The notes under the pieces are model-generated. The model did no database searches. It had not been told where the DNA came from and saw nothing but the letters and a program-made list of their open reading frames with translations. The position numbers and the translations under genes were made by a program. 64,000 nucleotides of DNA from Xanthomonas codiaei (GTDB lineage: Bacteria; Pseudomonadota; Gammaproteobacteria; Xanthomonadales; Xanthomonadaceae), in assembly GCF_002939785.1 (NCBI RefSeq), contig NZ_MDEC01000010.1:35467-99466 (forward strand), given 5' to 3'. Shown here piece by piece: positions 1 through 64,000 of this stretch; within the stretch, counting starts at the first letter, position 1; each line of letters opens with the position of its first letter.

Positions 1-2
1 GC

Positions 3-3000
3 AACGACTTCCAGCAGGCGGTCACGCTTGGTGGCGGTGCCACCAGCATCACCGATGCCAATGCGCTGACGCTGGGGACGCTGTCCACCGGCAACCTCAC
101 CGCCACCAGCACCGGCGCATTGAACCTGGGCAGCGGCACAGTGGGCGGGGCGCTGACGGCAGTCAGCAATAACGGCGCGATCGGCCAGACCGGCCCGTTG
201 AACGTCACCGGCGCCGGCACCATCAACGCGGGCAGCGGCGCCATCGTGCTCAACAACAACAGCAACGATTTCGCCGGCGGCCTCGGCCTCACCGGCGGCA
301 GCGTCAATGTGTACGACCGCAACAATCTCAGCATCACCGCGTTGACCAGCGGCCCCAACGGCGCGGTGGAACTGTTTTCCAATGCCACCCTCAGCCTGTC
401 CCCTTTCGCGATCGACACCGGCACCGCCTTGCTGTACCTGGCCTCCAACGGCGGTGCCCTGAGCACGGCCGGCAGCTTGCGTGGCGGCACCGTGAGCCTG
501 CGCGCGCGCGACGGCATCGGCATCGGTCACGACGTCGATGCTGCGTCGCTGATCCTCACCACCGGCAATGCCGCGGTGAACCAGACCGCGGGCAGCGTGG
601 TGGTGGCCACCACCACCACCGCCAACACGGGTAGCGGCGCGGTCACCCTGAGCGGGGCCGGCAACAATTTTTCCGGCCTGCTCACTCTCTCCGCCGGCAA
701 CGTGCAACTCAACGACGTCGACGGAGTGTCCCTGGGAACGGTGAACACCGGTGCGCTCACCGTCAACGGCAACGGCGCCTTGAGCCTCGGCAGAGGCACC
801 ATCAACGGTGCGTTGATTGCCAACAGCGGCAGTGGGGCAATCACCCAGACCAATGCGCTGACCGTGACCGGAGCCAGCACGCTGAATGCCGGCAGCGGCA
901 CCATCACGCTGGACAACGCCGGCAACGATTTCCAGGCGGCTGTCAGCCTCACCGGCAACGGCATCACCCTGCGCGACGCCAACGCCCTGACCCTGGGCGC
1001 GCTGACCGCCACCGGTAACGCTGCCACCCAGGTACTGGCCGGCGGAACTCTCACCCTGCCCACGCAGGCGATCGACACCGGCACCGGTGACCTCAGCCTC
1101 ACGTCGCTCGGCGGTGCGCTGACCACCGCGGGCACGCTGGCAGGCAACAATGTGGCGCTGCGCGCCAGCGGCGCCCTGAACCTGGCGCACGCGATCCAGG
1201 CGCGCGGCACGCTCGGGCTGATCAGCGACACGGCGGCGATCACCCAGACCGCCGGCCTGCTCGATGCGACCGGGGCGACCACCGCCACGGCGGCGGCAGG
1301 CGCCGGTACGATCACCTTGAACGCCACCAACAACGACTTTCAGGGTGCGCTGTCGCTCACCGGCAGCACGGTGCTGATCAACGACCGCAACGCGCTCAAC
1401 CTCGGCAGCCTCGGCACCAGCGCACTCACCGTCGCCAGCCACGGCAACCTGGACCTGGGGCAGGGAACCATTGGTGGCACCCTGACCGCGTCCAGCAACG
1501 GCGGCACGATCGGGCAGAGCGGCGCACTGACGCTGACCGGTGCGGCGACACTGGACGCGGGCAATGGCGCCATTGCGCTGGGCAACAGCGCCAACGATTT
1601 CCAGGACGCGCTGGCGCTGACCGGCACCGGCATCTCGGTGCGCGACCGCAACGCGCTGCGCATCGGCGCACTGACCGCCGGAGCCGGCGGCGATGTCGCC
1701 CTCACTGCCGGTGGCGGACTGTCGCTGCCCGTGCAGGCGATCGACATCGGCAGCGGCAATCTGAGCCTGACCGCAGACGGCGGGTTGCTCGGCACCACCG
1801 GCGAGCTGCGCGCCAACCAGATCCGTCTGCACGGTGGCAGCGGGTTGAACCTGGCGCATGACATCACCGCCGCCAACAGCCTGACCCTGACCACCAACAA
1901 CGCGGCCATCACCCAGACCGCCGGTGCGATCACCGCCGGCGCGCTTGCCACGGTCGATGCCGGCACCGGCGCCATTGCGCTGGAAGGCAGCAACAACGAC
2001 TTCGTGGCACAACTGGCACTGACCGGCACCGGCATCACCGTCTACGACGCCAACGACCTGTCCATCGCCTCGCTGAGCAGCGGCAGCAACAGCCCGGTCA
2101 CGCTGACCGCAGGCCGCGCGCTCAGCCTGCCGATGCAGGCGATCGATACCGGCAGTGCGGATCTTCGCCTGAGCTCGGAGAGCGGCACCTTGCTGACCAA
2201 CGGCGCGCTGAGCGGGCGCAATGTCAGCCTCAATGCAGGCGCCGGCATGGTGCTGCGGCACGACGTCAACACCAGCGGCAACCTGCGGCTGACCACCGAC
2301 AACGCCTTGATCGCCCAGCAGAGCGGCAAGGCCGATGTCGACGGCACTACCGATATCGTCGCCGGCAGCGGCGACGTATCGCTGACCAGCCAATCCAATG
2401 TCTTCAGCGACACGGTATCGGTCAGCGGTGACCAGGTACAGATCGATGCGCTCGGTGCGTTGCGCTTCGGCAGCTTCGCCACCACCACACTGACCGCGCG
2501 CAGCGGCGGCGCCTTGAACCTGGGGCAGGGCAGCACTACCGGCACGCTGATCGCCCGCAGCGGCAGCGGCGGCATCACCCAGACCGGTGCAGTGACCGCC
2601 GGTGGCGCAGCCACTGTGGATGCCGGCAGCGCTACGATCGCGCTGAACAATGCGAACAACGATTTCCAGGGCGCGGTTGGCCTGGCCGGCAACGGCATCG
2701 CTGTCACCGACCGCAACACCTTGTCGGTGTCATCGATCACCGGCAACAGCACCGGCGACATCGCCCTCACTGCGCAAACGCTCAACCTCCCGGCATCGGC
2801 AATCTCCGCCGGCACCGGCACGCTCAGCCTGACCGTCACCGCCAGCGCCCTTGGCACCAATGGCGCGCTCAGCGGCGGCGACGTCGTGCTCGACGCACGC
2901 GACGGCTTGACGCTCGCGCACGACATCACCGCCGGCAACCTGACCCTGCGCACCACCAATACCGCGATCAACCAGACCGCCGGACAACTCCTGGTTGGCG

Positions 3001-6000
3001 GTGCCACCAACGCGAACGCCGGCACCGCCGCCATTGCACTGACCGGCAACAACGACCTCCAGAACGCGGTGACGCTGACCGGCGGCACGGTGCAGATCAA
3101 CGACCGCAATGCACTGACACTGAGCGCGCTCAACACCGGCGCACTCACCGTCACCAGCAACGGCGCACTGAATCTGGGCCAGGGCATCGTCAATGGTGCA
3201 CTGATCGCCAACAGCACCAACGGCGCCATCGGCCAGACCGGCGCACTCAACATCAACGGCACCAGCACGCTCAACGCCGGCGGCAGCGCAATCACGCTGA
3301 ATAACGCCAACAACGATTTCCAGGGCGCGGTCGGCCTGACCGGCAACGGCATCGCCGTTACCGACACCAACACGCTGTCGGTCTCGTCGATCAGCGGCAA
3401 CACCAGCGGCAATATCGCGTTGACCGCCCAAACGCTCAACCTCCCGGCATCGGCGATCTCCGCCGGCACCGGCACGCTCAGCCTGACCGCCACCGGCAGC
3501 GCCCTTGGCACCAATGGCGCGCTCAGCGGCGGCGACGTCGTGCTCGATGCACGCGACGGCTTGACGCTCGCGCACGATATCAACGCCGGCAACCTGACCC
3601 TGCGCACCACCAATGCGGCGATCAACCAGACCGCCGGCCAACTCGCGATTAGCGGTACCACCGGTGCAAACGCCGGCGCCGCCGCCATTGCACTGACCGG
3701 CAACAACGACTTCCAGAATGCAGTGACGCTGACCGGCGGCGCAGTACAGATCAACGACCGTAATGCGCTGACACTGAGCGCTCTCAATACCGGCGCACTC
3801 ACCGTCACCAGCAACGGCGCACTGAATCTGGGCCAGGGCACGGTGAACGGCGTACTGGTCGCCAACAGCACCGGTGGCGCCATCACCCAGACCGGCGCAC
3901 TCAACATCTCCGGCACCAGCACTCTCAACGCTGGCACCGGTGCAATCACGCTGAGTAACGCCAACAACGATTTTCAGGGCGCGGTCGGCCTGACCGGCAA
4001 CGGCATCACCGTCAGCGACACCAACACGCTGTCGGTCTCGTCGATCAGCGGTAACACCAGCGGCAATATCGCGTTGACCGCCCAAACGCTCAACCTGCCG
4101 GCATCGGCGATCTCTGCTGGAACCGGCACCCTCAGCCTGACCGCCATCGGCAGCGCCTTCAGCACGGGCGGTACGCTCAGCGGCGGCAACGTCGTGCTCG
4201 ATGCACGCGACGGCTTGACGCTCGCGCACGACATCAACGCCGGCAACCTGACCTTGCGCACCACCAATGCCGCGATCAACCAGACCGGCGGACAGCTCAC
4301 CGCAGGCGGTGCCACCAACGCGAACGCCGGCACGGCGGCCATCGCATTGACCGGCAACAACGATTTCCAGAGCGCGGTGACGCTGACCGGCGGCGCAGTG
4401 CAGATCAACGACCGTAATGCGCTGACACTGAGCGCGCTCAACACCGGCGCACTCACCGTCACCAGCAACGGCGCACTGAACCTCGGCCAGGGCATGGTCA
4501 ACGGCGCACTGGTTGCCAACAGCAGCAACGGCGCCATCACCCAGGCCGGCGCACTCAACATCGCCGGCACCAGCACGCTCAACGCCGGCAGCAACTCAAT
4601 CACGCTGAACAACGCCAACAACGATTTCGCCGGGGCAGTGAGCGTGGCGGGATCCGGCATTGGGCTGGTAGACCGCAACGACCTGCAGGTCGTGTCCCTG
4701 CAGAGCGGCGGCAACGCCTCGGTCTTGCTGGATGCCGGCGGCGCCTTGCAGCTGCCAACCAGTGCGATCGATGTCGGGACCGGTGCGCTGAGCCTCATTG
4801 CACGTGGCGGTACGCTGACTACCACGCACGCCTTGCGCGGCGGTGATGTGCAGCTCAGCGGTGCCAACGGGATTGCGCTGGGCGAAGGTATCAGTGCCAG
4901 CGGCACGCTGAGCCTGCGCAGCACCAACGCAGCCATCACCCAGAATGCAGGCACGTTGCAGGTGGCTGGCAACAGCGTGGTGGATGCCGGCAGAGGCGCG
5001 ATCACGCTGGACGCGGCGGGCAACGATTTCCAGGGGCTGCTGGTGCTGGCCGGTGGCGCCACGCAGGTGCGCGATGCCAATGCGCTCACCCTGGATGCGC
5101 TCGACACCGGCGCATTGAATGTCGCCAGCAACGGTGCGCTCGACCTGGGTTTTGGCCTGGTCAACGGCGATCTGGATGCTGCCAGCAACGGCGGTGCGGT
5201 GACCCAGACCGGTGCGTTGACCGTGACCGGCGCCACCCGCATCAACAGCGCCGGCGCGACCATCGCGCTGGCCGATGCCGGCAACGATTTCCAGTCGGCC
5301 CTCAGCCTGAGCGGTGGCGATACCCGTGTGCGCGATCGCAACGGGCTGACGCTGGATACGCTGGACGTGGGAGCGTTGGATGTTGTCAGCGGCGCCGGCC
5401 TGAACCTGGGCCAGGGCCGTATCGGCGGCACGCTGGTGGCGCGTAGTGGCAGCAACGGAATCGGCAGCACCGGCAGGCTGACCGCGCAAGCGGTGGCGCG
5501 CCCGTCCGCAACCGGCGCAGACATCACCCAGCAGGGCGCGTTGACCATCATCGGCAATAGCGTGCTCGACGCCGGCACCGGTGCCATCGTGCTCACCGAT
5601 GCCGGCAACGATTTCCAGGGCAGCGTGCAGGCCAGCGGCGGCAGCATTGCCCTGGCCGATCGCAACGACCTGGCTGCCGCTGCGCAATCCGGTGGTGCGG
5701 TGAACCTGCAGGCCGGCGGCCAGCTGTCCAGCAGTGGCGCGATCAGCGGCAGCAGCGTGACGCTGGGCAGCGGCGGTGCCACGCTGCTCGCACACGACAT
5801 CACCAGTGCCGGCACGCTCAGCCTGCGTAGCGGTGGTGCGATCACCCAGCGCGCCGGCAGCCTGCGCGCAGCGCAACTCAGCGGCAGCGCCGCCGGTGCG
5901 GCCACGCTGACCGGCGCCGGCAATGCCATCGGTACGCTGGGCGATTTCAGTGCGCAGGGCCTGGACGTGTTCAGCGCTACCACGCTGCAGGTCAGCGGGC

Positions 6001-6737
6001 GCGTGGATGGCGGCAGGCTGCTGCGGTTGGGCAGTGGCGGCGGCCTGGTGCTGGACGGACAGCTCAACGGCGCCACCACCTGGTTGCAGGCCGCGGCCGG
6101 TATCCGCCAGCGCGCCGGCAGCACGCTCACCGCCAACCTGCTCGGCGGCACTGCCGGCGGGCCGGTGGCGCTGGGCGATGCCGGCAGCTTCATCGACAAC
6201 CGCGTGGTGCGCCTGGGCGATTTCACCGCCAGCAACGGCTTCAGCCTGACCAATGCTGGCGACCTCACCCTGGTGCTGTCCAACGGCAGCATCTACAGCG
6301 TGGATGCCGGCGACAGCGCGCTGTTCCTGTCGGTGCGCGGTGACCTGTTGCAGGACGGCCGCGCCACGCTGCGCGACGGCGTCGGCAGCTTCTCGGCCAC
6401 CGGCCGCATCGGCACGCAAGGCAATCCGCTGTACGTGATAGGCACCGGCACCCAGACCATCGGATTCGTCGGCGCGCCACCTGCCTACTTCAACGCCACC
6501 ACCGCCGATGGCGGCCTGCTGGACCTGAGCGGCGGCTCCAGCTTCAACGTGCCGGCCTCCGCGTTCGCCGGCCGCGCGCAGAGTTCGGCCAGCCGCACCA
6601 TCGCCTTCGTCGATCTGTCCGCGTCGGGCACGCCGTATCGCGCGTTCGGCCTGGTTCGCCCGGGGCTGCGCCTGCCCGACGACCAGCAGCCGGCCTGCGA
6701 TGCCGGCGACCCGGACGCGGTCTGCACGCCTCAGTGA
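3..6737 (+). CDS. Giant filamentous-haemagglutinin-like repeat exoprotein, 5' end missing
   Basis: The reading frame is open from the first bases of the window and already reads the family repeat (NDFQQAV), so the start lies upstream; 2244 residues are visible. The protein is almost wholly low-complexity G/A/T/S/N/L sequence in modules carrying NDF(Q), TLNAG, ITQT and LTLGAL-type motifs. NDF motifs recur at alternating spacings of about 261 and 396 bp. Three consecutive units (2661-4622) are exactly 654 bp each. Such repeats fold as a beta-helix in filamentous haemagglutinins and other two-partner-secreted exoproteins, so surface exposure or secretion is inferred. The last 60 residues leave the repeat and end in a Cys-containing tail (QPACDAGDPDAVCTPQ). 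There is no visible toxin domain. The N-terminal secretion domain and any TpsB partner must lie outside the window. Function (adhesin or other) is not shown. Confidence 0.85.
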   Translation, partial: NDFQQAVTLGGGATSITDANALTLGTLSTGNLTATSTGALNLGSGTVGGALTAVSNNGAIGQTGPLNVTGAGTINAGSGAIVLNNNSNDFAGGLGLTGGSVNVYDRNNLSITALTSGPNGAVELFSNATLSLSPFAIDTGTALLYLASNGGALSTAGSLRGGTVSLRARDGIGIGHDVDAASLILTTGNAAVNQTAGSVVVATTTTANTGSGAVTLSGAGNNFSGLLTLSAGNVQLNDVDGVSLGTVNTGALTVNGNGALSLGRGTINGALIANSGSGAITQTNALTVTGASTLNAGSGTITLDNAGNDFQAAVSLTGNGITLRDANALTLGALTATGNAATQVLAGGTLTLPTQAIDTGTGDLSLTSLGGALTTAGTLAGNNVALRASGALNLAHAIQARGTLGLISDTAAITQTAGLLDATGATTATAAAGAGTITLNATNNDFQGALSLTGSTVLINDRNALNLGSLGTSALTVASHGNLDLGQGTIGGTLTASSNGGTIGQSGALTLTGAATLDAGNGAIALGNSANDFQDALALTGTGISVRDRNALRIGALTAGAGGDVALTAGGGLSLPVQAIDIGSGNLSLTADGGLLGTTGELRANQIRLHGGSGLNLAHDITAANSLTLTTNNAAITQTAGAITAGALATVDAGTGAIALEGSNNDFVAQLALTGTGITVYDANDLSIASLSSGSNSPVTLTAGRALSLPMQAIDTGSADLRLSSESGTLLTNGALSGRNVSLNAGAGMVLRHDVNTSGNLRLTTDNALIAQQSGKADVDGTTDIVAGSGDVSLTSQSNVFSDTVSVSGDQVQIDALGALRFGSFATTTLTARSGGALNLGQGSTTGTLIARSGSGGITQTGAVTAGGAATVDAGSATIALNNANNDFQGAVGLAGNGIAVTDRNTLSVSSITGNSTGDIALTAQTLNLPASAISAGTGTLSLTVTASALGTNGALSGGDVVLDARDGLTLAHDITAGNLTLRTTNTAINQTAGQLLVGGATNANAGTAAIALTGNNDLQNAVTLTGGTVQINDRNALTLSALNTGALTVTSNGALNLGQGIVNGALIANSTNGAIGQTGALNINGTSTLNAGGSAITLNNANNDFQGAVGLTGNGIAVTDTNTLSVSSISGNTSGNIALTAQTLNLPASAISAGTGTLSLTATGSALGTNGALSGGDVVLDARDGLTLAHDINAGNLTLRTTNAAINQTAGQLAISGTTGANAGAAAIALTGNNDFQNAVTLTGGAVQINDRNALTLSALNTGALTVTSNGALNLGQGTVNGVLVANSTGGAITQTGALNISGTSTLNAGTGAITLSNANNDFQGAVGLTGNGITVSDTNTLSVSSISGNTSGNIALTAQTLNLPASAISAGTGTLSLTAIGSAFSTGGTLSGGNVVLDARDGLTLAHDINAGNLTLRTTNAAINQTGGQLTAGGATNANAGTAAIALTGNNDFQSAVTLTGGAVQINDRNALTLSALNTGALTVTSNGALNLGQGMVNGALVANSSNGAITQAGALNIAGTSTLNAGSNSITLNNANNDFAGAVSVAGSGIGLVDRNDLQVVSLQSGGNASVLLDAGGALQLPTSAIDVGTGALSLIARGGTLTTTHALRGGDVQLSGANGIALGEGISASGTLSLRSTNAAITQNAGTLQVAGNSVVDAGRGAITLDAAGNDFQGLLVLAGGATQVRDANALTLDALDTGALNVASNGALDLGFGLVNGDLDAASNGGAVTQTGALTVTGATRINSAGATIALADAGNDFQSALSLSGGDTRVRDRNGLTLDTLDVGALDVVSGAGLNLGQGRIGGTLVARSGSNGIGSTGRLTAQAVARPSATGADITQQGALTIIGNSVLDAGTGAIVLTDAGNDFQGSVQASGGSIALADRNDLAAAAQSGGAVNLQAGGQLSSSGAISGSSVTLGSGGATLLAHDITSAGTLSLRSGGAITQRAGSLRAAQLSGSAAGAATLTGAGNAIGTLGDFSAQGLDVFSATTLQVSGRVDGGRLLRLGSGGGLVLDGQLNGATTWLQAAAGIRQRAGSTLTANLLGGTAGGPVALGDAGSFIDNRVVRLGDFTASNGFSLTNAGDLTLVLSNGSIYSVDAGDSALFLSVRGDLLQDGRATLRDGVGSFSATGRIGTQGNPLYVIGTGTQTIGFVGAPPAYFNATTADGGLLDLSGGSSFNVPASAFAGRAQSSASRTIAFVDLSASGTPYRAFGLVRPGLRLPDDQQPACDAGDPDAVCTPQ
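2661..4622 (+). repeat. Three 654-bp tandem coding repeats (218 codons each)
   Basis: The NDFQGAV segment begins at 2661, 3315 and 3969, and its diverged counterpart at 4623, giving a period of exactly 654 bp three times. The translations share long blocks such as TAQTLNLPASAISAGTGTLS and DARDGLTLAHDI with only scattered substitutions. Outside this block the modules follow the same order but are more diverged, so this part looks recently expanded or homogenised. Confidence 0.9.
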
Positions 6738-6787
6738 TCGCCCCGCCGCCGCCTCGCCGCGGCGGCATCCCCGACGGAGCCCATGCC

Positions 6788-7837
6788 ATGCACGACGACA
6801 GCACCCTGCAGACCCTGCTCGCACCGGTCAGCGACGACGCGCCGGCCGGCCCGGACCTGGAGTACGACCCGGACTTCCTGCGCCTGGAACGCGACTCGGC
6901 CATCCGTGCCGAGCGCAGCCTGGGCGATGCCGTCATCGCCGCCGAGGAACCCGATTGGGACAAGGTGCAGGCGCTGGCGCTGGAACTGAGCCGGCGCAGC
7001 CGCGACCTGCGCGTGGCCAGCCGGCTCGGCGCCGCCTGGCTGCGCCTGCGCGGGCTGCCGGGATGGGCCGACACACTGGCGCTGATCCACGGCCTGCTGG
7101 AGCAGCATTGGGACAGCGTGCACCCGCAGCTGGATGCCGACGACGACAACGACCCCACCGCGCGGGTCAACGCCCTGGTCGGCCTCAGCGACCCCATGGG
7201 CCTGCTCGGCGCGTTGCGCACCACCGCCTTCGTGCAGTCGCCGCGGCTGGGCCGTTTCAGCCTGCGCGACCTGCGCGTGGCCAACGGCAGCATCAAGCTC
7301 CCCGACGGCCAGAGCGGCCCCAGCCTGGCCGAGATCGAAGCCTGCTGCCTGGATTGCGCGCCCGAGACCCTGGCCGCCTCCGCCCAGGCCATCACCGATG
7401 CGCTGGCGCGCGCGCGCGATATCGACGCCCTGCTGACCGAACGCCTGGGCACCGCCGCGCCGGACCTGCGCCCGTTGCTGGCCGACCTGCGCGAGCTGGA
7501 GCGCTTCGTGCTGCCGCATTGGCAGGCCCGCGATGGTGGCGCCACCACCGCCGCAACCCCGGAGGCCGATGCGACGCCGGCAGGCGAGAGCAGCGAGGTG
7601 GCGCACGGCAACAGCGCCCGCCCGCCCGGCGCCATTGCCGGCCCGGACGATGTGCTGCGCCGCCTGGACGAGATCTGCGCCTACTACGCGCGCTGCGAGC
7701 CTTCCAGCCCGGTCCCGATGCTGCTGCGCCGCGCGCAGCGCCTGGTGGGCTGCGACTTCCTGGCCTTGATGAAGGAACTGGCCCCGGCCGGCATCGACGA
7801 CCTGCAACGCGTCACCGGCCCGCTGGACAACGGCTGA
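6788..7837 (+). CDS. tssA: Type VI secretion TssA-like (ImpA N-terminal domain) protein
   Basis: This 349-residue protein starts with the ImpA/TssA N-terminal signature: LLAPVSDDAPAGPDLEYDP near residue 8, then PDWDKV, a helical RSRDLRVASRLGAAWLRLRG segment and the DNDPTARVNAL / DPMGLLGALR motif. TssA proteins cap or prime assembly of the type VI sheath-tube at the baseplate. The ATG at 6788 is chosen because of an upstream ACGGAG; the frame is also open to a GTG at 6734 overlapping the previous stop, but that extension (PPPPRRGG) looks non-coding. A polar linker (about 250-285) precedes a C-terminal helical part similar to short TssA forms. No other T6SS gene follows; the next gene is a lipoprotein on the other strand. 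It is either the end of a T6SS locus lying upstream or an orphan TssA homologue. Confidence 0.82.
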   Translation: MHDDSTLQTLLAPVSDDAPAGPDLEYDPDFLRLERDSAIRAERSLGDAVIAAEEPDWDKVQALALELSRRSRDLRVASRLGAAWLRLRGLPGWADTLALIHGLLEQHWDSVHPQLDADDDNDPTARVNALVGLSDPMGLLGALRTTAFVQSPRLGRFSLRDLRVANGSIKLPDGQSGPSLAEIEACCLDCAPETLAASAQAITDALARARDIDALLTERLGTAAPDLRPLLADLRELERFVLPHWQARDGGATTAATPEADATPAGESSEVAHGNSARPPGAIAGPDDVLRRLDEICAYYARCEPSSPVPMLLRRAQRLVGCDFLALMKELAPAGIDDLQRVTGPLDNG

Positions 7838-8097
7838 GCCTTGCGCCCAGGCCAACCGACAGCCGCATGGCAAGCAGCGGGACGAGCCGACCGACGGACC
7901 TTGGGCTGCGTGACCCACGGCAGGTGTGCCTGCACGCGCAGCGCAGGCCGCGATGGCCCCGCTGTCGCGGCTCCTTAGCCGATTGCCCAAACCAGCGGGC
8001 AATCGCACCGCCTCAGGTCGGCGCACCGCCACCAGAGGCACGCACGCCCCAGCGGTTGCCAATCCCGAATCTCGAATCCCGAATCCCGAATCCCGAA
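7838..8097. other. Intergenic region with heptamer array
   Basis: This is the convergent gap between the tssA-like gene and the lipoprotein gene. Apart from the heptamer array listed separately I see no gene, no convincing hairpin-plus-T terminator and no promoter. Confidence 0.6.
8061..8095. repeat. Tandem heptamer AATCCCG x5
   Basis: Five 7-bp units read AATCCCG, with one unit AATCTCG, and a partial sixth (AATCA) runs into the stop codon of the minus-strand lipoprotein gene. A second array with almost the same unit lies at 17644-17685. Arrays of this AATCCC type are, as far as I know, common between Xanthomonas genes and may vary in copy number between strains. Confidence 0.85.
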
Positions 8098-8388
8098 TCA
8101 CCAGCTATACAGCTGCCAATACACCTTGTTGACCTTGTCCTTCTCCGCGTCGGTGTGCCCATCGTGGTCGCGGTCGTACAGGAAATACGGCGCGCCGCGT
8201 GCCGGCGTGACCCGCACCATTTCCAGCTGACCGTTGACGCGGTATTCGTCCACCTTGTCGCCATTGCCCATGGTCTTGCTGGTGACATCGGCACCGGCCG
8301 GGATACCGTCGCCGGCAGTGCCGCCGGAGGTGGTCGCACAGCCGCCAAGCAGCAACAGCGGCAGCAACAAAAGACATGCTCTCTTCAT
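8098..8388 (-). CDS. DUF2782 family lipoprotein
   Basis: A 96-residue exported protein. MKRACLLLLPLLLLGGC is a type II signal peptide with an LGGC lipobox, so the mature protein should start at Cys17 as a lipoprotein. The mature part holds the DUF2782 pattern (IPAGADVTSK, VDEYRVNGQLEMVRV, GAPYFLYDRDHDGHTDAEKD, WQLYSW). The DxDxDG-like segment resembles a calcium-binding loop, but this is only a resemblance. It is divergent from polA with 77 bp between them. From memory, a DUF2782 gene also sits next to polA in Pseudomonas, so the pairing is old. The role is unknown. Confidence 0.85.
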   Translation of the reverse strand: MKRACLLLLPLLLLGGCATTSGGTAGDGIPAGADVTSKTMGNGDKVDEYRVNGQLEMVRVTPARGAPYFLYDRDHDGHTDAEKDKVNKVYWQLYSW

Positions 8389-8453
8389 CGTGATTGTCCG
8401 TGTGAGGTCGTCGCCGAGTATGCGCTGGCCGGATGTGGCGTGGGCGTGCAGCG

Positions 8454-8459
8454 TAGAAT
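8454..8459 (+). promoter_or_regulatory. Candidate -10 box placing polA transcription start at its ATG
   Basis: TAGAAT lies six bases before the polA ATG at 8466, and no purine-rich ribosome binding site is visible between them or just upstream. If used, transcription would begin at or next to the A of the ATG, giving a leaderless message. No clear -35 element is seen. Confidence 0.35.
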
Positions 8460-8465
8460 CGGGCC

Positions 8466-11246
8466 ATGAGCAGATTAGTCCTGATCGACGGGTCCAGTTA
8501 CCTGTATCGCGCGTTCCACGCGCTTCCGCCGCTGACCAATGCCCAGGGCGAGCCCACTGGCGCCTTGTTCGGCGTGGTCAACATGCTGCGCGCCACCTTG
8601 AAGGAGCGCCCGGCCTACGTCGCGTTCGTGGTGGATGCGCCCGGCAAGACATTCCGTGATGACTTGTATGCCGACTACAAGGCCAACCGCCCGTCGATGC
8701 CCGACGACCTGCGCGCGCAGGTGCAGCCGATGTGCGACATCGTGCATGCGCTGGGCATCGACATCCTGCGCATCGACGGCGTGGAGGCCGACGATGTGAT
8801 CGGCACGCTGGCGCTGCAGGGCGCCGCCGACGGCCTGGCCGTCACCATCTCCACCGGCGACAAGGACTTCGCCCAGCTGGTGCGCCCGGGCGTGGAACTG
8901 GTCAACACCATGAGCGGCAGCCGCATGGACTCGGACGCGGCGGTGATCGCCAAGTTCGGCGTGCGCCCCGACCAGATCGTGGACCTGCTGGCGCTGATGG
9001 GCGATGCCATCGACAACGTGCCCGGCGTGGAAAAGTGCGGCCCCAAGACCGCCGCCAAATGGCTGGCCGAATACGACTCGCTCGACGGCGTGATCGCCAA
9101 CGCCGACAGGATCAAGGGCAAGATCGGCGACAACCTGCGCGCCGCCTTGCCGCGGCTGCCGCTCAACCGCGAACTGGTCACCATCAAGACCGACGTGGTG
9201 CTGGCCAGCGGCCCGCGCGCACTGGAGCTGCGCGGGCCCAACACCGAGGCGCTGGCCGCGCTGTATGCCCGCTATGGCTTCAGCCAGGCGCTGCGCGAAC
9301 TCGGTGGCGCCGCTGCCGCTGGCGTGCAGACCGAAGCGATGGCGGTGGCCCGCACCGAACCCGGCCGCGCCCGCGGTACCGGCTTCGTCTCCGGCCCGGC
9401 CAGCGCGCCGGTGGAGATCGATCCGGCACTGGCCGCGCCTGGCCAATACGAGACCATCCTGACCCAGCAACAGCTGGACAGCTGGATCGCGCGCCTGCGT
9501 GCGGCCGGGCAGTTCGCCTTCGATACCGAAACCGACAGCCTGGACGCGCTGCAGGCCAACCTGATCGGGCTCAGCGTCGCCGCCGAGCCCGGCCAGGCCG
9601 CCTACCTGCCGTTCGGCCACGACTTCCCCGGCGCCCCGGCCCAGCTCGACCGCAGCCAGGCACTGGCGCAGCTGGCACCGCTGCTCACCGACCCGGCCGT
9701 GCGCAAGCTCGGCCAGCACGGCAAGTACGACCTGCACGTGATGCGCCGGCATGGCGTGGAACTGGCCGGCTACGCCGATGACACCTTGCTGGAGAGCTTC
9801 GTGCTCAACTCCGGCAGCGCCCGCCACGACATGGACAGCCTGGCCAAGCGCTATCTCGGCTACGACACCGTCAAGTACGAAGACATCTGCGGCAAGGGCG
9901 CCAAGCAGATCCCCTTCGCCCACGTCAGCCTGGAAGACGCCACCCGCTACGCGGCCGAAGACGCCGACATCACCCTGCGCCTGCACCAGGTGCTGGGCAG
10001 GCGCCTGGCCGACGAGCCCAGCCTGGAGCGCGTCTACCGCGAGATCGAGATGCCGCTGGTGAGCGTGCTGGCGCGCATCGAGGCCAATGGCGTGTGCGTG
10101 GACGCGGCCGAACTGCGCCGCCAGAGCGTGGACCTGTCCAAGCGCATGCTCGCCGCCCAGCAGAAGGCCACCGAGCTGGCCGGGCGCAGCTTCAACCTGG
10201 ATTCGCCCAAGCAGCTGCAGGCGCTGCTGTTCGACGAACTCAAGCTGCCGGCGGTGGTCAAGACGCCCAAGGGCCAGCCCTCGACGAATGAAGAAGCGCT
10301 GGAAGCCATCGCCGACCAGCACGAACTGCCGCGGGTGATCCTGGAGTACCGCGGCCTGGCCAAGCTGCGCAGCACCTACACCGACAAGCTGCCGGAGATG
10401 ATCCACCCGCAGTCCGGGCGCGTGCACACCAGCTACCACCAGGCCGGGGCCGCCACCGGGCGCTTGTCCTCGTCCGATCCCAACCTGCAGAACATCCCGA
10501 TCCGCACCGAGGACGGCCGCCGCATCCGCCGCGCCTTCGTCGCCCCGCCCGGGCGCAAGCTGATCGCCTGCGACTATTCGCAGATCGAGCTGCGCATCAT
10601 GGCCCACCTGTCCGGCGACCCCGGCCTGGTGGGCGCGTTCGAGTCCGGTGCCGACGTGCACCGCGCCACCGCCGCGGAAGTCTTCGGCCGCACCATCGAC
10701 ACCGTCAGCGGGGATGAGCGCCGCGCCGCCAAGGCGATCAACTTCGGCCTGATGTACGGCATGAGCGCATTCGGCCTGGCCCGCCAGCTCGGCATCGGCC
10801 GTGGCGAAGCGCAGGACTACATCGCGCTGTACTTCAGCCGCTATCCGGGCGTGCGCGACTTCATGGAAACCACGCGCCAGCAGGCGCGCGACAAGGGCTA
10901 CGTGGAAACCGTGTTCGGCCGCCGGCTGTATCTGGACTTCATCAACGCCGGCAGCCAGGGCCAGCGCGCCGGTGCCGAGCGCGCCGCCATCAACGCACCG
11001 ATGCAGGGCACCGCAGCGGACATCATCAAGCGTGCGATGGTCCGCGTGGATGGCTGGATCGCCGGCCACGCACAACGCGCGAAGATGATCCTGCAAGTGC
11101 ACGATGAGTTGGTGTTCGAAGCAGACATCGATTTCGTCGACACGCTGCTGGCCGAAGTCACCACGCGCATGGCCGCCGCGGCCGAGTTGCGCGTGCCGTT
11201 GGTGGTGGATTCGGGCATTGGCGATAACTGGGACCAGGCGCACTGA
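8466..11246 (+). CDS. polA: DNA polymerase I
   Basis: This 926-residue protein (E. coli Pol I is 928) has all three domains. The N-terminal 5'-3' exonuclease/flap domain opens with LVLIDGSSYLYRAFHALPP and carries DGVEADDVIGTLA and STGDKDFAQLV. The proofreading domain begins near residue 350 with FAFDTETDSL and keeps a later YAAEDADITLRL, so it looks active. The polymerase domain has motif A DYSQIELRIMAHLSGD, motif B RRAAKAINFGLMYGMSAFGL and motif C LQVHDELVFE near the C-terminus. It fills gaps in DNA repair and removes Okazaki primers in the cytoplasm. It is transcribed alone, divergent from the lipoprotein gene and followed by a small-RNA locus. Confidence 0.98.
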   Translation: MSRLVLIDGSSYLYRAFHALPPLTNAQGEPTGALFGVVNMLRATLKERPAYVAFVVDAPGKTFRDDLYADYKANRPSMPDDLRAQVQPMCDIVHALGIDILRIDGVEADDVIGTLALQGAADGLAVTISTGDKDFAQLVRPGVELVNTMSGSRMDSDAAVIAKFGVRPDQIVDLLALMGDAIDNVPGVEKCGPKTAAKWLAEYDSLDGVIANADRIKGKIGDNLRAALPRLPLNRELVTIKTDVVLASGPRALELRGPNTEALAALYARYGFSQALRELGGAAAAGVQTEAMAVARTEPGRARGTGFVSGPASAPVEIDPALAAPGQYETILTQQQLDSWIARLRAAGQFAFDTETDSLDALQANLIGLSVAAEPGQAAYLPFGHDFPGAPAQLDRSQALAQLAPLLTDPAVRKLGQHGKYDLHVMRRHGVELAGYADDTLLESFVLNSGSARHDMDSLAKRYLGYDTVKYEDICGKGAKQIPFAHVSLEDATRYAAEDADITLRLHQVLGRRLADEPSLERVYREIEMPLVSVLARIEANGVCVDAAELRRQSVDLSKRMLAAQQKATELAGRSFNLDSPKQLQALLFDELKLPAVVKTPKGQPSTNEEALEAIADQHELPRVILEYRGLAKLRSTYTDKLPEMIHPQSGRVHTSYHQAGAATGRLSSSDPNLQNIPIRTEDGRRIRRAFVAPPGRKLIACDYSQIELRIMAHLSGDPGLVGAFESGADVHRATAAEVFGRTIDTVSGDERRAAKAINFGLMYGMSAFGLARQLGIGRGEAQDYIALYFSRYPGVRDFMETTRQQARDKGYVETVFGRRLYLDFINAGSQGQRAGAERAAINAPMQGTAADIIKRAMVRVDGWIAGHAQRAKMILQVHDELVFEADIDFVDTLLAEVTTRMAAAAELRVPLVVDSGIGDNWDQAH

Positions 11247-11400
11247 CGCGGCAATATTCGCTGATATGCTGAATGCGCAGACCAGCCATACAACACCCAA
11301 ACATAATCCGAATCGGGCTGGCTTGAGGGAATGAATAATCGCTAAATTCTACATTTTTTTAACAGTCATCTTCACGATCCATCAATGTAGAAAATGGTGT

Positions 11401-11406
11401 TATATC
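11401..11406 (+). promoter_or_regulatory. Possible extended -10 promoter of the sX13-like RNA
   Basis: TATATC is preceded by TG one base upstream (TGtTATATC), an extended -10 arrangement. Initiation would fall near 11413. No good -35 box is found at standard spacing, in keeping with an extended -10 promoter, but the match is only fair. Confidence 0.4.
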
Positions 11407-11412
11407 CCTCGA

Positions 11413-11538
11413 CGGGCGCAACGCCTGTCGGTAGATCTCTCCCATCCCCTGGAGCAGATCTCGGAGCGGAAACTCCTCCCCAAGTTTCCGTTCCCTGGCC
11501 CCGCCGACCTCCCCCTGGTCTGCGGGGCTTTTTATTTT
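11413..11538 (+). ncRNA. sX13: sX13-like small regulatory RNA with three C-rich hairpin loops
   Basis: Three consecutive stem-loops can be drawn. Loop 1: AGATCTCTCC (11433-11442) pairs with GGAG and AGATCT (11451-11461), exposing CATCCCCT. Loop 2: a 12-bp stem 11463-11474 / 11483-11494, exposing CCTCCCCA. Loop 3: GCCCCGC and GACC (11498-11509) pair with GGTC and GCGGGGC (11517-11528), exposing TCCCCCT, and run into TTTTTATTTT. All three loops show CCCC. From memory, Xanthomonas sX13 is a roughly 115-nt RNA encoded beside polA whose C-rich loops bind G-rich mRNA leaders and which affects virulence-gene expression. Position, structure and size all fit. Spot 42 and ErsA occupy the same polA-side place in other gammaproteobacteria. 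The exact 5' end is uncertain by about 10 nt. Confidence 0.85.
11498..11538 (+). terminator. Rho-independent terminator of the small RNA
   Basis: The outer stem GCCCCGC / GCGGGGC is perfect over 7 bp, with an inner 4-bp stem (GACC / GGTC), followed directly by TTTTTATTTT. It also forms the third C-loop of the RNA and would stop any read-through from polA. Confidence 0.88.
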
Positions 11539-11820
11539 CCGCGCGTCTCAGCAACATCAGCCCATTGCGCGACGCAGCATGGCGCTGCCGAATGCGAGCG
11601 GCCAGGATTAATCACAAATTTAAATAGGCGCGATTAATTCAATCAATCAACACAGCGTTTCATTTTCCCAATTCAGGTTTAACTGAAAGGAATACGAAAG
11701 CAATGGATCGCGATCGATGCCGCGTGCCGGGACGCGAGCCGATACCGGCAGCTCTCACGTGCCGAACCGATCGCACCGCGGCAATGGATTGAGCGCCTTG
11801 CCGCGACGCGATGCGGGCGA

Positions 11821-13251
<1,431 letters not shown>

Positions 13252-13818
13252 CTACGCCTGGGAAAACTCCGCGCGAACGGATGGCGTGCACAGCCGCCAT
13301 GCCACTGCTGCGTGTACGCAGCCGATTGCCACGACGCCCAGGCCGGTGAGGATGAACGCCATCTGCCGGGTTGCCTGCAAACGTGCCTGCATCTGTGGCC
13401 ATTCCGGGCTCTGCAGCACATCGGCGGGTAGTAACGTCTGCACGCCGTCGAACAACGGTCCGATCAACGCCAGCCCGCCGAAATTCAGCAGGCCGGTCAC
13501 CACGAGCACCGCCACGAAACCGACTCTTGCCCATTCGCGCCGTTGCAGCAGCGCCCAGCTCAACCACGCGAAGGCGGCCGACAGCACCACGCCGGCAACA
13601 GAGAGCGACAGCGCATGGCCGATCAGCCATTGCCAGGAGCGCGGCAGGGTGATGCCTTCGGGCAGCCCCAGCGATGCTGCATCCGGCGTCAGCGCGATCA
13701 GCACGATCTGCAACAGGTTGGCCAGCGCACTCACCACGCCCAGCAACAACGACACCCATGCCAGCGGCGAGACGAATCCGCCGTGCGGCTGCGGTGCTAC
13801 GCGCCGTGTCGCGTTCAT
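13252..13818 (-). CDS. Predicted four-helix membrane protein, unknown function
   Basis: A 188-residue protein with about four hydrophobic segments: PLAWVSLLLGVVSALANLLQ, a stretch around LSVAGVVLSAAFAWLSWAL, WARVGFVAVLVVTGLLNFGG and MAFILTGLGVVAIGCVHAAV. It should sit in the inner membrane. The ATG overlaps the stop of the preceding gene by four bases (ATGA), so the two are probably translationally coupled. I do not recognise a family. Confidence 0.75.
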   Translation of the reverse strand: MNATRRVAPQPHGGFVSPLAWVSLLLGVVSALANLLQIVLIALTPDAASLGLPEGITLPRSWQWLIGHALSLSVAGVVLSAAFAWLSWALLQRREWARVGFVAVLVVTGLLNFGGLALIGPLFDGVQTLLPADVLQSPEWPQMQARLQATRQMAFILTGLGVVAIGCVHAAVAWRLCTPSVRAEFSQA

Positions 13819-14531
13819 TGCAGGGATGCGATATGCGCAGCGACTGCGGCCTGCCCCGGCGGGTCCAGCGCAGGCTGCAGCTGTGCGTACCAGCCGGGCA
13901 GGGCATCGGCCGGCAGGCACTGGCGCAGCAGCGGGGTGCTGCGCTCGAGAAAGGCCTCCAGGAACGGCAGGCCACGCACATACAGAAAATGACTGTCGGT
14001 GATCGACATGCCTGCATATGCCTCGCGCAGCCACTCCAGATGCGGGAGGGCATGCGCACCATGGCCGGCGCGGGTCAGCGCGGTCAGGAAGCTGGTGCGC
14101 GCGGTGGCCGGGGAGGTCGCCCGTTCCTGCGCATTGAGATCGTCGAAGGTCAGCAGCCATTGCTCGCCGCGCGCAATCTCGTTGCACATCACCGCGGTGG
14201 TGGCCAGCTGCAACGCGTTGTGCGCGGTGGGCTCCAGTTCGTACACCGCCAGCCAGTACGGATAGGCCTCGCGGTAGCGGTCCAGTGCGCTCAGCGATAG
14301 CGCGCACAGCCGCTGTGCGTCGGCCCCTGCCTGCAACTGCGCCTGCGCCGCGTCGTAGGCGCCAACGTGATCGCCTCGCTGGAATGCGGCCAGCGCAGGC
14401 TGCAGGGCCGGATCGATGTCGACCGCCTGCGCTGGGTCTTCCTCGCCAGCGGCGGGTGCCACGGTGGGCTCGGTGCGCGGCGTCTGCGCCGCAGCGGTCT
14501 TGCGCCCAAACAAACGGTCCCACAGGCCCAT
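13815..14531 (-). CDS. TPR-like cytoplasmic protein, unknown function
   Basis: A 238-residue protein beginning MGLWDRLFGRK, a common start of small soluble proteins with an N-terminal amphipathic segment, followed by an Ala/Pro-rich linker. From about residue 40 there are helical pairs of TPR type (ALAAFQRGDHVGAYDAAQAQ, DRYREAYPYWLAVYELEPTA). No signal peptide is seen. A GAGGAG ribosome binding site lies 7 bases before the ATG. It is first in a two-gene unit with the membrane protein that follows. Specific role unknown. Confidence 0.75.
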   Translation of the reverse strand: MGLWDRLFGRKTAAAQTPRTEPTVAPAAGEEDPAQAVDIDPALQPALAAFQRGDHVGAYDAAQAQLQAGADAQRLCALSLSALDRYREAYPYWLAVYELEPTAHNALQLATTAVMCNEIARGEQWLLTFDDLNAQERATSPATARTSFLTALTRAGHGAHALPHLEWLREAYAGMSITDSHFLYVRGLPFLEAFLERSTPLLRQCLPADALPGWYAQLQPALDPPGQAAVAAHIASLQ

Positions 14532-14905
14532 CGCATCTCCTCGTGTGCGCCAGCGTCGTTGGTCATCGCCACCACGCCGGCGGCGCAGCGGGCATGTGGC
14601 AGGCCGGTACAGCGGTGCGCGAACGCAGCATTGCTATGCCGATCCTGACGCCAAGCTTAGAGCCAACGGCGTACCGGCAGGTGAGCGCTCAGCAACGCGG
14701 CATCCGCTTGCATCGCGGCCCGCCCGTGTCTGCGCGCGGGCCACGTTGCCAGGGCAAACGACGGCGGGGCTGGTCGAAGCGGTTCGCAACCTGCGTGGCC
14801 TGCACGGCAGGCGCAGTTTCCTGCGTGCAAGGCCACAGCCGCAGACGCGAGGGCAGGTTTCCCAGGCGCCCGCTGCGTCCATCTCGCGACGGGTGCAGCA
14901 GCCGC
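14532..14905. other. Intergenic region between two minus-strand units
   Basis: A 374-bp gap with no gene that I can support. A hairpin can be drawn at 14797-14834 (GGCC ends, a GCAG-GAAA-CTGC tip on the minus strand) about 70 bp after the S9 peptidase stop, but no T-run follows, so its role as terminator is uncertain. Confidence 0.5.
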
Positions 14906-17281
14906 TCAGCGCTGCGGTTTCACCTGTTCGTTGAACAGCTTGAGGATGCGCTTGTACTCGTCCAGCCACGCATCGGCGCGGGTGAAGCCGTGACGTTCCA
15001 GTGGATACGGCGCTACCTGCCAGTTGTCCTTGTGCAGCTCGATCAGCCTCTGCGTCATGTCCACCGAGTCCTTGAAGAACACGTTGTCGTCGATCATGCC
15101 GTGGGCGATCAGCAGATGGTCCTGCAGCCCGTCGGCATAGTTGATCGGCGAGGAGGTCTGGTAGGCCTGCGGATCGAGCTCGGGCGTGTTGAGGATGTTG
15201 GAGGTGTACTCGTGGTTGTACTGCATCCAGTCGCCGACCGGACGCAGTGCCGCGCCTGCCTTGAACGTGCCGGGGCTGCGGAACAGCGCCATGTAGGTCA
15301 TGAAACCGCCGTAGGAACCGCCATAGATGCCGGCGCGGCTGCGATCGCCCTGCTTGGTGGCCACCAGCCAGTCCAGGCCGTCCAGGTAGTCTTCCAGCTC
15401 CGGGTGGCCCATGTTGCGGTAGATCGCCGTGCGCCAGTCGCGGCCGTAGCCTTCGGATGCGCGGTAGTCCAGATCCAGCACGATATAGCCTTGCTGCACC
15501 AGCAGGTTGTGGAACATCTGCTCGCGAAAATACGGCGTATAGCGTTGCGACACGTTCTGCAGGTAGCCGGCGCCGTGCACGAACATCACCACCGGATACT
15601 GCTTGCCCGGCTCGGGCGTCTGCGGGCCGTAGTACTTGCCCCAGACCGTGCCGGCGCCATGCTTGGACGGCACCTGCACATACTGCGGTGCGATCCACGA
15701 CTGCGCCTTGAATGCGGGTGTGCGCGTGTCGGTGAGCACCCTGGCCTGGCCCCCGGCGGCCGGCACCACCGCCAGCTGCGGTGGCAGATACGCACCGGAG
15801 TAACGCACCAACAGCTGCTGCCCGTTCGGCGAGAGGCTGAAGTCTTCCACGCCATTGAAGGCGGTCACTTCGGTGAGCTGATCGGTGCGCAGGTCGAGCT
15901 TGCACACCTCGTAATCGCCCGGCCATTTCTGGTTGCACAGGAAGTACATGCCGCTGCCGTCGGCATCAGCTACCGGCTTGGAGACCTCCCACTTGCCGCG
16001 TGTGCGCTGGCGCGGCTTGCCGTTGCCTTCGATCGTGTACAGCTGCGAATAGCCGGATTCTTCGGACAGCAGCCATAGCGTGCGGTTGTCGGGCAGCCAG
16101 CCGAAATCGTTGAAGTCCCAGTTGATCCAGGCGCCATCGCTCAGGCGGTGGCGCGGCTGCAGCCTGGCCGCGTCCAGATCCACGCTGGCGATCCAGCGGT
16201 CCTTGTTGTCGGTGGCGCGGAGCTCCACCGCCACGTTGCGGCCGTCGTCGCTCCAGTGCACCGCCGGACCGCTGCCATCGCCATCGCTTTCCACGCGTAC
16301 TGCGCGGTTGCCCTTGAGCGCGTCGCGTTTGGCGGCCTTGCGCAGGCTTGCCAGCGGATCGATGGCGATGCCCGGCAGCGCGTCGAAGGACAGCTGCCGC
16401 GCGCTGCCGGCGGTGACATCCACCAGCCACAGCGTGTGCGCGACCGGCGCATTGCGGCCCACGCGGGTACGCACTTCCTGGAATTCCTCGTAACCGGATT
16501 CGGTGACGTACTTGGGCATCTTGCCGGCCTGGCCCTCTTCGGCATTCTTGGCCTGGGTGACCACCAGCAGATGGCGGCCGTCCGGCGACAAGGCGCTGTC
16601 GACGATCTCCACTTCATCGCCCAGGTACACCGGCGCGGCGGCGCGGGTGGCATCGGCACGGCGCCAGGCATCTTCCTGCGCGCGCAGCGCATCGCGTTGT
16701 TCGCGGTCGCGCCGCAGCGTCGCCAGGGTGGCCAGTTGCTGCTCGCGCAACGTATCGGCCTTGGGCGCGGCATTGGGGTCGCGCTCGGCCTTGACCACGG
16801 TGACCTGCGCGGTGCCGCCGTCGGCGCGCCAGTGGTACCAGTTGTTGCCTGCGCGCCAGATCGCACCGCCATCGCTGGCGAACTGCGGGCGCGATTCGAT
16901 CTCGTTGCTGCGGGTCAGCTGGGTGAGCGCGCCCGAGCGCAGATCGCGCAGGAAGATGTCGCCGTTGCGCGCGAACAGCATGCGCTGGCGGGTGGCGTCG
17001 TAGCTGGGGTTGGCGGCATCCAGGCCGGCACGCGCGCTATCGGCGACGCGTTCGACGGCGGCGCTCTCGACGCCCTGCCGATAGGTGTCGCGTACCGGGC
17101 TGCCGTTGCGCTTGAGCAGGTATTGCACCTGTTTGCCGTCCCACTGCCACCATGCCTGCTCGACCGACGGCCCGATCCAGTCCGGATCGGCCATCACCTG
17201 TTCGATGGTGAGCGGTGCGGCAGATTGCGCATGCGCGGTGGCGGCCAGCAGCAGGAGGGTCAATGGCAACAGTCTGGGCAT
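14906..17281 (-). CDS. Exported S9 family (dipeptidyl peptidase IV-like) serine peptidase
   Basis: The chosen start (17281) gives 791 residues opening with a clean signal peptide, MPRLLPLTLLLLAATAHA-QSA; a longer frame to 17350 adds residues that would bury it. The N-terminal two thirds is the beta-propeller (DIFLRDLRSGALTQLT, LSPDGRHLLVVTQ, HWSDDGRNVAVEL). The C-terminal alpha/beta-hydrolase has the catalytic Ser in GGSYGGFMT, Asp in HGMIDDNVFF and His in ERHGF. DPP IV-type enzymes cut dipeptides, usually after Pro or Ala, so it should process peptides in the periplasm or outside. It is transcribed alone. The heptamer array lies upstream. Confidence 0.93.
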   Translation of the reverse strand: MPRLLPLTLLLLAATAHAQSAAPLTIEQVMADPDWIGPSVEQAWWQWDGKQVQYLLKRNGSPVRDTYRQGVESAAVERVADSARAGLDAANPSYDATRQRMLFARNGDIFLRDLRSGALTQLTRSNEIESRPQFASDGGAIWRAGNNWYHWRADGGTAQVTVVKAERDPNAAPKADTLREQQLATLATLRRDREQRDALRAQEDAWRRADATRAAAPVYLGDEVEIVDSALSPDGRHLLVVTQAKNAEEGQAGKMPKYVTESGYEEFQEVRTRVGRNAPVAHTLWLVDVTAGSARQLSFDALPGIAIDPLASLRKAAKRDALKGNRAVRVESDGDGSGPAVHWSDDGRNVAVELRATDNKDRWIASVDLDAARLQPRHRLSDGAWINWDFNDFGWLPDNRTLWLLSEESGYSQLYTIEGNGKPRQRTRGKWEVSKPVADADGSGMYFLCNQKWPGDYEVCKLDLRTDQLTEVTAFNGVEDFSLSPNGQQLLVRYSGAYLPPQLAVVPAAGGQARVLTDTRTPAFKAQSWIAPQYVQVPSKHGAGTVWGKYYGPQTPEPGKQYPVVMFVHGAGYLQNVSQRYTPYFREQMFHNLLVQQGYIVLDLDYRASEGYGRDWRTAIYRNMGHPELEDYLDGLDWLVATKQGDRSRAGIYGGSYGGFMTYMALFRSPGTFKAGAALRPVGDWMQYNHEYTSNILNTPELDPQAYQTSSPINYADGLQDHLLIAHGMIDDNVFFKDSVDMTQRLIELHKDNWQVAPYPLERHGFTRADAWLDEYKRILKLFNEQVKPQR

Positions 17282-17875
17282 CGGAGACAACTGGGCGCAA
17301 CGGAGAGCGGGCAAGCCTAGCAGTTCGCCCGCGCCAGGGGCTTGGGCCACAGGTCATGCGTGGGATACGTCGGAGGCGACATGCGGCGAAATCACGAGGC
17401 GAGCGCGACTATTGCGCGCGGTCGCCGCGGTAGGCAGTGCGGTGTGTGCGTCACGCGATGCCGCCATGTGGCCTGTATCCGGGAGACGGGCTGCGCCAGA
17501 GTGACCGCTTCCGGTGGCGTACACGCCCCGCGCAACGAGCCCCGCGATGTCTGACGCAGCCTGGACCTGCGTTGGCAATGCGCCGACGCTGCGATGCGAA
17601 AGCGCTGGCACATCGACACCAACATCCATCGACACTAAACGCCAATCCCCAATCCCCAATCCCCAATCCCCAATCCCCAATCCCTGCATGGCATGCGCTG
17701 CCGGGCGGCGTGCGCCAGTGCGCCCGGTCCTGCGCGCCACAACCGTCCTGGGCTTGGCTATCGCTCGCCTGACCGCGATGGTTGCAGCGCAGCGTTGCCG
17801 CAGCAGCGACCGAGAAGCTCCCGACTTGCCAGCGGCCCGGGTGGCGGCCAAGCTAGCGCGCTTTTGCGATTGTCG
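17282..17875. other. Divergent intergenic region, peptidase / xanA2
   Basis: A 594-bp spacer that must carry the promoters of both flanking genes, though no strong boxes stand out. It contains the six-unit AATCCCC array. Several open frames cross it but have no ribosome binding site or family resemblance. Confidence 0.5.
17644..17685. repeat. Tandem heptamer AATCCCC x6
   Basis: Six perfect-period 7-bp units, AATCCCC, the last ending in T. The unit differs by one base from the AATCCCG array at 8061-8095. The perfect period makes slipped-strand copy-number change likely. Confidence 0.9.
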
Positions 17876-19225
17876 ATGCACATGCCCAGCCCGTCTGCTT
17901 CTGCTGTTTCCCACCCCATGGCCGTCGGCGCGCCTGGCCGGCCGCTGGCGTGGCGCGCGGGGCAGTCGGTCGACCTGGCAACCTTCATCGCGCACGTGCA
18001 CGGTCTGGCACAGCAATTGCCCGAGGGGCGTCATGCGGTAAACCTGTGCGAAGACCGCTACCGGTTCATGGTGGCCTTCTATGCCTGCGTGTTGCGCGGG
18101 CAGGTGTCGCTGCTGCCGTCCTCGCGCGCGCCGGCCGTGGTCGGCGAAGTGCAGGCGCGGCATGCCGATGCCTATTGCCTGGGCGATCTGGCGCTGGAGC
18201 TGGCGCCGCCACGCTATTGGCAACTGCCCGCCGAGCTGCCGCAAGCCGACGGCCCGATACCGCAGCTGGCCGACGACGCCCTGGTGGCGATCGGTTTCAC
18301 CTCCGGCAGCACCGGCAGCCCGCAGCCCAATCCCAAGACCTGGGGCAGCTTCCTGACCAGTACCCGGCAGGATCTGGTCGCGCTGCAAAGCCTGTGGGCG
18401 CACACCGACGCGGTGCCGCATGTGGTGGCCACGGTGCCGCCGCAGCACATGTACGGCATGGAATTGTCGGTGCTGTTGCCGATGGTGACCACCCTGGCGG
18501 TGCACGCCGGGCGGCCGTTCTTCCCGGACGACGTGGCACGCGCCTTGTCCGAGGTTCCGGAGCCGCGGGTACTGGTGACCACGCCCGTGCATCTGCGCGC
18601 GCTGGTCGAATCGGGCGTGGTGTTGCCGCCGCTGGTGGGCATCGTTTCGGCCACTGCACCGCTGGCGCAGGAGATCGCCGCGGCGGCCGAAGCGCGCTTT
18701 GGCGGGCAAGTTCGCGAGATGTTCGGCTCCACCGAAACCTGCGTGTTCGCGGTGCGTCGTACCGCGCTGGAAGCGGCCTGGACACCGCTGCCCGGCGTGC
18801 GCCTGGAAACCCAGGGCGCCGGCACCCTGGTTCATGCGCCGCATCTGGCGACGCCGGTGTTGCTGGCCGACATGATGGACGTTGCACAAGACGGCCGCTT
18901 CCAGGTGCGTGGACGCCAGGCCGATCTGCTGGAAATCGCCGGCAAACGCGCCTCGCTGGCCGATCTCACCCGCCGCCTGCTCGCCATCCCCGGCGTGGTC
19001 GACGGCATCATGGTGCAACTGGCACCCGAATCCGGGCAGGCCGTCGGCCGCATTGCCGCACTGGTGGTCGCCCCGACCCTGGACGAGGCGCAGATCCTCG
19101 CCGGCCTGCGCGCCAGCGTGGATCCGGTCTTCCTGCCACGCCGCCTGCGCAAGCTCGCAGTGCTGCCACGCAACGAAACGGGCAAGCTGCCGCGTGATCT
19201 GGTGCTGGGGTTGCTCACCGGTTGA
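17876..19225 (+). CDS. xanA2: Aryl (3-hydroxybenzoate) adenylating ligase of xanthomonadin synthesis
   Basis: An acyl-CoA synthetase/AMP-ligase-like protein of about 449 residues. The ATP-binding loop is FTSGSTGSPQPNPKTWG (near residue 140), followed by PPQHMYGMELSVLLPM, MFGSTETCVFA (near 282), GRFQVRGRQADLLEIAGKR and a C-terminal Lys in NETGKLPRDLV that fits the adenylation lysine. In the xanthomonadin pathway XanA2 activates 3-hydroxybenzoate and loads it on the carrier protein XanC as the polyene starter. The start is uncertain: in-frame ATGs lie at 17876, 17882 and 17918, none with a good ribosome binding site. It is convergent with xanB2, which supplies its substrate. Confidence 0.88.
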   Translation: MHMPSPSASAVSHPMAVGAPGRPLAWRAGQSVDLATFIAHVHGLAQQLPEGRHAVNLCEDRYRFMVAFYACVLRGQVSLLPSSRAPAVVGEVQARHADAYCLGDLALELAPPRYWQLPAELPQADGPIPQLADDALVAIGFTSGSTGSPQPNPKTWGSFLTSTRQDLVALQSLWAHTDAVPHVVATVPPQHMYGMELSVLLPMVTTLAVHAGRPFFPDDVARALSEVPEPRVLVTTPVHLRALVESGVVLPPLVGIVSATAPLAQEIAAAAEARFGGQVREMFGSTETCVFAVRRTALEAAWTPLPGVRLETQGAGTLVHAPHLATPVLLADMMDVAQDGRFQVRGRQADLLEIAGKRASLADLTRRLLAIPGVVDGIMVQLAPESGQAVGRIAALVVAPTLDEAQILAGLRASVDPVFLPRRLRKLAVLPRNETGKLPRDLVLGLLTG

Positions 19226-19387
19226 GCGAGCTGCCTGCGGACGCGCCGCGCTCAGGCACAGCGTGTCCGCTGCTCATCGAGGCGTTGGGTGTCTACCCAG
19301 ATTGCGGCGCAAACATCGGGCAGACAGCGGCGCTGCAGGCCATGGGCCTGGCTTCGGCCGCGATACGCCCATCACGCAGCGACGGGG

Positions 19388-20407
19388 CTACCCATGCACC
19401 CCATCGATCTCCACCGCCAGCTCGTCGCGGCAGATCACCGCGTGCAGCAGCAGGCGCGGAACCGCATCGCCGAAGCGCGCATCCAGGGCATGGGCGACCT
19501 TGGCCAGGTCGTCCTGCTCACGCACATACACCTTCAGCCGGGTGCCAGCGCCGAACTGCGCGGGCAGTGCCGGCGCATGCGCACGAGCGGCACCGAGCAG
19601 CGCATCGAAATTGGCGAAGGTTTCTTCCAGTTGCGCCAGCAATTGGCCGGTATGCATCGAGGCATGACCGACCACCGCGGCGGTGCCCGAGAGCAACAAC
19701 GGCATGTCGCTGCCGGCCGGCGGCAGCATGGCGCGCGCAAAGCTCGGCGGCTGCGGGCCGTACTGGCGGGGGTAGTGGTAGGCGCTGACCTGGCGCGGAT
19801 TTTCCAGCGGAGTGCCGGCATCGGTGGCGGCCAGCCAGTAGATCTGGATGACGCGTTCGGCGTCGCAACGGCCCACCGCGGTCGCGGCCGGCAGCTGTGC
19901 GGTATCGAACGCGCCCAGGCCGCGTGCGCGGCCCACGCAGAACTGGCGATAGCGCTCGCGGTCGCCGCTGCCCAGGGTGATCGCATCCAGGTAGTTCCAG
20001 ATGCGCAGCAGGCGCGGCGTATCGCTGCGGCCGACGAAGGCGGTGATCTCGGCATAGGCCTTGGCGGCGGCATGTTCGATATCGACGTCCTGCTCGTCGA
20101 TCTCGATCACCCCGAATTGCAGGCGGCCGTCGCTGGCCCAGGCGATGTTGCCATCGCGACCGCTGCGCACCGGTGCATCGGTGCGCCACACTTCCAGCAC
20201 ATCGGCCTGGTACGGCTGCAGCGGCACGCGCAGGTAGCGCGGGTCGAGCAGGCGTGGCGCCGCTGCGCCGAAGCCGAAGACTGCCAGCACCTGCGGATCG
20301 GTCAGCAGCGCGGCCGGGTCGGTCCGGTCGACGTAATCGACCTGCAGGCGGGGGTGGCGCAGTGGCTGGGCGGTGTGGGCCGGGGAAGCGGTCATTGACT
20401 GTCTCAT
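19388..20407 (-). CDS. xanB2: Bifunctional chorismatase making 3- and 4-hydroxybenzoate
   Basis: A 339-residue protein of the chorismatase / chorismate-lyase-like family related to FkbO and Hyg5, with RidA-like folds: QFGVIEIDEQDVDIEHAAAKAY, RLLRIWNYLDAITLG, ERYRQFCVGRARGL and a C-terminal FGAGTRLKVYVREQDD. XanB2 hydrolyses chorismate to 3-HBA (pigment starter) and 4-HBA (ubiquinone precursor). The ATG at 20407 overlaps the stop of the upstream flavoenzyme gene (ATGA); a second ATG at 20395 would make it four residues shorter. The coupling suggests both act in the same pathway. Confidence 0.92.
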   Translation of the reverse strand: MRQSMTASPAHTAQPLRHPRLQVDYVDRTDPAALLTDPQVLAVFGFGAAAPRLLDPRYLRVPLQPYQADVLEVWRTDAPVRSGRDGNIAWASDGRLQFGVIEIDEQDVDIEHAAAKAYAEITAFVGRSDTPRLLRIWNYLDAITLGSGDRERYRQFCVGRARGLGAFDTAQLPAATAVGRCDAERVIQIYWLAATDAGTPLENPRQVSAYHYPRQYGPQPPSFARAMLPPAGSDMPLLLSGTAAVVGHASMHTGQLLAQLEETFANFDALLGAARAHAPALPAQFGAGTRLKVYVREQDDLAKVAHALDARFGDAVPRLLLHAVICRDELAVEIDGVHG

Positions 20408-21762
20408 TGCAGGGTATCGCCGTCGAAACTGAGCCTGGCCTGGCGGCGACGCAGGCGCCACGAGTGCCAGGCACGCGGCAGCATCGACAGCGTGGTGAGT
20501 GCGTAGATGGCGCGGAACGCACGCAGGCGCAGACGGACCTTGGGGCTGTCGAACACATCGCCAGCCAGCATCGCCACCACCGCCTGCTCCAGCTGCCAGG
20601 TGTTCTGCGGCTGCGCGAACAGGGTGCGCATGGTCGGCGAGGTGAAGCGGTAGATGAACCACTTGAACTCGTCGATTCCGCGGTTGAGCTCACGCTGCAG
20701 GCTGCGCTGCAGCCTGGCCTCGTGCTGCGGCGCGCGCAGCGCCGCGTCCACCATGGCTGCGCCGCGCTCGGCGCTGTGCATGGCCAGGAACACGCCGGAG
20801 GAGAACATCGGGTCGACGAAGGTATAGGCATCGCCCAGCATCAGCCAGCGCGGCCCGGCCATGCGCGTGCATTCATAGGCGTAGTTGCCGGTGGCGTGCA
20901 CCGGCGCCACACGTTCGGCACCGGCCATGCGCGCGGTGACTTCGGGGTTGAGCGCCAGCGTGCGCATCAAAAACCCCTCGCTGTCGCCCTTGCGGGTCTT
21001 TATGTACTCGGGGTAGCAGACCGCGCCCACGCTCATGATGTCGTCAGGCAGCGGAATCAGCCACATCCAGCCATGCGCGTGCCGGTAGATGCTGATGTTG
21101 CCGGCATCCTCGCCCGGTCGCCGGGAGACCCCGCGGAAATGGCTGAACAGCGCGGCGGACTGGTGCTTGGCATTGGCGCGTTTGAGCTTGAGCCGGTTGC
21201 CCAGGAAGGTATCGCGGCCACTGGCATCGAGCAGGTACCGCGGACGGAATTGCTGGATCCGGCCGTCGGCGGTACGCGCCTGCAGCAGCGGTTGCTCCCC
21301 GTCCAGGTCCACCTGTTCGACGGTGACCTGCTCGCGCGCATCCACGCCTGCGGCGCGCGCGCGCTTGAACAGCACCTCGTCGAACTGCGCGCGCGGCACC
21401 TGGAAGGCGAAGTCGGCCTTGGCGTCGAGCGCGTGGGAGAAGCGAAAGGTGTTGTAGCCGCCAGCGTCGTCGGGAAAGTCCGCGCCGCGCTTGAGCACGC
21501 CGATGCTGCGTACCTGGTCCAGCACGCCCAGGCGCTCGAGGATCGGCATGTTCATCGGCAGCAGCGATTCGCCGATATGGAAGCGCGGATGCTGCGCCTT
21601 CTCCAGCAGTGTCACCGCCCAGCCGAGCTCGGCAAGCAGGATTGCCGCCGCACAGCCAGCCGGTCCGCCGCCAACGATCACTACGTCCGGACACTCCGGT
21701 CCGGGGGCCGGCCCGGCTGCCGGCGTGGCGGTCGGGATGGGGCGAACAACGGTGGAAGTCAT
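20404..21762 (-). CDS. Flavin-dependent halogenase-like oxidoreductase of the pigment cluster
   Basis: A 452-residue FAD enzyme: dinucleotide motif DVVIVGGGPAGCAAAILLAE near residue 27, then HIGESLLPMN, and WMWLIPL, which matches the WxWxIP motif of flavin-dependent halogenases. MLGDAYTFVDPMFSSGVFLA is the second FAD-contact region. Xanthomonadins are brominated aryl polyenes, so ring bromination is the natural guess. A ring hydroxylation or other redox step cannot be excluded, because geranylgeranyl-reductase-type enzymes share the fold. It is first in an operon with xanB2 and divergent from the ACP-led operon. A second halogenase-like gene lies at 30198-31820. Confidence 0.85.
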   Translation of the reverse strand: MTSTVVRPIPTATPAAGPAPGPECPDVVIVGGGPAGCAAAILLAELGWAVTLLEKAQHPRFHIGESLLPMNMPILERLGVLDQVRSIGVLKRGADFPDDAGGYNTFRFSHALDAKADFAFQVPRAQFDEVLFKRARAAGVDAREQVTVEQVDLDGEQPLLQARTADGRIQQFRPRYLLDASGRDTFLGNRLKLKRANAKHQSAALFSHFRGVSRRPGEDAGNISIYRHAHGWMWLIPLPDDIMSVGAVCYPEYIKTRKGDSEGFLMRTLALNPEVTARMAGAERVAPVHATGNYAYECTRMAGPRWLMLGDAYTFVDPMFSSGVFLAMHSAERGAAMVDAALRAPQHEARLQRSLQRELNRGIDEFKWFIYRFTSPTMRTLFAQPQNTWQLEQAVVAMLAGDVFDSPKVRLRLRAFRAIYALTTLSMLPRAWHSWRLRRRQARLSFDGDTLQ

Positions 21763-22027
21763 CCTGGAACGAACCTGCAGCGGGCGAGCGTCATGCAGTC
21801 ATGATAGCCTGTCCGGCGGCCCGGGCATCTGTCTGGCTGCCGAGACCACGCATGACGACCACCGCAAGGACAGGGCGATCGGCAGATGCGCCGCGGGCCG
21901 GGCGCTCGGCGCGACAGGTACGACACCGTACACTGCCGGCTCGATGCGCCGCCTGCCACCATCGCTGCTCGCGTGCTGTCGATTGCCTGCTCCGACGCCT
22001 GCCCGACCCTTACCCTGGAACCTCTGG
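21763..22027. promoter_or_regulatory. Divergent control region of the xanthomonadin operons
   Basis: A 265-bp gap between the divergent flavoenzyme-xanB2 operon and the ACP-led operon, so it must hold promoters for both. I could not find a convincing -35/-10 pair or operator; short palindromic bits such as TCATGA are too weak to name. Confidence 0.5.
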
Positions 22028-22297
22028 ATGTCCTCGCAAACCGCTGCCGAACGTGAACTGGCCGAACTCCTGGTCGAAAGCCTGAACCTGGAAGACGTCC
22101 AACCCGCCGACATCGATCCGGAGGCGCCGCTGTTCAACACCGGCCTGGGGCTGGACTCGATCGATGCGCTGGAACTGGCGCTGGCGATCAGCAAGCGCTA
22201 CGGCTTCCAGCTGCGCTCGGACAACGACGAGAACCGTCGCATCTTCGCGTCGCTGCGCGCACTGTCGGCGCATGTCCAAGCCAACAAGACCGTCTGA
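22028..22297 (+). CDS. xanC: Acyl carrier protein of xanthomonadin synthesis
   Basis: An 89-residue acyl carrier protein. The phosphopantetheine serine is in GLGLDSIDALELALAI (Ser near residue 43), preceded by PADIDPEAPLFNTG. It is the first gene of the plus-strand pigment operon. XanC carries the 3-hydroxybenzoyl starter loaded by XanA2 and the growing polyene. The next gene starts inside it (overlap 26 bp). The ATG at 22028 is chosen because it gives a standard ACP length; the frame is open far upstream but without homology. Confidence 0.92.
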   Translation: MSSQTAAERELAELLVESLNLEDVQPADIDPEAPLFNTGLGLDSIDALELALAISKRYGFQLRSDNDENRRIFASLRALSAHVQANKTV

Positions 22298-23018
22298 GGT
22301 TCCGGCCGCTGCGGCCAGCGAGCCGCCGCCGTGGGTGCTGGGCGTGGGCGTGCTGCTGGCGGTGGCGTACTCGCCGCTGGCGCACTGGGCCAACGCCAGC
22401 CATCGCCCCGAACTGGCCGTCATCGCCGGCGCCACGTTGGTGCTGATGGTGTTGATCGAACCGTTGGTGGCGCGGCGGCCGTGGGCCTGGGGCCTGGGCT
22501 TGCTGATCCTGGCCGGCCTGGGCGCGTTGTGGCACTCGCCGTACGCCATGCTGCTGCTGGCCGCACCGCCGGTGGTGTTCACCGGCTGGGTGGCGTGGTT
22601 TTTCGGGCGCAGCCTGCGACGCGGGCGCACGCCGCTGATCACCCGTATCGTCGAAGGCCTGTACCGGCAGGCCGGCATGCCGATCACGCCCGACCAGTAC
22701 CGCTATACGCGCAGGCTCACCCTGGCCTGGGCGCTGCTGCTGTGCGGCTTGACCCTGGTCAACCTGGTGCTGGGCCTGTGCGCCGAACCCAGCGGCGTGC
22801 TGGCGCAACTGGGCCATGCCTCGCCATTGCCGATCAGCGATGCGCGCGCCTCGTTGTTCGCCAATGTGCTGGTGTACGGCGTGGTTGGCGGGTTCTTCGT
22901 GGGGGAATATCTCTTGCGCGGCCGCTGGTTTCCGCAGCGGCCCTATCGTAATCTGCCCGACTTCATGCGGCAGATGGCGCGGCTCGGGCCGGCGTTCTGG
23001 CGCGATTTGCTACGCTGA
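22272..23018 (+). CDS. COG4648-like membrane protein of aryl-polyene clusters
   Basis: A 248-residue protein with roughly six hydrophobic segments (VLGVGVLLAVAYSPLAHW, LAVIAGATLVLMVLIEPLV, GLGLLILAGLGALWHSPYAM, LLLAAPPVVFTGWVAWFFG, LTLAWALLLCGLTLVNLVLG, LFANVLVYGVVGGFFVGEYL). It ends in a basic tail. Proteins of this type recur in aryl-polyene clusters next to an ACP. Its task (membrane anchoring of the synthase or transport) is not established. It overlaps the ACP gene by 26 bp. Confidence 0.75.
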   Translation: MSKPTRPSEVPAAAASEPPPWVLGVGVLLAVAYSPLAHWANASHRPELAVIAGATLVLMVLIEPLVARRPWAWGLGLLILAGLGALWHSPYAMLLLAAPPVVFTGWVAWFFGRSLRRGRTPLITRIVEGLYRQAGMPITPDQYRYTRRLTLAWALLLCGLTLVNLVLGLCAEPSGVLAQLGHASPLPISDARASLFANVLVYGVVGGFFVGEYLLRGRWFPQRPYRNLPDFMRQMARLGPAFWRDLLR

Positions 23019-23072
23019 GGGCGTGGCCCAAGGGCACCGACGTACGTGCGCAGTTTCGGGGACAAGACAAAA

Positions 23073-23822
23073 ATGCCGTTGGCAAGGATGCCGTCGCGCC
23101 TGGCGTGGGCTGTGTTCAACCTGTTGCAGTTGGCGTTCACGCTGGTGTTCACCGCCGGCGGCATCGTCTATGCGCTGGCGTTGCTGGCGCTCACCCGCGA
23201 CGCCGACCGCCTGCTGCGCATGGGCGCCTGGATGTGGGCGCCGGTGCTGTTTCGCGGCGCGGGCGCCAGGGTGATCGTGGAAGGCCGCGAGCGGGTCGAC
23301 TGGTCGAAGAATTACCTGTTCGTCAGCAACCACCAGTCGATCATCGACATCTGCGCGCTGTTCCATGCGTTGCCGGTGCCGCTGCGGTTCCTGCTCAAGG
23401 AAGAAATGCTCAAGGTGCCGTTCGTGAACTGGTATGCGCGCGCCACCGGCATGCTGTTCCTGGATCGCGACAGCCGCAGGGCCGGGGCGCTGGTGCGGCG
23501 GCAGGCTGCCGCGCTGCTGCGCGAGGGCAAACAGCTGTGTCTGTTTCCCGAAGGCACGCGCAGCCGCACTGGCGCATTATTGCCATTCAAGGCCGGGCTA
23601 GTGCAGGCCGCTATCGATGCTGGCGTGCAGGTGGTTCCTGTGGCGCTGGATGGCTGCGGCAAGGTGCTGCCGGTGGATGGTGTGTTCAGGGTGCGTCCCG
23701 GCATCATCCGCGTGCGCATTGGCGAGCCGATCGCGGTGACCGGGCCGGATGCGCCGGATCGCCAGCAACTGACCGAGCAGGCACACAAGGCCGTGGCTGC
23801 AATGCTTCAACCCAGGATCTGA
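23073..23822 (+). CDS. PlsC-type acyltransferase (1-acylglycerol-3-phosphate acyltransferase family)
   Basis: About 249 residues: an N-terminal membrane segment (LLQLAFTLVFTAGGIVYALA), an HxxxxD-like block in FVSNHQSIIDICALFHALP, the substrate block LFPEGTRSRTGALLPFKAGL and VVPVALDG. It transfers acyl groups at the inner membrane. Inside the pigment operon it probably helps attach the polyene to a lipid or glycerol-type anchor rather than serve general phospholipid synthesis. The start is uncertain: a GTG at 23046 would add nine residues. It is 54 bp after the membrane protein gene and 11 bp before the next gene. Confidence 0.88.
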   Translation: MPLARMPSRLAWAVFNLLQLAFTLVFTAGGIVYALALLALTRDADRLLRMGAWMWAPVLFRGAGARVIVEGRERVDWSKNYLFVSNHQSIIDICALFHALPVPLRFLLKEEMLKVPFVNWYARATGMLFLDRDSRRAGALVRRQAAALLREGKQLCLFPEGTRSRTGALLPFKAGLVQAAIDAGVQVVPVALDGCGKVLPVDGVFRVRPGIIRVRIGEPIAVTGPDAPDRQQLTEQAHKAVAAMLQPRI

Positions 23823-23833
23823 GTTTCGCGCTT

Positions 23834-24121
23834 ATGGATTTCGTCGTGCCGCATGATCATCCCTGCCTGCCCGGGCATTTTCCGGGTCGCCCCGTGGTGC
23901 CCGGCGTGGTCGTGCTCGACCACGTGCTGCAGGCCGTGGAAGCGCTGCATGGCCCGCGTGCGGCGGCACGGCTGCCGCAGGTAAAGTTCGTGCAGCCGTT
24001 GCTGCCGGGCCAGACCGCGTCGGTCATGCTGGAAGGCGACGGCCCGCGCTGGCGCTTTCGCGTGCAGCGTGCCGACCAGGTGCTGGTCAGTGGCGAACTG
24101 GTGGCGGAGGCGGCGGCATGA
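23834..24121 (+). CDS. FabZ-like hot-dog dehydratase, short form
   Basis: A 95-residue protein with the FabZ/FabA active-site pattern HPCLPGHFPGRPVVPGVVVLDHVLQ at its start and a following hot-dog strand region (PQVKFVQPLLPGQTASVML). In aryl-polyene synthesis a 3-hydroxyacyl-ACP dehydratase makes each double bond. The protein is much shorter than FabZ and appears to start right at the active site, so it may work with the second hot-dog protein at 28152-28583. Its stop overlaps the next ATG (ATGA). Confidence 0.82.
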   Translation: MDFVVPHDHPCLPGHFPGRPVVPGVVVLDHVLQAVEALHGPRAAARLPQVKFVQPLLPGQTASVMLEGDGPRWRFRVQRADQVLVSGELVAEAAA

Positions 24122-25092
24122 GCAACCATTGGAAACAGCGTCCCGAAGGCGGCGGGCGTTTCGCGCTGTGGTTGATCCGCGGCATCGCCCGCCACGCCGG
24201 GCGCGCGGTGGGACGTGCGCTGCTGTACCCGATCACGCTGTACTTCCTGCTGGTGCGTGCGCCCGAACGCGCCGCCTCGCGGACCTACCTGGCGCGGGTG
24301 CTGGGCCGGGAGGCGACGCTGCGCGACGTGGCCCGGCACATCCACACCTTCGCCTCCACCATCCTGGACCGGGTGTACATGCTGTGCGGGCAGATGCAGC
24401 GCTTCCGCGTGGACATCACCGGCCTGGAGCAGCTGCACACGCAAATGGATCGCGGCCGCGGCGTGCTGATCTTCGGTTCGCACCTGGGCAGTTTCGACGC
24501 GCTGCGCGTGCTGGCCACCGAGCGCCCGGACGTGCAGGTCAAGGTGGTGCTGGACAAGGCGCACAACCGCGCCATGACCGACCTGCTGGGCGCGCTCAAT
24601 CCGCAGCTGGCCGCCAACATCATCGATGCCGGGATGGACGCGACCTCGATCGTCATGGCGATCAAGGAGGCCACCGACGCCGGTGCGCTGGTGGCGCTGT
24701 TGATCGATCGCCCGCGCGAAGGCGACCCGGCGCTGCCGGCGATGTTCCTCGGCCGCAACGCGATGTTCCCGACCTCGCCGTGGCTGATCGCCGCCGCGCT
24801 CAAGGTGCCGGTGGTGCTGGCGTTCGGCCTGTATCGCGGTGGCAACCATTACGAGCTGGCCTTCGAGACCTTCAGCGAAGGCCTGGATCTGCCGCGCCGC
24901 CAGCGCGCCCCGGTGCTGGCGGTACTCATGCGCGATTACGCTGCCAGGCTGGAACATTACACGCGCTACGCGCCGTACAACTGGTTCAACTTCTACGATT
25001 TCTGGAACACCCACCATGCCGATGCGCCGCACCCTGCCGTGGATGCTGATACTGCTGTTCAGCGCCGCACCGCTATGCGCCGCACCGCCTGA
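24118..25092 (+). CDS. LpxL/HtrB-family lipid acyltransferase of the pigment cluster
   Basis: A 324-residue member of the lipid A biosynthesis acyltransferase family: ARHAGRAVGRALLYPITLYF near the start, catalytic H-x4-D in FGSHLGSFDALRV, VVLDKAHNRAM, and LIDRPREGDPALPAMFLGR with a pro-rich substrate block. Gene coupling (ATGA with the dehydratase, 77-bp overlap with the next gene) ties it to the pigment operon, where it is likely to acylate the polyene conjugate at the inner membrane. General lipid A acylation is less likely from context. Confidence 0.85.
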   Translation: MSNHWKQRPEGGGRFALWLIRGIARHAGRAVGRALLYPITLYFLLVRAPERAASRTYLARVLGREATLRDVARHIHTFASTILDRVYMLCGQMQRFRVDITGLEQLHTQMDRGRGVLIFGSHLGSFDALRVLATERPDVQVKVVLDKAHNRAMTDLLGALNPQLAANIIDAGMDATSIVMAIKEATDAGALVALLIDRPREGDPALPAMFLGRNAMFPTSPWLIAAALKVPVVLAFGLYRGGNHYELAFETFSEGLDLPRRQRAPVLAVLMRDYAARLEHYTRYAPYNWFNFYDFWNTHHADAPHPAVDADTAVQRRTAMRRTA

Positions 25093-25663
25093 GACGCTGG
25101 ATGTCGGCCAGGTGCTGCAGCGCCTGGCGCGCCCGGCCCCGGTCAGCACCGAGTTCGTCGAACTGCGCGGCTCGGCGCTGCTGAAGACGCCGCTGCGCGT
25201 GCAGGGCCATTACCGCCGCCCGGATGCGCAGACCTTGGTGCGCGAGGTCAGCGCGCCGTATCACGAGACCACCACCTTGCAGGGCGCCGAAGGCGTGCTG
25301 GAACGCGAGGGCAAGCCGCCGCGACGCTTCTCGTTGAGCCGCGTGCCCGAGCTGGCCGGGCTGAAATCCGGCTTCGGCGCGTTGCTGGCCGGCGACCGCG
25401 CGCTGCTGGAACAGCAGTATCGCGTCAGTGGGCAGGGCCAGCCGCAGGCGTGGCAGCTGACGCTGCAGCCCAAGGACGCCGCCGTCGCCAAGCAGGTGCG
25501 AGAGTTGCGTCTGTACGGACGCAATGATGAGTTGCGCTGTATCGAAAGCGTCCCCGCCAAGGGCGACGTGCAGCGCACGCTGCTGGCCGGTGCGGCCCGC
25601 GCGGCGGCCAGCGTGACCGATGCCGCGGCGCTGACCACCCTCTGCCACGGTCCGGGCGCGTGA
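25016..25663 (+). CDS. LolA-like periplasmic lipid-carrier protein of the pigment cluster
   Basis: A 215-residue exported protein with the signal peptide MPMRRTLPWMLILLFSAAPLCAAP. The mature part has the LolA-like pattern: LRGSALLKTPLRVQGHYRRP, a long beta-rich middle and QAWQLTLQPKD. LolA proteins carry lipids across the periplasm. Next to an MMPL exporter, this one probably moves the xanthomonadin conjugate toward the outer membrane. It starts inside the acyltransferase gene (two ATGs, 25016 and 25022). A similar gene (xanK in my memory) is reported in the Xanthomonas cluster, but I leave the symbol blank. Confidence 0.82.
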   Translation: MPMRRTLPWMLILLFSAAPLCAAPPETLDVGQVLQRLARPAPVSTEFVELRGSALLKTPLRVQGHYRRPDAQTLVREVSAPYHETTTLQGAEGVLEREGKPPRRFSLSRVPELAGLKSGFGALLAGDRALLEQQYRVSGQGQPQAWQLTLQPKDAAVAKQVRELRLYGRNDELRCIESVPAKGDVQRTLLAGAARAAASVTDAAALTTLCHGPGA

Positions 25664-25798
25664 CCGCGCGCGCGATGCTTGCATTGGTCGGCCCCAGAAC
25701 CATCTCGACAATCGCCACCGGAGAGCGCACGTTGCCGACGACGCCCGTTGCCGCGTGCGCGGCCGGTGCACGTCCTGCTGGACCGGCGAGGCCTGCCC

Positions 25799-28165
25799 AT
25801 GGCCTTTGAGCTAACCACAAACCGACGCATCGGCCTGGCATTGCTGTGGCTGGCCTTGCTGGCGGCCGCTGGATTCTGGTTGAGCGAAACGCTCAAGGTG
25901 TCCGGCGATCTGCGCAAATTCATGCCCGCCCCGCGCACGCCGGCACAGAAACTCTTGATCGAGGAACTGGGCGAAGGCCCGGGTTCGCGGCTGCTGTTGA
26001 TCGCGCTGTCCAACAGCGACCCGGTCACCTTGGACGAGCAGTCGCAGCAACTGCACAAAGCGCTGTCCGCACAACCGGACCTGTTCGAACTGGTCGGCAA
26101 TGGCGGCAACGCAGGGCTGGAGGCGATCCCGGAACGCTTGCTGCCCTACCGCTACCTGCTCAGCGACAGCTTCGACACGACGCGGCTGGACGCATCGACG
26201 CTGGAAGCGGCACTACAGGCGCGCGTGCAGGACCTGGGCTCGCCGGCGGCAGCGCTGGTGGAGCCGCTGCTGCCACGCGACCCCACGCTGGAAGTGCTGC
26301 ACCTGGCCGAGACCCTGCAGCCGGCGGCCGCACCGCAGCTGCGCCACGAGGTGTGGTTCGATCGTGCCGGCAGCTCGGCCCTGCTGGTGGCGCAGACGCG
26401 TGCGGCCGGTTTCGATCCCACCGGGCAGCAGCTGGCCTACGACGCGGTGCAGGCGGCGTTCGCCAAGGCTGCGCAAGGCAGCACCACGCGGATGACGCTC
26501 ACCGGCCCGGGGGCGTTTGCGGTGGAAATCACCGCACGCACGCAGGGCGAATCGCAGTGGATCGGCACGCTCGATACGGTGGGCCTGGTGCTGCTGCTGC
26601 TGGTCGCCTACCGCAGCTGGAAGATCCCGGTACTGGGCGTGTTGCCGCTGGCGAGCGCGGGCCTGGCCGGGCTGGCTGCGGTCGCCCTGCTGTTCGACGG
26701 CGTACATGGCATCACCATCGCCTTTGGCTTCACCTTGATCGGGGTGGTGCAGGATTACCCGATCCACCTGTTCAGCCATCAACGCCCCGGGTTGGACCCA
26801 CGCGACAACGCACGGCATCTATGGCCGACGCTGGCCACCGGCGTGGTGTCCACCTGCATCGCGTATGTGACCTTCCTGTTCTCCGGGGTGGACGGCCTGC
26901 GCCAGCTGGCGGTGTTCACCATCGCCGGCCTGGCCACCGCTGCCGTCAGTACGCGCTGGCTGCTGCCGGCGTTGATCGACCCGGCCGCGCGCGACTACGC
27001 CGATTCGCGGCTGCTGGCCACGCTGTGGCGCGGCATCGCGCGGCTGCCACGGCCACGCATCAGCCTAGCGGTGATGGCGGTGATCGGCATCGCGGTGATT
27101 GCGTTGGCGCCCGGCCAGTTCTGGCAGAACGATCTCTCCAAGCTCACCCCGGTGCCGCCCAAGGCACTGGCCCAGGACACCCATCTGCGCCAGGAACTGG
27201 GTGCGCCGGACGTGCGCTACGTGCTCGCCCTGCCTGCGGCCAGCGACGAAGCCGCGCTGCAGGCCAGCGAGCAGTTGCGGCCGCGCCTGGATGCACTGGT
27301 GCGCGATGGCGCGCTGACCGGCTACGACATGGCCGCGCGTTACCTGCCCAGTGCCGCGACCCAAAGGGCACGCCAGGCGGCGTTGCCCGATGCCGCGCAG
27401 GCGCGCGCCATGGTCGAGCAGGCGGTCGCGACCACGCCATTGCGCAGCGATGCGTTTGCGCCCTTCCTGCAGGATCTGGACACGGCCAAGCATGCCGCGC
27501 CGCTGCTGCCCAGGGATCTGGCCGGCTCGCCGCTGGCCACCTCGGTCGGCGGGCTCCTGCTGGGCCGCGGCGATCGCAGCACCGCGCTGGTGTCGTTGAC
27601 CGGCCTGCGCGACCCGGCCGTGCTGGCGGCGGCGGTGCAGGGCAGTGGTGCACAGCTGCTGGACCTCAAGGACGCCTCCGAATCGCTGGTGGCGGCCTAC
27701 CGTACGCGTGTGCTCGGCGCGCTGGTGCTGGCGGCGTTGTTGCTGGCGGTGACGGTGGCGATCGCGCTGCGCAGCCCGCGCCGCATCGTGCGCGTGCTGC
27801 TGCCGATGGCGCTGACCACTGTGCTGATCCTGGCCATCCTGCGCGGCACCGGTGTGGAGCTCAATCTGTTCCACCTGATCGCGCTGATCCTGGCTGCCGG
27901 TCTTGGTCTGGACTACGCGCTGTTCTTCGATCATGCCGGCGACGATCATGCCGACCAGCTGCGCACCCTGCATGCCCTGATCGTGTGCAGCCTGATGACG
28001 CTGCTGGTGTTCGCGTTGCTGGCCGCCTCCAGCATTCCGGTCTTGCGCGCGATCGGCAGCACGGTGGCGCTGGGGGTGTTGTTCAATTTCATTCTGGCCT
28101 TGCTGGTATCGCGCCAGCCGGCGCTGGAACGCATGGCCAACGGAGAGCCGCATGCAGGGACGTGA
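25799..28165 (+). CDS. MMPL/RND-type exporter of the pigment cluster
   Basis: A 788-residue membrane protein with the two-fold MMPL layout. The first half has a helix at IGLALLWLALLAAAGFWLS, a large periplasmic loop (about 35-245), then a helix block from about 258 (LDTVGLVLLLLVAYRSWKIP, VLPLASAGLAGLAAVALLF, TIAFGFTLIGVVQDYPIHLF). The second half repeats this: AVMAVIGIAVIALAPG, loop, and a block ending LALLVSRQPALERM. GVVQDYPIH and LGLDYALFFDH hold the intramembrane acidic residues expected of proton-driven transport. It likely exports the pigment precursor. The frame is open upstream to 25679; the ATG at 25799 gives a standard N-terminus. Confidence 0.9.
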   Translation: MAFELTTNRRIGLALLWLALLAAAGFWLSETLKVSGDLRKFMPAPRTPAQKLLIEELGEGPGSRLLLIALSNSDPVTLDEQSQQLHKALSAQPDLFELVGNGGNAGLEAIPERLLPYRYLLSDSFDTTRLDASTLEAALQARVQDLGSPAAALVEPLLPRDPTLEVLHLAETLQPAAAPQLRHEVWFDRAGSSALLVAQTRAAGFDPTGQQLAYDAVQAAFAKAAQGSTTRMTLTGPGAFAVEITARTQGESQWIGTLDTVGLVLLLLVAYRSWKIPVLGVLPLASAGLAGLAAVALLFDGVHGITIAFGFTLIGVVQDYPIHLFSHQRPGLDPRDNARHLWPTLATGVVSTCIAYVTFLFSGVDGLRQLAVFTIAGLATAAVSTRWLLPALIDPAARDYADSRLLATLWRGIARLPRPRISLAVMAVIGIAVIALAPGQFWQNDLSKLTPVPPKALAQDTHLRQELGAPDVRYVLALPAASDEAALQASEQLRPRLDALVRDGALTGYDMAARYLPSAATQRARQAALPDAAQARAMVEQAVATTPLRSDAFAPFLQDLDTAKHAAPLLPRDLAGSPLATSVGGLLLGRGDRSTALVSLTGLRDPAVLAAAVQGSGAQLLDLKDASESLVAAYRTRVLGALVLAALLLAVTVAIALRSPRRIVRVLLPMALTTVLILAILRGTGVELNLFHLIALILAAGLGLDYALFFDHAGDDHADQLRTLHALIVCSLMTLLVFALLAASSIPVLRAIGSTVALGVLFNFILALLVSRQPALERMANGEPHAGT

Positions 28166-28583
28166 CGCGATTGCCGCCTTGATTCCGCACCAGGGCGCGA
28201 TGTGCCTGTGGGAAGAGGTGGTGGAGTGGGATGCGCAGCGCATCGTGCTGCGCAGCCACGCGCACCGCGACCAGACCCATCCGTTGCGCGCCGCCGGACG
28301 CCTGCGCGCGCTGCATCTGTGCGAATACGGGGCGCAGGCGATGGCCGTGCATGGCGGCTTGCTGGGCCGCGCCTCGGGCAAGCCGGTGCGCCCGGGCATG
28401 CTGGTGGCCCTGCGGGGCGTGGAGCTGCACGTGGCCTATCTGGAGCAGCTGCCCGAGGCGATCACCTGCCAGGCCCAAGTGCTGATGCAGGGCGAGGACA
28501 GCCAGCAATACAGTTTCCGCCTAAGCCACGGCGAGCAACTGCTGGCCGAAGGCCGCGCCACGGTGATGCTGGGCGCGGCCTGA
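28152..28583 (+). CDS. ApeP-like 3-hydroxyacyl-ACP dehydratase (hot-dog)
   Basis: A 143-residue hot-dog protein starting DAIAALIPHQGAMCLWEEVVEWD, the pattern of ApeP-type dehydratases, followed by LHLCEYGAQAMAVHGGLL, where the Glu is the likely catalytic partner. It should dehydrate 3-hydroxyacyl-ACP intermediates to build conjugated double bonds. It overlaps the exporter gene by 14 bp. A 7-bp hairpin (28586-28613) follows its stop. Confidence 0.87.
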   Translation: MQGRDAIAALIPHQGAMCLWEEVVEWDAQRIVLRSHAHRDQTHPLRAAGRLRALHLCEYGAQAMAVHGGLLGRASGKPVRPGMLVALRGVELHVAYLEQLPEAITCQAQVLMQGEDSQQYSFRLSHGEQLLAEGRATVMLGAA

Positions 28584-28585
28584 GC

Positions 28586-28613
28586 CCGGCGCTTGCCGCG
28601 TTTCACGCGCCGG
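28586..28613. terminator. Possible bidirectional hairpin between convergent genes
   Basis: CCGGCGC (28586-28592) and GCGCCGG (28607-28613) form a perfect 7-bp stem with a 14-base loop three bases after the dehydratase stop. It overlaps the stop codon of the convergent nuclease-like gene. No T-run follows on either side, so it may only slow polymerase. Confidence 0.4.
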
Positions 28614-29151
28614 CCGCTGTCCTGGGCACCATCAACGCGCTCAGGTTGCTCACGCTGGGCAGGCGGTGCGTATACAGGCGCGCGATATCGGCGCCATTGT
28701 GGAGATGCTCGCAATCCTCCAGGCCGATCGAGAGAAACGCGGGGCCGTCATCGCGTGCAGGCTTGATTTCGCCGACTTCCAGCGCCTTCAATGCGCTGAT
28801 CCAATAGAATGACTGGCCAGCGTCTTCGCGATTGAAATAGGCGTACCAGACCGGGATGCGGAACAACCGCTCGAACGCCACCGCGCGTTTGAGCTCGTTT
28901 TCGTAGGGAAGGCTGTAGTAACACTGGTTGGCATGCTTGAACTGGACGTAGTTCTTGACGTCGATGGCGATCAGGCCGATCGACTCCAACAGCAGCAGGA
29001 AATCCGGTCGTTTGACCGCGTTGCCGAACAACGGCGCAAAGGTGTCCAGTGCCTGGCAGATGGCCACATAGCTGAAGCCATGCAATTTCAGCCACGCGTT
29101 CATCGCATCTTCGCCTTGCTTGCCCAGTTCGGTCAGGGTCGCCGCGCTCAT
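28603..29151 (-). CDS. PD-(D/E)XK nuclease-like protein, unknown, embedded in pigment cluster
   Basis: A 182-residue soluble protein. The segment VKRPDFLLLLESIGLIAIDVKNYVQF (residues about 47-72) has the layout of a restriction-endonuclease-like core: an acidic PD followed after a strand by DVK. An N-terminal GKQGEDAMNAWLKLHGF helix resembles the Glu-bearing helix of Holliday-resolvase-like nucleases. I see no defined family. It is transcribed against the pigment operon, between the dehydratase and the ketoreductase genes, and its codon use is less GC-biased than its neighbours, which suggests a later insertion. DNA cleavage is inferred only from the motif layout. Confidence 0.65.
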   Translation of the reverse strand: MSAATLTELGKQGEDAMNAWLKLHGFSYVAICQALDTFAPLFGNAVKRPDFLLLLESIGLIAIDVKNYVQFKHANQCYYSLPYENELKRAVAFERLFRIPVWYAYFNREDAGQSFYWISALKALEVGEIKPARDDGPAFLSIGLEDCEHLHNGADIARLYTHRLPSVSNLSALMVPRTAAGA

Positions 29152-29355
29152 TCCGGTCGCTCATGTCATCGCGCACAGGCGCGCACGCCAAAACGCTAGC
29201 AGCCCGGCACGATGGCACTCAAGGTATGGCCATCCGATGTGTGGCCTGGTCGAGCAAATGCGGTTCTGCTGCGCGCTGCGTTGCAGGCGCCTGCCTGCGG
29301 GCAGGAGGCTTGGTCTACGATAACGCTCCTTCCCTGGTCCTACGGTGCGTTGCTT

Positions 29356-30087
29356 ATGAACCCAGTTGCACGACGCGCCCTCGTCACCGGCGGCAGCGGC
29401 GATCTTGGCGGTGCCATCTGCCGTCAGCTGGCGGCGCAGGGGCGGCACGTGATCGTGCATGCCAACCGCAACCTGGCGCGGGCCGAAGAGGTGGTGGCCG
29501 CGATCGTCGCCGACGGTGGCAGCGCAGAAGCGGTGGCCTTCGACGTGGCCGACGCGCAGGCCGCGGCGGCCGCGCTGGAGACCCTGCTGGACGGCGGCCC
29601 GATCCAGATCGTGGTCAACAACGCCGGCATCCACGACGACGCGCCGATGGCGGGCATGAACGCTACGCAGTGGCACCGGGTCATCGATGTGTCGCTGCAT
29701 GGCTTCTTCAACGTCACCCAGCCCTTGCTGCTGCCGATGGCACGCACGCGTTGGGGCCGCATCGTCAGCGTGTCGTCGGTGGCGGCGGTGCTGGGCAACC
29801 GCGGGCAGACCAACTACGCCGCGGCCAAGGCAGCGTTGCACGGCGCAAGCAAGTCGCTGTCGCGCGAGATGGCCAGCCGCGGCATCGCCGTCAACGTGGT
29901 GGCGCCGGGCGTGATCGAAGGCGAGATGGTCGGCGAGAGCTTCGCCCCGGACGTCATCAAGCAACTGGTGCCGGCCGGACGCGTGGGCAAGCCCGAGGAA
30001 GTGGCCGCGCTGGTGGCGTTTCTGTGCTCGGAGTCGGCCGGTTACATCAATGGCCAGGTCATCGGCATCAATGGCGGGATGGGCTGA
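29356..30087 (+). CDS. FabG-like 3-oxoacyl-ACP reductase of the pigment cluster
   Basis: A 243-residue short-chain dehydrogenase/reductase: NAD(P) loop ALVTGGSGDLGGAICRQLA at the start, VNNAGIH, catalytic Ser in IVSVSSVAAVLG, YxxxK in TNYAAAKAALHGASK, and the terminal GYINGQVIGINGGMG. It reduces 3-oxoacyl-ACP to 3-hydroxyacyl-ACP in each elongation cycle. It is separated from the rest of the plus-strand operon by the inserted nuclease-like gene, so it probably has its own promoter in 29152-29355. Confidence 0.92.
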   Translation: MNPVARRALVTGGSGDLGGAICRQLAAQGRHVIVHANRNLARAEEVVAAIVADGGSAEAVAFDVADAQAAAAALETLLDGGPIQIVVNNAGIHDDAPMAGMNATQWHRVIDVSLHGFFNVTQPLLLPMARTRWGRIVSVSSVAAVLGNRGQTNYAAAKAALHGASKSLSREMASRGIAVNVVAPGVIEGEMVGESFAPDVIKQLVPAGRVGKPEEVAALVAFLCSESAGYINGQVIGINGGMG

Positions 30088-30197
30088 AAGCGGCGAACAG
30101 AACGACTATGCCCGCCGCCAATGGGCGCAGGTGGCCGTGTGGTTCCTGAAGGCCTGGACCAGGCAAAACGCGCCGTTGTCGGCGCGTTCGATCGACC

Positions 30198-31820
30198 CTA
30201 CGCCGCGTCGGCGTACCACGTGGCGGTCAGGATCGCCTCGCCATTGGCATCGGCCGTCAGCGCGTCCAGGCCGTGGTCGGGCAGGTCGGGGTGGCGCTGG
30301 CGGGCCTGCTGCAGGATCTCGCGCGCCAGCACCGCCATCTGCGCCACGTTGCCGTGGATGCGTGCGGCGAAGGCGTCATCGTCGAGGGTGTCGTTCAAGG
30401 CGCCATTGAGTTGGTTGAACCAGCCGATCAAATACTGGTCCAGCAGGCGTCCATCGCCGCCGACGATGCCCTGTTCGGTGTTGCGCACGCCCCAGTCGTG
30501 CAACACGCGTTGCATGGCCAGGTTCATGTCGCGCGCATGGAAAAAATCCGCCTTCATGCGCGCCAGCAGGCTCAGGTCGGCGATGCGCCCTGAGCAGAAC
30601 AGCGGCGCCAGCAGCGACCAGTAATAGGTGTAATCCCAGATCACCTTGACCGGCATGACCTGCTCGTCGCCGAACAAGGCGTATTGATCCTGGTACAGCG
30701 TCAGGGTGTTTTCGTAGAACGAGAAATACAGCTGCTGGTACAGCTCCGCATACGGGCTGAGCGACTTGCCGGCGCGGTCGCGGCCGATCAGCTCGCAGAT
30801 GTAGGTGTTGGAGATGCCGATGAAGTCGCTGCCCGGCGAGTAGAACGGGTCCAGGAACAGGCCTGCCTCGCCGGTGAGCGCCCAGCGCTGCGCGGAGAAC
30901 ACCTGCTTGCAGCCATAGGAGAACTTGCGCAGGAACAGGAAGTCCTGCAGCCGGTAGTGCGCGCTGTCGAGCGTGGCGGCCACCTGCGGTTGATGCAGGC
31001 GCAGCCAGTCCATGGCTTTTTCGTGGGTGTTCATCGTCTCCAGCGGATGCATCGCGGCATCGCAGACGATACCCAGCGAATGCGCGCCAGAGGACAGCGG
31101 GATCAGCCAGAACCAGTAGCCCGGCCCGCACATGTGGTTGGTCGAGCGCCAGCGGTCCGGCGGGGTGCAGCGCTGCAGCCAGTTGCTGTCCTGCGACCAG
31201 CCGTTGGGGTCGATCAGGCCTTCCACGCGCCACCACACCGCGTTGGCGTTGTGCGCGTTGTCCTGCGCCAGGCCGAGCTTGCGCTTGAGCAGGCCGGCGC
31301 GGCCGCTGGCGTCCACCACCCAGCGCGCCTGCAGCGTGCCCGCAGTGCCGGCGCACTCGTAGCGCACCGCGTGGTCGGTGTCGTCTTCGGCCAGGTCCAC
31401 GCCCTTGACGGTGCAGCCATCGATGAAGGCGATGCCCTGCGCGCGGGCGCGTTCGCCAAGGAAGTTTTCGAAGCGGCCGCGGTCGATCTGCCACGACGGT
31501 GTCGGCAGGATCTGGCTGACGCCCAGTTCCGTGCAGCGGTCGATGTCGGCGCGCTTGTCGGAGAAGAAGAAACGGAACCCGAACTTGCGGATCTGTTCGG
31601 TCTCCAGATGCTCGCGCAGGCCCAGCACCTGGGCGAAATAGTGCGCGCCGATTTCCACCGTGGATTCGCCGACCTTGAAGGCGGCCTCGCGCACCGGATG
31701 GGCGCGCCGTTCCAGCACGGTGATGGCCAGCTCAGGATCGCGCTGCTTCAGTTGCAGGGCCAGGCTCAGGCCGGCCAGGCCACCACCGGTAATGACGACA
31801 TCGGCACGCGCTGCATTCAT
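30198..31820 (-). CDS. Second halogenase-like flavoenzyme of the pigment cluster
   Basis: A 540-residue FAD enzyme: DVVITGGGLAGLSLALQLKQ at the start, a GEST motif in KVGESTVEIGAHYF, GYWFWLIPL matching the WxWxIP halogenase motif, and LTGEAGLFLDPFYSPGSDFIG for the second FAD contact. It belongs to the tryptophan-halogenase-like group but is longer than the enzyme at 20404-21762 and only distantly similar to it. Its ATG overlaps the stop of the upstream glycosyltransferase (ATGA). Possible tasks are bromination of the aryl ring or another oxidation of the head group; which of the two enzymes brominates cannot be told from sequence. Confidence 0.85.
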   Translation of the reverse strand: MNAARADVVITGGGLAGLSLALQLKQRDPELAITVLERRAHPVREAAFKVGESTVEIGAHYFAQVLGLREHLETEQIRKFGFRFFFSDKRADIDRCTELGVSQILPTPSWQIDRGRFENFLGERARAQGIAFIDGCTVKGVDLAEDDTDHAVRYECAGTAGTLQARWVVDASGRAGLLKRKLGLAQDNAHNANAVWWRVEGLIDPNGWSQDSNWLQRCTPPDRWRSTNHMCGPGYWFWLIPLSSGAHSLGIVCDAAMHPLETMNTHEKAMDWLRLHQPQVAATLDSAHYRLQDFLFLRKFSYGCKQVFSAQRWALTGEAGLFLDPFYSPGSDFIGISNTYICELIGRDRAGKSLSPYAELYQQLYFSFYENTLTLYQDQYALFGDEQVMPVKVIWDYTYYWSLLAPLFCSGRIADLSLLARMKADFFHARDMNLAMQRVLHDWGVRNTEQGIVGGDGRLLDQYLIGWFNQLNGALNDTLDDDAFAARIHGNVAQMAVLAREILQQARQRHPDLPDHGLDALTADANGEAILTATWYADAA

Positions 31821-32629
31821 GGGGAAGGGTTGCTCTTGGTGACCGCGGGCACAGTAGCAAATTCGCCATCGACATCGTCAACGATCACCGGGTTGGCGCG
31901 CACCCGGCGATATTCGCGCCAGACATGGCCATACGCCCAGACCTGCGCGACCACGTGCGAGGTGATGTTCCACAGGTCGCGCACCAGGCGGAAATGGCTC
32001 TTGCGGAAGGTGCCATGCGCACCGCCGGCATAGCGGGTCTCGATCGGCACCGCCACCACCCGCGCGCCGGCCTGGCGCGCGGCCGAGATCAGCAGCTGCG
32101 CTTCGAACACGAAGCCTTCGCCGGGCACGTTCGGCAGGGTGAACACCGCCGCCGGATACAGCCGTTGGCCGCTCTGGCTGTCCACCAGCTGGAAACCGCA
32201 GCCCCAGGCAATGCCCCAGTCGCCGAAATCGTTGCCGATGCGGCGGATGGTGGGCTGGGTGGCGCGCTTGCGCATGCGCGCGCCGATGATCACGCTGCCG
32301 GGATGGCGGTTGGCTGCGGCCAGCAGGCGTGGGAAATCGGCGGCCTTGTGCTGGCCATCGCCGTCCATGGTCATCACCGCGCGCATGCCCAGCTGCTGGG
32401 CCTTGGCGAAGCCGCTGCGCAGGGCGGCGCCCTTGCCCATGCGTTGCCGGTGGCGGATCACCGTCACCGGCAGGTCGGCGATGCAATCGGCGGTGCCATC
32501 GTCGGAGCCGTCGTCGATCACGATCACCTGCGGGCAGTACTGCAGTGCATCGGTCACCACTTCGCGGATACGCAGCGATTCGTTCAAGGCCGGCACCAGG
32601 ATCGCGGTGTCCTGCGGCGTCAGCGGCAT
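31817..32629 (-). CDS. GT2 family glycosyltransferase of the pigment cluster
   Basis: A 270-residue family 2 glycosyltransferase: TAILVPALNESLRIREVV, VIVIDDGSDDGTADCI, RMGKGAALRSGF and the DxD-like metal site in AVMTMDGDGQHK. A GT2 of this type occurs in aryl-polyene clusters and may add a sugar or polyprenyl-phosphate sugar to the polyene conjugate. No membrane helices are seen, so it should act on the cytoplasmic face. It lies between the ketosynthase pair and the halogenase-like gene, in one operon (5-bp gap before, 4-bp overlap after). Confidence 0.87.
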   Translation of the reverse strand: MPLTPQDTAILVPALNESLRIREVVTDALQYCPQVIVIDDGSDDGTADCIADLPVTVIRHRQRMGKGAALRSGFAKAQQLGMRAVMTMDGDGQHKAADFPRLLAAANRHPGSVIIGARMRKRATQPTIRRIGNDFGDWGIAWGCGFQLVDSQSGQRLYPAAVFTLPNVPGEGFVFEAQLLISAARQAGARVVAVPIETRYAGGAHGTFRKSHFRLVRDLWNITSHVVAQVWAYGHVWREYRRVRANPVIVDDVDGEFATVPAVTKSNPSP

Positions 32630-32634
32630 GCGGC

Positions 32635-33408
32635 TCACGGCAGGATCTCCACGCGCAGGACGCGGCCGGGGCCGGCCTGCAAGGCCACGCTGTCGCCGCG
32701 GCCGGCCAGCAGTTCGAACAACGGCAGCATCGGCGCCATCGCATTGCCGGACACCTGCTGCGCCAGCGGGCCATCGCCCGGCGACGGGCTGCCATCGTCC
32801 AGCCGCGCGCGCAGCTGCCGCCTGCCTGCCTGGCCGGCGCTGCCGAGCACCAGCGCGCCACCGAGCAGGCCCTGGCTGGGTGAGAGCCGGCCCAGCGGCC
32901 CGACCGAGCGCGCATCGTAGCCGGCCAGCAGCACTGTCTCCACGCCGGCGGTGAGCTGCACCAAGGCCTCCAGCAGCCCCTGCGCGAAGCTGGCATCGGA
33001 GGCGCTGATGGCCGTGGCCGGCGTCATCGCACCGGCGCCAATGGTCCAGTACCCGGCCGCGGCGTTGTGCACCGAGTTGTGGAACTTGGTCGGCGAGATC
33101 GCCAGCGGGTCGCTGGCCAGGGTGGTGCACATGTAGTCGGTGATGGCCAGGTCGCCGTGGGTAGAGGTGAACACCGACGGCAGGCTGGCCGGGTCGCGGC
33201 CGGCGGCGGTGCAGGCGGCCAGCGCCGCTTCCAGCGACACCGCCACCGTATCCGGCGCGCGGCGGCGCTCGTTGGCGGCCAGCAGCTGCGGCGCCGGGCG
33301 TGCCGGGGTCTCCTGCAACGCTGCACCGTGCACGAAGTCGCGTGCGGCTTCCCAGCTAGGCAGGCCCTGGGTCCAGAAGCCGATCCCTTCGATACTGGCA
33401 GCGAGCAT
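32635..33408 (-). CDS. Ketosynthase-like protein without active-site Cys (chain-length-factor-like)
   Basis: A 257-residue truncated thiolase-fold protein of the beta-ketoacyl synthase-like type found in aryl-polyene clusters. It retains the fold segments (SVFTSTHGDLAITDYM, ISPTKFHNSVHNAAAGYWTIG, ETVLLAGYDARS), but where an active ketosynthase has TACSSS it reads TAISASDASFA, with no cysteine. It probably pairs with the full ketosynthase next to it, as chain-length factors do in type II polyketide synthases. The ATG shares one base with that gene's stop (TGATG), supporting equal synthesis of both subunits. Confidence 0.83.
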   Translation of the reverse strand: MLAASIEGIGFWTQGLPSWEAARDFVHGAALQETPARPAPQLLAANERRRAPDTVAVSLEAALAACTAAGRDPASLPSVFTSTHGDLAITDYMCTTLASDPLAISPTKFHNSVHNAAAGYWTIGAGAMTPATAISASDASFAQGLLEALVQLTAGVETVLLAGYDARSVGPLGRLSPSQGLLGGALVLGSAGQAGRRQLRARLDDGSPSPGDGPLAQQVSGNAMAPMLPLFELLAGRGDSVALQAGPGRVLRVEILP

Positions 33409-34604
33409 CAGCGGGCCCGCCCGAACAGCAGCGAGCAGTTGTTGCCGCCAAAGCCGAAGGAATTATTCATGGCGTAGTCGATCCGGGTATGGGCGTTGTC
33501 GAAGCGGATCTGCGGGCCGCAGGCGGGGTCGGGCACTTCGCTGTTGAGCGTGCCCGGCAACAGGCCGTCGCGCAGCGCCAGCAGCGCGATCACCGATTCC
33601 ACGATGCCGGCCGCGCCCAGGGTGTGGCCGGTCCAGGCCTTGGTCGAGCTGGCGTGCAGGGTGTCGGGGAAGATCGCCGCCACCGCGGCCGCTTCCACGC
33701 TGTCGTTGGCCGGGGTGGCGGTGCCGTGCAGGTTCAGATAGCCCACCGCGGCCGGCGCCACGCCGGCGCGTTGCAAAGCGCCGCGCATCGCCAGCTGCGC
33801 GCCCAGGCCCTGCGGGTGCGGGGCCGACATATGGTGGGCATCGCTGGATTCGCCATAGCCATACAGCCACAGCGCCGCGTCCGGTGCGGCGGCGGTGCGT
33901 TCGACCAGCGCAAAGCCGCCGGCCTCGCCCAGGCTCAGGCCCACGCGGCGCGCATCGAATGGCTGGCACGGCTCGGGCGCCACCACCTGCAGCGAGTTGA
34001 AGCCGAACAGCACGCTGCCGCACAAGGTGTCCACGCCGCCGACCAGGGCCGCATCGATCACCCCGGCCTCGATCAGCCGCGCCGCCTGCGCGAACACCTT
34101 GGCGCTGGACGAGCAGGCGGTGGCCACGGTCACGCTGGGGCCGCGCAGGCCGGTGGCGTGCTGCACGAAGTCGCCCAGCGAATGCGGAGTGTGCACGATC
34201 GGGCGTTCCAGATCCGGCGGGAAGCGCGCGCCGTCGGCGTCTTCGACCAGCCGCGTGTATGCCTCTTCGCTGGCACCGATGCTGGAGGTGGAGGTGCCGA
34301 TGATCACTGCCACGCGCTTGGCGCCGTAGCGTTGCGCGGCCGCCTGCGCCGCGTCCAGCAGGCCGTCCTGCTGCAGCGCCAGCCAGGCCAGGCGGTTGTT
34401 GCGGCAGTCCCAGCCCTGCAACGCGGCGGGCAGGACCACCTCTTCCACGCCGTCGACGCGGCCGATCCAGCACGGCAGCGGTTGTGGCCCGAAATCGTTG
34501 CGGCGCAGGCCGCTGCGGCGCGCCTGCAATGCGGCGGCCTGGGCGGCGAGCCCGGCGCCGAGCGCGGTGGTGGAGGTGTAGGCGGTGACGGCGACCGGGG
34601 CCAT
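33408..34604 (-). CDS. Beta-ketoacyl-ACP synthase (FabB/F-like) of the pigment cluster
   Basis: About 398 residues with a complete catalytic triad: Cys in [12 protein letters not shown] (near 163), His in [11 protein letters not shown] (near 290) and His in [11 protein letters not shown] (near 327), ending [10 protein letters not shown]. It extends the polyene chain by decarboxylative condensation with malonyl-ACP. It is the first gene of a four-gene minus-strand operon (KS, KS-like partner, GT2, halogenase-like). The ATG at 34604 is preferred; an in-frame GTG at 34631 is possible. Confidence 0.93.
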
Positions 34605-34821
34605 CGGGGACGGATGCTGCGCTTGGCTCACGGTGATCTGGCTGGCAAGAAGTGCTTGCAGTATATCGGTGGCGTGCGCCCGTCCCATCGATGGCGCAAC
34701 TGAACGTGGCGGTCATGTCGCTGACGCGGCTGGGATTTTTCGCACCCGCCGCGCTTTCGCCATGGCCGCAATTGGGACACAATCCTGCGACCCACCGCTC
34801 TTCGAGCGCGATCACGCGCGC

Positions 34822-35082
34822 ATGCACGCCTACGTCTATAAAAGCCAACGCAAGCAGGACACCTTCGTCTATCTCGCCACGCGTGACGACTTCGCCGGTC
34901 TTCCTGCTGCCGTGCACGCGCAGTTGGCGCCGTTCGCCTTCGTGCTGGAGGTGGCACTGACGCCGGAGCGCCGGCTCGCGCAGGCCGACGCGGCCACGGT
35001 GCGCGAGGCGCTGGGCAAGCACGGTTTCTACCTGCAATTGCCCAAGACCGTGGTGCTGGCGGGCGAGTGCGACCATGACTGA
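34822..35082 (+). CDS. YcgL domain protein
   Basis: An 86-residue protein starting [24 protein letters not shown], with the YcgL-family core ([38 protein letters not shown] and GFYLQLP). YcgL is a small conserved gammaproteobacterial protein without an established biochemical role. The gene overlaps the following ankyrin gene by 8 bp, so they are translated together. It is divergent from the pigment ketosynthase operon. Confidence 0.85.
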
Positions 35083-38000
35083 TCCGCAGCGTGCTGCACG
35101 CCTGCGCGCCGCCGCGCTGGCGGCGGTGGCCGGCGTGGTGTTGTCCCTGCTCGGCGGCCTGGGCGGCGCCGTTGCCGCGCTGGGCCTGTGGCTGGCCCAG
35201 CCTGCCTTTGCGCTGGCGGTGTCGTGGGCGCGCGGCACGCGTACTCTGCCGTCGCAGCCGCGCGCCATCGCGCAGGCCTTGCCGCCGTTGCTGGCGATCT
35301 GGGGCGTGGGGCTGCTGGCCCTGGCTGCCCTGATCAGCTGGCCGCTGACTGCGCTGCGCGACAGCGGCAGTCTGGCCGCCGCGCTGGCGCTGAGCGTGGC
35401 GATCAGCGCCGCCTTGCTGGGCCTGTGGCGGACCTGGCCGCTGTGGGGCGAAGTGGAACGTGACGGCGGCGCGCTGGCGCCACGCTGGCACGCGCTGGCC
35501 ACGCAGGAACTGCATGCCTGGCGCGGGTTGCTGGCGGCTGCACTGGTGCTGGCGATGTGCACGCTGTGCGTGACCCTGGCTTGGCCGGGCGGCGTGTCCG
35601 GCGGGTTGCGCTGGGGTCTGGCGATCGCCGCCTGCGTGGCCTTGCCGGCCGCCCACCTGCTGTTGCAGCGCACCGCCGCGCCAGCGCGCAGCGCGGCACC
35701 GGCCGCCCCGCAGGCAGCCGACTTCTTCAATGAGGCGGCCGCGGCGCCGCGCCCGCTGGAGCCGGTGGCGCAGCATCAGTTGGTACCCGAATTGTTCGAG
35801 GCGGCACGCAGCGGGCGGGTGGATCGCGCGCTGCAGTTGCTCGAGGCCGGTGCCGACCCGCAGGCGCTGCCGCTGCCGGAATGGCGCGACCAGCGTAGCC
35901 TGCCGGCACTGGCGGCGGTGCTGCCGGACCTGCGTCTGTTGCGCGAATTGATCGTGCGCCGTGTCGACGTCAACCAGCCGCACCGCGGCATGACCCCGTT
36001 GCTGGCCGCCACCCGCGACAGCTGGCATGGCCGCCCGGATGCGGTGATGACCCTGCTGGCCAACGGCGCCGATCCGCGCGCCAGCGACAACGACGGCAAC
36101 ACCCCGCTGCATCACGCCGTGCGCAGCTCCGATCCCGGCGTGGCCGCGCTGCTGCGCGATGCTGCCGCAGAACTCGATGCGCTCAACAACGACGGTCATT
36201 CGCCGCTGGCGATGGCCTGCCAGGTCGGCAACTGGCGGTTGGCGAAGTTCCTGCTGGAGCGCGGCGCGCAGTCCGAACCGGATGGCGGCGCGCCGGTCTT
36301 GCTGGCCGCCGCCGGCACCGAAGAAGACGACCCGGCCGGCGTGCAGCTGCTGCTCAAGCACAAGGCGCGCGTGGATGCGCGCGACCGCCAGCGCCGCAGC
36401 GCCCTGCACGAAGCCGCACTGGCCGGTCACGGCGACATCGTCGAAGCGCTGCTGTCGGCCGGCGCCAACCTGGAGGCGCGCGATCTGCTTGGGCGCACCC
36501 CGTGGCTGGATGCCGCCCGCCAGGCGCGCAGTGCGGTGCTCGAACGCCTGCTCGCACGCAAGGCCGACGTGCTGGCCATCGATGGCGAAGGACGCAATGC
36601 GGTGATGCTGGCCTGTGCGGCCGATAGCGTCTCGCCCGCACTCATTCGCCGCCTGCTCGAATTGCAGGTGCCGGCCGATGCGGCCGACGTGCACGGCCGC
36701 CGCGCGGTGGATGTGGCCGCCGAAGCCGGGCGCTGGGCCATCGTGCAATTGCTCGACCCCGCCTACCCGTTGCCGGCCGCGGTCAGCGATGCTCCGGGCG
36801 ATACCCCCGGCGTTGCCGCCTTGCCCGATCGCCCGCCGCTGGTGCTGCTGCGCGAGGGCCTGCAGCTCGGCCAGCGCGACAGCCTGGGTGCGCTGGCCAG
36901 GCTGTGCGGGCCGGAAGAACTGGGCGGCCTGCTGCACGATGCGCATGTGGCCCTGAATGCCGAGGCAGTGGACTGGCTGCTGCGCCATGGCGCCGATGCC
37001 GAGGTGCGCGACGCCTGCGGCGACGTGCCGATGTTCGCGTTGCTCTCGCGCGGCCTGGAGGCGGTGCCGGCCCTGCAGGTGCTGCTGCGCCATGGCGTCT
37101 CGCCGGCCGGTGCCGGCGGCCTGACCCGGTTGCTCAGCGCCTGCGTGCAGCACGATGCCGCCTCGCGCGGGCTGGAACAGTTCGCGCTGGAGCTGCTCGA
37201 GCGCGGCGCCGACCCGTTCGCGCCCTCGGCCGCGGGCGACCCGCCGTTGTCGCTGGCGGTGCGGCTGGGCTGGTTGCGCCTGCAGCAGTGGTTGCTGGAA
37301 CACGGCGTGGACCGCGAGGCCCGCGACAGCCACGGCATGACCGCACTGCATCTGGCCACTGCGCTGGGCCGCGAGGCGGCGCTGAAATTGCTGGTCAAGC
37401 AGGGCGCCTCGCCGGATGCGCGGGCCGCCGACGGGCAGACGCCGCTGGGCGTGGCGCTGTCGATCGGGCGTCGCGACCTGGCCGACTGGTTGGACTGGCG
37501 GATCTGGCCGCTGCCGCGCCGCGCGCTGCGCGAGGCGGACGTACCGGCGGCTGCGATGACCGGCGACACCGACGCGGTGCGCCGCCTGATCGCGCTCGGC
37601 CTCGCCGTCGATGCGGTCGATGCGCAGGGCTGCACCGCGCTGCTGCGTGCGGCCGGCGGCGGCCATCTGGGCGTGGTGGCGCACCTGCTGAGCCGTGGCG
37701 CCGATCTGCAGCGCGCTGCCAACAGCGGCGCGACGCCGTTGTCGGCGGCGGTGAGCATGCGCCAGACCGAGATCGTGGCCGCCCTGCTGCAGGCCGGCGC
37801 GCAGATCGAGCACCGCCTGCCGGGCGGGGTCACCGTGCTGATGCTGGCGTGCGCGCTGGGCCTGCCGGACATCGTGGCGCGCCTGCTCACCGCCGCCGCC
37901 GACGTGCATGCCACCGACAACCAGGGACTGGCGCCATTGCACTGCGCCGCCCTGTACGGCTTCACCGCGCGCGATACCACCCGCCTGCTGGCCTTGCTGG

Positions 38001-38395
38001 ACACGCTGCTGCTGGCCGGCGCCGATCCCGAGCATCTGGCCGGCGGCCGGGTCAGCCCGCTGCTGTTGCTGCTGGGCGCGCGTGCCGAACCGGGCACCGC
38101 CTGCGACGAGAAGGTAGTGCTGGCCGGGGTCGAGCGCCTGCTCGACGAAGACGTCTCGCTGGAGGTTGCCGATCAACGCGGCTTCGGGCCGCTGCACCTG
38201 GCCGCCCTGCATGGCCTGCCGCTGCTGGTGCAGCGCCTGCTGCGCGCCGGCGCCGATGCCGAGCGCCGCGATGCGCTCAACCGCACCCCGCGCGAGATCG
38301 CCATCATGCGCGGCTTCATCGATGTGGCCGGCCAGTTCGAACCGGCGCTGCCGGGCGTCTCGTCGATGGCGCGCTTCCTGCGCGAGGGCCGCTGA
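35075..38395 (+). CDS. Large membrane-anchored ankyrin-repeat protein
   Basis: 1106 residues. The first 200 or so hold about six hydrophobic segments in three pairs ([62 protein letters not shown] and others). From about residue 230 to the end there are many ankyrin repeats with the DxxGxTPLHxA pattern ([77 protein letters not shown]). Ankyrin stacks bind other proteins; here they would face one side of the inner membrane, probably the cytoplasm. Partner and role unknown. It is coupled to ycgL upstream and followed within 30 bp by a phosphatase-like gene. Confidence 0.9.
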
Positions 38396-38421
38396 GCCTG
38401 CGCGGCGGCCAACCGCTGCGG

Positions 38422-38751
38422 GTGCTGTTCGTGTGCAGCCGTAACCGCCTGCGCAGCCCCACCGCCGAACGCGTGTTCGCCGACTGGCCCGGCGTGCAGG
38501 CGCAGTCGGCCGGGCTGGCCGCCGATGCGCAAGTGCAGGTCACCCCGGAGCTGTTGCAGGAGGCAGAGGTGGTGCTGGTCATGGAACGGCGCCATCTGCA
38601 GCTGCTGCGCAAGCGCTTCGCCGCGCATTTGCGCCACTGCCGGGTGGTCTGCCTGCAGATCCCCGACGACTTTGCCTACATGGACCCGGCACTGGTTCGC
38701 CGTCTGGAACACACGGTGCCACCGCTGCTGCGTTTGCCGGCGCAGTCGTAA
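38422..38751 (+). CDS. Small low-molecular-weight tyrosine-phosphatase-like protein
   Basis: About 109 residues. The start reads VLFVCSRNRLRSPTAERVFADW, where C-x5-R (CSRNRLR) matches the phosphate loop of low-molecular-weight tyrosine phosphatases, although the usual CxGNxCRS is altered. It is shorter than the standard 150-residue enzyme and I do not see the usual C-terminal DP acid motif with confidence. The GTG at 38422 is the best start; the frame is open upstream into the ankyrin gene. It is probably co-transcribed with that gene. Confidence 0.72.
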   Translation: MLFVCSRNRLRSPTAERVFADWPGVQAQSAGLAADAQVQVTPELLQEAEVVLVMERRHLQLLRKRFAAHLRHCRVVCLQIPDDFAYMDPALVRRLEHTVPPLLRLPAQS

Positions 38752-38814
38752 CCTGATCCCGACACCGCGCGTGCAAGACTGCCGGTTCTTTCGCAGGAAG
38801 GAAGCGCCCGCACG

Positions 38815-40614
38815 ATGAGCGTTCGTATCGAAGACCACGCCATGCTGGGCAACTGCCACAGCGCGGCCCTGGTCGACCACCGTGGCACCATCGACTGGCT
38901 ATGTCTGCCACGCTTCGATTCCGATGCGGTCTTCGCTGCATTGCTGGGCGACGAGCAGCACGGGCAGTGGGCACTGGCGCCCGCAGCCGATTTCCGCAGC
39001 GAGCGCGCCTATGAAGACGACAGCCTGGTGCTGTGCACGCGGTTGATCACTGACACCGGTACGGTGGAACTGGTTGACTTCATGGCCGCCACCGAAAATG
39101 GCGAGCTGCACCAACACCTGGTGCGCATCGTGCGCTGCGTGCAGGGCGAAGTGCCCATGCACATGCGGCTGACCTTCCGTTTCAATTACGGCCGCACCGT
39201 GCCGTGGGTGACCCGTATCGATGGCGGCATCCGCGCCACCGCCGGGCCCGATCAGCTTGCGCTGCGTTCGCCACAGGAGCTGCATGGTCAGGACCTGGGC
39301 ACAGAAGCCGACTTCACCCTGCGCGATGGCGAGAGCACCTGGTTCGTGCTCAGCCATGGCGCCTCGCATCTGCCCACGCCGCCGCCGATCGACCCGGAAC
39401 AGGCGCGGCAACGCACCACCGCGTTCTGGCACGGCTGGGCGCGCCGCTGCACCGACGTGGGGCCGTGGACCCAGCAGGTACGCCGCTCGCTGGTGGTGCT
39501 CAAGGGCCTGAGCTATCTGCCCACTGGCGGCATTGTCGCCGCGCCCACTGCCTCGCTGCCCGAGCACCTGGGCGGTACCCGCAACTGGGATTACCGCTAT
39601 TGCTGGCTGCGCGATTCGGTGTTCACGCTGATCGCCCTGTTGCAGGCCGGCTATCGCGACGAGGCCGCCTCGTTCCGCGACTGGGTGCAACGCACCATCG
39701 CCGGCTCGCCGGACCAGTTGCAGGCGCTGTACGGCATCGGCGGCGAGCGCCGGCTGCAGGAGTGGGAGGCGCACTGGCTACCGGGCTATGAAAATTCCGG
39801 CCCGGTGCGCATCGGCAATGGTGCAGTGGATCAGTTCCAGCTCGACGTTTATGGCGAGCTGATCGGCGCATTCCATTACGCCCGCGAAAAAGGCGTGGCG
39901 CTGCCGTCGGACGACGATGGCTCGTCGGCGGCATTGCTGGAAAACATCCTCGACACACTCGAAGAACTGTGGCGTCAGCCGGACGAAGGCATCTGGGAGA
40001 TCCGCGACGAGCGCCGTCACTTCGTGCATTCCAAGGTGATGGCGTGGCTGGCGTTCGATTGCGGCACGCGCGACGGCATCACCAACGCCGATGCCGCCAA
40101 GCGCGCGCGCTGGGGCGCAATCGCCGAGGAAATCCGCGCCGAAGTGCTGCAAAAAGGCGTGCATCCGGATGGTCACTTCGTGCAGAGCTATGGGTCTGAT
40201 CGGCTGGATGCGTCGCTGCTGTTGATTCCCATCGTCGGCTTCCTGCCGCCGGAGGATCCGCGCATTGCCGCCACCGCCGACGCGATCGCACGCGAGCTGA
40301 CCATCGATGGGCTGGTGGAACGCTATCGCGCCGACGACAGTGCCGACGGTCTGCCGGCCGGCGAGGGCACCTTTCTGGCCTGCAGTTTCTGGCTGGTGGA
40401 AAACTATGCCCTGATCGGTCGCACCGATGAAGCGCGCGCGCTGCTCGAACGATTGCTGGGGCTCTGCAACGACGTGGGCCTGCTCGCAGAAGAGTACGAC
40501 CCACGCGCAAAACGCATGCTTGGCAACTTCCCCCAAGGGTATTCCCACGTGGCCCTGGTCAATGCGGCATTGCGCCTGCATGGACGCATGGGCGAAAAGG
40601 AAACGCATCCATGA
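38815..40614 (+). CDS. Glycoside hydrolase family 15 protein (glucoamylase/trehalase-like)
   Basis: A 599-residue GH15 enzyme. The N-terminal part (IEDHAMLGNCHSAALVDHRGTIDWLCLPRFDS) is the typical trehalase-like N-domain. The catalytic (alpha/alpha)6 part carries LGGTRNWDYRYCWLRDSVFTL, a family hallmark, EWEAHWLPGY and EGTFLACSFWLVENYALIGR. Family members hydrolyse trehalose or alpha-glucans to glucose. No signal peptide, so it acts in the cytoplasm. Its stop overlaps the start of zwf (ATGA). The pair would release glucose and, after phosphorylation, feed it into the pentose phosphate or Entner-Doudoroff route. The exact substrate is not visible. Confidence 0.9.
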   Translation: MSVRIEDHAMLGNCHSAALVDHRGTIDWLCLPRFDSDAVFAALLGDEQHGQWALAPAADFRSERAYEDDSLVLCTRLITDTGTVELVDFMAATENGELHQHLVRIVRCVQGEVPMHMRLTFRFNYGRTVPWVTRIDGGIRATAGPDQLALRSPQELHGQDLGTEADFTLRDGESTWFVLSHGASHLPTPPPIDPEQARQRTTAFWHGWARRCTDVGPWTQQVRRSLVVLKGLSYLPTGGIVAAPTASLPEHLGGTRNWDYRYCWLRDSVFTLIALLQAGYRDEAASFRDWVQRTIAGSPDQLQALYGIGGERRLQEWEAHWLPGYENSGPVRIGNGAVDQFQLDVYGELIGAFHYAREKGVALPSDDDGSSAALLENILDTLEELWRQPDEGIWEIRDERRHFVHSKVMAWLAFDCGTRDGITNADAAKRARWGAIAEEIRAEVLQKGVHPDGHFVQSYGSDRLDASLLLIPIVGFLPPEDPRIAATADAIARELTIDGLVERYRADDSADGLPAGEGTFLACSFWLVENYALIGRTDEARALLERLLGLCNDVGLLAEEYDPRAKRMLGNFPQGYSHVALVNAALRLHGRMGEKETHP

Positions 40615-42452
40615 ATGAGCAACAGACCACGCCGCCCTGCATCATCGTGGTGTTCGGCGCCCGCGGTGACCTGACCCGGCGGCTGGTGATGCCGGCGCTG
40701 TACAACCTGCGCCGCTCGGGCGCGCTGGGCGATGACTTCGCCATCGTCGGCATGGACCATGGCGACATCAGCGAGCGCGCCTGGCGCACCAACATGGGCA
40801 AGGCGATGACGCAGCTGCTGAGCAGCCGCGATGCCGAATTCCAGACCGATGCCTTCGACACCGCCACCTGGGAGTGGTTGCGCGAACGCATGCATTACCT
40901 GCGCGGCGACTTCACCGACCTGGGCGCCTACCAGGCGCTGGGCGGTGTGCTGGACAAGCTGCACAAGCGCTACGGCACACAGGGCAATGTGCTGTTCTAC
41001 CTGGCCACCGCTGCGCGCTTCTTCGAACCGGTCCTGCTCAACCTGGGCGAGGCCGGTCTGGTCAAGCAGCGCGAAGGCGAGGGCTGGCGCCGCGTCATCG
41101 TGGAAAAACCCTTCGGCCACGACCTGCCCAGCGCCATCGCGCTCAACGCCACCGTGGCCAAGGTGCTGCACGAGGACCAGGTGTTCCGCATCGACCATTT
41201 CCTGGGCAAGGAAACCGTGCAGAACATCCTGGCATTCCGCTTCGCCAATGGCCTGTTCGAGCCGGTGTGGAACCGCGACCGCATCGACCACGTGCAGATC
41301 ACCGCCGCCGAGACCATCGGCGTGGAAGGGCGTGGACGTTTTTACGATCCCACCGGTTGTCTGCGCGACATGGTGCCCAATCACCTGTTCCAGCTGCTGG
41401 CGATGATCGCGATGGAACCGCCGGCCGCATTCACCACCGAGGCGATGCACCGCCGCCGCGCCGAGGTGATCGAAGCGGTGCGCCCGATCAAGCCGGAAGA
41501 TGTCGTGCGTGGCCAGTACGCCTCCGGCGCGGTCAATCGCACCGCAGTGCCCGGCTATCGCGAAGAGGACACCGTGCCGGAGGACTCGGACACCGAAACC
41601 TATGTGGCGATGAAACTGCAGGTCGACACCTGGCGCTGGGCCGGCGTGCCGTTCTACCTGCGCACCGGCAAGCGCCTGCGCGAACGCACTACCGAGATCG
41701 CCATCCGCTTCAAGCCGGCACCGCTGGCCCCCTTCCGCAGCACCGAAGTGGGCGGTTACGGCCCGGACTGGCTGGTGCTGCACATCCAGCCCGATGAAGG
41801 CATCTCGCTGCAGTTCGACGTCAAGCGCCCCGGCGCACAGGTGGCATTGGCGCCGGTCCGCATGGACTTCCGCTACCGCGATTGGTTCCCCAAGGAATAC
41901 ACCGTGGGCTACGAGCGCCTGCTGCAGGACTGCATGAACGGCGAAGCGGGCCTGTTCCAGGACGCGGCAATGGTCGAAGGCGCCTGGCGCATCGTGCAGC
42001 CGATCCTGGACGCCTGGAAGCAACCGGCCAGCGACTTCCCCAACTACGCCGCCGGCAGCGCCGGCCCCTCGGCCGCCGATGCGCTGCTGGCCATGAATGG
42101 CGGACACGCCTGGCGCGCGCTCACCCCAGGCCGCAGGCCGCCACCGCGCCGGGCGCCGGAGGTGCGTGTGGGTGCTGCAGCGCCGGTGAAGAAGGCCACC
42201 AAGAAGGCAGCCAAGAAAGCGACCAGGACGGGTAGCGCGTCCAAGGCAACCAACGCGTCAACCAAGCGAGCGTCGGCGGCTGCTAGTACGCCTGCGCAAG
42301 CGGCAGCCTCGAGCACGTCGGCAAAGAAGACCGCGACCAAGCGTGCAAGCAAGCGCGTGGCAAAAGCACCAAGGACCACCAGCAACGCAGCAGGTAGCAA
42401 GGCCGCAGCGACGAAGTCGCCGGCCCGCACCACACGCAAGCCACGCAGCTGA
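40611..42452 (+). CDS. zwf: Glucose-6-phosphate dehydrogenase with histone-like C-terminal tail
   Basis: 613 residues, against about 490 for most Zwf proteins. The enzyme part has the NADP loop VVFGARGDLTRRLVMPALY, EKPFGHD, the catalytic motif FRIDHFLGKETVQNIL and RTGKRL. It oxidises glucose-6-phosphate to 6-phosphogluconolactone in the cytoplasm. After about residue 505 comes a tail of roughly 105 residues made almost wholly of K, A, T, S, R and P (PVKKATKKAAKKATR and similar), like histone H1 or AlgP tails, which suggests binding to nucleic acid or other polyanions. It is translationally coupled to the GH15 gene. Confidence 0.95.
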   Translation: MNEQQTTPPCIIVVFGARGDLTRRLVMPALYNLRRSGALGDDFAIVGMDHGDISERAWRTNMGKAMTQLLSSRDAEFQTDAFDTATWEWLRERMHYLRGDFTDLGAYQALGGVLDKLHKRYGTQGNVLFYLATAARFFEPVLLNLGEAGLVKQREGEGWRRVIVEKPFGHDLPSAIALNATVAKVLHEDQVFRIDHFLGKETVQNILAFRFANGLFEPVWNRDRIDHVQITAAETIGVEGRGRFYDPTGCLRDMVPNHLFQLLAMIAMEPPAAFTTEAMHRRRAEVIEAVRPIKPEDVVRGQYASGAVNRTAVPGYREEDTVPEDSDTETYVAMKLQVDTWRWAGVPFYLRTGKRLRERTTEIAIRFKPAPLAPFRSTEVGGYGPDWLVLHIQPDEGISLQFDVKRPGAQVALAPVRMDFRYRDWFPKEYTVGYERLLQDCMNGEAGLFQDAAMVEGAWRIVQPILDAWKQPASDFPNYAAGSAGPSAADALLAMNGGHAWRALTPGRRPPPRRAPEVRVGAAAPVKKATKKAAKKATRTGSASKATNASTKRASAAASTPAQAAASSTSAKKTATKRASKRVAKAPRTTSNAAGSKAAATKSPARTTRKPRS

Positions 42453-42463
42453 GCGACAGAAAC

Positions 42464-42485
42464 GCCGCCGCCGCCGGGCGGCGGC
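42464..42485 (+). terminator. GC hairpin after zwf
   Basis: GCCGCCGCC (42464-42472) pairs with GGCGGCGGC (42477-42485) over 9 bp with a 4-base loop, 11 bp after the zwf stop. There is no T-run, so it may act as a partial terminator or 3'-end stabiliser. Confidence 0.45.
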
Positions 42486-42538
42486 TGTGCACGCAGACAG
42501 CGTGCAATGAATTGCAGTCATGCAATACAAGCGCCCTC

Positions 42539-42605
42539 GTAGGAGCGCGCCCGAGCGCGACGGGCATTACTGGTAAAGCCTCATCGCGCTCAGGCGCGCT
42601 CCTAC
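42539..42605. repeat. REP-like inverted repeat, 67 bp
   Basis: Arms GTAGGAGCGCGCCCGAGCGCGA (22 bases, at 42539-42560) and its reverse complement at 42584-42605 match at 21 of 22 positions around a 23-base centre. The GTAGGAGCGCGCC pattern is, to my knowledge, a widespread intergenic element in Xanthomonadaceae. It sits between convergent genes, where it could also stop transcription. Confidence 0.8.
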
Positions 42606-42623
42606 GTCATGCGATGTGCCGGC

Positions 42624-44438
42624 TCAACGCTCGTGCGTGGTGGTGGGTGCCGGCTCGGCATCCACGTCGGCCTTGACGTCGGCTTCGAACAGGTTCATCA
42701 GGTCGGCGCGGGCGTCGCGCGAGGTCTGGATCACCTTGGCCTCGTCGTCGTAGACCAGGTGCTGGCGGCGCAGCAGGTCTTCGTCGTGCTGGCGGAAGCG
42801 TTTGACGTGTTCGCGCGCGTCGGCCTCGCCGAGTCCCAGCGAGGTCAATACCCGCCCGCTCAGTTCCAGGCTGGAGGCAAAGACCTCGCGGAATGGTTCT
42901 GCACCCAGGTCCATCAGTTTCCAGGCGTGCTGGCGGTTGCGCGCGCGCGCCAGCACGGTGGCCTGCGGGTACAGGCGGCGGATCAGCCGCACGGTCTTGA
43001 TGTTGGTATCCGGGTCGTCCACCGCGATCACGAACACCTTGATGCGGTCGGCGCCGGCGGCGCGCAGCAGCTCGGGGCGGGTGGGGTCGCCGTAATACAG
43101 CTGGCTGCCGAAGCGACGCAGGTCTTCCACGGTATCGGGGTTGTGTTCCAGCGCCACGAACGGCACGTGCCGCGCGGTGAGCAGGCGCGCGACCACCTGG
43201 CCGAAACGGCCCATGCCGGCCACCAGCACCTTGGGCGTCTGCGTGTCGATGGTGTCGAACGGGCGTTCGGGCTTGGGTTCGCGCAAGCGCAGTGGTCCAT
43301 TGAGGATGCGTTGCATACCGAGCAGCAGCAGCGGCGTCAGCGCCATCGACACGCCGACGATGGCCACCAGGCGGTCGTGATTGGCGGCCTCCAGCAGGCC
43401 GACGCGGTCGGCCTCGTTGAACACCACGAACGCGAACTCGCCGCCCAGCCACAGTACGCTGCCCAGCATCAGGCTGCTGCGCAGCGGCAGCTTGGCCACG
43501 CTGCCGATGCCGACCAGCAGCGAGAACTTCACCACCAGCAGGATCGCTACGCCAGCGGCAATCACTCCCGGCTCGGCGGCCACGCGATTGAGGTCGATGC
43601 CCATGCCTACCGAGATGAAGAACAGGCCCAGCAGCAGGCCTTCGAACGGCTCGATCTGCGATTCCAGTTCGTGGCGGAATTCCGAATCGGCCAGCAGCAC
43701 GCCCGCGATGAAGGCACCCAGGCTGGCGCTCAGACCGGCTTCCTGCATGATCCACGCAGTGCCCAGCACCACCAGCAGCGCGCTGGCTGTGAACACTTCG
43801 GGCATGCGCGTACGCGCCACCACGTTGAACAGATGGCGCAGCACCAAGCGCCCGCACACGATCACCAATGCCAGCGCCGCCATCGCCCTGGCCACGTCCT
43901 GCCATTCCAGGGTGGCGTTCTTGCTGCCGCCCAGCAGCGGAATGGCCGCCAGCAGGGGGATGGCGATCAGGTCCTGGAACAGCAGGATGGCGAAGGCCAG
44001 CCGGCCATAGTCGCTGTTCAGCGCCTTGCGTTCGGCCAGCAACTGCAGGCCCACCGCGGTGGACGACAACGCCAGTGCCACGCCGACGATCAGCGCGCTC
44101 TTCCAGCCCAGTTGGCCCAGCATCAACAAGCCGCCCAGGATCACCGCGGTCACCAGTACCTGGCTGGCACCGGCACCGAATACCGAATGCCGCATCACCT
44201 TCAGCCGGGCTGGCGAGAGTTCCAGGCCAATCACGAACAACAGCATCACCACACCGATCTCGGCCGCGCCGCTGATGCGTTCGGCATCCTGCACCACGCC
44301 CACGCCGTCGGGTCCAAGCACCACGCCGGCGACCAGGTAGGCCAGCACCGCGCCCAGGCCGAAGCGCTTGAACACCGGCACCGCCACGATCGCCGCCAGC
44401 ATCAGGACCAAGGCCAGTTCGAGGCCGCCGCTATGCAT
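42624..44438 (-). CDS. Kef-type K+/H+ antiporter (CPA2 family with TrkA-N domain)
   Basis: 604 residues. The N-terminal 380 or so form the CPA2 transporter: LAYLVAGVVLGPDGVG, GVVMLLFVIGLELSP, ALSSTAVGLQLL, the ion-site region LLFQDLIAIPLLA, and LGAFIAGVLLADSEFRHELE. Then follows a cytosolic RCK/TrkA-N domain, PKVLVAGMGRFGQVVARLL, with a nucleotide-binding GxGxxG. Length and layout match KefB and KefC, which release K+ during electrophile stress under glutathione control. KefB and KefC cannot be separated here and no KefF/KefG partner is adjacent. The ATG at 44438 is preceded by GGAGAG. Confidence 0.92.
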   Translation of the reverse strand: MHSGGLELALVLMLAAIVAVPVFKRFGLGAVLAYLVAGVVLGPDGVGVVQDAERISGAAEIGVVMLLFVIGLELSPARLKVMRHSVFGAGASQVLVTAVILGGLLMLGQLGWKSALIVGVALALSSTAVGLQLLAERKALNSDYGRLAFAILLFQDLIAIPLLAAIPLLGGSKNATLEWQDVARAMAALALVIVCGRLVLRHLFNVVARTRMPEVFTASALLVVLGTAWIMQEAGLSASLGAFIAGVLLADSEFRHELESQIEPFEGLLLGLFFISVGMGIDLNRVAAEPGVIAAGVAILLVVKFSLLVGIGSVAKLPLRSSLMLGSVLWLGGEFAFVVFNEADRVGLLEAANHDRLVAIVGVSMALTPLLLLGMQRILNGPLRLREPKPERPFDTIDTQTPKVLVAGMGRFGQVVARLLTARHVPFVALEHNPDTVEDLRRFGSQLYYGDPTRPELLRAAGADRIKVFVIAVDDPDTNIKTVRLIRRLYPQATVLARARNRQHAWKLMDLGAEPFREVFASSLELSGRVLTSLGLGEADAREHVKRFRQHDEDLLRRQHLVYDDEAKVIQTSRDARADLMNLFEADVKADVDAEPAPTTTHER

Positions 44439-44645
44439 GTCGCACTCTCCGTTGAGGTGCGTATTATGCCGCGCAGGGCGGCCGGCCGGCTTGCACGCCT
44501 GTGCCGCCGGCGCGCGGCGGCAGGCATGCAACGCGCCTGGTGTGCGAGGTCGATGCGTGGCGGTGGCAGGGCCGGCCAGCACACGCCAGCGGCAACCGGA
44601 AGGGTCTGCCAGCGTCGCGATAAACGCGACGCGCCCGGGCCGGGC

Positions 44646-45473
44646 TTAGCGGCTCTTGAGCAGGAAGCGACGGTCCAGTCGCTGCAGCGGACGCGCGTTG
44701 AACGGATACACCCGCTCGAATGCGTCGATCTGTTCCCTGGACACCTGCACCGGTTGACTCAGTACCACCCAGTCCACCGTTTCGCTGCAGGGCGGGGTGG
44801 TCAGCGAGCCCTCGTAGCGATAGAAGCTGCGTGGAGTGCCGGGCGGTAGAAAATCGCTGGCACGCACGGAAGCGTCGGCCACCTTCCTGGTCTGATCGGT
44901 GCCGGCCGGCATCGCATCGAGCACGCGCTGGAAGGCCGGATTGGCGGTGCCGGTCTCGAAGAAGATCGCCAGCACGCCGAGCGTTCCATCCGGGCCCTGG
45001 TGCACGATATGCGCCTCCATCGGAAAACGCCGGCCGTTCAACAGGTGTTCGCTCGGATGATGGAAGTGCAGCTGCAACGCGTCGTACTGCTTGCCGCCGA
45101 CCAGCATCTTGCCGCCGTCGTGCAGGTCCAGCTGGATGGAGTGACCGGTATTGCGCACCACCAGCGGCACTGCGGTGTAGTCCAGGCGCAGGCTGCCCAG
45201 GGAGGCGTCGATCGCGTCCTTCAGATCGATGGGGCTGTTCTGCTGCCCATTGCCGCACAACGCGTTTTCCTTAGCCAGTTCTGCCCAGTGCTCGGCACCT
45301 CCCGGCCCGGTATAGCCCCATTCGTGGCCCTGGTGCGGAGCGGTTTCGTGCGCATGCACCGGCGTGGCATCCGGCAGTGCGGTCTGCGCCATCCCCAGCG
45401 TGCCCCAGCCAGCGGCCAGGCACAGGCACAGCGGGCTGACGCGGTGTAACAACACGGACTTGAAAGAGGGCAT
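44646..45473 (-). CDS. Periplasmic alpha-carbonic anhydrase
   Basis: 275 residues with a signal peptide (LLHRVSPLCLCLAAGWGTLGMAQ). Alpha-type motifs follow: HEWGYTGPGGAEHW, QNSPIDL, NTGHSIQL, the zinc-binding QLHFHHPSEHLLNG (two His), EAHIVHQ (third His) and YRYEGSLTTPPCSETVDWVVL. It interconverts CO2 and bicarbonate in the periplasm. The shorter ATG at 45473 is used because it opens the signal peptide; the frame is open to 45587. Single-gene unit, divergent from mgtE. Confidence 0.95.
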   Translation of the reverse strand: MPSFKSVLLHRVSPLCLCLAAGWGTLGMAQTALPDATPVHAHETAPHQGHEWGYTGPGGAEHWAELAKENALCGNGQQNSPIDLKDAIDASLGSLRLDYTAVPLVVRNTGHSIQLDLHDGGKMLVGGKQYDALQLHFHHPSEHLLNGRRFPMEAHIVHQGPDGTLGVLAIFFETGTANPAFQRVLDAMPAGTDQTRKVADASVRASDFLPPGTPRSFYRYEGSLTTPPCSETVDWVVLSQPVQVSREQIDAFERVYPFNARPLQRLDRRFLLKSR

Positions 45474-46007
45474 GGCGGGTTCCTGGCAAGCGAAGCAGCG
45501 GCGGGGACGGATGGCCGATGTCGTCCCGCAACGCTGCGCGAGATCGACCCTGCCGGGAAGCGAACTGTACCGCCTGTGCGGCGGCAAGGTGGCGGTTTGC
45601 GACAGCCGGTTGGCTGCATCCGATCAGCGCGCGCGTCTGCATGCCCGGGGCAGCGGCGGCCGATGGCAAGGCGGCTGCACTCCGCGCGCTGCATGCGCTG
45701 GACCGGTCGCTCGCCGCACCGCCGCGACGCTTGTGCGTGGGGCAAGGTGGGTCCAGGCCAAACGCCGCCGACCGATCGACATGCGTGTGGCGATGCCTGC
45801 CGCACGTTGCCGAGGTCGGCTGCCATACGCTCACTGAAGCCAGCCGCACGCGAGGCATTGACCAAGCCAGCGCAGGCGCGCAGACTGCGCCGCGCTCCCG
45901 CCCGGATCACCGGTCGGTGCGCACCTTTTGGAGCCCATACCCATGTCCAGCGACAGTCACCCTAGATCCGAGTCGATGACCTGGTTGGCGCGCGCCTGAG
46001 GCTTTGA
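45474..46007. other. Divergent intergenic region, carbonic anhydrase / mgtE
   Basis: About 530 bp without a gene I can support; the open frames here are GC-shadow frames without ribosome binding sites. It must contain both promoters. The mgtE leader hairpin follows directly. Confidence 0.5.
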
Positions 46008-46050
46008 GGTTCGCCGACCGTCATCGACGACGGTCGTCACCAGGCGAACC
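46008..46050 (+). promoter_or_regulatory. Leader hairpin directly before mgtE start
   Basis: GGTTCGCC (46008-46015) pairs with GGCGAACC (46043-46050), and just inside, GACCGTC (46016-46022) pairs with GACGGTC (46029-46035). This makes a 15-bp two-part stem with a 6-base tip and a 7-base bulge. It ends three bases before the ATG, and no ribosome binding site is visible outside it, so folding could hide the start region. It does not match the M-box or yybP-ykoY pattern as I know them. Mg2+-linked translational control is an inference from the downstream gene. Confidence 0.6.
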
Positions 46051-46053
46051 ACC

Positions 46054-47421
46054 ATGTACGAGCAAACCCTGCGCCTTGCCCAAGGCGTCGATGCACTGAC
46101 CGCACCCCTGGCCGAGCTCAACACGGCCGATGCGGTGGAATATCTCAACACCCTCGACCGCGAAGACGCCGCGCAGGTAATGGCCGCGTTGCCGCCGCCG
46201 CGTGCGGTGAAGTTGCTCGAACAACCCGAGCTGCGCGATGCCAGCGCGCTGGTGGCGCTGCTGCCGGCCGAACAGGCCGCCTCGCTGCTCGGGCAGATGG
46301 CCGACGACCGCGCCACCGACATCTTCCACGGCCTGGATGCCGATCAGCGCCAGCCGCTGCTGTGGCTGCTCAGCGCCGAGGCGCGGCTGTCGATCCAGGC
46401 GCTGATGCGCTACCCGCCCAATACCGCCGGCGCGCTGATGACCACCGAGTTCGTGGCGGTGCCGGCCGACTGGACGGTGGGGCGCACCCTGCAGCACATC
46501 CGCGACGTGGAGCGCAGCCGCGAGACCGTCTACGCGATCTATCTGCTCGACCCGCAGACCCGCGTGCTGCAGCAGGTGGTGACCATGCGCCGGCTCATCA
46601 CCGGCGCTGCGGATGCGCCGATCCTGGAGGTGGCGCAGGTCAATCCGCCGATCACCGTGGACCCGGCGCTGGACCAGGAAGAAGTGGCGCGGCTGATCCG
46701 CCGCCACGACCTGCTGGCGATCCCGGTGGTGGATCGGCACGGCCATGTGCTGGGCATCGTCACCGTGGACGATGTGCTGGATGCGTTGATCGCCGAATCC
46801 ACCGAAGACGTGCACAAGTTCGGCGGCATGGAAGCGCTGGACAAGCCCTACATGCACATCGGCTTCGGCCAGATGATCAAGAAGCGTGCGGGCTGGTTGA
46901 GCGTGCTGTTCCTGGGCGAAATGCTCACCGCCAGCGCCATGCAGCACTTCGAGGACGAGCTGTCCAGGGCGGTGGTGCTGACCTTGTTCATTCCGTTGAT
47001 CATGAGCTCCGGCGGCAACTCCGGTTCGCAGGCCACTTCCTTGCTGATCCGCTCGCTGGCGTTGCGCGAGCTGCGCCTGCGCGACTGGTGGAAGGTGGCG
47101 CTGCGCGAGCTGCCCACCGGCATCACCCTGGGCGCGATCCTGGGCGTGCTGGCGATCGTACGCATCGCGATCTGGCAGAACGCCGGGCTGTACGACTACG
47201 GTCCGCACTGGCAGATGGTGGCGCTGACCATCGGTGCGGCCCTGATCGGCATCGTCACCTTCGGCTCGCTATCCGGCTCGATGCTGCCGTTCGTGCTGCA
47301 ACGCCTGGGCTTCGACCCGGCCAGCGCCTCGGCGCCGTTCGTGGCCACCCTGGTGGACGTCACCGGGCTGGTGATCTACTTCAGCATCGCCGCGCTGATC
47401 TTGAGCGGCACGCTGTTGTAG
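46054..47421 (+). CDS. mgtE: Magnesium transporter MgtE
   Basis: 455 residues in the MgtE order: N-terminal helical domain (about 1-130; LNTLDREDAAQVMAALPPPR), tandem CBS domains (about 130-255; NTAGALMTTEFVAVPADWTV, LIRRHDLLAIPVVDRHGHVLGIVTVDDVLDAL), plug helix, then five membrane helices with the pore signature LIMSSGGNSGSQATSLLIR and a final FVATLVDVTGLVIYFSIAAL. It lets Mg2+ into the cell and is gated by Mg2+ binding to the CBS/N domains. A strong hairpin lies just before the start codon. Confidence 0.96.
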   Translation: MYEQTLRLAQGVDALTAPLAELNTADAVEYLNTLDREDAAQVMAALPPPRAVKLLEQPELRDASALVALLPAEQAASLLGQMADDRATDIFHGLDADQRQPLLWLLSAEARLSIQALMRYPPNTAGALMTTEFVAVPADWTVGRTLQHIRDVERSRETVYAIYLLDPQTRVLQQVVTMRRLITGAADAPILEVAQVNPPITVDPALDQEEVARLIRRHDLLAIPVVDRHGHVLGIVTVDDVLDALIAESTEDVHKFGGMEALDKPYMHIGFGQMIKKRAGWLSVLFLGEMLTASAMQHFEDELSRAVVLTLFIPLIMSSGGNSGSQATSLLIRSLALRELRLRDWWKVALRELPTGITLGAILGVLAIVRIAIWQNAGLYDYGPHWQMVALTIGAALIGIVTFGSLSGSMLPFVLQRLGFDPASASAPFVATLVDVTGLVIYFSIAALILSGTLL

Positions 47422-47603
47422 AGTCCGCCTGCCGGACGGACGAGGAGCGGGCGATGGGCCGCAGCCCACTGTGTCGGATGGCATGGATCGTGTGGTGGGT
47501 CATCGCAGTGCAGCAGATCGGCTCGGCCGAACCGGCGCAGACGGCGGACTGCAGTTACCATGCCTTGCACCTGATTGCAGTAGCCAGTCATAGGGGGGGC
47601 AAA

Positions 47604-48110
47604 ATGAGTAACAAACTTAAGGAAGAAAAGATGACCACCAACGCCCCGATTCTGACGAGACTGGCCATATGGGTGGTCCCGCTCTTCAGCACCACTCTGG
47701 CTGCGCCCCTAAGCGCGCAGAATCCCATTGGAATCGAGCTGATGAACGATTTGGCCTGGCATGGCGTGTCCGATCGGATCCAAATCAATCAGCCATCTGT
47801 GCAAGGAAAGCCGCCCCATATCGACGTTTGGGAACGAATTGCCATAGGCAACACATACGGCAACTGGGCTTACGTGAAGAACCTGATCGATTGCGAGCAG
47901 TGGACTCAAATTCCGTTCTCGACAATTGACCGGAATGGCTACTTCGTCTACTGGTCAGATGCCCCTAGTTCCGTAAAGGCCGCCTGGGAAGCACATGGCC
48001 AAGGCAATGAGAGGGTTATTACGGGGGTGTGTGGCCTGTACGGCATCCCGAAGCAGCGTCGAGAGACGCCTGACACTGACAAAAGCGGCAACTACGTAGA
48101 GCGCTATTAA
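47604..48110 (+). CDS. Exported protein of unknown function, low GC
   Basis: Up to 168 residues. The ATG at 47604 follows AGGGGGGGC; a second in-frame ATG at 47631 follows AAGGAAG and begins the likely signal peptide (APILTRLAIWVVPLFSTTLAAPLSAQ), so the shorter form is possible. The mature protein has several Trp and Tyr residues (GNTYGNWAYVKNLIDCEQWT, GYFVYWSDAPSSVKAAWEAH) and two Cys that could pair. Its base composition is visibly lower in GC than the genes on both sides, suggesting acquisition from elsewhere. I do not recognise a family. It stands alone between mgtE and the patZ-like gene. Confidence 0.7.
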   Translation: MSNKLKEEKMTTNAPILTRLAIWVVPLFSTTLAAPLSAQNPIGIELMNDLAWHGVSDRIQINQPSVQGKPPHIDVWERIAIGNTYGNWAYVKNLIDCEQWTQIPFSTIDRNGYFVYWSDAPSSVKAAWEAHGQGNERVITGVCGLYGIPKQRRETPDTDKSGNYVERY

Positions 48111-48354
48111 CCATGGGGGGCGGTGGTGCCTTCGCTGGCAACGGAGTCGCGTCAGCGGCCCGCTCTGGCCCTATCCCGTAGCCCAGGACACCGTGGCTGC
48201 GGCAATGGCGGGGAGATCAGGGCCGGCAGGCGGCGATTCGATTGCGTGACACGGTGCAGCGGGACGCGCTTGCTTGGCCATAGCGGATGCTTGTACGCAC
48301 CTTCGCACACCAGTACGTGTACCGTAGTGCGATGGCATTCGCGTCCCCCGCCCG

Positions 48355-51048
48355 ATGAGTACGTACCACCTGCAACAGGTCTTTCGCCCCACTACCGTCG
48401 CGGTGGTGGGCGGCAGCCCGCGCGAGCGCTCGGCCGGGCGGGCGGTGGTGCGCAATCTGCGCGCGGCCGGCTTTCCCGGGCAGATCGGCTGGGTGAGCCC
48501 GCGCTACAGCGAGATCGATGGCGTGCGCACGGTGGCGCGGCTGACCGATCTGCCCTGGGTGCCCGACCTGGTGGTGATCACCGCACCGGCGCGCATCGTG
48601 CCGCGCATCGTCTCCATCGCCGCGCGGCGTGGGGTGGCGGCGGCAATCATCCTCACCGCGGGCCTGGGGCACGGCCCGGGTTCGCCGGCCGCGCGCATGG
48701 AGGCGGCTGCCCGCGCAAAAGGCCTGCGCATCCTCGGGCCGCACTGCCTGGGCGTGATCGCTCCGCATGCGCGGCTCAACGCCAGCATCGCCGCGCATTG
48801 CCCGCAGGCCGGCGATCTGGCGCTGATCTCCGAATCCAGCGCGATTGCTGCGGCGCTGGTGGAGTGGGGCGTGGCGCGTTCGGTGGGGTTTTCGGCAGTG
48901 GTGTCGCTGGGCGACACGCTGGATGTGGATTTCGGCGACCTGCTGGATTACTTCGCCACCGACTACCGCACCCGCGCGATCCTGCTGTATGTCGAACGCA
49001 TCGGCGATGCGCGCAAGTTCATGTCGGCTGCGCGTGCGGCCGCACGCGCCAAGCCGGTGGTGGTGGTCAAATCGGGGCGCCAGTTCCGCATCGATCCCAA
49101 TGCCGACACCCATGCCCAAGCGCTGGCCGGCTCGGATGCGGTGTACGGCGCCGCGTTCGCGCGTGCCGGCCTGTTGCGGGTAGGTGCGTTGGACGAATTG
49201 TTTGCCGCCGCCGAAACGCTGGGCCGGCTGGGCAGTTTCCCGGGCCGGCGGCTGGCCATCCTGAGCAACGGCGGCGGCGTGGGGCAGCTGGCGGTGGACC
49301 AGCTGGTGCTGCGCGGCGGCACCCTGGCCGAGCTGTCGCCCAAGACGCTGGAGCGGCTGGATCAATCGCTTCCCGAAGGCTGGTCGCGCAGCAATCCGGT
49401 GGACATCATCGTCGATGCCGATGGCGCGCGCTACGCCGCGGCGATCGAAGCCCTGCTGGACGATCCGGAGAACGATGCGTTGCTGGTGGTCAACGTGCCC
49501 ACCGCGTTCACCTCTTCGGCCGATGCGGCCAAGGCCTTGACCCGCGCGCTGGAGCAGCGCAACCGCTACCAGCGCGACAAGCCTGTGTTTGCGGTGTGGC
49601 TGGGCCAGGACGATGCGGCCATTGCCGCGCTCAATGCCGCGCGCGTGCCCACCTATGCCACCGAATCGGACGCGGTGCGCGGCTTCACCCACCTGGTGCG
49701 CTACCGCGAGGCGCAGGCGGCGTTGATGGAAACCCCTCCCAGCCTGCCGGAAGACTTCGTGGTGGATGCTGGCGTGGCGCGCACGCTGGTCGAAGAGGCG
49801 CTGGCCGCCGGCCGGCGCTGGCTGGACCCGGTGGCCACCAACCGGTTGCTGAGCGCCTACGGCATCCCGGTGGTGCCGCTGCAGGTGGCGGCCACCGCCA
49901 ACGAGGCCGCGTTGCTGGCCGACCCATTATTGGCCGTCGGCCGCACGGTCACCTTGAAGGTGTTGTCCAGCGAGATCGCGCACAAGTCCGATGTGGACGG
50001 CGTGCGCCTGAACCTGTCCAGCGTGGCGGCGGTGCGCGAAGCGGCCACCGGCATCCTGGCGCGTGCACGTGCCGCGCATCCTGCAGCGGCCATCGATGGG
50101 ATCATCGTGCAGCCCACCGTGCTGCGACCCAAGGCGCGCGAACTGATCGCCGGTATCGCCGACGATCCGGTGTTCGGCCCGGCCATCGTGTTCGGGCGTG
50201 GCGGTACTGCGGTGGAAGTCATCAACGACCGCGAACTCGCACTGCCGCCGCTGGATCTGCGCCTGGCCCACGAGCTGATCGGCCGCACCCGCGTCTCGCG
50301 CATCCTCAAGGCCTACCGCGACGTGCCGGCCGCCGACGAGCGCGCGGTGGCGCTGGTGCTGGTCAAGCTGGCGCAGCTGGCCGCCGACATCCCGGAAATC
50401 ACCGAGCTGGACATCAATCCGCTGCTGGCCGACCGCGACGGCGTGATTGCGCTGGACGCGCGCGTGGCGGTGGCGCCGGCGCGCAAGCTGCACAAGGGCC
50501 GTGGCCATCCGCGTTTTGCGATCTTTCCCTACCCGAAGGAATGGGAGCGCCAGATCGGCCTGGGCGATGGCACCCACGCACTGGTGCGCCCGGTGCGACC
50601 GGAAGACGACGCGCTGTTCCGCGCCTTCTTCGCCCGCGTCACCGACGAGGACCTGCGGCTGCGCTTCTTCCAGTCGGTCAAGCATTTCAGCCACGAATTC
50701 ATCGCCCGCCTGACCCAGCTCGACTACGCCCGCTCGATCGCGCTGGTGGCCATCGACCCCAGGACCGGCGACATGCTCGGCGCGGTACGCCTGCACGCCG
50801 ATGCCGACTACGAACGCGGCGAGTACGGCATCCTGATCCGTTCGGACCTCAAGGGTCACGGCATCGGCTGGCAGCTGATGCGCATCATGATCGAGTACGC
50901 CCGCTGGCTGGGCCTGAAAGTAATCGAAGGCCAGGTGCTGCGCGAGAACCGCACCATGCTGGCCATGTGCCAGAGCCTGGGTTTCGGGGTGCGCCCGGAT
51001 CCGGAGGATGCGAGCCTGATGGCGGTGACGCTGCCGGTGGACGGTTAG
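48355..51048 (+). CDS. patZ: Pat/PatZ-type protein lysine acetyltransferase
   Basis: 897 residues, as in E. coli PatZ (886). The first 700 resemble ADP-forming acyl-CoA synthetase: CoA-binding domain (PTTVAVVGGSPRERSAGRAV), succinyl-CoA-ligase-like domain (ILGPHCLGVIAPHARLNASI, LAILSNGGGVGQLAVD) and ATP-grasp part (VTLKVLSSEIAHKSDVDGVRLNL, ITELDINPLLAD). The last 170 are a GNAT acetyltransferase domain (VRPVRPEDDALFRAFFARV, LIRSDLKGHGIGWQLMRIM, NRTMLAMCQSLGF). Such enzymes acetylate lysines of metabolic enzymes such as acetyl-CoA synthetase using acetyl-CoA. No ribosome binding site is visible before the ATG. Confidence 0.92.
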   Translation: MSTYHLQQVFRPTTVAVVGGSPRERSAGRAVVRNLRAAGFPGQIGWVSPRYSEIDGVRTVARLTDLPWVPDLVVITAPARIVPRIVSIAARRGVAAAIILTAGLGHGPGSPAARMEAAARAKGLRILGPHCLGVIAPHARLNASIAAHCPQAGDLALISESSAIAAALVEWGVARSVGFSAVVSLGDTLDVDFGDLLDYFATDYRTRAILLYVERIGDARKFMSAARAAARAKPVVVVKSGRQFRIDPNADTHAQALAGSDAVYGAAFARAGLLRVGALDELFAAAETLGRLGSFPGRRLAILSNGGGVGQLAVDQLVLRGGTLAELSPKTLERLDQSLPEGWSRSNPVDIIVDADGARYAAAIEALLDDPENDALLVVNVPTAFTSSADAAKALTRALEQRNRYQRDKPVFAVWLGQDDAAIAALNAARVPTYATESDAVRGFTHLVRYREAQAALMETPPSLPEDFVVDAGVARTLVEEALAAGRRWLDPVATNRLLSAYGIPVVPLQVAATANEAALLADPLLAVGRTVTLKVLSSEIAHKSDVDGVRLNLSSVAAVREAATGILARARAAHPAAAIDGIIVQPTVLRPKARELIAGIADDPVFGPAIVFGRGGTAVEVINDRELALPPLDLRLAHELIGRTRVSRILKAYRDVPAADERAVALVLVKLAQLAADIPEITELDINPLLADRDGVIALDARVAVAPARKLHKGRGHPRFAIFPYPKEWERQIGLGDGTHALVRPVRPEDDALFRAFFARVTDEDLRLRFFQSVKHFSHEFIARLTQLDYARSIALVAIDPRTGDMLGAVRLHADADYERGEYGILIRSDLKGHGIGWQLMRIMIEYARWLGLKVIEGQVLRENRTMLAMCQSLGFGVRPDPEDASLMAVTLPVDG

Positions 51049-51673
51049 CGCGGCGGCACCGCTGCTGCACCACTGCTGCACCGCTGCCTGGCGAGGGTGG
51101 CCCCAGGTTAGGTGGGGCGGCGGCCGGCGGCTGCGGATGCGCACCATCGACGGTTCGCACGGCCTGCCTGCGCCACGGCGCCTGCTCACCGTCCGCGACC
51201 TGCCCCGATCCGCTACCACGGCATGGGACGTGGCCGGTGCCGAATCGGCAGGCAGCCCGCAGACCCAGCGCTCGCGCCCCATCATGCATCGCTGCCCGAC
51301 CGGTGCCTGCCACGGCCCGGCAGCCCGCCACAACCGGCGCAAGCGCCCCGGGCCTTTGCTGGTGCTGGGCTGGGATTGGCCGTAGACTCTCGGCACAAGG
51401 AGCCTGCCTGCATCGGGTTCCGACTTCACGGATGATGTCATGTCGATGGCGATGACCGATCGGTGCCTTGCACCCTTGCAGTTGTGCGACGCCCCTGCGG
51501 GCGCGAGGTCATCCAATGGTGTATCGCTGCGCCAGATCCGGCCGCTCCACCATGGCCCACGATGACATGGGGACTCCTTGCTCTCTTTACTGGTCTGGTT
51601 CCAGCGCGCGCGTGTTGCCTGCGCCGCAGGAACGTGACTGTCGGTTTTCGTCTCAGCACTGTCGGGAGTTTCA
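51049..51673. other. Intergenic region before the ter-type cluster
   Basis: A 625-bp gap. A small hairpin GCCCCA / TGGGGC (51100-51118) follows the patZ stop without a T-run. Further on I find neither a gene nor a yybP-ykoY-type element, which I looked for because TerC-like genes sometimes carry one. The promoter of the ter-type cluster should lie in the second half. Confidence 0.5.
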
Positions 51674-52711
51674 ATGTTTCGTGATTTCAGAATGTCGTTC
51701 GTCGTCACCGCGCTCTGTCTGGGTGTGGCGGCGTGGTGGGGGCACAATTCGAGCATGGGGATCTGGCAGGCCTTGTGGCTGTGCGCGGTGCTGAGCGTGC
51801 TCGAGGTCTCGCTGTCCTTCGACAATGCGGTGGTCAACGCCGGCGTGCTCAAGCACATGAGCGAATTCTGGCGGAAGCTGTTCCTGACCGTCGGTATCCT
51901 GATCGCGGTGTTCGGCATGCGCCTGGTGTTCCCGATCGTGATCGTGTCGGTGGCCACCGGCATGGGCCTGATGCCGGTGATCGACATGGCGCTGAACGAG
52001 CCGGACAAGTACAGCCAGGTGCTGACCGACCATTACCCCTCGATCGCGGCCTTCGGCGGCATGTTCCTGCTGCTGGTGTTCCTCAACTTCCTGTTCGATC
52101 GCGAGCGCGAGCTGCATTGGCTGGGCCCGGTGGAGCGCCTGGTCGGCAAGCTGGGCAAGGCCGATGCGATGTCGGTCATCGTCGCGGTGGCGGTGCTGCT
52201 GGGCACCAAGCTGTTCCTGCCGCAGGAGATCTTCCAGAGCGTGCTGTTCGCGGGCATGGGCGGCATCCTGCTGTACCTGCTGGTCGACAGCGTGGATGCG
52301 CTGTTCGAGTCCGAAGAGGACGAAGGTGGGGTCAATGTCGCCAAGCGCTCGGGCGTGGCCGCGTTCCTGTACCTGGAAGTGCTGGATGCCTCCTTCTCGT
52401 TCGACGGCGTGATCGGCGCGTTCGCCATCACCCGCGACGTGGTGATCATCATGCTGGGCCTGGCGATCGGCGCGATGTTTGTGCGCTCGATGACGGTTTA
52501 CCTGGTGCACAAGGGCACGCTGGACGAATTCGTGTTCCTGGAGCACGGCGCGCATTACGCCATCGGCGTGCTGGCGATCATCATGCTCATCGGCACCGTG
52601 CACCACGTGCCGGAAGTGTTGACCGGCCTGATCGGCGTGGCCTTCATCGTGGCATCGGTGTGGTCCTCGATTCGCTACCGCAAGCAGCACCCGGCCGGCG
52701 AAAGCGCCTGA
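51674..52711 (+). CDS. DUF475 / TerC-like integral membrane protein
   Basis: 345 residues with about nine hydrophobic segments. Two copies of the TerC-type acidic membrane motif are seen: LEVSLSFDNAVVNAGVL (near residue 44) and LEVLDASFSFDGVIGAFAI (near 235), where the Glu and Asp residues could bind a metal ion. A polar acidic loop (FESEEDEGGVN) separates the halves. DUF475 proteins belong to the TerC superfamily and often occur in ter clusters, here presumably as the membrane partner or metal exporter. First gene of the ter-type set. Confidence 0.9.
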   Translation: MFRDFRMSFVVTALCLGVAAWWGHNSSMGIWQALWLCAVLSVLEVSLSFDNAVVNAGVLKHMSEFWRKLFLTVGILIAVFGMRLVFPIVIVSVATGMGLMPVIDMALNEPDKYSQVLTDHYPSIAAFGGMFLLLVFLNFLFDRERELHWLGPVERLVGKLGKADAMSVIVAVAVLLGTKLFLPQEIFQSVLFAGMGGILLYLLVDSVDALFESEEDEGGVNVAKRSGVAAFLYLEVLDASFSFDGVIGAFAITRDVVIIMLGLAIGAMFVRSMTVYLVHKGTLDEFVFLEHGAHYAIGVLAIIMLIGTVHHVPEVLTGLIGVAFIVASVWSSIRYRKQHPAGESA

Positions 52712-52880
52712 GCCGGCCGCCGTTGCCTGCGTCCGGCAGGCAGCGGCGTTGCTGCGTCCGGGTGGCGGCTGCCCTACGGCATCGCTCGCGTGCGATGGCC
52801 ATGCCAGTCGCCGCCTGGCGTGGCCGCTGGCGCGCCGATCCGGTTCCTTCTTCCGCAGTTTCCCTCGACCAGGTGAGCTC

Positions 52881-53516
52881 ATGCGTCGTTTGCCCGTCTA
52901 TCTGCTTCTCGATACCTCCGGTTCCATGCGCGGCGAGCCGATCGCGGCGGTCAACGTGGGCCTGCGCGCCCTGGTGACCTCGTTGCGGCAGGATCCGTCG
53001 GCGTTGGAGAGCGTGCATATCTGTCTGATGACCTTCGATGCGGACGTGAAGACGATCCTGCCGCTGACCCCGTTGGACCAGCTGCAATTGCCCGAGATCA
53101 CCACGCCGGAGTCCGGTCCAACCATGCTCGGAAAGGCCTTGCAGCACGTCTGCGAACGGGTGGACCTGGAAGTGCGTCGTTCCAGCGAAGACGCCAAGGG
53201 CGACTGGGCGCCGCTGCTGTTCGTGATGACCGATGGCAGCCCTACCGATCTGCAGGTGTTCGAGGAGCAGATCCCCGAGCTGCGCAAGCGCAACTTCGCC
53301 AACATCATCGCCTGCGCGGCCGGCCCCAAGGCCAAGTCGACCTATCTGTCGATGTTCACCGCCAACGTGTTCGCGCTGGATACGCTGGACAGCGCCTCGT
53401 TCACCAGTTTCTTCAAGTGGGTGTCGGCGGCCGTCAGCGGCGGCAGCCGCAGCCAGGGCACGCCGGAAGGCACGGCGCTGCCGCCGCCGCCGAGCGAAAT
53501 CCAGCTGGTGCTGTAA
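52881..53516 (+). CDS. TerY-like von Willebrand A domain protein
   Basis: 211 residues, one VWA domain: MIDAS motif LLDTSGSMRGEP at residues about 8-19, the Thr/Ser segment SGPTMLGKAL and the Asp in FVMTDGSPTDLQ, so the metal site is complete. It ends in a short Pro-rich tail. TerY-type VWA proteins bind partner proteins through Mg2+ in ter systems. AGGTGAG precedes the ATG. A second, longer VWA protein follows 48 bp later. Confidence 0.9.
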   Translation: MRRLPVYLLLDTSGSMRGEPIAAVNVGLRALVTSLRQDPSALESVHICLMTFDADVKTILPLTPLDQLQLPEITTPESGPTMLGKALQHVCERVDLEVRRSSEDAKGDWAPLLFVMTDGSPTDLQVFEEQIPELRKRNFANIIACAAGPKAKSTYLSMFTANVFALDTLDSASFTSFFKWVSAAVSGGSRSQGTPEGTALPPPPSEIQLVL

Positions 53517-53564
53517 CCCATCGCCACCACCGAGTGAGCCGCTGTCTTCGTCCAGGAGTCTGAG

Positions 53565-54620
53565 ATGCGTCGCCTTCCGATCTATTTCCTGCTCGATGTC
53601 TCCGAGTCGATGATCGGGGAAAACCTCTATCGGCTGGAAGAAGGGCTGGCCCATATCGTGGCGACGCTGCGCACCGATCCGCACGCGCTGGAAACGGCCT
53701 GGATTTCCATCATTGCCTTTGCCGGGCAGGTGCGGCGGCTGTTGCCGCTGACCGAACTGACCAGCGTGGTGGTGCCCAGCCTGCCGGCGGGCGGCGGCAC
53801 CTCGCTGGGCCGGGCGATGAACTACCTGATGGACGAGGTGGATGCCTCGGTGCACCGCAATAGCGCCGAGCGCAAGGGCGACTGGAAGCCGATCGCGTTC
53901 CTGATCACCGATGGCAAGCCCACCGACGATATCGCCCCGGCGCTGTCGCGCTGGCAGCAGCAGTATGCAAGGCGCGTGTCGCTGGTGGCGGTGTCGATCG
54001 GGCGCAATGCCGACCTGGGCGTGCTCAACCAGTTCACCGATGCCGACAAGGTGCTGACCCTGGATGACAGCAGCGACGGCGCGTTCCAGCGCTTCATCGC
54101 CTGGGTCACGCAGTCGGTGCAGGCGCGCAGCCGCAGCGTGGGCGATGTGTCCAAGGAAGAGCAGCTGCCGGACGCGGATGTGTCGATCCTGAAAAAGCTC
54201 AACCTGGATAAGCCGCTCGAGCGCGTAGACGAGTCCAACGCGTATTTCGTCTCCAAGTGCCAGCGCAGCGAGTTGCCATATATCTCGCGCTACGAGCCGA
54301 TGCACCAATCCTTCGATGTCGGCAGCGCGCAGCTCAGTGCAACGACCTATCGGCTGGTGGGGTGCTATCCGGTCAGGAACGATTATTTCGAGATGTCCTC
54401 GGAAGCGCCGAACTTCGCCACGGTGGAGTCGGACCAGATCTTCGGCACGCCCAGTTGCCCGCACTGCGGCAACCGGATCGGATTTGCGATGTGTTCCTGC
54501 GGCAACACCTTCTGCGTTCCCGGCGAAGGCGAGCAGACCTGCCCGTGGTGCAAGCAGCGCGCCTACTTCGGCTGTTTTGCCGATGGAGAATCGGTGGAGA
54601 TTTCGCGTGCGCGGGGCTGA
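53565..54620 (+). CDS. TerY-like VWA protein with C-terminal zinc-ribbon domain
   Basis: 351 residues. The N-terminal VWA domain (about 1-190) has LLDVSESMIGEN, where DxSxS is kept, TSLGRAM and FLITDGKPTDD. From about 300 there is a TerY-C metal-binding region with Cys pairs: CPHCGNRIG, CSCGNTFC and CPWCKQRAYFGC. Domain and neighbours match the VWA/TerY-C proteins of ter clusters, thought to scaffold the kinase and phosphatase encoded next. The phosphatase gene begins 3 bp after its stop. Confidence 0.92.
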   Translation: MRRLPIYFLLDVSESMIGENLYRLEEGLAHIVATLRTDPHALETAWISIIAFAGQVRRLLPLTELTSVVVPSLPAGGGTSLGRAMNYLMDEVDASVHRNSAERKGDWKPIAFLITDGKPTDDIAPALSRWQQQYARRVSLVAVSIGRNADLGVLNQFTDADKVLTLDDSSDGAFQRFIAWVTQSVQARSRSVGDVSKEEQLPDADVSILKKLNLDKPLERVDESNAYFVSKCQRSELPYISRYEPMHQSFDVGSAQLSATTYRLVGCYPVRNDYFEMSSEAPNFATVESDQIFGTPSCPHCGNRIGFAMCSCGNTFCVPGEGEQTCPWCKQRAYFGCFADGESVEISRARG

Positions 54621-54623
54621 GTG

Positions 54624-56405
54624 ATGCCGCCACTGCCCCCACCGGCGCCGCCTGCGCAGGCGCAGGCCCACGCCGCCCTGGCCGAGTTGCTGGGCAGCTA
54701 TCTGCGCCAGCACGGCGTTGTACCGGAGCCGGCCCGGCTCCGGCACCTGCTTCAGGAAGCGCCGGTGCTGGAATTGCTGCATTGGCTCGATGCCACCGCA
54801 TCGCGCCTGGCGTCGCCGCTCGGCGAGGCATCGGCCTCCTCGCCGGAGCCGGGCGCTATGCCAGCCGCGACGGCGGCATCCATTGCACGCGACGCGCCAG
54901 CAATGGCGCCAACCGCATCCCGACCAGGCGATGTAGTTCCGGTGGAGTCATCAGCATCCAGTGCAGGCGACGTGGTACAGGTGGAGCCTGCGACATCCAG
55001 TCCAGGCGACGCGGCGCAGGCGGAGCCAGCGGCATCCGGCCCAGCCGATACGGTGCCGGTCTCTCCGTCAGCATCGGGCAGCGCGGTCGAACATGCAGCG
55101 AGCACGGCGTCCTCCGTTGCGACCGACGCGGCGCTGTTTGTAGCGCCTGCCTCGAGTGCGCCCGCAACGGCGCTGCGCTGGCGTTTTGCCAATGCCACCG
55201 CAGGGAGCGCGTATGTCGGGCAGACCGCGCCTGTCAGCGATCCGCAGCGTCCGGCGCAGTTGTACCGCCTGATCGCCGTGGAAGGGCTGCAGGGAAGCGG
55301 CCTGCGGTTCGATGCGGCCAGCGGCGTGCTTTCCGGCGTGCCCAGCGCAGCCACCGCGACCGGCGAAGAGATGCATTTTGCCGCAGGCTTCCTGCCGCTC
55401 GATGCGGCGGCCGGCGCCCCGTTGCAGGCCGGCGTGGCCAGCCTGCTGGTCAATCCGGATCCGCGCGCGCTGTGGAAGCAACGCGAGCCAGATGCCGCCC
55501 TGGGCCTGCGCAAACCGCATACCGCAACGGCGCATGCGCGGATCGACGGTGCCTACGCGATCGCTGCCAGCGTGCGCGGGCGCTCGCATGCCAATGCCGG
55601 CAGCTTCCGCGAAGACGACCTCGCCATTGCCACCGATCGCGACGCCCGCTGGCTGGTCTGCGCGGTGGCCGATGGCGCCGGATCGGCACCGCTGTCGCGA
55701 CGCGGCTCGGAGTTGCTGACCCGGCACGTCGTCGCCACGCTGGCGGCGCATCTGGAGGGCGTCGAATTCTGGGCGCGCCAGCAGGGGCTGCAGTGGCAGC
55801 ACCACGCCGACCTGCTGCCGCGGCTGCAACCGCGCTTGCTGGACGCGATGCAGGCCAGCCTGGCATCGGCCAGCCAGGCATTGCTGGGCCACGCCAGCCT
55901 GCTTGGCGTCGACGAAGGCGCGCTGGCCTCGACCCTGATGCTGACGGCGGTGCGTCCCTGCGGCGCGCAGTCGCTGGTGCTGAGTTACTGGATCGGCGAT
56001 GGCGCGGCGGCCACCTACGATGTCGACTCCGGCGCCCTGCAATTGCTGGGGCAGGCCGACGCCGGCGAGTACTCCGGGCAGACCCGGTTCTTTCTTTCCG
56101 ATGCATTGGCCGGCAATACGCCGGCGGCCGTGCAGGCGCGCATGCGCTGCGTGTGGCTGCCTGCCGGTGCCAGGGTGATCCTGATGAGCGATGGCGTGTC
56201 CGATCCCAAGTTCGGTACCGAGCGCGCCTTGCAGGATCCGGCGCACTGGCAGCGGTGGTGGCAGGCCGATCTCGCGCCGCCGCTATCGGCCGTGCAGGAC
56301 CTCGCGGCCCTGCCGCAGGCGTTGGTGGAGTATCTGGGCTTCTGGTACCCGGGCGAACACGACGATCGCACCTTGCTGATACTCCAGACCGAGCGCGCAC
56401 CATGA
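54624..56405 (+). CDS. PP2C-type protein phosphatase with repetitive linker
   Basis: 593 residues. A short helical N-terminus (about 1-50) is followed by an Ala/Ser/Pro/Glu linker holding four 13-residue repeats (54924-55079). A beta-rich region with LRFDAASGVLSGVPSAATAT (about 185-280) looks like a cadherin/Ig-type fold. The C-terminal phosphatase (about 300-590) has NAGSFREDDLAI, VCAVADGAGS, ILMSDGVSDPKF and EHDDRTLL, which supply the PP2C metal-binding Asp residues. It should reverse the action of the kinase encoded next, whose ATG overlaps its stop (ATGA). Confidence 0.9.
   Translation: MPPLPPPAPPAQAQAHAALAELLGSYLRQHGVVPEPARLRHLLQEAPVLELLHWLDATASRLASPLGEASASSPEPGAMPAATAASIARDAPAMAPTASRPGDVVPVESSASSAGDVVQVEPATSSPGDAAQAEPAASGPADTVPVSPSASGSAVEHAASTASSVATDAALFVAPASSAPATALRWRFANATAGSAYVGQTAPVSDPQRPAQLYRLIAVEGLQGSGLRFDAASGVLSGVPSAATATGEEMHFAAGFLPLDAAAGAPLQAGVASLLVNPDPRALWKQREPDAALGLRKPHTATAHARIDGAYAIAASVRGRSHANAGSFREDDLAIATDRDARWLVCAVADGAGSAPLSRRGSELLTRHVVATLAAHLEGVEFWARQQGLQWQHHADLLPRLQPRLLDAMQASLASASQALLGHASLLGVDEGALASTLMLTAVRPCGAQSLVLSYWIGDGAAATYDVDSGALQLLGQADAGEYSGQTRFFLSDALAGNTPAAVQARMRCVWLPAGARVILMSDGVSDPKFGTERALQDPAHWQRWWQADLAPPLSAVQDLAALPQALVEYLGFWYPGEHDDRTLLILQTERAP
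54924..55079 (+). repeat. Four 39-bp coding repeats in the phosphatase linker
   Basis: Units at 54924, 54963, 55002 and 55041 encode PGDVVPVESSASS, AGDVVQVEPATSS, PGDAAQAEPAASG and PADTVPVSPSASG. The in-frame 39-bp unit means that gain or loss changes only linker length. Confidence 0.88.
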
Positions 56406-57934
56406 CCGCTGCCATCGTCCGCACCACGGCCCACGATGGCAGCACGGTCGAGTTCTACGATCAGCTGCGTGGCAGCGGCGGGTTGAAGGACTGCTATTTC
56501 AGCGTGGATGGCCGCTATGTGGTGCTGTTCTTTCGCCAGCCCCCCGATGCCAATGTGCGTGAGCGCATCGCCAATATCGTTGGGCGCTTTCGCGACGGCA
56601 TCTTCAACCAGGTGGGCGGCGAGTACTGGAGCGGCATGTTCTGCTGGCCGCAACGCACGCTGGAATGGAACGGCCGCTTCGGCCTGGTCGCGCCGATGTA
56701 TGCGCGGCACTTCTTCTTCGAGCACGGCTCGCGCAACGGCGATGCGCTGCAGATCGCCGGGCGCGAGAAGGAAGGCAAATGGTTCGCCTCGGCCAATAAT
56801 CGCAGCAAGTACCTGGATCCGCGCGAGCTGGGCAACTGGGCCAGCCATCTGCGTATCTGCCTGTTGATCGCGCGCGCGGTGCGCCGCCTGCACATGGCCG
56901 GCCTGGCGCATTCGGATCTGTCTTACAAGAACGTGCTGGTCGACCCGGTCGGCGGCAACGCCTGCATCATCGATATCGATGGACTGGTGGTGCCAGGAAA
57001 ATATCCGCCGGATGTGGTGGGCACGCCGGACTTCATCGCGCCGGAGGTCGTAGCCACCGCCAGCCTGCCCAAGCACGATCCGCAGCGGCGCCTGCCGTCG
57101 ATCCAGACCGATCTGCATGCGCTGGCCACGCTGATCTACATGTATCTGCTCTACCGCCATCCGCTGCGCGGCGGGAAGGTGCACGACGCCGATGCCACGC
57201 GCGATGAAGAACTGGCAATGGGCGAGCGCGCGCTGTTCGTGGAAGATCCGCACGATGCCTCCAACCGGGTGCGGCTGAGCGATGTGCGCAGCAGCGAGCT
57301 GCCCTGGGCCGATGCCGCCACGCGCCCGTACACCCTGACCGGCCCCTACCTGGCACCGCTGTTCCTGCGCGCATTCACCACCGGCCTGCGCGATCCGCAG
57401 CAACGCCCGCAGGCCTCGGAATGGGAAGACGCGCTGGTACGCACCGTCGATCTGCTGCAGCCCTGCAGCAATGCCCGCTGCGAGCAGGGCTGGTACGTGT
57501 TCGACAATACCTCGCGGCCGCGTTGCCCGTTCTGCGCAACGCCGTATCCCAATGCGCTGCCGGTGCTGGACCTGTATTTCTCCACGCACACGCCGGGCCA
57601 GTTTCGCCCGGAAAACCACCGCCTGGTGGTCTACACCGGGCAGTCGTTGTTTCCCTGGCACGTCAATCGCCATGTAGCACCCAACGAGAAGCTGGCCGTC
57701 GAGCAGCGGCGACGGGTGGGCTACTTCGTGTTGCACGAGGGCCATTGGTATCTGGTCAACGAGGCGATGCCCGAGCTCTACGACGCCACCGCTGGCGCCC
57801 TGGTGCCGATCGGTGAAAAAGTGGAGCTCAGCCAGGGACGGCAACTGCTGCTGTCGCGTGCGGAGGGCGGGCGTCTGGTCCATGTGCAACTGGTGCTGCC
57901 CGATGCCGGCAGCGGCGCCGTTGCGGTTGACTAG
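56402..57934 (+). CDS. Atypical Ser/Thr protein kinase with zinc ribbon
   Basis: 510 residues. The kinase domain keeps the catalytic loop HSDLSYKNVLVD (H170-S-D172, N177), a metal site reading DIDG (191-194) where DFG is usual, and GTPDFIAPEVV as activation-segment end. The expected VAxK lysine strand reads YVVLFFRQP, with Arg, so the ATP site is non-standard. A zinc ribbon follows (C355-x4-C360 and C375-x2-C378), then a beta-rich C-terminal region. Related kinases with zinc ribbons are known from ter clusters. It is coupled to the phosphatase gene, suggesting a phosphorylation switch acting on the TerD/VWA proteins; the target is not known. Confidence 0.88.
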   Translation: MTAAIVRTTAHDGSTVEFYDQLRGSGGLKDCYFSVDGRYVVLFFRQPPDANVRERIANIVGRFRDGIFNQVGGEYWSGMFCWPQRTLEWNGRFGLVAPMYARHFFFEHGSRNGDALQIAGREKEGKWFASANNRSKYLDPRELGNWASHLRICLLIARAVRRLHMAGLAHSDLSYKNVLVDPVGGNACIIDIDGLVVPGKYPPDVVGTPDFIAPEVVATASLPKHDPQRRLPSIQTDLHALATLIYMYLLYRHPLRGGKVHDADATRDEELAMGERALFVEDPHDASNRVRLSDVRSSELPWADAATRPYTLTGPYLAPLFLRAFTTGLRDPQQRPQASEWEDALVRTVDLLQPCSNARCEQGWYVFDNTSRPRCPFCATPYPNALPVLDLYFSTHTPGQFRPENHRLVVYTGQSLFPWHVNRHVAPNEKLAVEQRRRVGYFVLHEGHWYLVNEAMPELYDATAGALVPIGEKVELSQGRQLLLSRAEGGRLVHVQLVLPDAGSGAVAVD

Positions 57935-58031
57935 ACCTGCAGGGCAGGTCACTCTTTCGACCTGCTGATCGCAGGCCGGTTGCGCCAATGCCGCCGTGCA
58001 GCGCAGATGGGCCAGGCCAGGGACAGGGGCA

Positions 58032-59237
58032 GTGACGACTCTACAGATCGGACAAAACATAGCCCTGGAGGGCGACCGCCTCGACGCACAGATCACGCTG
58101 ACGGGTGTGCCTTCCGGCATGGAGTTGGATGTCAGTGCCTTCGTGCTGGGCGCCCAGGGCCAGGTCCTGGATGACGGCGCATTCGTGTTCTATGGGCAGC
58201 CCAGCTTTCAGGCCGGCGCGGTCACCGTCGATGCCAGGGCGCGGCGGGTCGGCATGCAGCTGTCGGCGTTGCCGGCGCAGGCCGAGCGGGTGGCTGTGGC
58301 GATCACCATCGATCAGGGCATGCGCCGGGCGCAGCGCTTCGGGCAGCTGCAGCAGCTGACGTTGGCCGTGACCGCCGGCAGCCAGAGCTGCAGCTTCGCC
58401 CCACCGCTGGTAGGCATGGCAGAAACCGCGTTGATCCTTGCCGAGGTCTACCGGCGCAACGGGCAGTGGAAGCTGCGCGCGGTGGGGCAGGGATTTACCG
58501 GCGGGCTCGGCCCGCTGGCCAGGCATTTTGGCGTGGAGGTGGATGACGATCCGGACGCGGCCACGGCCGCGCCGCCGCCGCCCACGCCTGCCGTCCCGCC
58601 GCCGGTTCCTGCAACGCCGCCGCCACCGCCTGCTGCTCCGCCACCGGCGCCGTCGGTCAACCTGTCCAAGATCGTGTTGGAAAAGTCCAAGCCGGTCGCG
58701 CTGGAGAAGGCCTCCGGCAAGTTTGGCGAGATCGTGGTCAACCTGCGCTGGAGTCGCGGTGGCGGGATGTTCTCGCGCGCCATCGATCTGGACCTGGGCG
58801 CCATGGTGGAACTGCAGGACGGCAACAAGACCGTCGTCCAGGCGCTCGGTGGGAATTTCGGCAGCCTGGTGCAGATGCCGTACGTCAAGCTGATGGGCGA
58901 CGATCGCAGCGGCAGCTCCGGCCAGGGCGAGTTCCTGCACCTCAATGGCGACGAATGGGCGCGCATCAAGCGCGTGCTGATCTTCGCCTTCATCTACGAG
59001 GGCGTTCCCAACTGGTCCAATGCCAATGGCGTGGTGACCATCCGCACGCCGGGCCAGCCCGAGCTGGAGGCGCGCCTGGACAGCCCCAACAATCGCGACG
59101 GTATGTGCGCCATCGCCATGCTGGAAAACAGCAACGGCACCATTCGTGCAACCAAACAGGTGGACTATTTCACCGGGCACGACACCATGGACATGCGGTT
59201 CGGCTTTGGGTTCGAGTGGAGAGCCGCTCGCAAATAG
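58032..59237 (+). CDS. TerD-TerA fusion protein
   Basis: 401 residues from a GTG start preceded by AGGGGCA. The N-terminal domain (about 1-165) is TerD-like: ALEGDRLDAQITLTGVPSGMELDVSAFVLG and VGQGFTGGLGPLARHFGVEV. A Pro-rich linker (about 175-210) follows, and then a TerA-like domain with VNLRWSRG, SRAIDLDLGAMVEL, LMGDDRSGSSGQGEFLHLNG and FIYEGVPNW. TerD domains bind calcium through acidic loops; in this N-terminal copy the usual DxDDEQ loop is not evident, so it may not bind metal. TerA and TerD are separate genes in most ter operons. Longer starts are open upstream. Confidence 0.85.
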   Translation: MTTLQIGQNIALEGDRLDAQITLTGVPSGMELDVSAFVLGAQGQVLDDGAFVFYGQPSFQAGAVTVDARARRVGMQLSALPAQAERVAVAITIDQGMRRAQRFGQLQQLTLAVTAGSQSCSFAPPLVGMAETALILAEVYRRNGQWKLRAVGQGFTGGLGPLARHFGVEVDDDPDAATAAPPPPTPAVPPPVPATPPPPPAAPPPAPSVNLSKIVLEKSKPVALEKASGKFGEIVVNLRWSRGGGMFSRAIDLDLGAMVELQDGNKTVVQALGGNFGSLVQMPYVKLMGDDRSGSSGQGEFLHLNGDEWARIKRVLIFAFIYEGVPNWSNANGVVTIRTPGQPELEARLDSPNNRDGMCAIAMLENSNGTIRATKQVDYFTGHDTMDMRFGFGFEWRAARK

Positions 59238-59348
59238 CCTGCGTGCCGTGTCTGGCGGGCGCTGCCATCGGCCTGCACACGATCAATCGCGTTTCCCGGG
59301 AACCGCAAGGTTCCGATTCTTACCCCGCAACAATCTAAGGAGTGCAGT

Positions 59349-59927
59349 ATGGGCGTCAGTCTTTCCAAGGGCGGTAATGTCAATCTCAGCAAGGAAGCAC
59401 CTGGCCTGAGCGAGGTCGTCGTGGGTCTGGGTTGGGATCCGCGTGCCACCGACGGCAGCGAATTCGACCTGGATGCCAGCGCGTTCCTGCTCAAGCCGGA
59501 CGGCAAGGTGCCGGACGACAGCAGCTTCATCTTCTACAACAACAAGACCTCCGCCGATGGCTCGGTCGTGCACCAGGGCGACAACCGGTCCGGCGCGGGC
59601 GACGGCGACGACGAGCAGATCGCGGTCTCGCTCAACGGCGTGCCGGCGGCGGTGGACAAGATCTCCTTCGCGGTGACCATCCACGAGGCCGAAGGCCGTC
59701 GCCAGTCGTTCGGCATGGTGGGCAACGCGTACATCCGCGTCGTCAACAAGGCCGACAACAAGGAACTGGCGCGCTACGACCTGACCGAAGACGGCTCCAC
59801 CGAGACGGCGATGATTTTCGGCGAGCTGTACCGCAACGGTGCCGACTGGAAGTTCCGCGCCGTCGGCCAGGGCTTCAAGGGTGGCCTGGGCCCGCTGGCC
59901 GCCAACTACGGCGTCAACATCGGCTGA
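59349..59927 (+). CDS. terD: TerD family calcium-binding stress protein
   Basis: 192 residues, the standard TerD/TerE length. Signatures: [38 protein letters not shown], the acidic calcium loop [19 protein letters not shown] and [18 protein letters not shown]. TerD proteins bind two Ca2+ and are thought to gather at the membrane with TerC-like partners under stress. A strong AAGGAGT site precedes the ATG. I use terD for the family; terE is equally possible. Confidence 0.93.
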
Positions 59928-60053
59928 TGCCGGCACGGCCGTTGCCTGTGCGCAGCGGCCATCGAGCGTGATCAACAGTGGCCGCCCGGATGCCCATTCG
60001 CGCGGCCACCTTCACACCGGGCCTGGCCCGGTGACGACTCAAGGAGAGTGTGG

Positions 60054-60635
60054 ATGAGCGTTAGTTTGAGCAAGGGACAGCGGATCTCGCTGAGCAAGGA
60101 AGCCGGCACACAGTTGACCAAGGTGGTCATGGGGCTGGGGTGGGATGCCAAGAAGACCAAGGGCTTCTTCGGATTCGGCCAGCGCGACCAATCGATCGAC
60201 CTGGACGCCTCGTGCCTGATGTTCAACGATGCCAATCAGCTGGTGGACCAGATCTGGTTCCAGCAATTGAATTCGCGCGACGGCAGCGTCCGGCACACCG
60301 GCGACAACCGGACCGGCGACGGCGATGGCGATGACGAGCAGATCGTCGTGCAGCTGGACAAGATTCCCACCGGCGTCAAGAGCCTGGTCTTCATCGTCAA
60401 CAGCTTCACTGGCCAGAGTTTTGCGGAAATCGAAAACGCGTTCTGCCGGCTGGTCGATGCCAATGGCAACAAGGAAGTCGCACGCTACAACCTGTCGTGC
60501 CAGGGCAACCACACCGCCCAGCTGATGGCCAAGCTGTATCGCCACGAAAACGACTGGAAGTTGCACGCCATCGGCGAATCCTGCTCCGGCCGCACGTTCC
60601 ACGACATGCTGCCGGTCATCAACGGCCAGCTGTAA
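60054..60635 (+). CDS. terZ: TerD/TerZ-type stress protein paralogue
   Basis: 193 residues, clearly a TerD-domain protein: VSLSKGQRISLSKEAG, VMGLGWDAKKTKGFFGFG, SIDLDASCLMF, the acidic loop [20 protein letters not shown] and WKLHAIGESCSGRTFHDMLP. The insertion with GFFGFG and the SCSGRTFHDMLP end resemble TerZ more than TerD. AAGGAG lies upstream. Calcium binding is likely because the acidic loop is intact. It is the last gene before a hairpin that may separate the Ter proteins from the biosynthetic genes. Confidence 0.9.
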   Translation: MSVSLSKGQRISLSKEAGTQLTKVVMGLGWDAKKTKGFFGFGQRDQSIDLDASCLMFNDANQLVDQIWFQQLNSRDGSVRHTGDNRTGDGDGDDEQIVVQLDKIPTGVKSLVFIVNSFTGQSFAEIENAFCRLVDANGNKEVARYNLSCQGNHTAQLMAKLYRHENDWKLHAIGESCSGRTFHDMLPVINGQL

Positions 60636-60642
60636 TCCTCCA

Positions 60643-60676
60643 GGACGGTGGCCGCGCGCGAGGCGCCGTCCTTCTT
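60643..60676 (+). terminator. Hairpin with short T-rich end after terZ
   Basis: GGACGG (60643-60648) pairs with CCGTCC (60666-60671), extended by a TG / CG step, and TTCTT follows. It lies 8 bp after the terZ stop. The T stretch is short, so it may be only partly effective. Confidence 0.5.
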
Positions 60677-60866
60677 GGAGCGGCGAACAATGCGTCGCGA
60701 GCGGTCGTGTGGGTGCGGATGGCGCACTCGGAACCGGCGTGTATGCGTGGTCCATGCCGATTCCAAGTACCGACCGCGCCCGCCCTGGTGGTGAGCGCAG
60801 TCGTGTTGTCAGCTGTTCTTCGTCGGCGCCATGCGCGGGGCCGTAGTCCATCTTTCGAGTATCCGT

Positions 60867-61925
60867 ATGTCACTTCCCCACGCGCGCGTCTGGTTCAACC
60901 GGCACTACGCGACCATTGCCCGCATCATCGATCATCTACGCGGCGAAGCCGAGCCGTTGCCGATCTGGACCTGCGTGTCGCATCGCCAGGAAAACTTCCG
61001 CGGTTTTGCCCGTGCCGACCATGCCTTGCTCGAACCGGCGGGCCTGAGCCCGGAGGCGTACCTGCAGTGGTGCTATCAGGTGGTGCAACAGCTGCAGATC
61101 ACCCACCTGGTACCCGGCTACGAGCAGAGCCTGCTGACCAGCCACCGCGCCGAGTTCGCGGCGCTGGGCTGCCAGATCGTGCACGCCGCGCCTGCGGATA
61201 TCCTGCCCAACCTGCATCACAAGCAATGGGTGTACGCGGCGGTCGCCGGACTGGTGCCGCTGCCGGACTATCGTTACGTCACCACGCTGCAACAGGCGGT
61301 GGAGGCGATCGCGCAGCTGGGCGTCGATGGCGCGGTCTGCGTCAAGCCCACCGTGTCGGTGTACGGCAAGGGGTTCTATCGGCTGGTGGAGGGGATCGAG
61401 CCGAGTACCTATGCCTGCAGCACGCAGGAATGGATCGGCCGGATGGAACGCCTGCCCGAGTTCGAACCGCATCTGGTCATGCTCTATCTGCCCGGCGTGG
61501 AGTACAGCGTGGACATCGCTGCGCGCGATGGCGACGTGCTGGCCTGCGTGGTGCGCCAGAAGGATCCCAACAGCAAGGTGCAGCAGCTGTCCATGCGCGC
61601 GGACCTGGTCGGCTATGCCACGGCGATGGTGAAGCGCTTCGGCGCCAACGGGCTGATCAACGTGCAGTTCAAGGACGACATCGATGGCGCGCCGATGTTG
61701 CTGGAGATCAATCCGCGTGCGGCCGGCGGGATCGGCATGAGCTGCATGTCCGGGATCAATCTTCCGCATGTAGCGTATCGCGCCTGCATCTTTCCCGAGT
61801 TGCCGGTACAGATTCCGACACCGCGGCTGGGCATTCGCGTCACCGAGATCTCGCTGGCGGTTGAGTTGCCGGACGCGCAGCCCTTGCCTGGCACGGTGAT
61901 GCCGCAGGTTGCGGTCGACGCATGA
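60867..61925 (+). CDS. ATP-grasp ligase of the ter-linked biosynthetic block
   Basis: 352 residues. ATP-grasp signs: DILPNLHHKQWVYAAV, the nucleotide-binding VCVKPTVSVYGKGFYRL, the metal site MLLEINPRAAGGIGMSCM and SVDIAARDG. It would join a carboxylate to an amine or thiol through an acyl-phosphate. In ter clusters an ATP-grasp enzyme sits beside a phosphoribosyltransferase, an HAD enzyme and a StiP protein, thought to make a nucleoside-like or peptide-like compound. Its last codons overlap the next gene (ATGA). The ATG at 60867 has no clear ribosome binding site; the frame is open 12 codons further up. Confidence 0.87.
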   Translation: MSLPHARVWFNRHYATIARIIDHLRGEAEPLPIWTCVSHRQENFRGFARADHALLEPAGLSPEAYLQWCYQVVQQLQITHLVPGYEQSLLTSHRAEFAALGCQIVHAAPADILPNLHHKQWVYAAVAGLVPLPDYRYVTTLQQAVEAIAQLGVDGAVCVKPTVSVYGKGFYRLVEGIEPSTYACSTQEWIGRMERLPEFEPHLVMLYLPGVEYSVDIAARDGDVLACVVRQKDPNSKVQQLSMRADLVGYATAMVKRFGANGLINVQFKDDIDGAPMLLEINPRAAGGIGMSCMSGINLPHVAYRACIFPELPVQIPTPRLGIRVTEISLAVELPDAQPLPGTVMPQVAVDA

Positions 61926-63091
61926 GCACGCTGCAAGTGAGCTTGCCCACCGGCACCTTGTACTGTGCCGGGCAACCGGGCAATACGCGTGCACTGACCG
62001 ATCTTTGCGGCTTCGGCGCGCGGCGCAATCCCAAGCGCGGCTTCGTGTTCGTCTCCAAGGTGCTGGGCAAGCACTGGCCCGCTTCCCCGGCGACGATGGC
62101 GCAGCTGCAGGCGGAGCTGGCGGCGCAGATTCCGCTGCCGGCCGGTGAGATGGTCCTGTTCGTGGCGATGGCCGAAACCGCCACCGGCCTGGGCCACGGC
62201 GTGTTCGAAGCGTTCCTGCAACGCGACGGCAGCCAGGCGCTGTTGCTGCAGACCACGCGCTATCCGCTCGACGGCGCGCAGGTGCTGCGCTTCGAGGAAG
62301 AACACAGCCATGCCACCCAGCAGTTTCTCTACCTGCCCGAAGCGCCCGCGCTGCGCGCAGCGCTGGAGCGGGTGAGCACGGTGGTGATGGTGGATGACGA
62401 GGCGACCTCGGGCCGGACCTTCTTGAACCTGGCGATCGCCCTGCGCAGCGTCTGCCCGCGCCTGCGAGCGCTGTACCCGGTGGTGCTGACCGATTTCTCC
62501 GAAGGCCGGGTACAGGCGCTGCTGTCGGCGCTGCCGGGCATCGACGAGGTGGCGCCGCTGTCGCTGTGGTCGGGCACGCACCGGTTCGAGCGTGACCCTG
62601 CTGCGGCGCTGGTGCCTGCCCCGGTGGCCTACGCCCCGGTGGCCTGTCGCCGCCAGCATGTGTCCGCCTTTACCGCACGGCTGGGGCTTGCCGCTGCCAT
62701 CGCGCTACCCGATGCGCTGGTGCAGGCCTGCCACGCGGCGCTGGATGGCCGGCCGGTGCTGGTGATCGGCACCGGCGAATGCATGTATCCGGCACAACGG
62801 CTGGCGCAGGCGCTGGAAGCGCTGGGTCATGCGGTGGCGGTGCAATCGACCACACGTTCGCCGCTGATGCAGGCCGGTGCCATCGAAGACATCGCCCTGG
62901 TGGAAGACGTCTATGGCGAGGGAATTCCCAATTACCTGTACAACCTGACGCGCTCGGCCGGTGCGGTGCGGGTGGTGGTGCACGAAAGTCGCGAGCGCGC
63001 CTGCGTGGAGCGGTTGCTGCAGCAGCTGCAGGCGATCGAAGTGGATCTTGCCCAGCAGCGCGTCAGCACGCCCATGCAGGCGGTGGCCTAG
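61922..63091 (+). CDS. Phosphoribosyltransferase-like protein of the ter-linked block (TRSP type)
   Basis: 389 residues. The PRPP-binding loop is VVMVDDEATSGRTFLNLA (near residue 155), a type I phosphoribosyltransferase signature; an earlier VAMAETATGLGHGVFEAF and a C-terminal half with VLVIGTGECMYPAQRLAQAL, STTRSPLM and DVYGEGIPNYLYNL match the two-part protein (PRTase plus TRSP domain) known from ter clusters. It probably attaches or removes a ribose-phosphate on a base. The next gene begins immediately after its stop. Confidence 0.88.
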   Translation: MSTLQVSLPTGTLYCAGQPGNTRALTDLCGFGARRNPKRGFVFVSKVLGKHWPASPATMAQLQAELAAQIPLPAGEMVLFVAMAETATGLGHGVFEAFLQRDGSQALLLQTTRYPLDGAQVLRFEEEHSHATQQFLYLPEAPALRAALERVSTVVMVDDEATSGRTFLNLAIALRSVCPRLRALYPVVLTDFSEGRVQALLSALPGIDEVAPLSLWSGTHRFERDPAAALVPAPVAYAPVACRRQHVSAFTARLGLAAAIALPDALVQACHAALDGRPVLVIGTGECMYPAQRLAQALEALGHAVAVQSTTRSPLMQAGAIEDIALVEDVYGEGIPNYLYNLTRSAGAVRVVVHESRERACVERLLQQLQAIEVDLAQQRVSTPMQAVA

Positions 63092-63847
63092 ATGTATCAG
63101 GTGGCCCTGGTCGATCTGGACGACACCTTGTTCTCGTCGCTGCGCAAGCAAAAAGACGCGCAGGCGCTGCAGCCGGCAGCGTTGTCGGTCGATGGTGGCG
63201 TGGTGAGCTATACCTCGCCGCGTCAGCGCGCGTTCGCGCAGTGGTTGCAGCGCGCCGACCTGGTGGTCCCGGTCACCGCGCGCACGCTCGACACCTTCGC
63301 GCGCGTGCTGCTGCCATTCGACGGACCGGCGATCGTGGCCCACGGTGCCACCATCGTCGATGCGCAGCGGCAGGTCGATCCGGTGTGGGCGGCCACGGTG
63401 CACGCCCGCATGCAGACCGAGTTGCCGGCGTTACAGCAGCTGCAGCAGGCCTTGTCGGCGCAGTTCGGCGCCGCGCTGGAGGTCAGCATCGCCGGCGCAC
63501 CGCAACAGCCGGCCTATCTGGTGGCGCGCGAGCCATCGCGCGACGAACAGGTGGTGCGAAGGATTTCCGATGAGGTCATCGCGCCATGGGTGGCGCAGCA
63601 TCCCGGCTATACCCATCACGTCAACGGCCGCAATCTGGCGGTGCTGCCGCCGTGCGTGGACAAGCGGCTGGCGGTGGCCTACCTGCTGGAATCGCTGCGG
63701 CGCCAGCATGGCGAGCTGTTCGTGGTCGGTGCCGGCGACAGCATCACCGACCTGCCGTTCCTGTCGCTGTGCGATGTGGCGATCCTGCCCACCGGCTCGC
63801 AGGCCTGGGCACAGCTGCGCACGCACGCGCACGAGCCCTGCGCATGA
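63092..63847 (+). CDS. HAD-superfamily hydrolase of the ter-linked block
   Basis: 251 residues. Motif I is VALVDLDDTLFSSL, motif II Thr in VVPVTARTLDTF, motif III Lys in CVDKRLAVAYLLE, motif IV VVGAGDSITDLPFL; with a cap domain between, it resembles Cof-type sugar or nucleotide phosphatases. It should remove a phosphate from the intermediate made by the neighbours. The start follows the previous stop directly and its own stop overlaps the next ATG. Confidence 0.9.
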   Translation: MYQVALVDLDDTLFSSLRKQKDAQALQPAALSVDGGVVSYTSPRQRAFAQWLQRADLVVPVTARTLDTFARVLLPFDGPAIVAHGATIVDAQRQVDPVWAATVHARMQTELPALQQLQQALSAQFGAALEVSIAGAPQQPAYLVAREPSRDEQVVRRISDEVIAPWVAQHPGYTHHVNGRNLAVLPPCVDKRLAVAYLLESLRRQHGELFVVGAGDSITDLPFLSLCDVAILPTGSQAWAQLRTHAHEPCA

Positions 63848-64000
63848 CCTTGGCCGGATTCTCGGGCAGTTATGCGCCCGGCGATGTGACCTTTCTGCTG
63901 ACGCAGATCCAGGTCGCGCCGATGCAGGATCTGCAGGAAAAAGAGCGCCTGATCCAGGCCGGCCACGCGCATTACTCGGAAATGCTGACGCCGGAGCAGG
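63844..64000 (+). CDS. StiP-like protein, 3' end missing
   Basis: The 52 visible residues, MTLAGFSGSYAPGDVTFLL followed by TQIQVAPMQDLQEKERLIQ and an AGHAHYSEMLTPEQ end, match the start of proteins annotated as cysteine protease StiP in ter clusters. The frame leaves the window open. Its ATG overlaps the HAD stop, so it belongs to the same transcript. The enzymatic assignment cannot be checked because the rest is absent. Confidence 0.8.
   Translation, partial: MTLAGFSGSYAPGDVTFLLTQIQVAPMQDLQEKERLIQAGHAHYSEMLTPEQ

What the first reader, a model, noticed from the sequence alone, without database searches (positions are those of the whole stretch)
51674..64000. A complete ter-type signalling-plus-biosynthesis island
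In one direction, with several start/stop overlaps, the region encodes a TerC-like membrane protein, two TerY-type VWA proteins, a PP2C phosphatase, a kinase, three TerD-domain proteins and then ATP-grasp, phosphoribosyltransferase-like, HAD and StiP-like proteins. Seen: the domains and order. Known: comparative work has predicted that ter systems link a stress-sensing complex to synthesis of a nucleoside-like compound. Inferred: the kinase-phosphatase pair switches TerD complexes at the membrane and the last four genes make a signal or protective metabolite. The product, trigger and function in a plant pathogen are not established as far as I know.
Basis: partly seen in the sequence, partly recalled or inferred. 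Interest (0 to 1): 0.78.

Follow-up and report, generated by a model that had tools for sequence, protein, structure and literature searches.

The report
Ter island with dedicated membrane partner
Four of 35 Xanthomonas species genomes carry, next to the ribonucleotide reductase genes, a 13-kilobase gene island of the known Ter stress-response kind together with their own distinct version of a membrane protein that all 35 have, which suggests that the two likely work as one unit, predicted to sense stress and to make a small ribose-containing molecule.

Summary
The genes are real. The set is a TerY-P signalling triad with a second VWA gene, three TerD proteins and the "Ter biosynthetic module" predicted in 2012. 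It is not complete in the window: StiP runs over the edge and a fifth enzyme (C-C bond lyase) follows, before nrdAB. In 35 Xanthomonas genomes StiP, TerY_C and TerD are all-or-none (4 of 35). The "TerC-like" first gene (DUF475) is core: 29 of 31 non-carriers have it 0.7-1.8 kb before nrdA, with no room for the island; in two a contig ends there. But carriers hold a separate DUF475 allele clade (support 100/100), while both flanking genes reject a carrier clade (AU p 0.0012 and 4e-40), with excess fixed amino-acid differences: island and allele behave as one unit. DUF475 also sits in ter clusters of unrelated genera. StiP is predicted to be a phosphoribosyltransferase, not a cysteine protease. 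The HAD's solved relative, called "trehalose phosphatase", is encoded in a P. aeruginosa plasmid ter cluster. The triad is optional: TerY_C accompanies StiP in 3 of 12 StiP genomes across the phylum. Product, trigger and phenotype remain untested.

The parts
48355..51048 (+). left flank: acyl-CoA synthetase-GNAT type protein, core gene, not part of the system
   Evidence: Pfam CoA-binding, ATP-grasp_5 and acetyltransferase domains; upstream of DUF475 in 18 of 18 non-carriers with enough sequence
51674..52711 (+). DUF475 (TerC-related) membrane protein; carrier-specific allele of a core gene
   Evidence: PF04332 2e-114, PF03741 3e-20; tree support 100/100; homologues in 35 of 80 StiP loci
52881..53516 (+). 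first VWA protein (DxSxS read from the translation, no TerY_C)
   Evidence: PF00092 2e-11
53565..54620 (+). TerY: VWA + TerY_C metal-binding domain
   Evidence: PF15616 1e-39, PF00092 1e-13
54621..56405 (+). PP2C phosphatase with variable repeat linker in the N-terminal half
   Evidence: PF13672 6e-32; length variation among carriers
56402..57934 (+). Ser/Thr-kinase-like protein, C-terminal CX4C...CX2C zinc-ribbon-like stretch
   Evidence: PF00069 2e-8; motif read from the translation
58032..59237 (+). TerD domain + second TerD/TerA-like C-terminal half
   Evidence: PF02342 5e-37 on residues 3-164; the C-terminal label is recall
59349..59927 (+). TerD protein
   Evidence: PF02342 1.5e-84
60054..60635 (+). 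TerD protein
   Evidence: PF02342 8e-53
60831..61925 (+). ATP-grasp ligase (ATPgrasp_Ter)
   Evidence: PF15632 1.6e-37
61922..63091 (+). PRTase_2 + TRSP: APRT-like phosphoribosyltransferase
63092..63847 (+). HAD phosphatase related to solved 'trehalose phosphatase' 6d3v/6cj0
   Evidence: E 4.7e-34
63844..64000 (+). StiP (second PRTase-fold enzyme + L7Ae/PELOTA-like domain); continues to 64941 beyond the window (L005:4311-5408)
   Evidence: PF11202 7e-95, PF15608 2e-19; PRTase fold

Best explanation
A 13-kb island that sits between a core DUF475 (TerC-related) membrane gene and nrdAB encodes a VWA-VWA-PP2C-kinase set, three TerD proteins and five proteins of enzyme families, and it likely acts as a Ter stress-response unit in which phosphorylation is predicted to switch a TerD/DUF475 membrane complex and so control synthesis of a ribosylated, nucleoside-like metabolite. 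Shown: gene content and order; all-or-none presence of StiP, TerY_C and TerD in 4 of 35 Xanthomonas genomes; purifying selection on every island gene; a DUF475 allele exclusive to carriers although both flanking genes are not; PRTase folds (predicted with high confidence) for both StiP and PRTase_2; no invariant cysteine in StiP; and a solved HAD relative that is encoded inside another ter cluster. Inferred: the triad reads metal or damage through the VWA/TerY_C domains; kinase and PP2C set the state of TerD; DUF475 is the dedicated membrane/metal partner; the two PRTases use PRPP, the HAD removes the 5-phosphate, and the ATP-grasp enzyme and the CitE-like C-C lyase build or trim the acceptor.
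Against: No experiment or metabolite. The triad and the biosynthetic module are separable: both in 3 of 12 StiP and 3 of 5 TerY_C genomes. Four carriers may be as few as two independent lineages, and no genome-wide species tree was built. Between G000 and G007 island genes differ more at synonymous sites (dS 0.25-0.59) than flanks and DUF475 (0.22-0.31), so recent spread of one island copy is not supported; ancient alleles or separate imports must be assumed. PRTase folds do not fix the acceptor. A hairpin between TerD3 and the ATP-grasp gene, conserved by eye in the carriers, may separate two transcription units.
Confidence: 0.55

Rival explanations
1. The island is primarily anti-phage defence: the TerY-P triad is the effector-controlling core and the metabolite is a defence messenger.
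For: A paper held reports TerY-P in P. aeruginosa as protective against phage (PMC10889362, passages); the CoCoNuT paper says TerY-P-like modules, with an OB-fold in place of the zinc ribbon, function as stand-alone defence (PMC11090510, passages). Patchy 4 of 35 distribution.
Against: Of 9 cluster proteins scanned, PADLOC models hit only the kinase (generic models, best E 1.5e-5) and, at E 0.0085, the first VWA protein. Island at a fixed chromosomal site with host-like GC; purifying selection and a deep allele split rather than rapid turnover.
Confidence: 0.25
2. It is a metal-homeostasis system: DUF475 exports or delivers Mn or another metal, TerD and VWA proteins buffer it, and the enzymes are accessory.
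For: TerC proteins MeeF/MeeY have Mn efflux activity and are implicated in metalating exported enzymes in B. subtilis (PMC10550928, passages); K. pneumoniae terC contributes to tellurite and zinc resistance (PMC12054061, title and passages).
Against: Non-carriers keep DUF475 without the island, so its basic role does not need it. The Rfam search of 50900-64000 showed no Mn riboswitch. In another K. pneumoniae study resistance to metal and oxygen-radical stress was independent of TerC (PMC9933665, abstract). Five enzymes would be unexplained.
Confidence: 0.25
3. The carrier-specific DUF475 allele is mere hitch-hiking: it is physically adjacent and was dragged along when the block recombined, without functional partnership.
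For: Adjacent gene; the homology break lies at its 3' end. Divergence between alleles could reflect an old or foreign origin of the block.
Against: DUF475 is also clustered with TerD and the same enzymes in Janthinobacterium, Azospirillum, Croceicoccus, Streptomyces and G113. Excess fixed replacements; but the MK-like test assumes independent sites, and its p-value is nominal.
Confidence: 0.3
4. The HAD and neighbours belong to trehalose or other sugar metabolism rather than to a nucleoside-like product.
For: Its solved relative is named trehalose phosphatase, and a paper held tests an extrachromosomal P. aeruginosa TPP as an enzyme (PMC6838324, passages); that this TPP is the crystallised protein is recalled.
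Against: That relative is encoded between a PRTase and StiP in a ter cluster, with no trehalose synthase among the 20 annotated features of the stretch (the plasmid gene tables are incomplete). Substrate promiscuity is common in HAD enzymes (recalled).
Confidence: 0.06

Closest known systems
Ter-dependent stress response systems, biosynthetic branch (Anantharaman, Iyer, Aravind 2012, 10.1039/c2mb25239b; not held, known here through citing papers, Pfam names and recall)
   Same: ATPgrasp_Ter, PRTase_2+TRSP, HAD, StiP+PELOTA_1, C-C bond lyase next to TerD genes
   Different: membrane gene is DUF475; a TerY-P triad with a second VWA in the same island; no TerB or TelA hit among the 13 Pfam-scanned cluster proteins; island tied to one allele of a core gene
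TerY-P triad (VWA + PP2C + kinase-zinc ribbon; PMC11090510)
   Same: VWA, PP2C, kinase with C-terminal cysteine-rich stretch, adjacent and overlapping
   Different: two VWA genes; joined to TerD and metabolite genes rather than to restriction/helicase genes
Plasmid ter cluster of P. aeruginosa CP109686
   Same: ATP-grasp, PRTase, HAD, StiP, HpcH/HpaI lyase, TerD, TerC
   Different: on a conjugative plasmid, has TerB and a TerC/Alx-family protein and a second HAD; no TerY-P triad listed in the stretch
Hib capsule polymerase Bcs3 CriT/CrpP (PMC10299916)
   Different: O-ribosylation of a capsule polymer; single multi-enzyme chain; Z tied with PyrR/HGPRT, so only a chemical analogy; that 8a0m is Bcs3 is recalled (its title says capsular polysaccharide synthesis multienzyme)

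Membership tests
Ter biosynthetic module | ATPgrasp_Ter, PRTase_2+TRSP, StiP+PELOTA_1 and C-C_Bond_Lyase genes together | tested here: met
   all over the Pfam cut-offs, in one run of overlapping or abutting genes
Ter biosynthetic module | linkage to TerD genes | tested here: met
   three TerD genes directly upstream; in relatives TerD in 63 of 80 StiP loci, 44 of the 46 of 20 kb or more
Ter biosynthetic module | makes a nucleoside-like metabolite | not testable with these tools
   no chemistry available
TerY-P triad | TerY-type VWA, PP2C and kinase adjacent | tested here: met
TerY-P triad | kinase fused C-terminally to a zinc ribbon | tested here: inconclusive
   CX4C...CX2C stretch read from the translation; no Pfam domain scored there
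Known anti-phage defence system | match to a curated PADLOC model set | tested here: inconclusive
   9 of 13 cluster proteins scanned: generic kinase models and one E 0.0085 VWA hit only; whether the library holds a TerY-P set was not checked
Classical terZABCDEF operon | TerC of the PF03741 type in the cluster | tested here: met
   only distantly: DUF475 at 73 bits, cut-off 27.8; best family is PF04332 at 383 bits
Classical terZABCDEF operon | TerB gene in the cluster | tested here: not met
   no TerB hit among the 13 cluster proteins scanned with Pfam
StiP as cysteine protease (its Pfam name) | conserved catalytic cysteine | tested here: not met
   no Cys among the invariant or nearly invariant columns of 32 homologues
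Phosphoribosyltransferase (StiP) | PRTase fold with PRPP-loop-like motif | tested here: met

The most novel reading that the evidence does not exclude
The nrdAB-side locus of Xanthomonas is an ancient two-state 'supergene': one haplotype is a whole Ter signalling-plus-biosynthesis island with a co-adapted DUF475 membrane protein, the other an island-free haplotype whose DUF475 is a re-purposed orphan of a lost Ter system; the two haplotypes split before the sampled species radiated and have since been swapped as units by homologous recombination.
Probability: 0.35. Interest if true: 0.68.

Novelty: new variant of a known kind. Interest (0 to 1): 0.52.

Why it matters
The function of ter systems has been open for decades. 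Three handles come out of this window. First, a natural experiment: related species with and without the island, with an empty site and a switched allele of one core membrane gene, which names DUF475 as the likely Ter membrane partner and gives a clean genetic test. Second, an annotation correction: StiP is predicted to be a PRPP-type transferase, not a protease; homologues are on 2,567 of 72,556 plasmid records, and all six rows listed carry the protease label. Third, one enzyme of the enigmatic module already has a family member with solved structures under the name trehalose phosphatase, so its true substrate can be sought directly.

Tried and rejected
Recent horizontal transfer of the island among carriers: not supported. 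Against G007 and G028 island dS mostly exceeds flank dS (0.25-0.59 and 0.36-0.67 against 0.22-0.33); against G017 they are alike (0.15-0.24 against 0.18-0.28) (the figures leave out the separately computed PP2C catalytic part). Plasmid or phage origin: no plasmid record covers more than 4% of 52720-63990 at DNA level; phage records hold only 29-36% StiP relatives, three records of which two are the same phage. Mn riboswitch before DUF475: none in the Rfam search; the only hit was sX9. Sigma-70 promoters: none found, 1.3 expected by chance; terminator-like sites 7 against 5.7 expected, uninformative. Sequence search of PDB with single ATP-grasp, PRTase_2 or StiP proteins: nothing useful; with profiles, StiP's C-terminus matched L7Ae proteins (best E 0.0014) and PRTase_2 matched PRTases weakly (best E 0.0086). 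Capsule-type ribosyltransferase as a membership claim for StiP: not made, Z tied with other PRTases. The absence of proteases from the fold lists is not used as proof.

Paper searches for novelty. In one search none of the 25 listed papers (of 1,206 with at least two terms) held DUF475. This does not show that the link is unpublished; the 2012 founding paper is not held.
Full report
WHERE IT IS. The window is part of contig C10 of a 5.04-Mb genome. Its genus is Xanthomonas: two same-genus carriers, G017 and G028, have contigs whose lengths match the named records of X. floridensis (NZ_LXNG01000003.1, 151,894 bases) and X. pisi (NZ_JPLE01000022.1, 64,348 bases). The cluster continues past the window: StiP ends at 64941 and a C-C bond lyase (PF15617, E 2e-84) occupies 64934-65809, followed by nrdA and nrdB (the nrdA and nrdB names are recalled from the translations).

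GENE CONTENT. Pfam scans give DUF475/TerC, VWA, VWA+TerY_C, PP2C, kinase, TerD x3, ATPgrasp_Ter, PRTase_2+TRSP, HAD (no Pfam hit), StiP+PELOTA_1 and C-C_Bond_Lyase. Several junctions abut or overlap by 4-8 bases. A fourth TerD protein, with a TerF-type vWA, lies on contig C2.

ALL OR NONE IN THE GENUS. StiP, TerY_C and TerD were each searched in 35 Xanthomonas genomes. Each is in 4 of 35, the same four (G000, G007, G017, G028); G028 is only 81% complete. The TerF-type gene is in G000, G017 and G028, not in G007; none of the 31 others has any TerD match. In 247 family genomes, which sample only part of the genus, StiP is in 3 and TerD in 4: G000, G007, G113 of another genus, and a 29-residue TerD fragment in G041. 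In 398 phylum genomes StiP passes the cut-off in 12, TerY_C in 5, both in 3 (G000, G597, G364), there within 10 kb of each other (a further 4 and 2 genomes had matches under the cut-off). Four carriers may be only two independent lineages.

THE EMPTY SITE. nrdA was located in 35 of 35 genomes, DUF475 in 35 of 35. For 20 of 31 non-carriers the region before nrdA was fetched; two contigs ended too soon (G010, G015), and the other 18 show acyl-CoA synthetase-DUF475-nrdA with no island. For the remaining 11 non-carriers the match coordinates (distances worked out by hand) put DUF475 0.7-1.8 kb from nrdA. Homology of the window to non-carriers stops at about 52,690, at the end of DUF475, and in G025, G027, G016, G013 and G011 resumes at about 66,190, so the island is about 13.5 kb. 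GC is like the surroundings.

A LOCKED ALLELE. In DUF475 the 4 carriers are one side of a branch against 18 non-carriers (bootstrap/SH-aLRT 100/100); with outgroups the two classes are reciprocally monophyletic, with modest support (0.84/0.80 protein, 0.92/0.79 DNA). For the left flank (3 carriers; the fetched X. pisi stretch matches only 46 residues of that gene) and for nrdA (4 carriers) a carrier clade is rejected (p-AU 0.0012 and 4e-40). No genome-wide species tree was built. Between classes median dN/dS of DUF475 is 0.168 against 0.043 (carriers) and 0.075 (non-carriers) within them; fixed codons 19 replacement and 12 synonymous against 50 and 248 polymorphic (p 2.6e-7); flanks 1/1 and 0/0. 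The p-value is nominal: sites are linked and classes uneven. The carriers' sequence before DUF475 also differs from that of the 5 non-carriers compared, which resemble each other. Against a simple recent spread: island dS between G000 and G007 is 0.25-0.59, flanks and DUF475 0.22-0.31; against G017 island and flanks are alike. Identity to outgroup DUF475 hardly differs between the classes, so which class changed more is open.

DUF475 AS THE TER MEMBRANE COMPONENT. TerD is in 63 (44 of 46), the C-C lyase in 76 (46), PRTase_2 in 73 (45), the HAD in 55 by single-sequence search (28) and 78 by profile, ATP-grasp in 39 (22), the kinase in 5 (3). Many loci are cut by contig ends. In G113 DUF475 heads DUF475-TerD-TerD-TerD-ATP-grasp-PRTase-HAD-StiP-lyase. 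All 35 Xanthomonas genomes carry a separate, much stronger TerC match elsewhere. DUF475 with at least 55% identity was found in 3 of 54 family genera sampled, 149 genomes.

MECHANISM. From the literature: TerY-P triads are hypothesised to be metal-sensing phosphorylation-dependent switches (PMC11090510, passages), and the Ter system is described as nucleoside/nucleotide-derivative biosynthesis, ligand-binding TerB/TerD and membrane TerC parts (PMC7824862, passages). The most economical reading here is the same, with DUF475 as membrane partner and two PRPP enzymes plus a phosphatase giving a ribosylated product. A PRTase-HAD pair that transfers ribose-5-phosphate and then dephosphorylates it is described for Hib capsule synthesis (PMC10299916, passages). 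Sequence relationship to that enzyme was not shown, so this is analogy only.

VERDICT. A good member of a known but poorly understood kind, with a new twist (an allele-locked core membrane gene beside an all-or-none island) and two annotation corrections that make the long-standing question testable.

Noticed in passing
window 60682-60755 (-): Rfam 'sRNA sX9' matches in the TerD3/ATP-grasp gap (51 bits, E 7e-7). The family has 9-98 matches per genome in all 35 Xanthomonas genomes, 94 in this one (at most 98 candidates scored, so lower bounds), so it behaves as a dispersed repeat. The other carriers gave no blastn match; the gap is similarly long in G017 but short in G007 and G028.
   Followed up: partly
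window about 60642-60672 (+): A GC-rich hairpin just after the third TerD gene is conserved by eye in all four carriers, possibly separating two transcription units; the terminator scan did not flag it.
   Followed up: partly
window 54621-55570 (+): The N-terminal half of the PP2C protein has a variable-length repeat linker (X. floridensis copy longer, G007 and X. pisi shorter) and a stretch resembling a bacterial Ig-like (He_PIG) motif (recalled resemblance; Pfam gave no hit).
   Followed up: no
L006:9295-10761, L019, L021: The unlinked TerD+vWA (TerF-type) gene follows a YaeF/YiiX-type C92 peptidase gene in G000; in G028 neighbouring genes of the region are present but TerF sits at another place among them.
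   Followed up: partly
L020 (G017 contig C27): X. floridensis has a fifth, divergent TerD protein on another contig (34% to TerF over 187 residues).
   Followed up: no
L018 (X. pisi) left of DUF475: Only 46 residues (850-895) of the acyl-CoA synthetase flank are found in the fetched stretch of X. pisi, so its left junction is rearranged or misassembled.
   Followed up: no
L183 (G113): A ter cluster in another genus of the family has VWA-TerD-VWA-VWA divergent from DUF475-TerD x3-biosynthesis; its lyase ORF appears split between two frames.
   Followed up: no
L184 (CP109686, P. aeruginosa plasmid): Two IS1182-family transposase genes lie inside the plasmid ter cluster.
   Followed up: no
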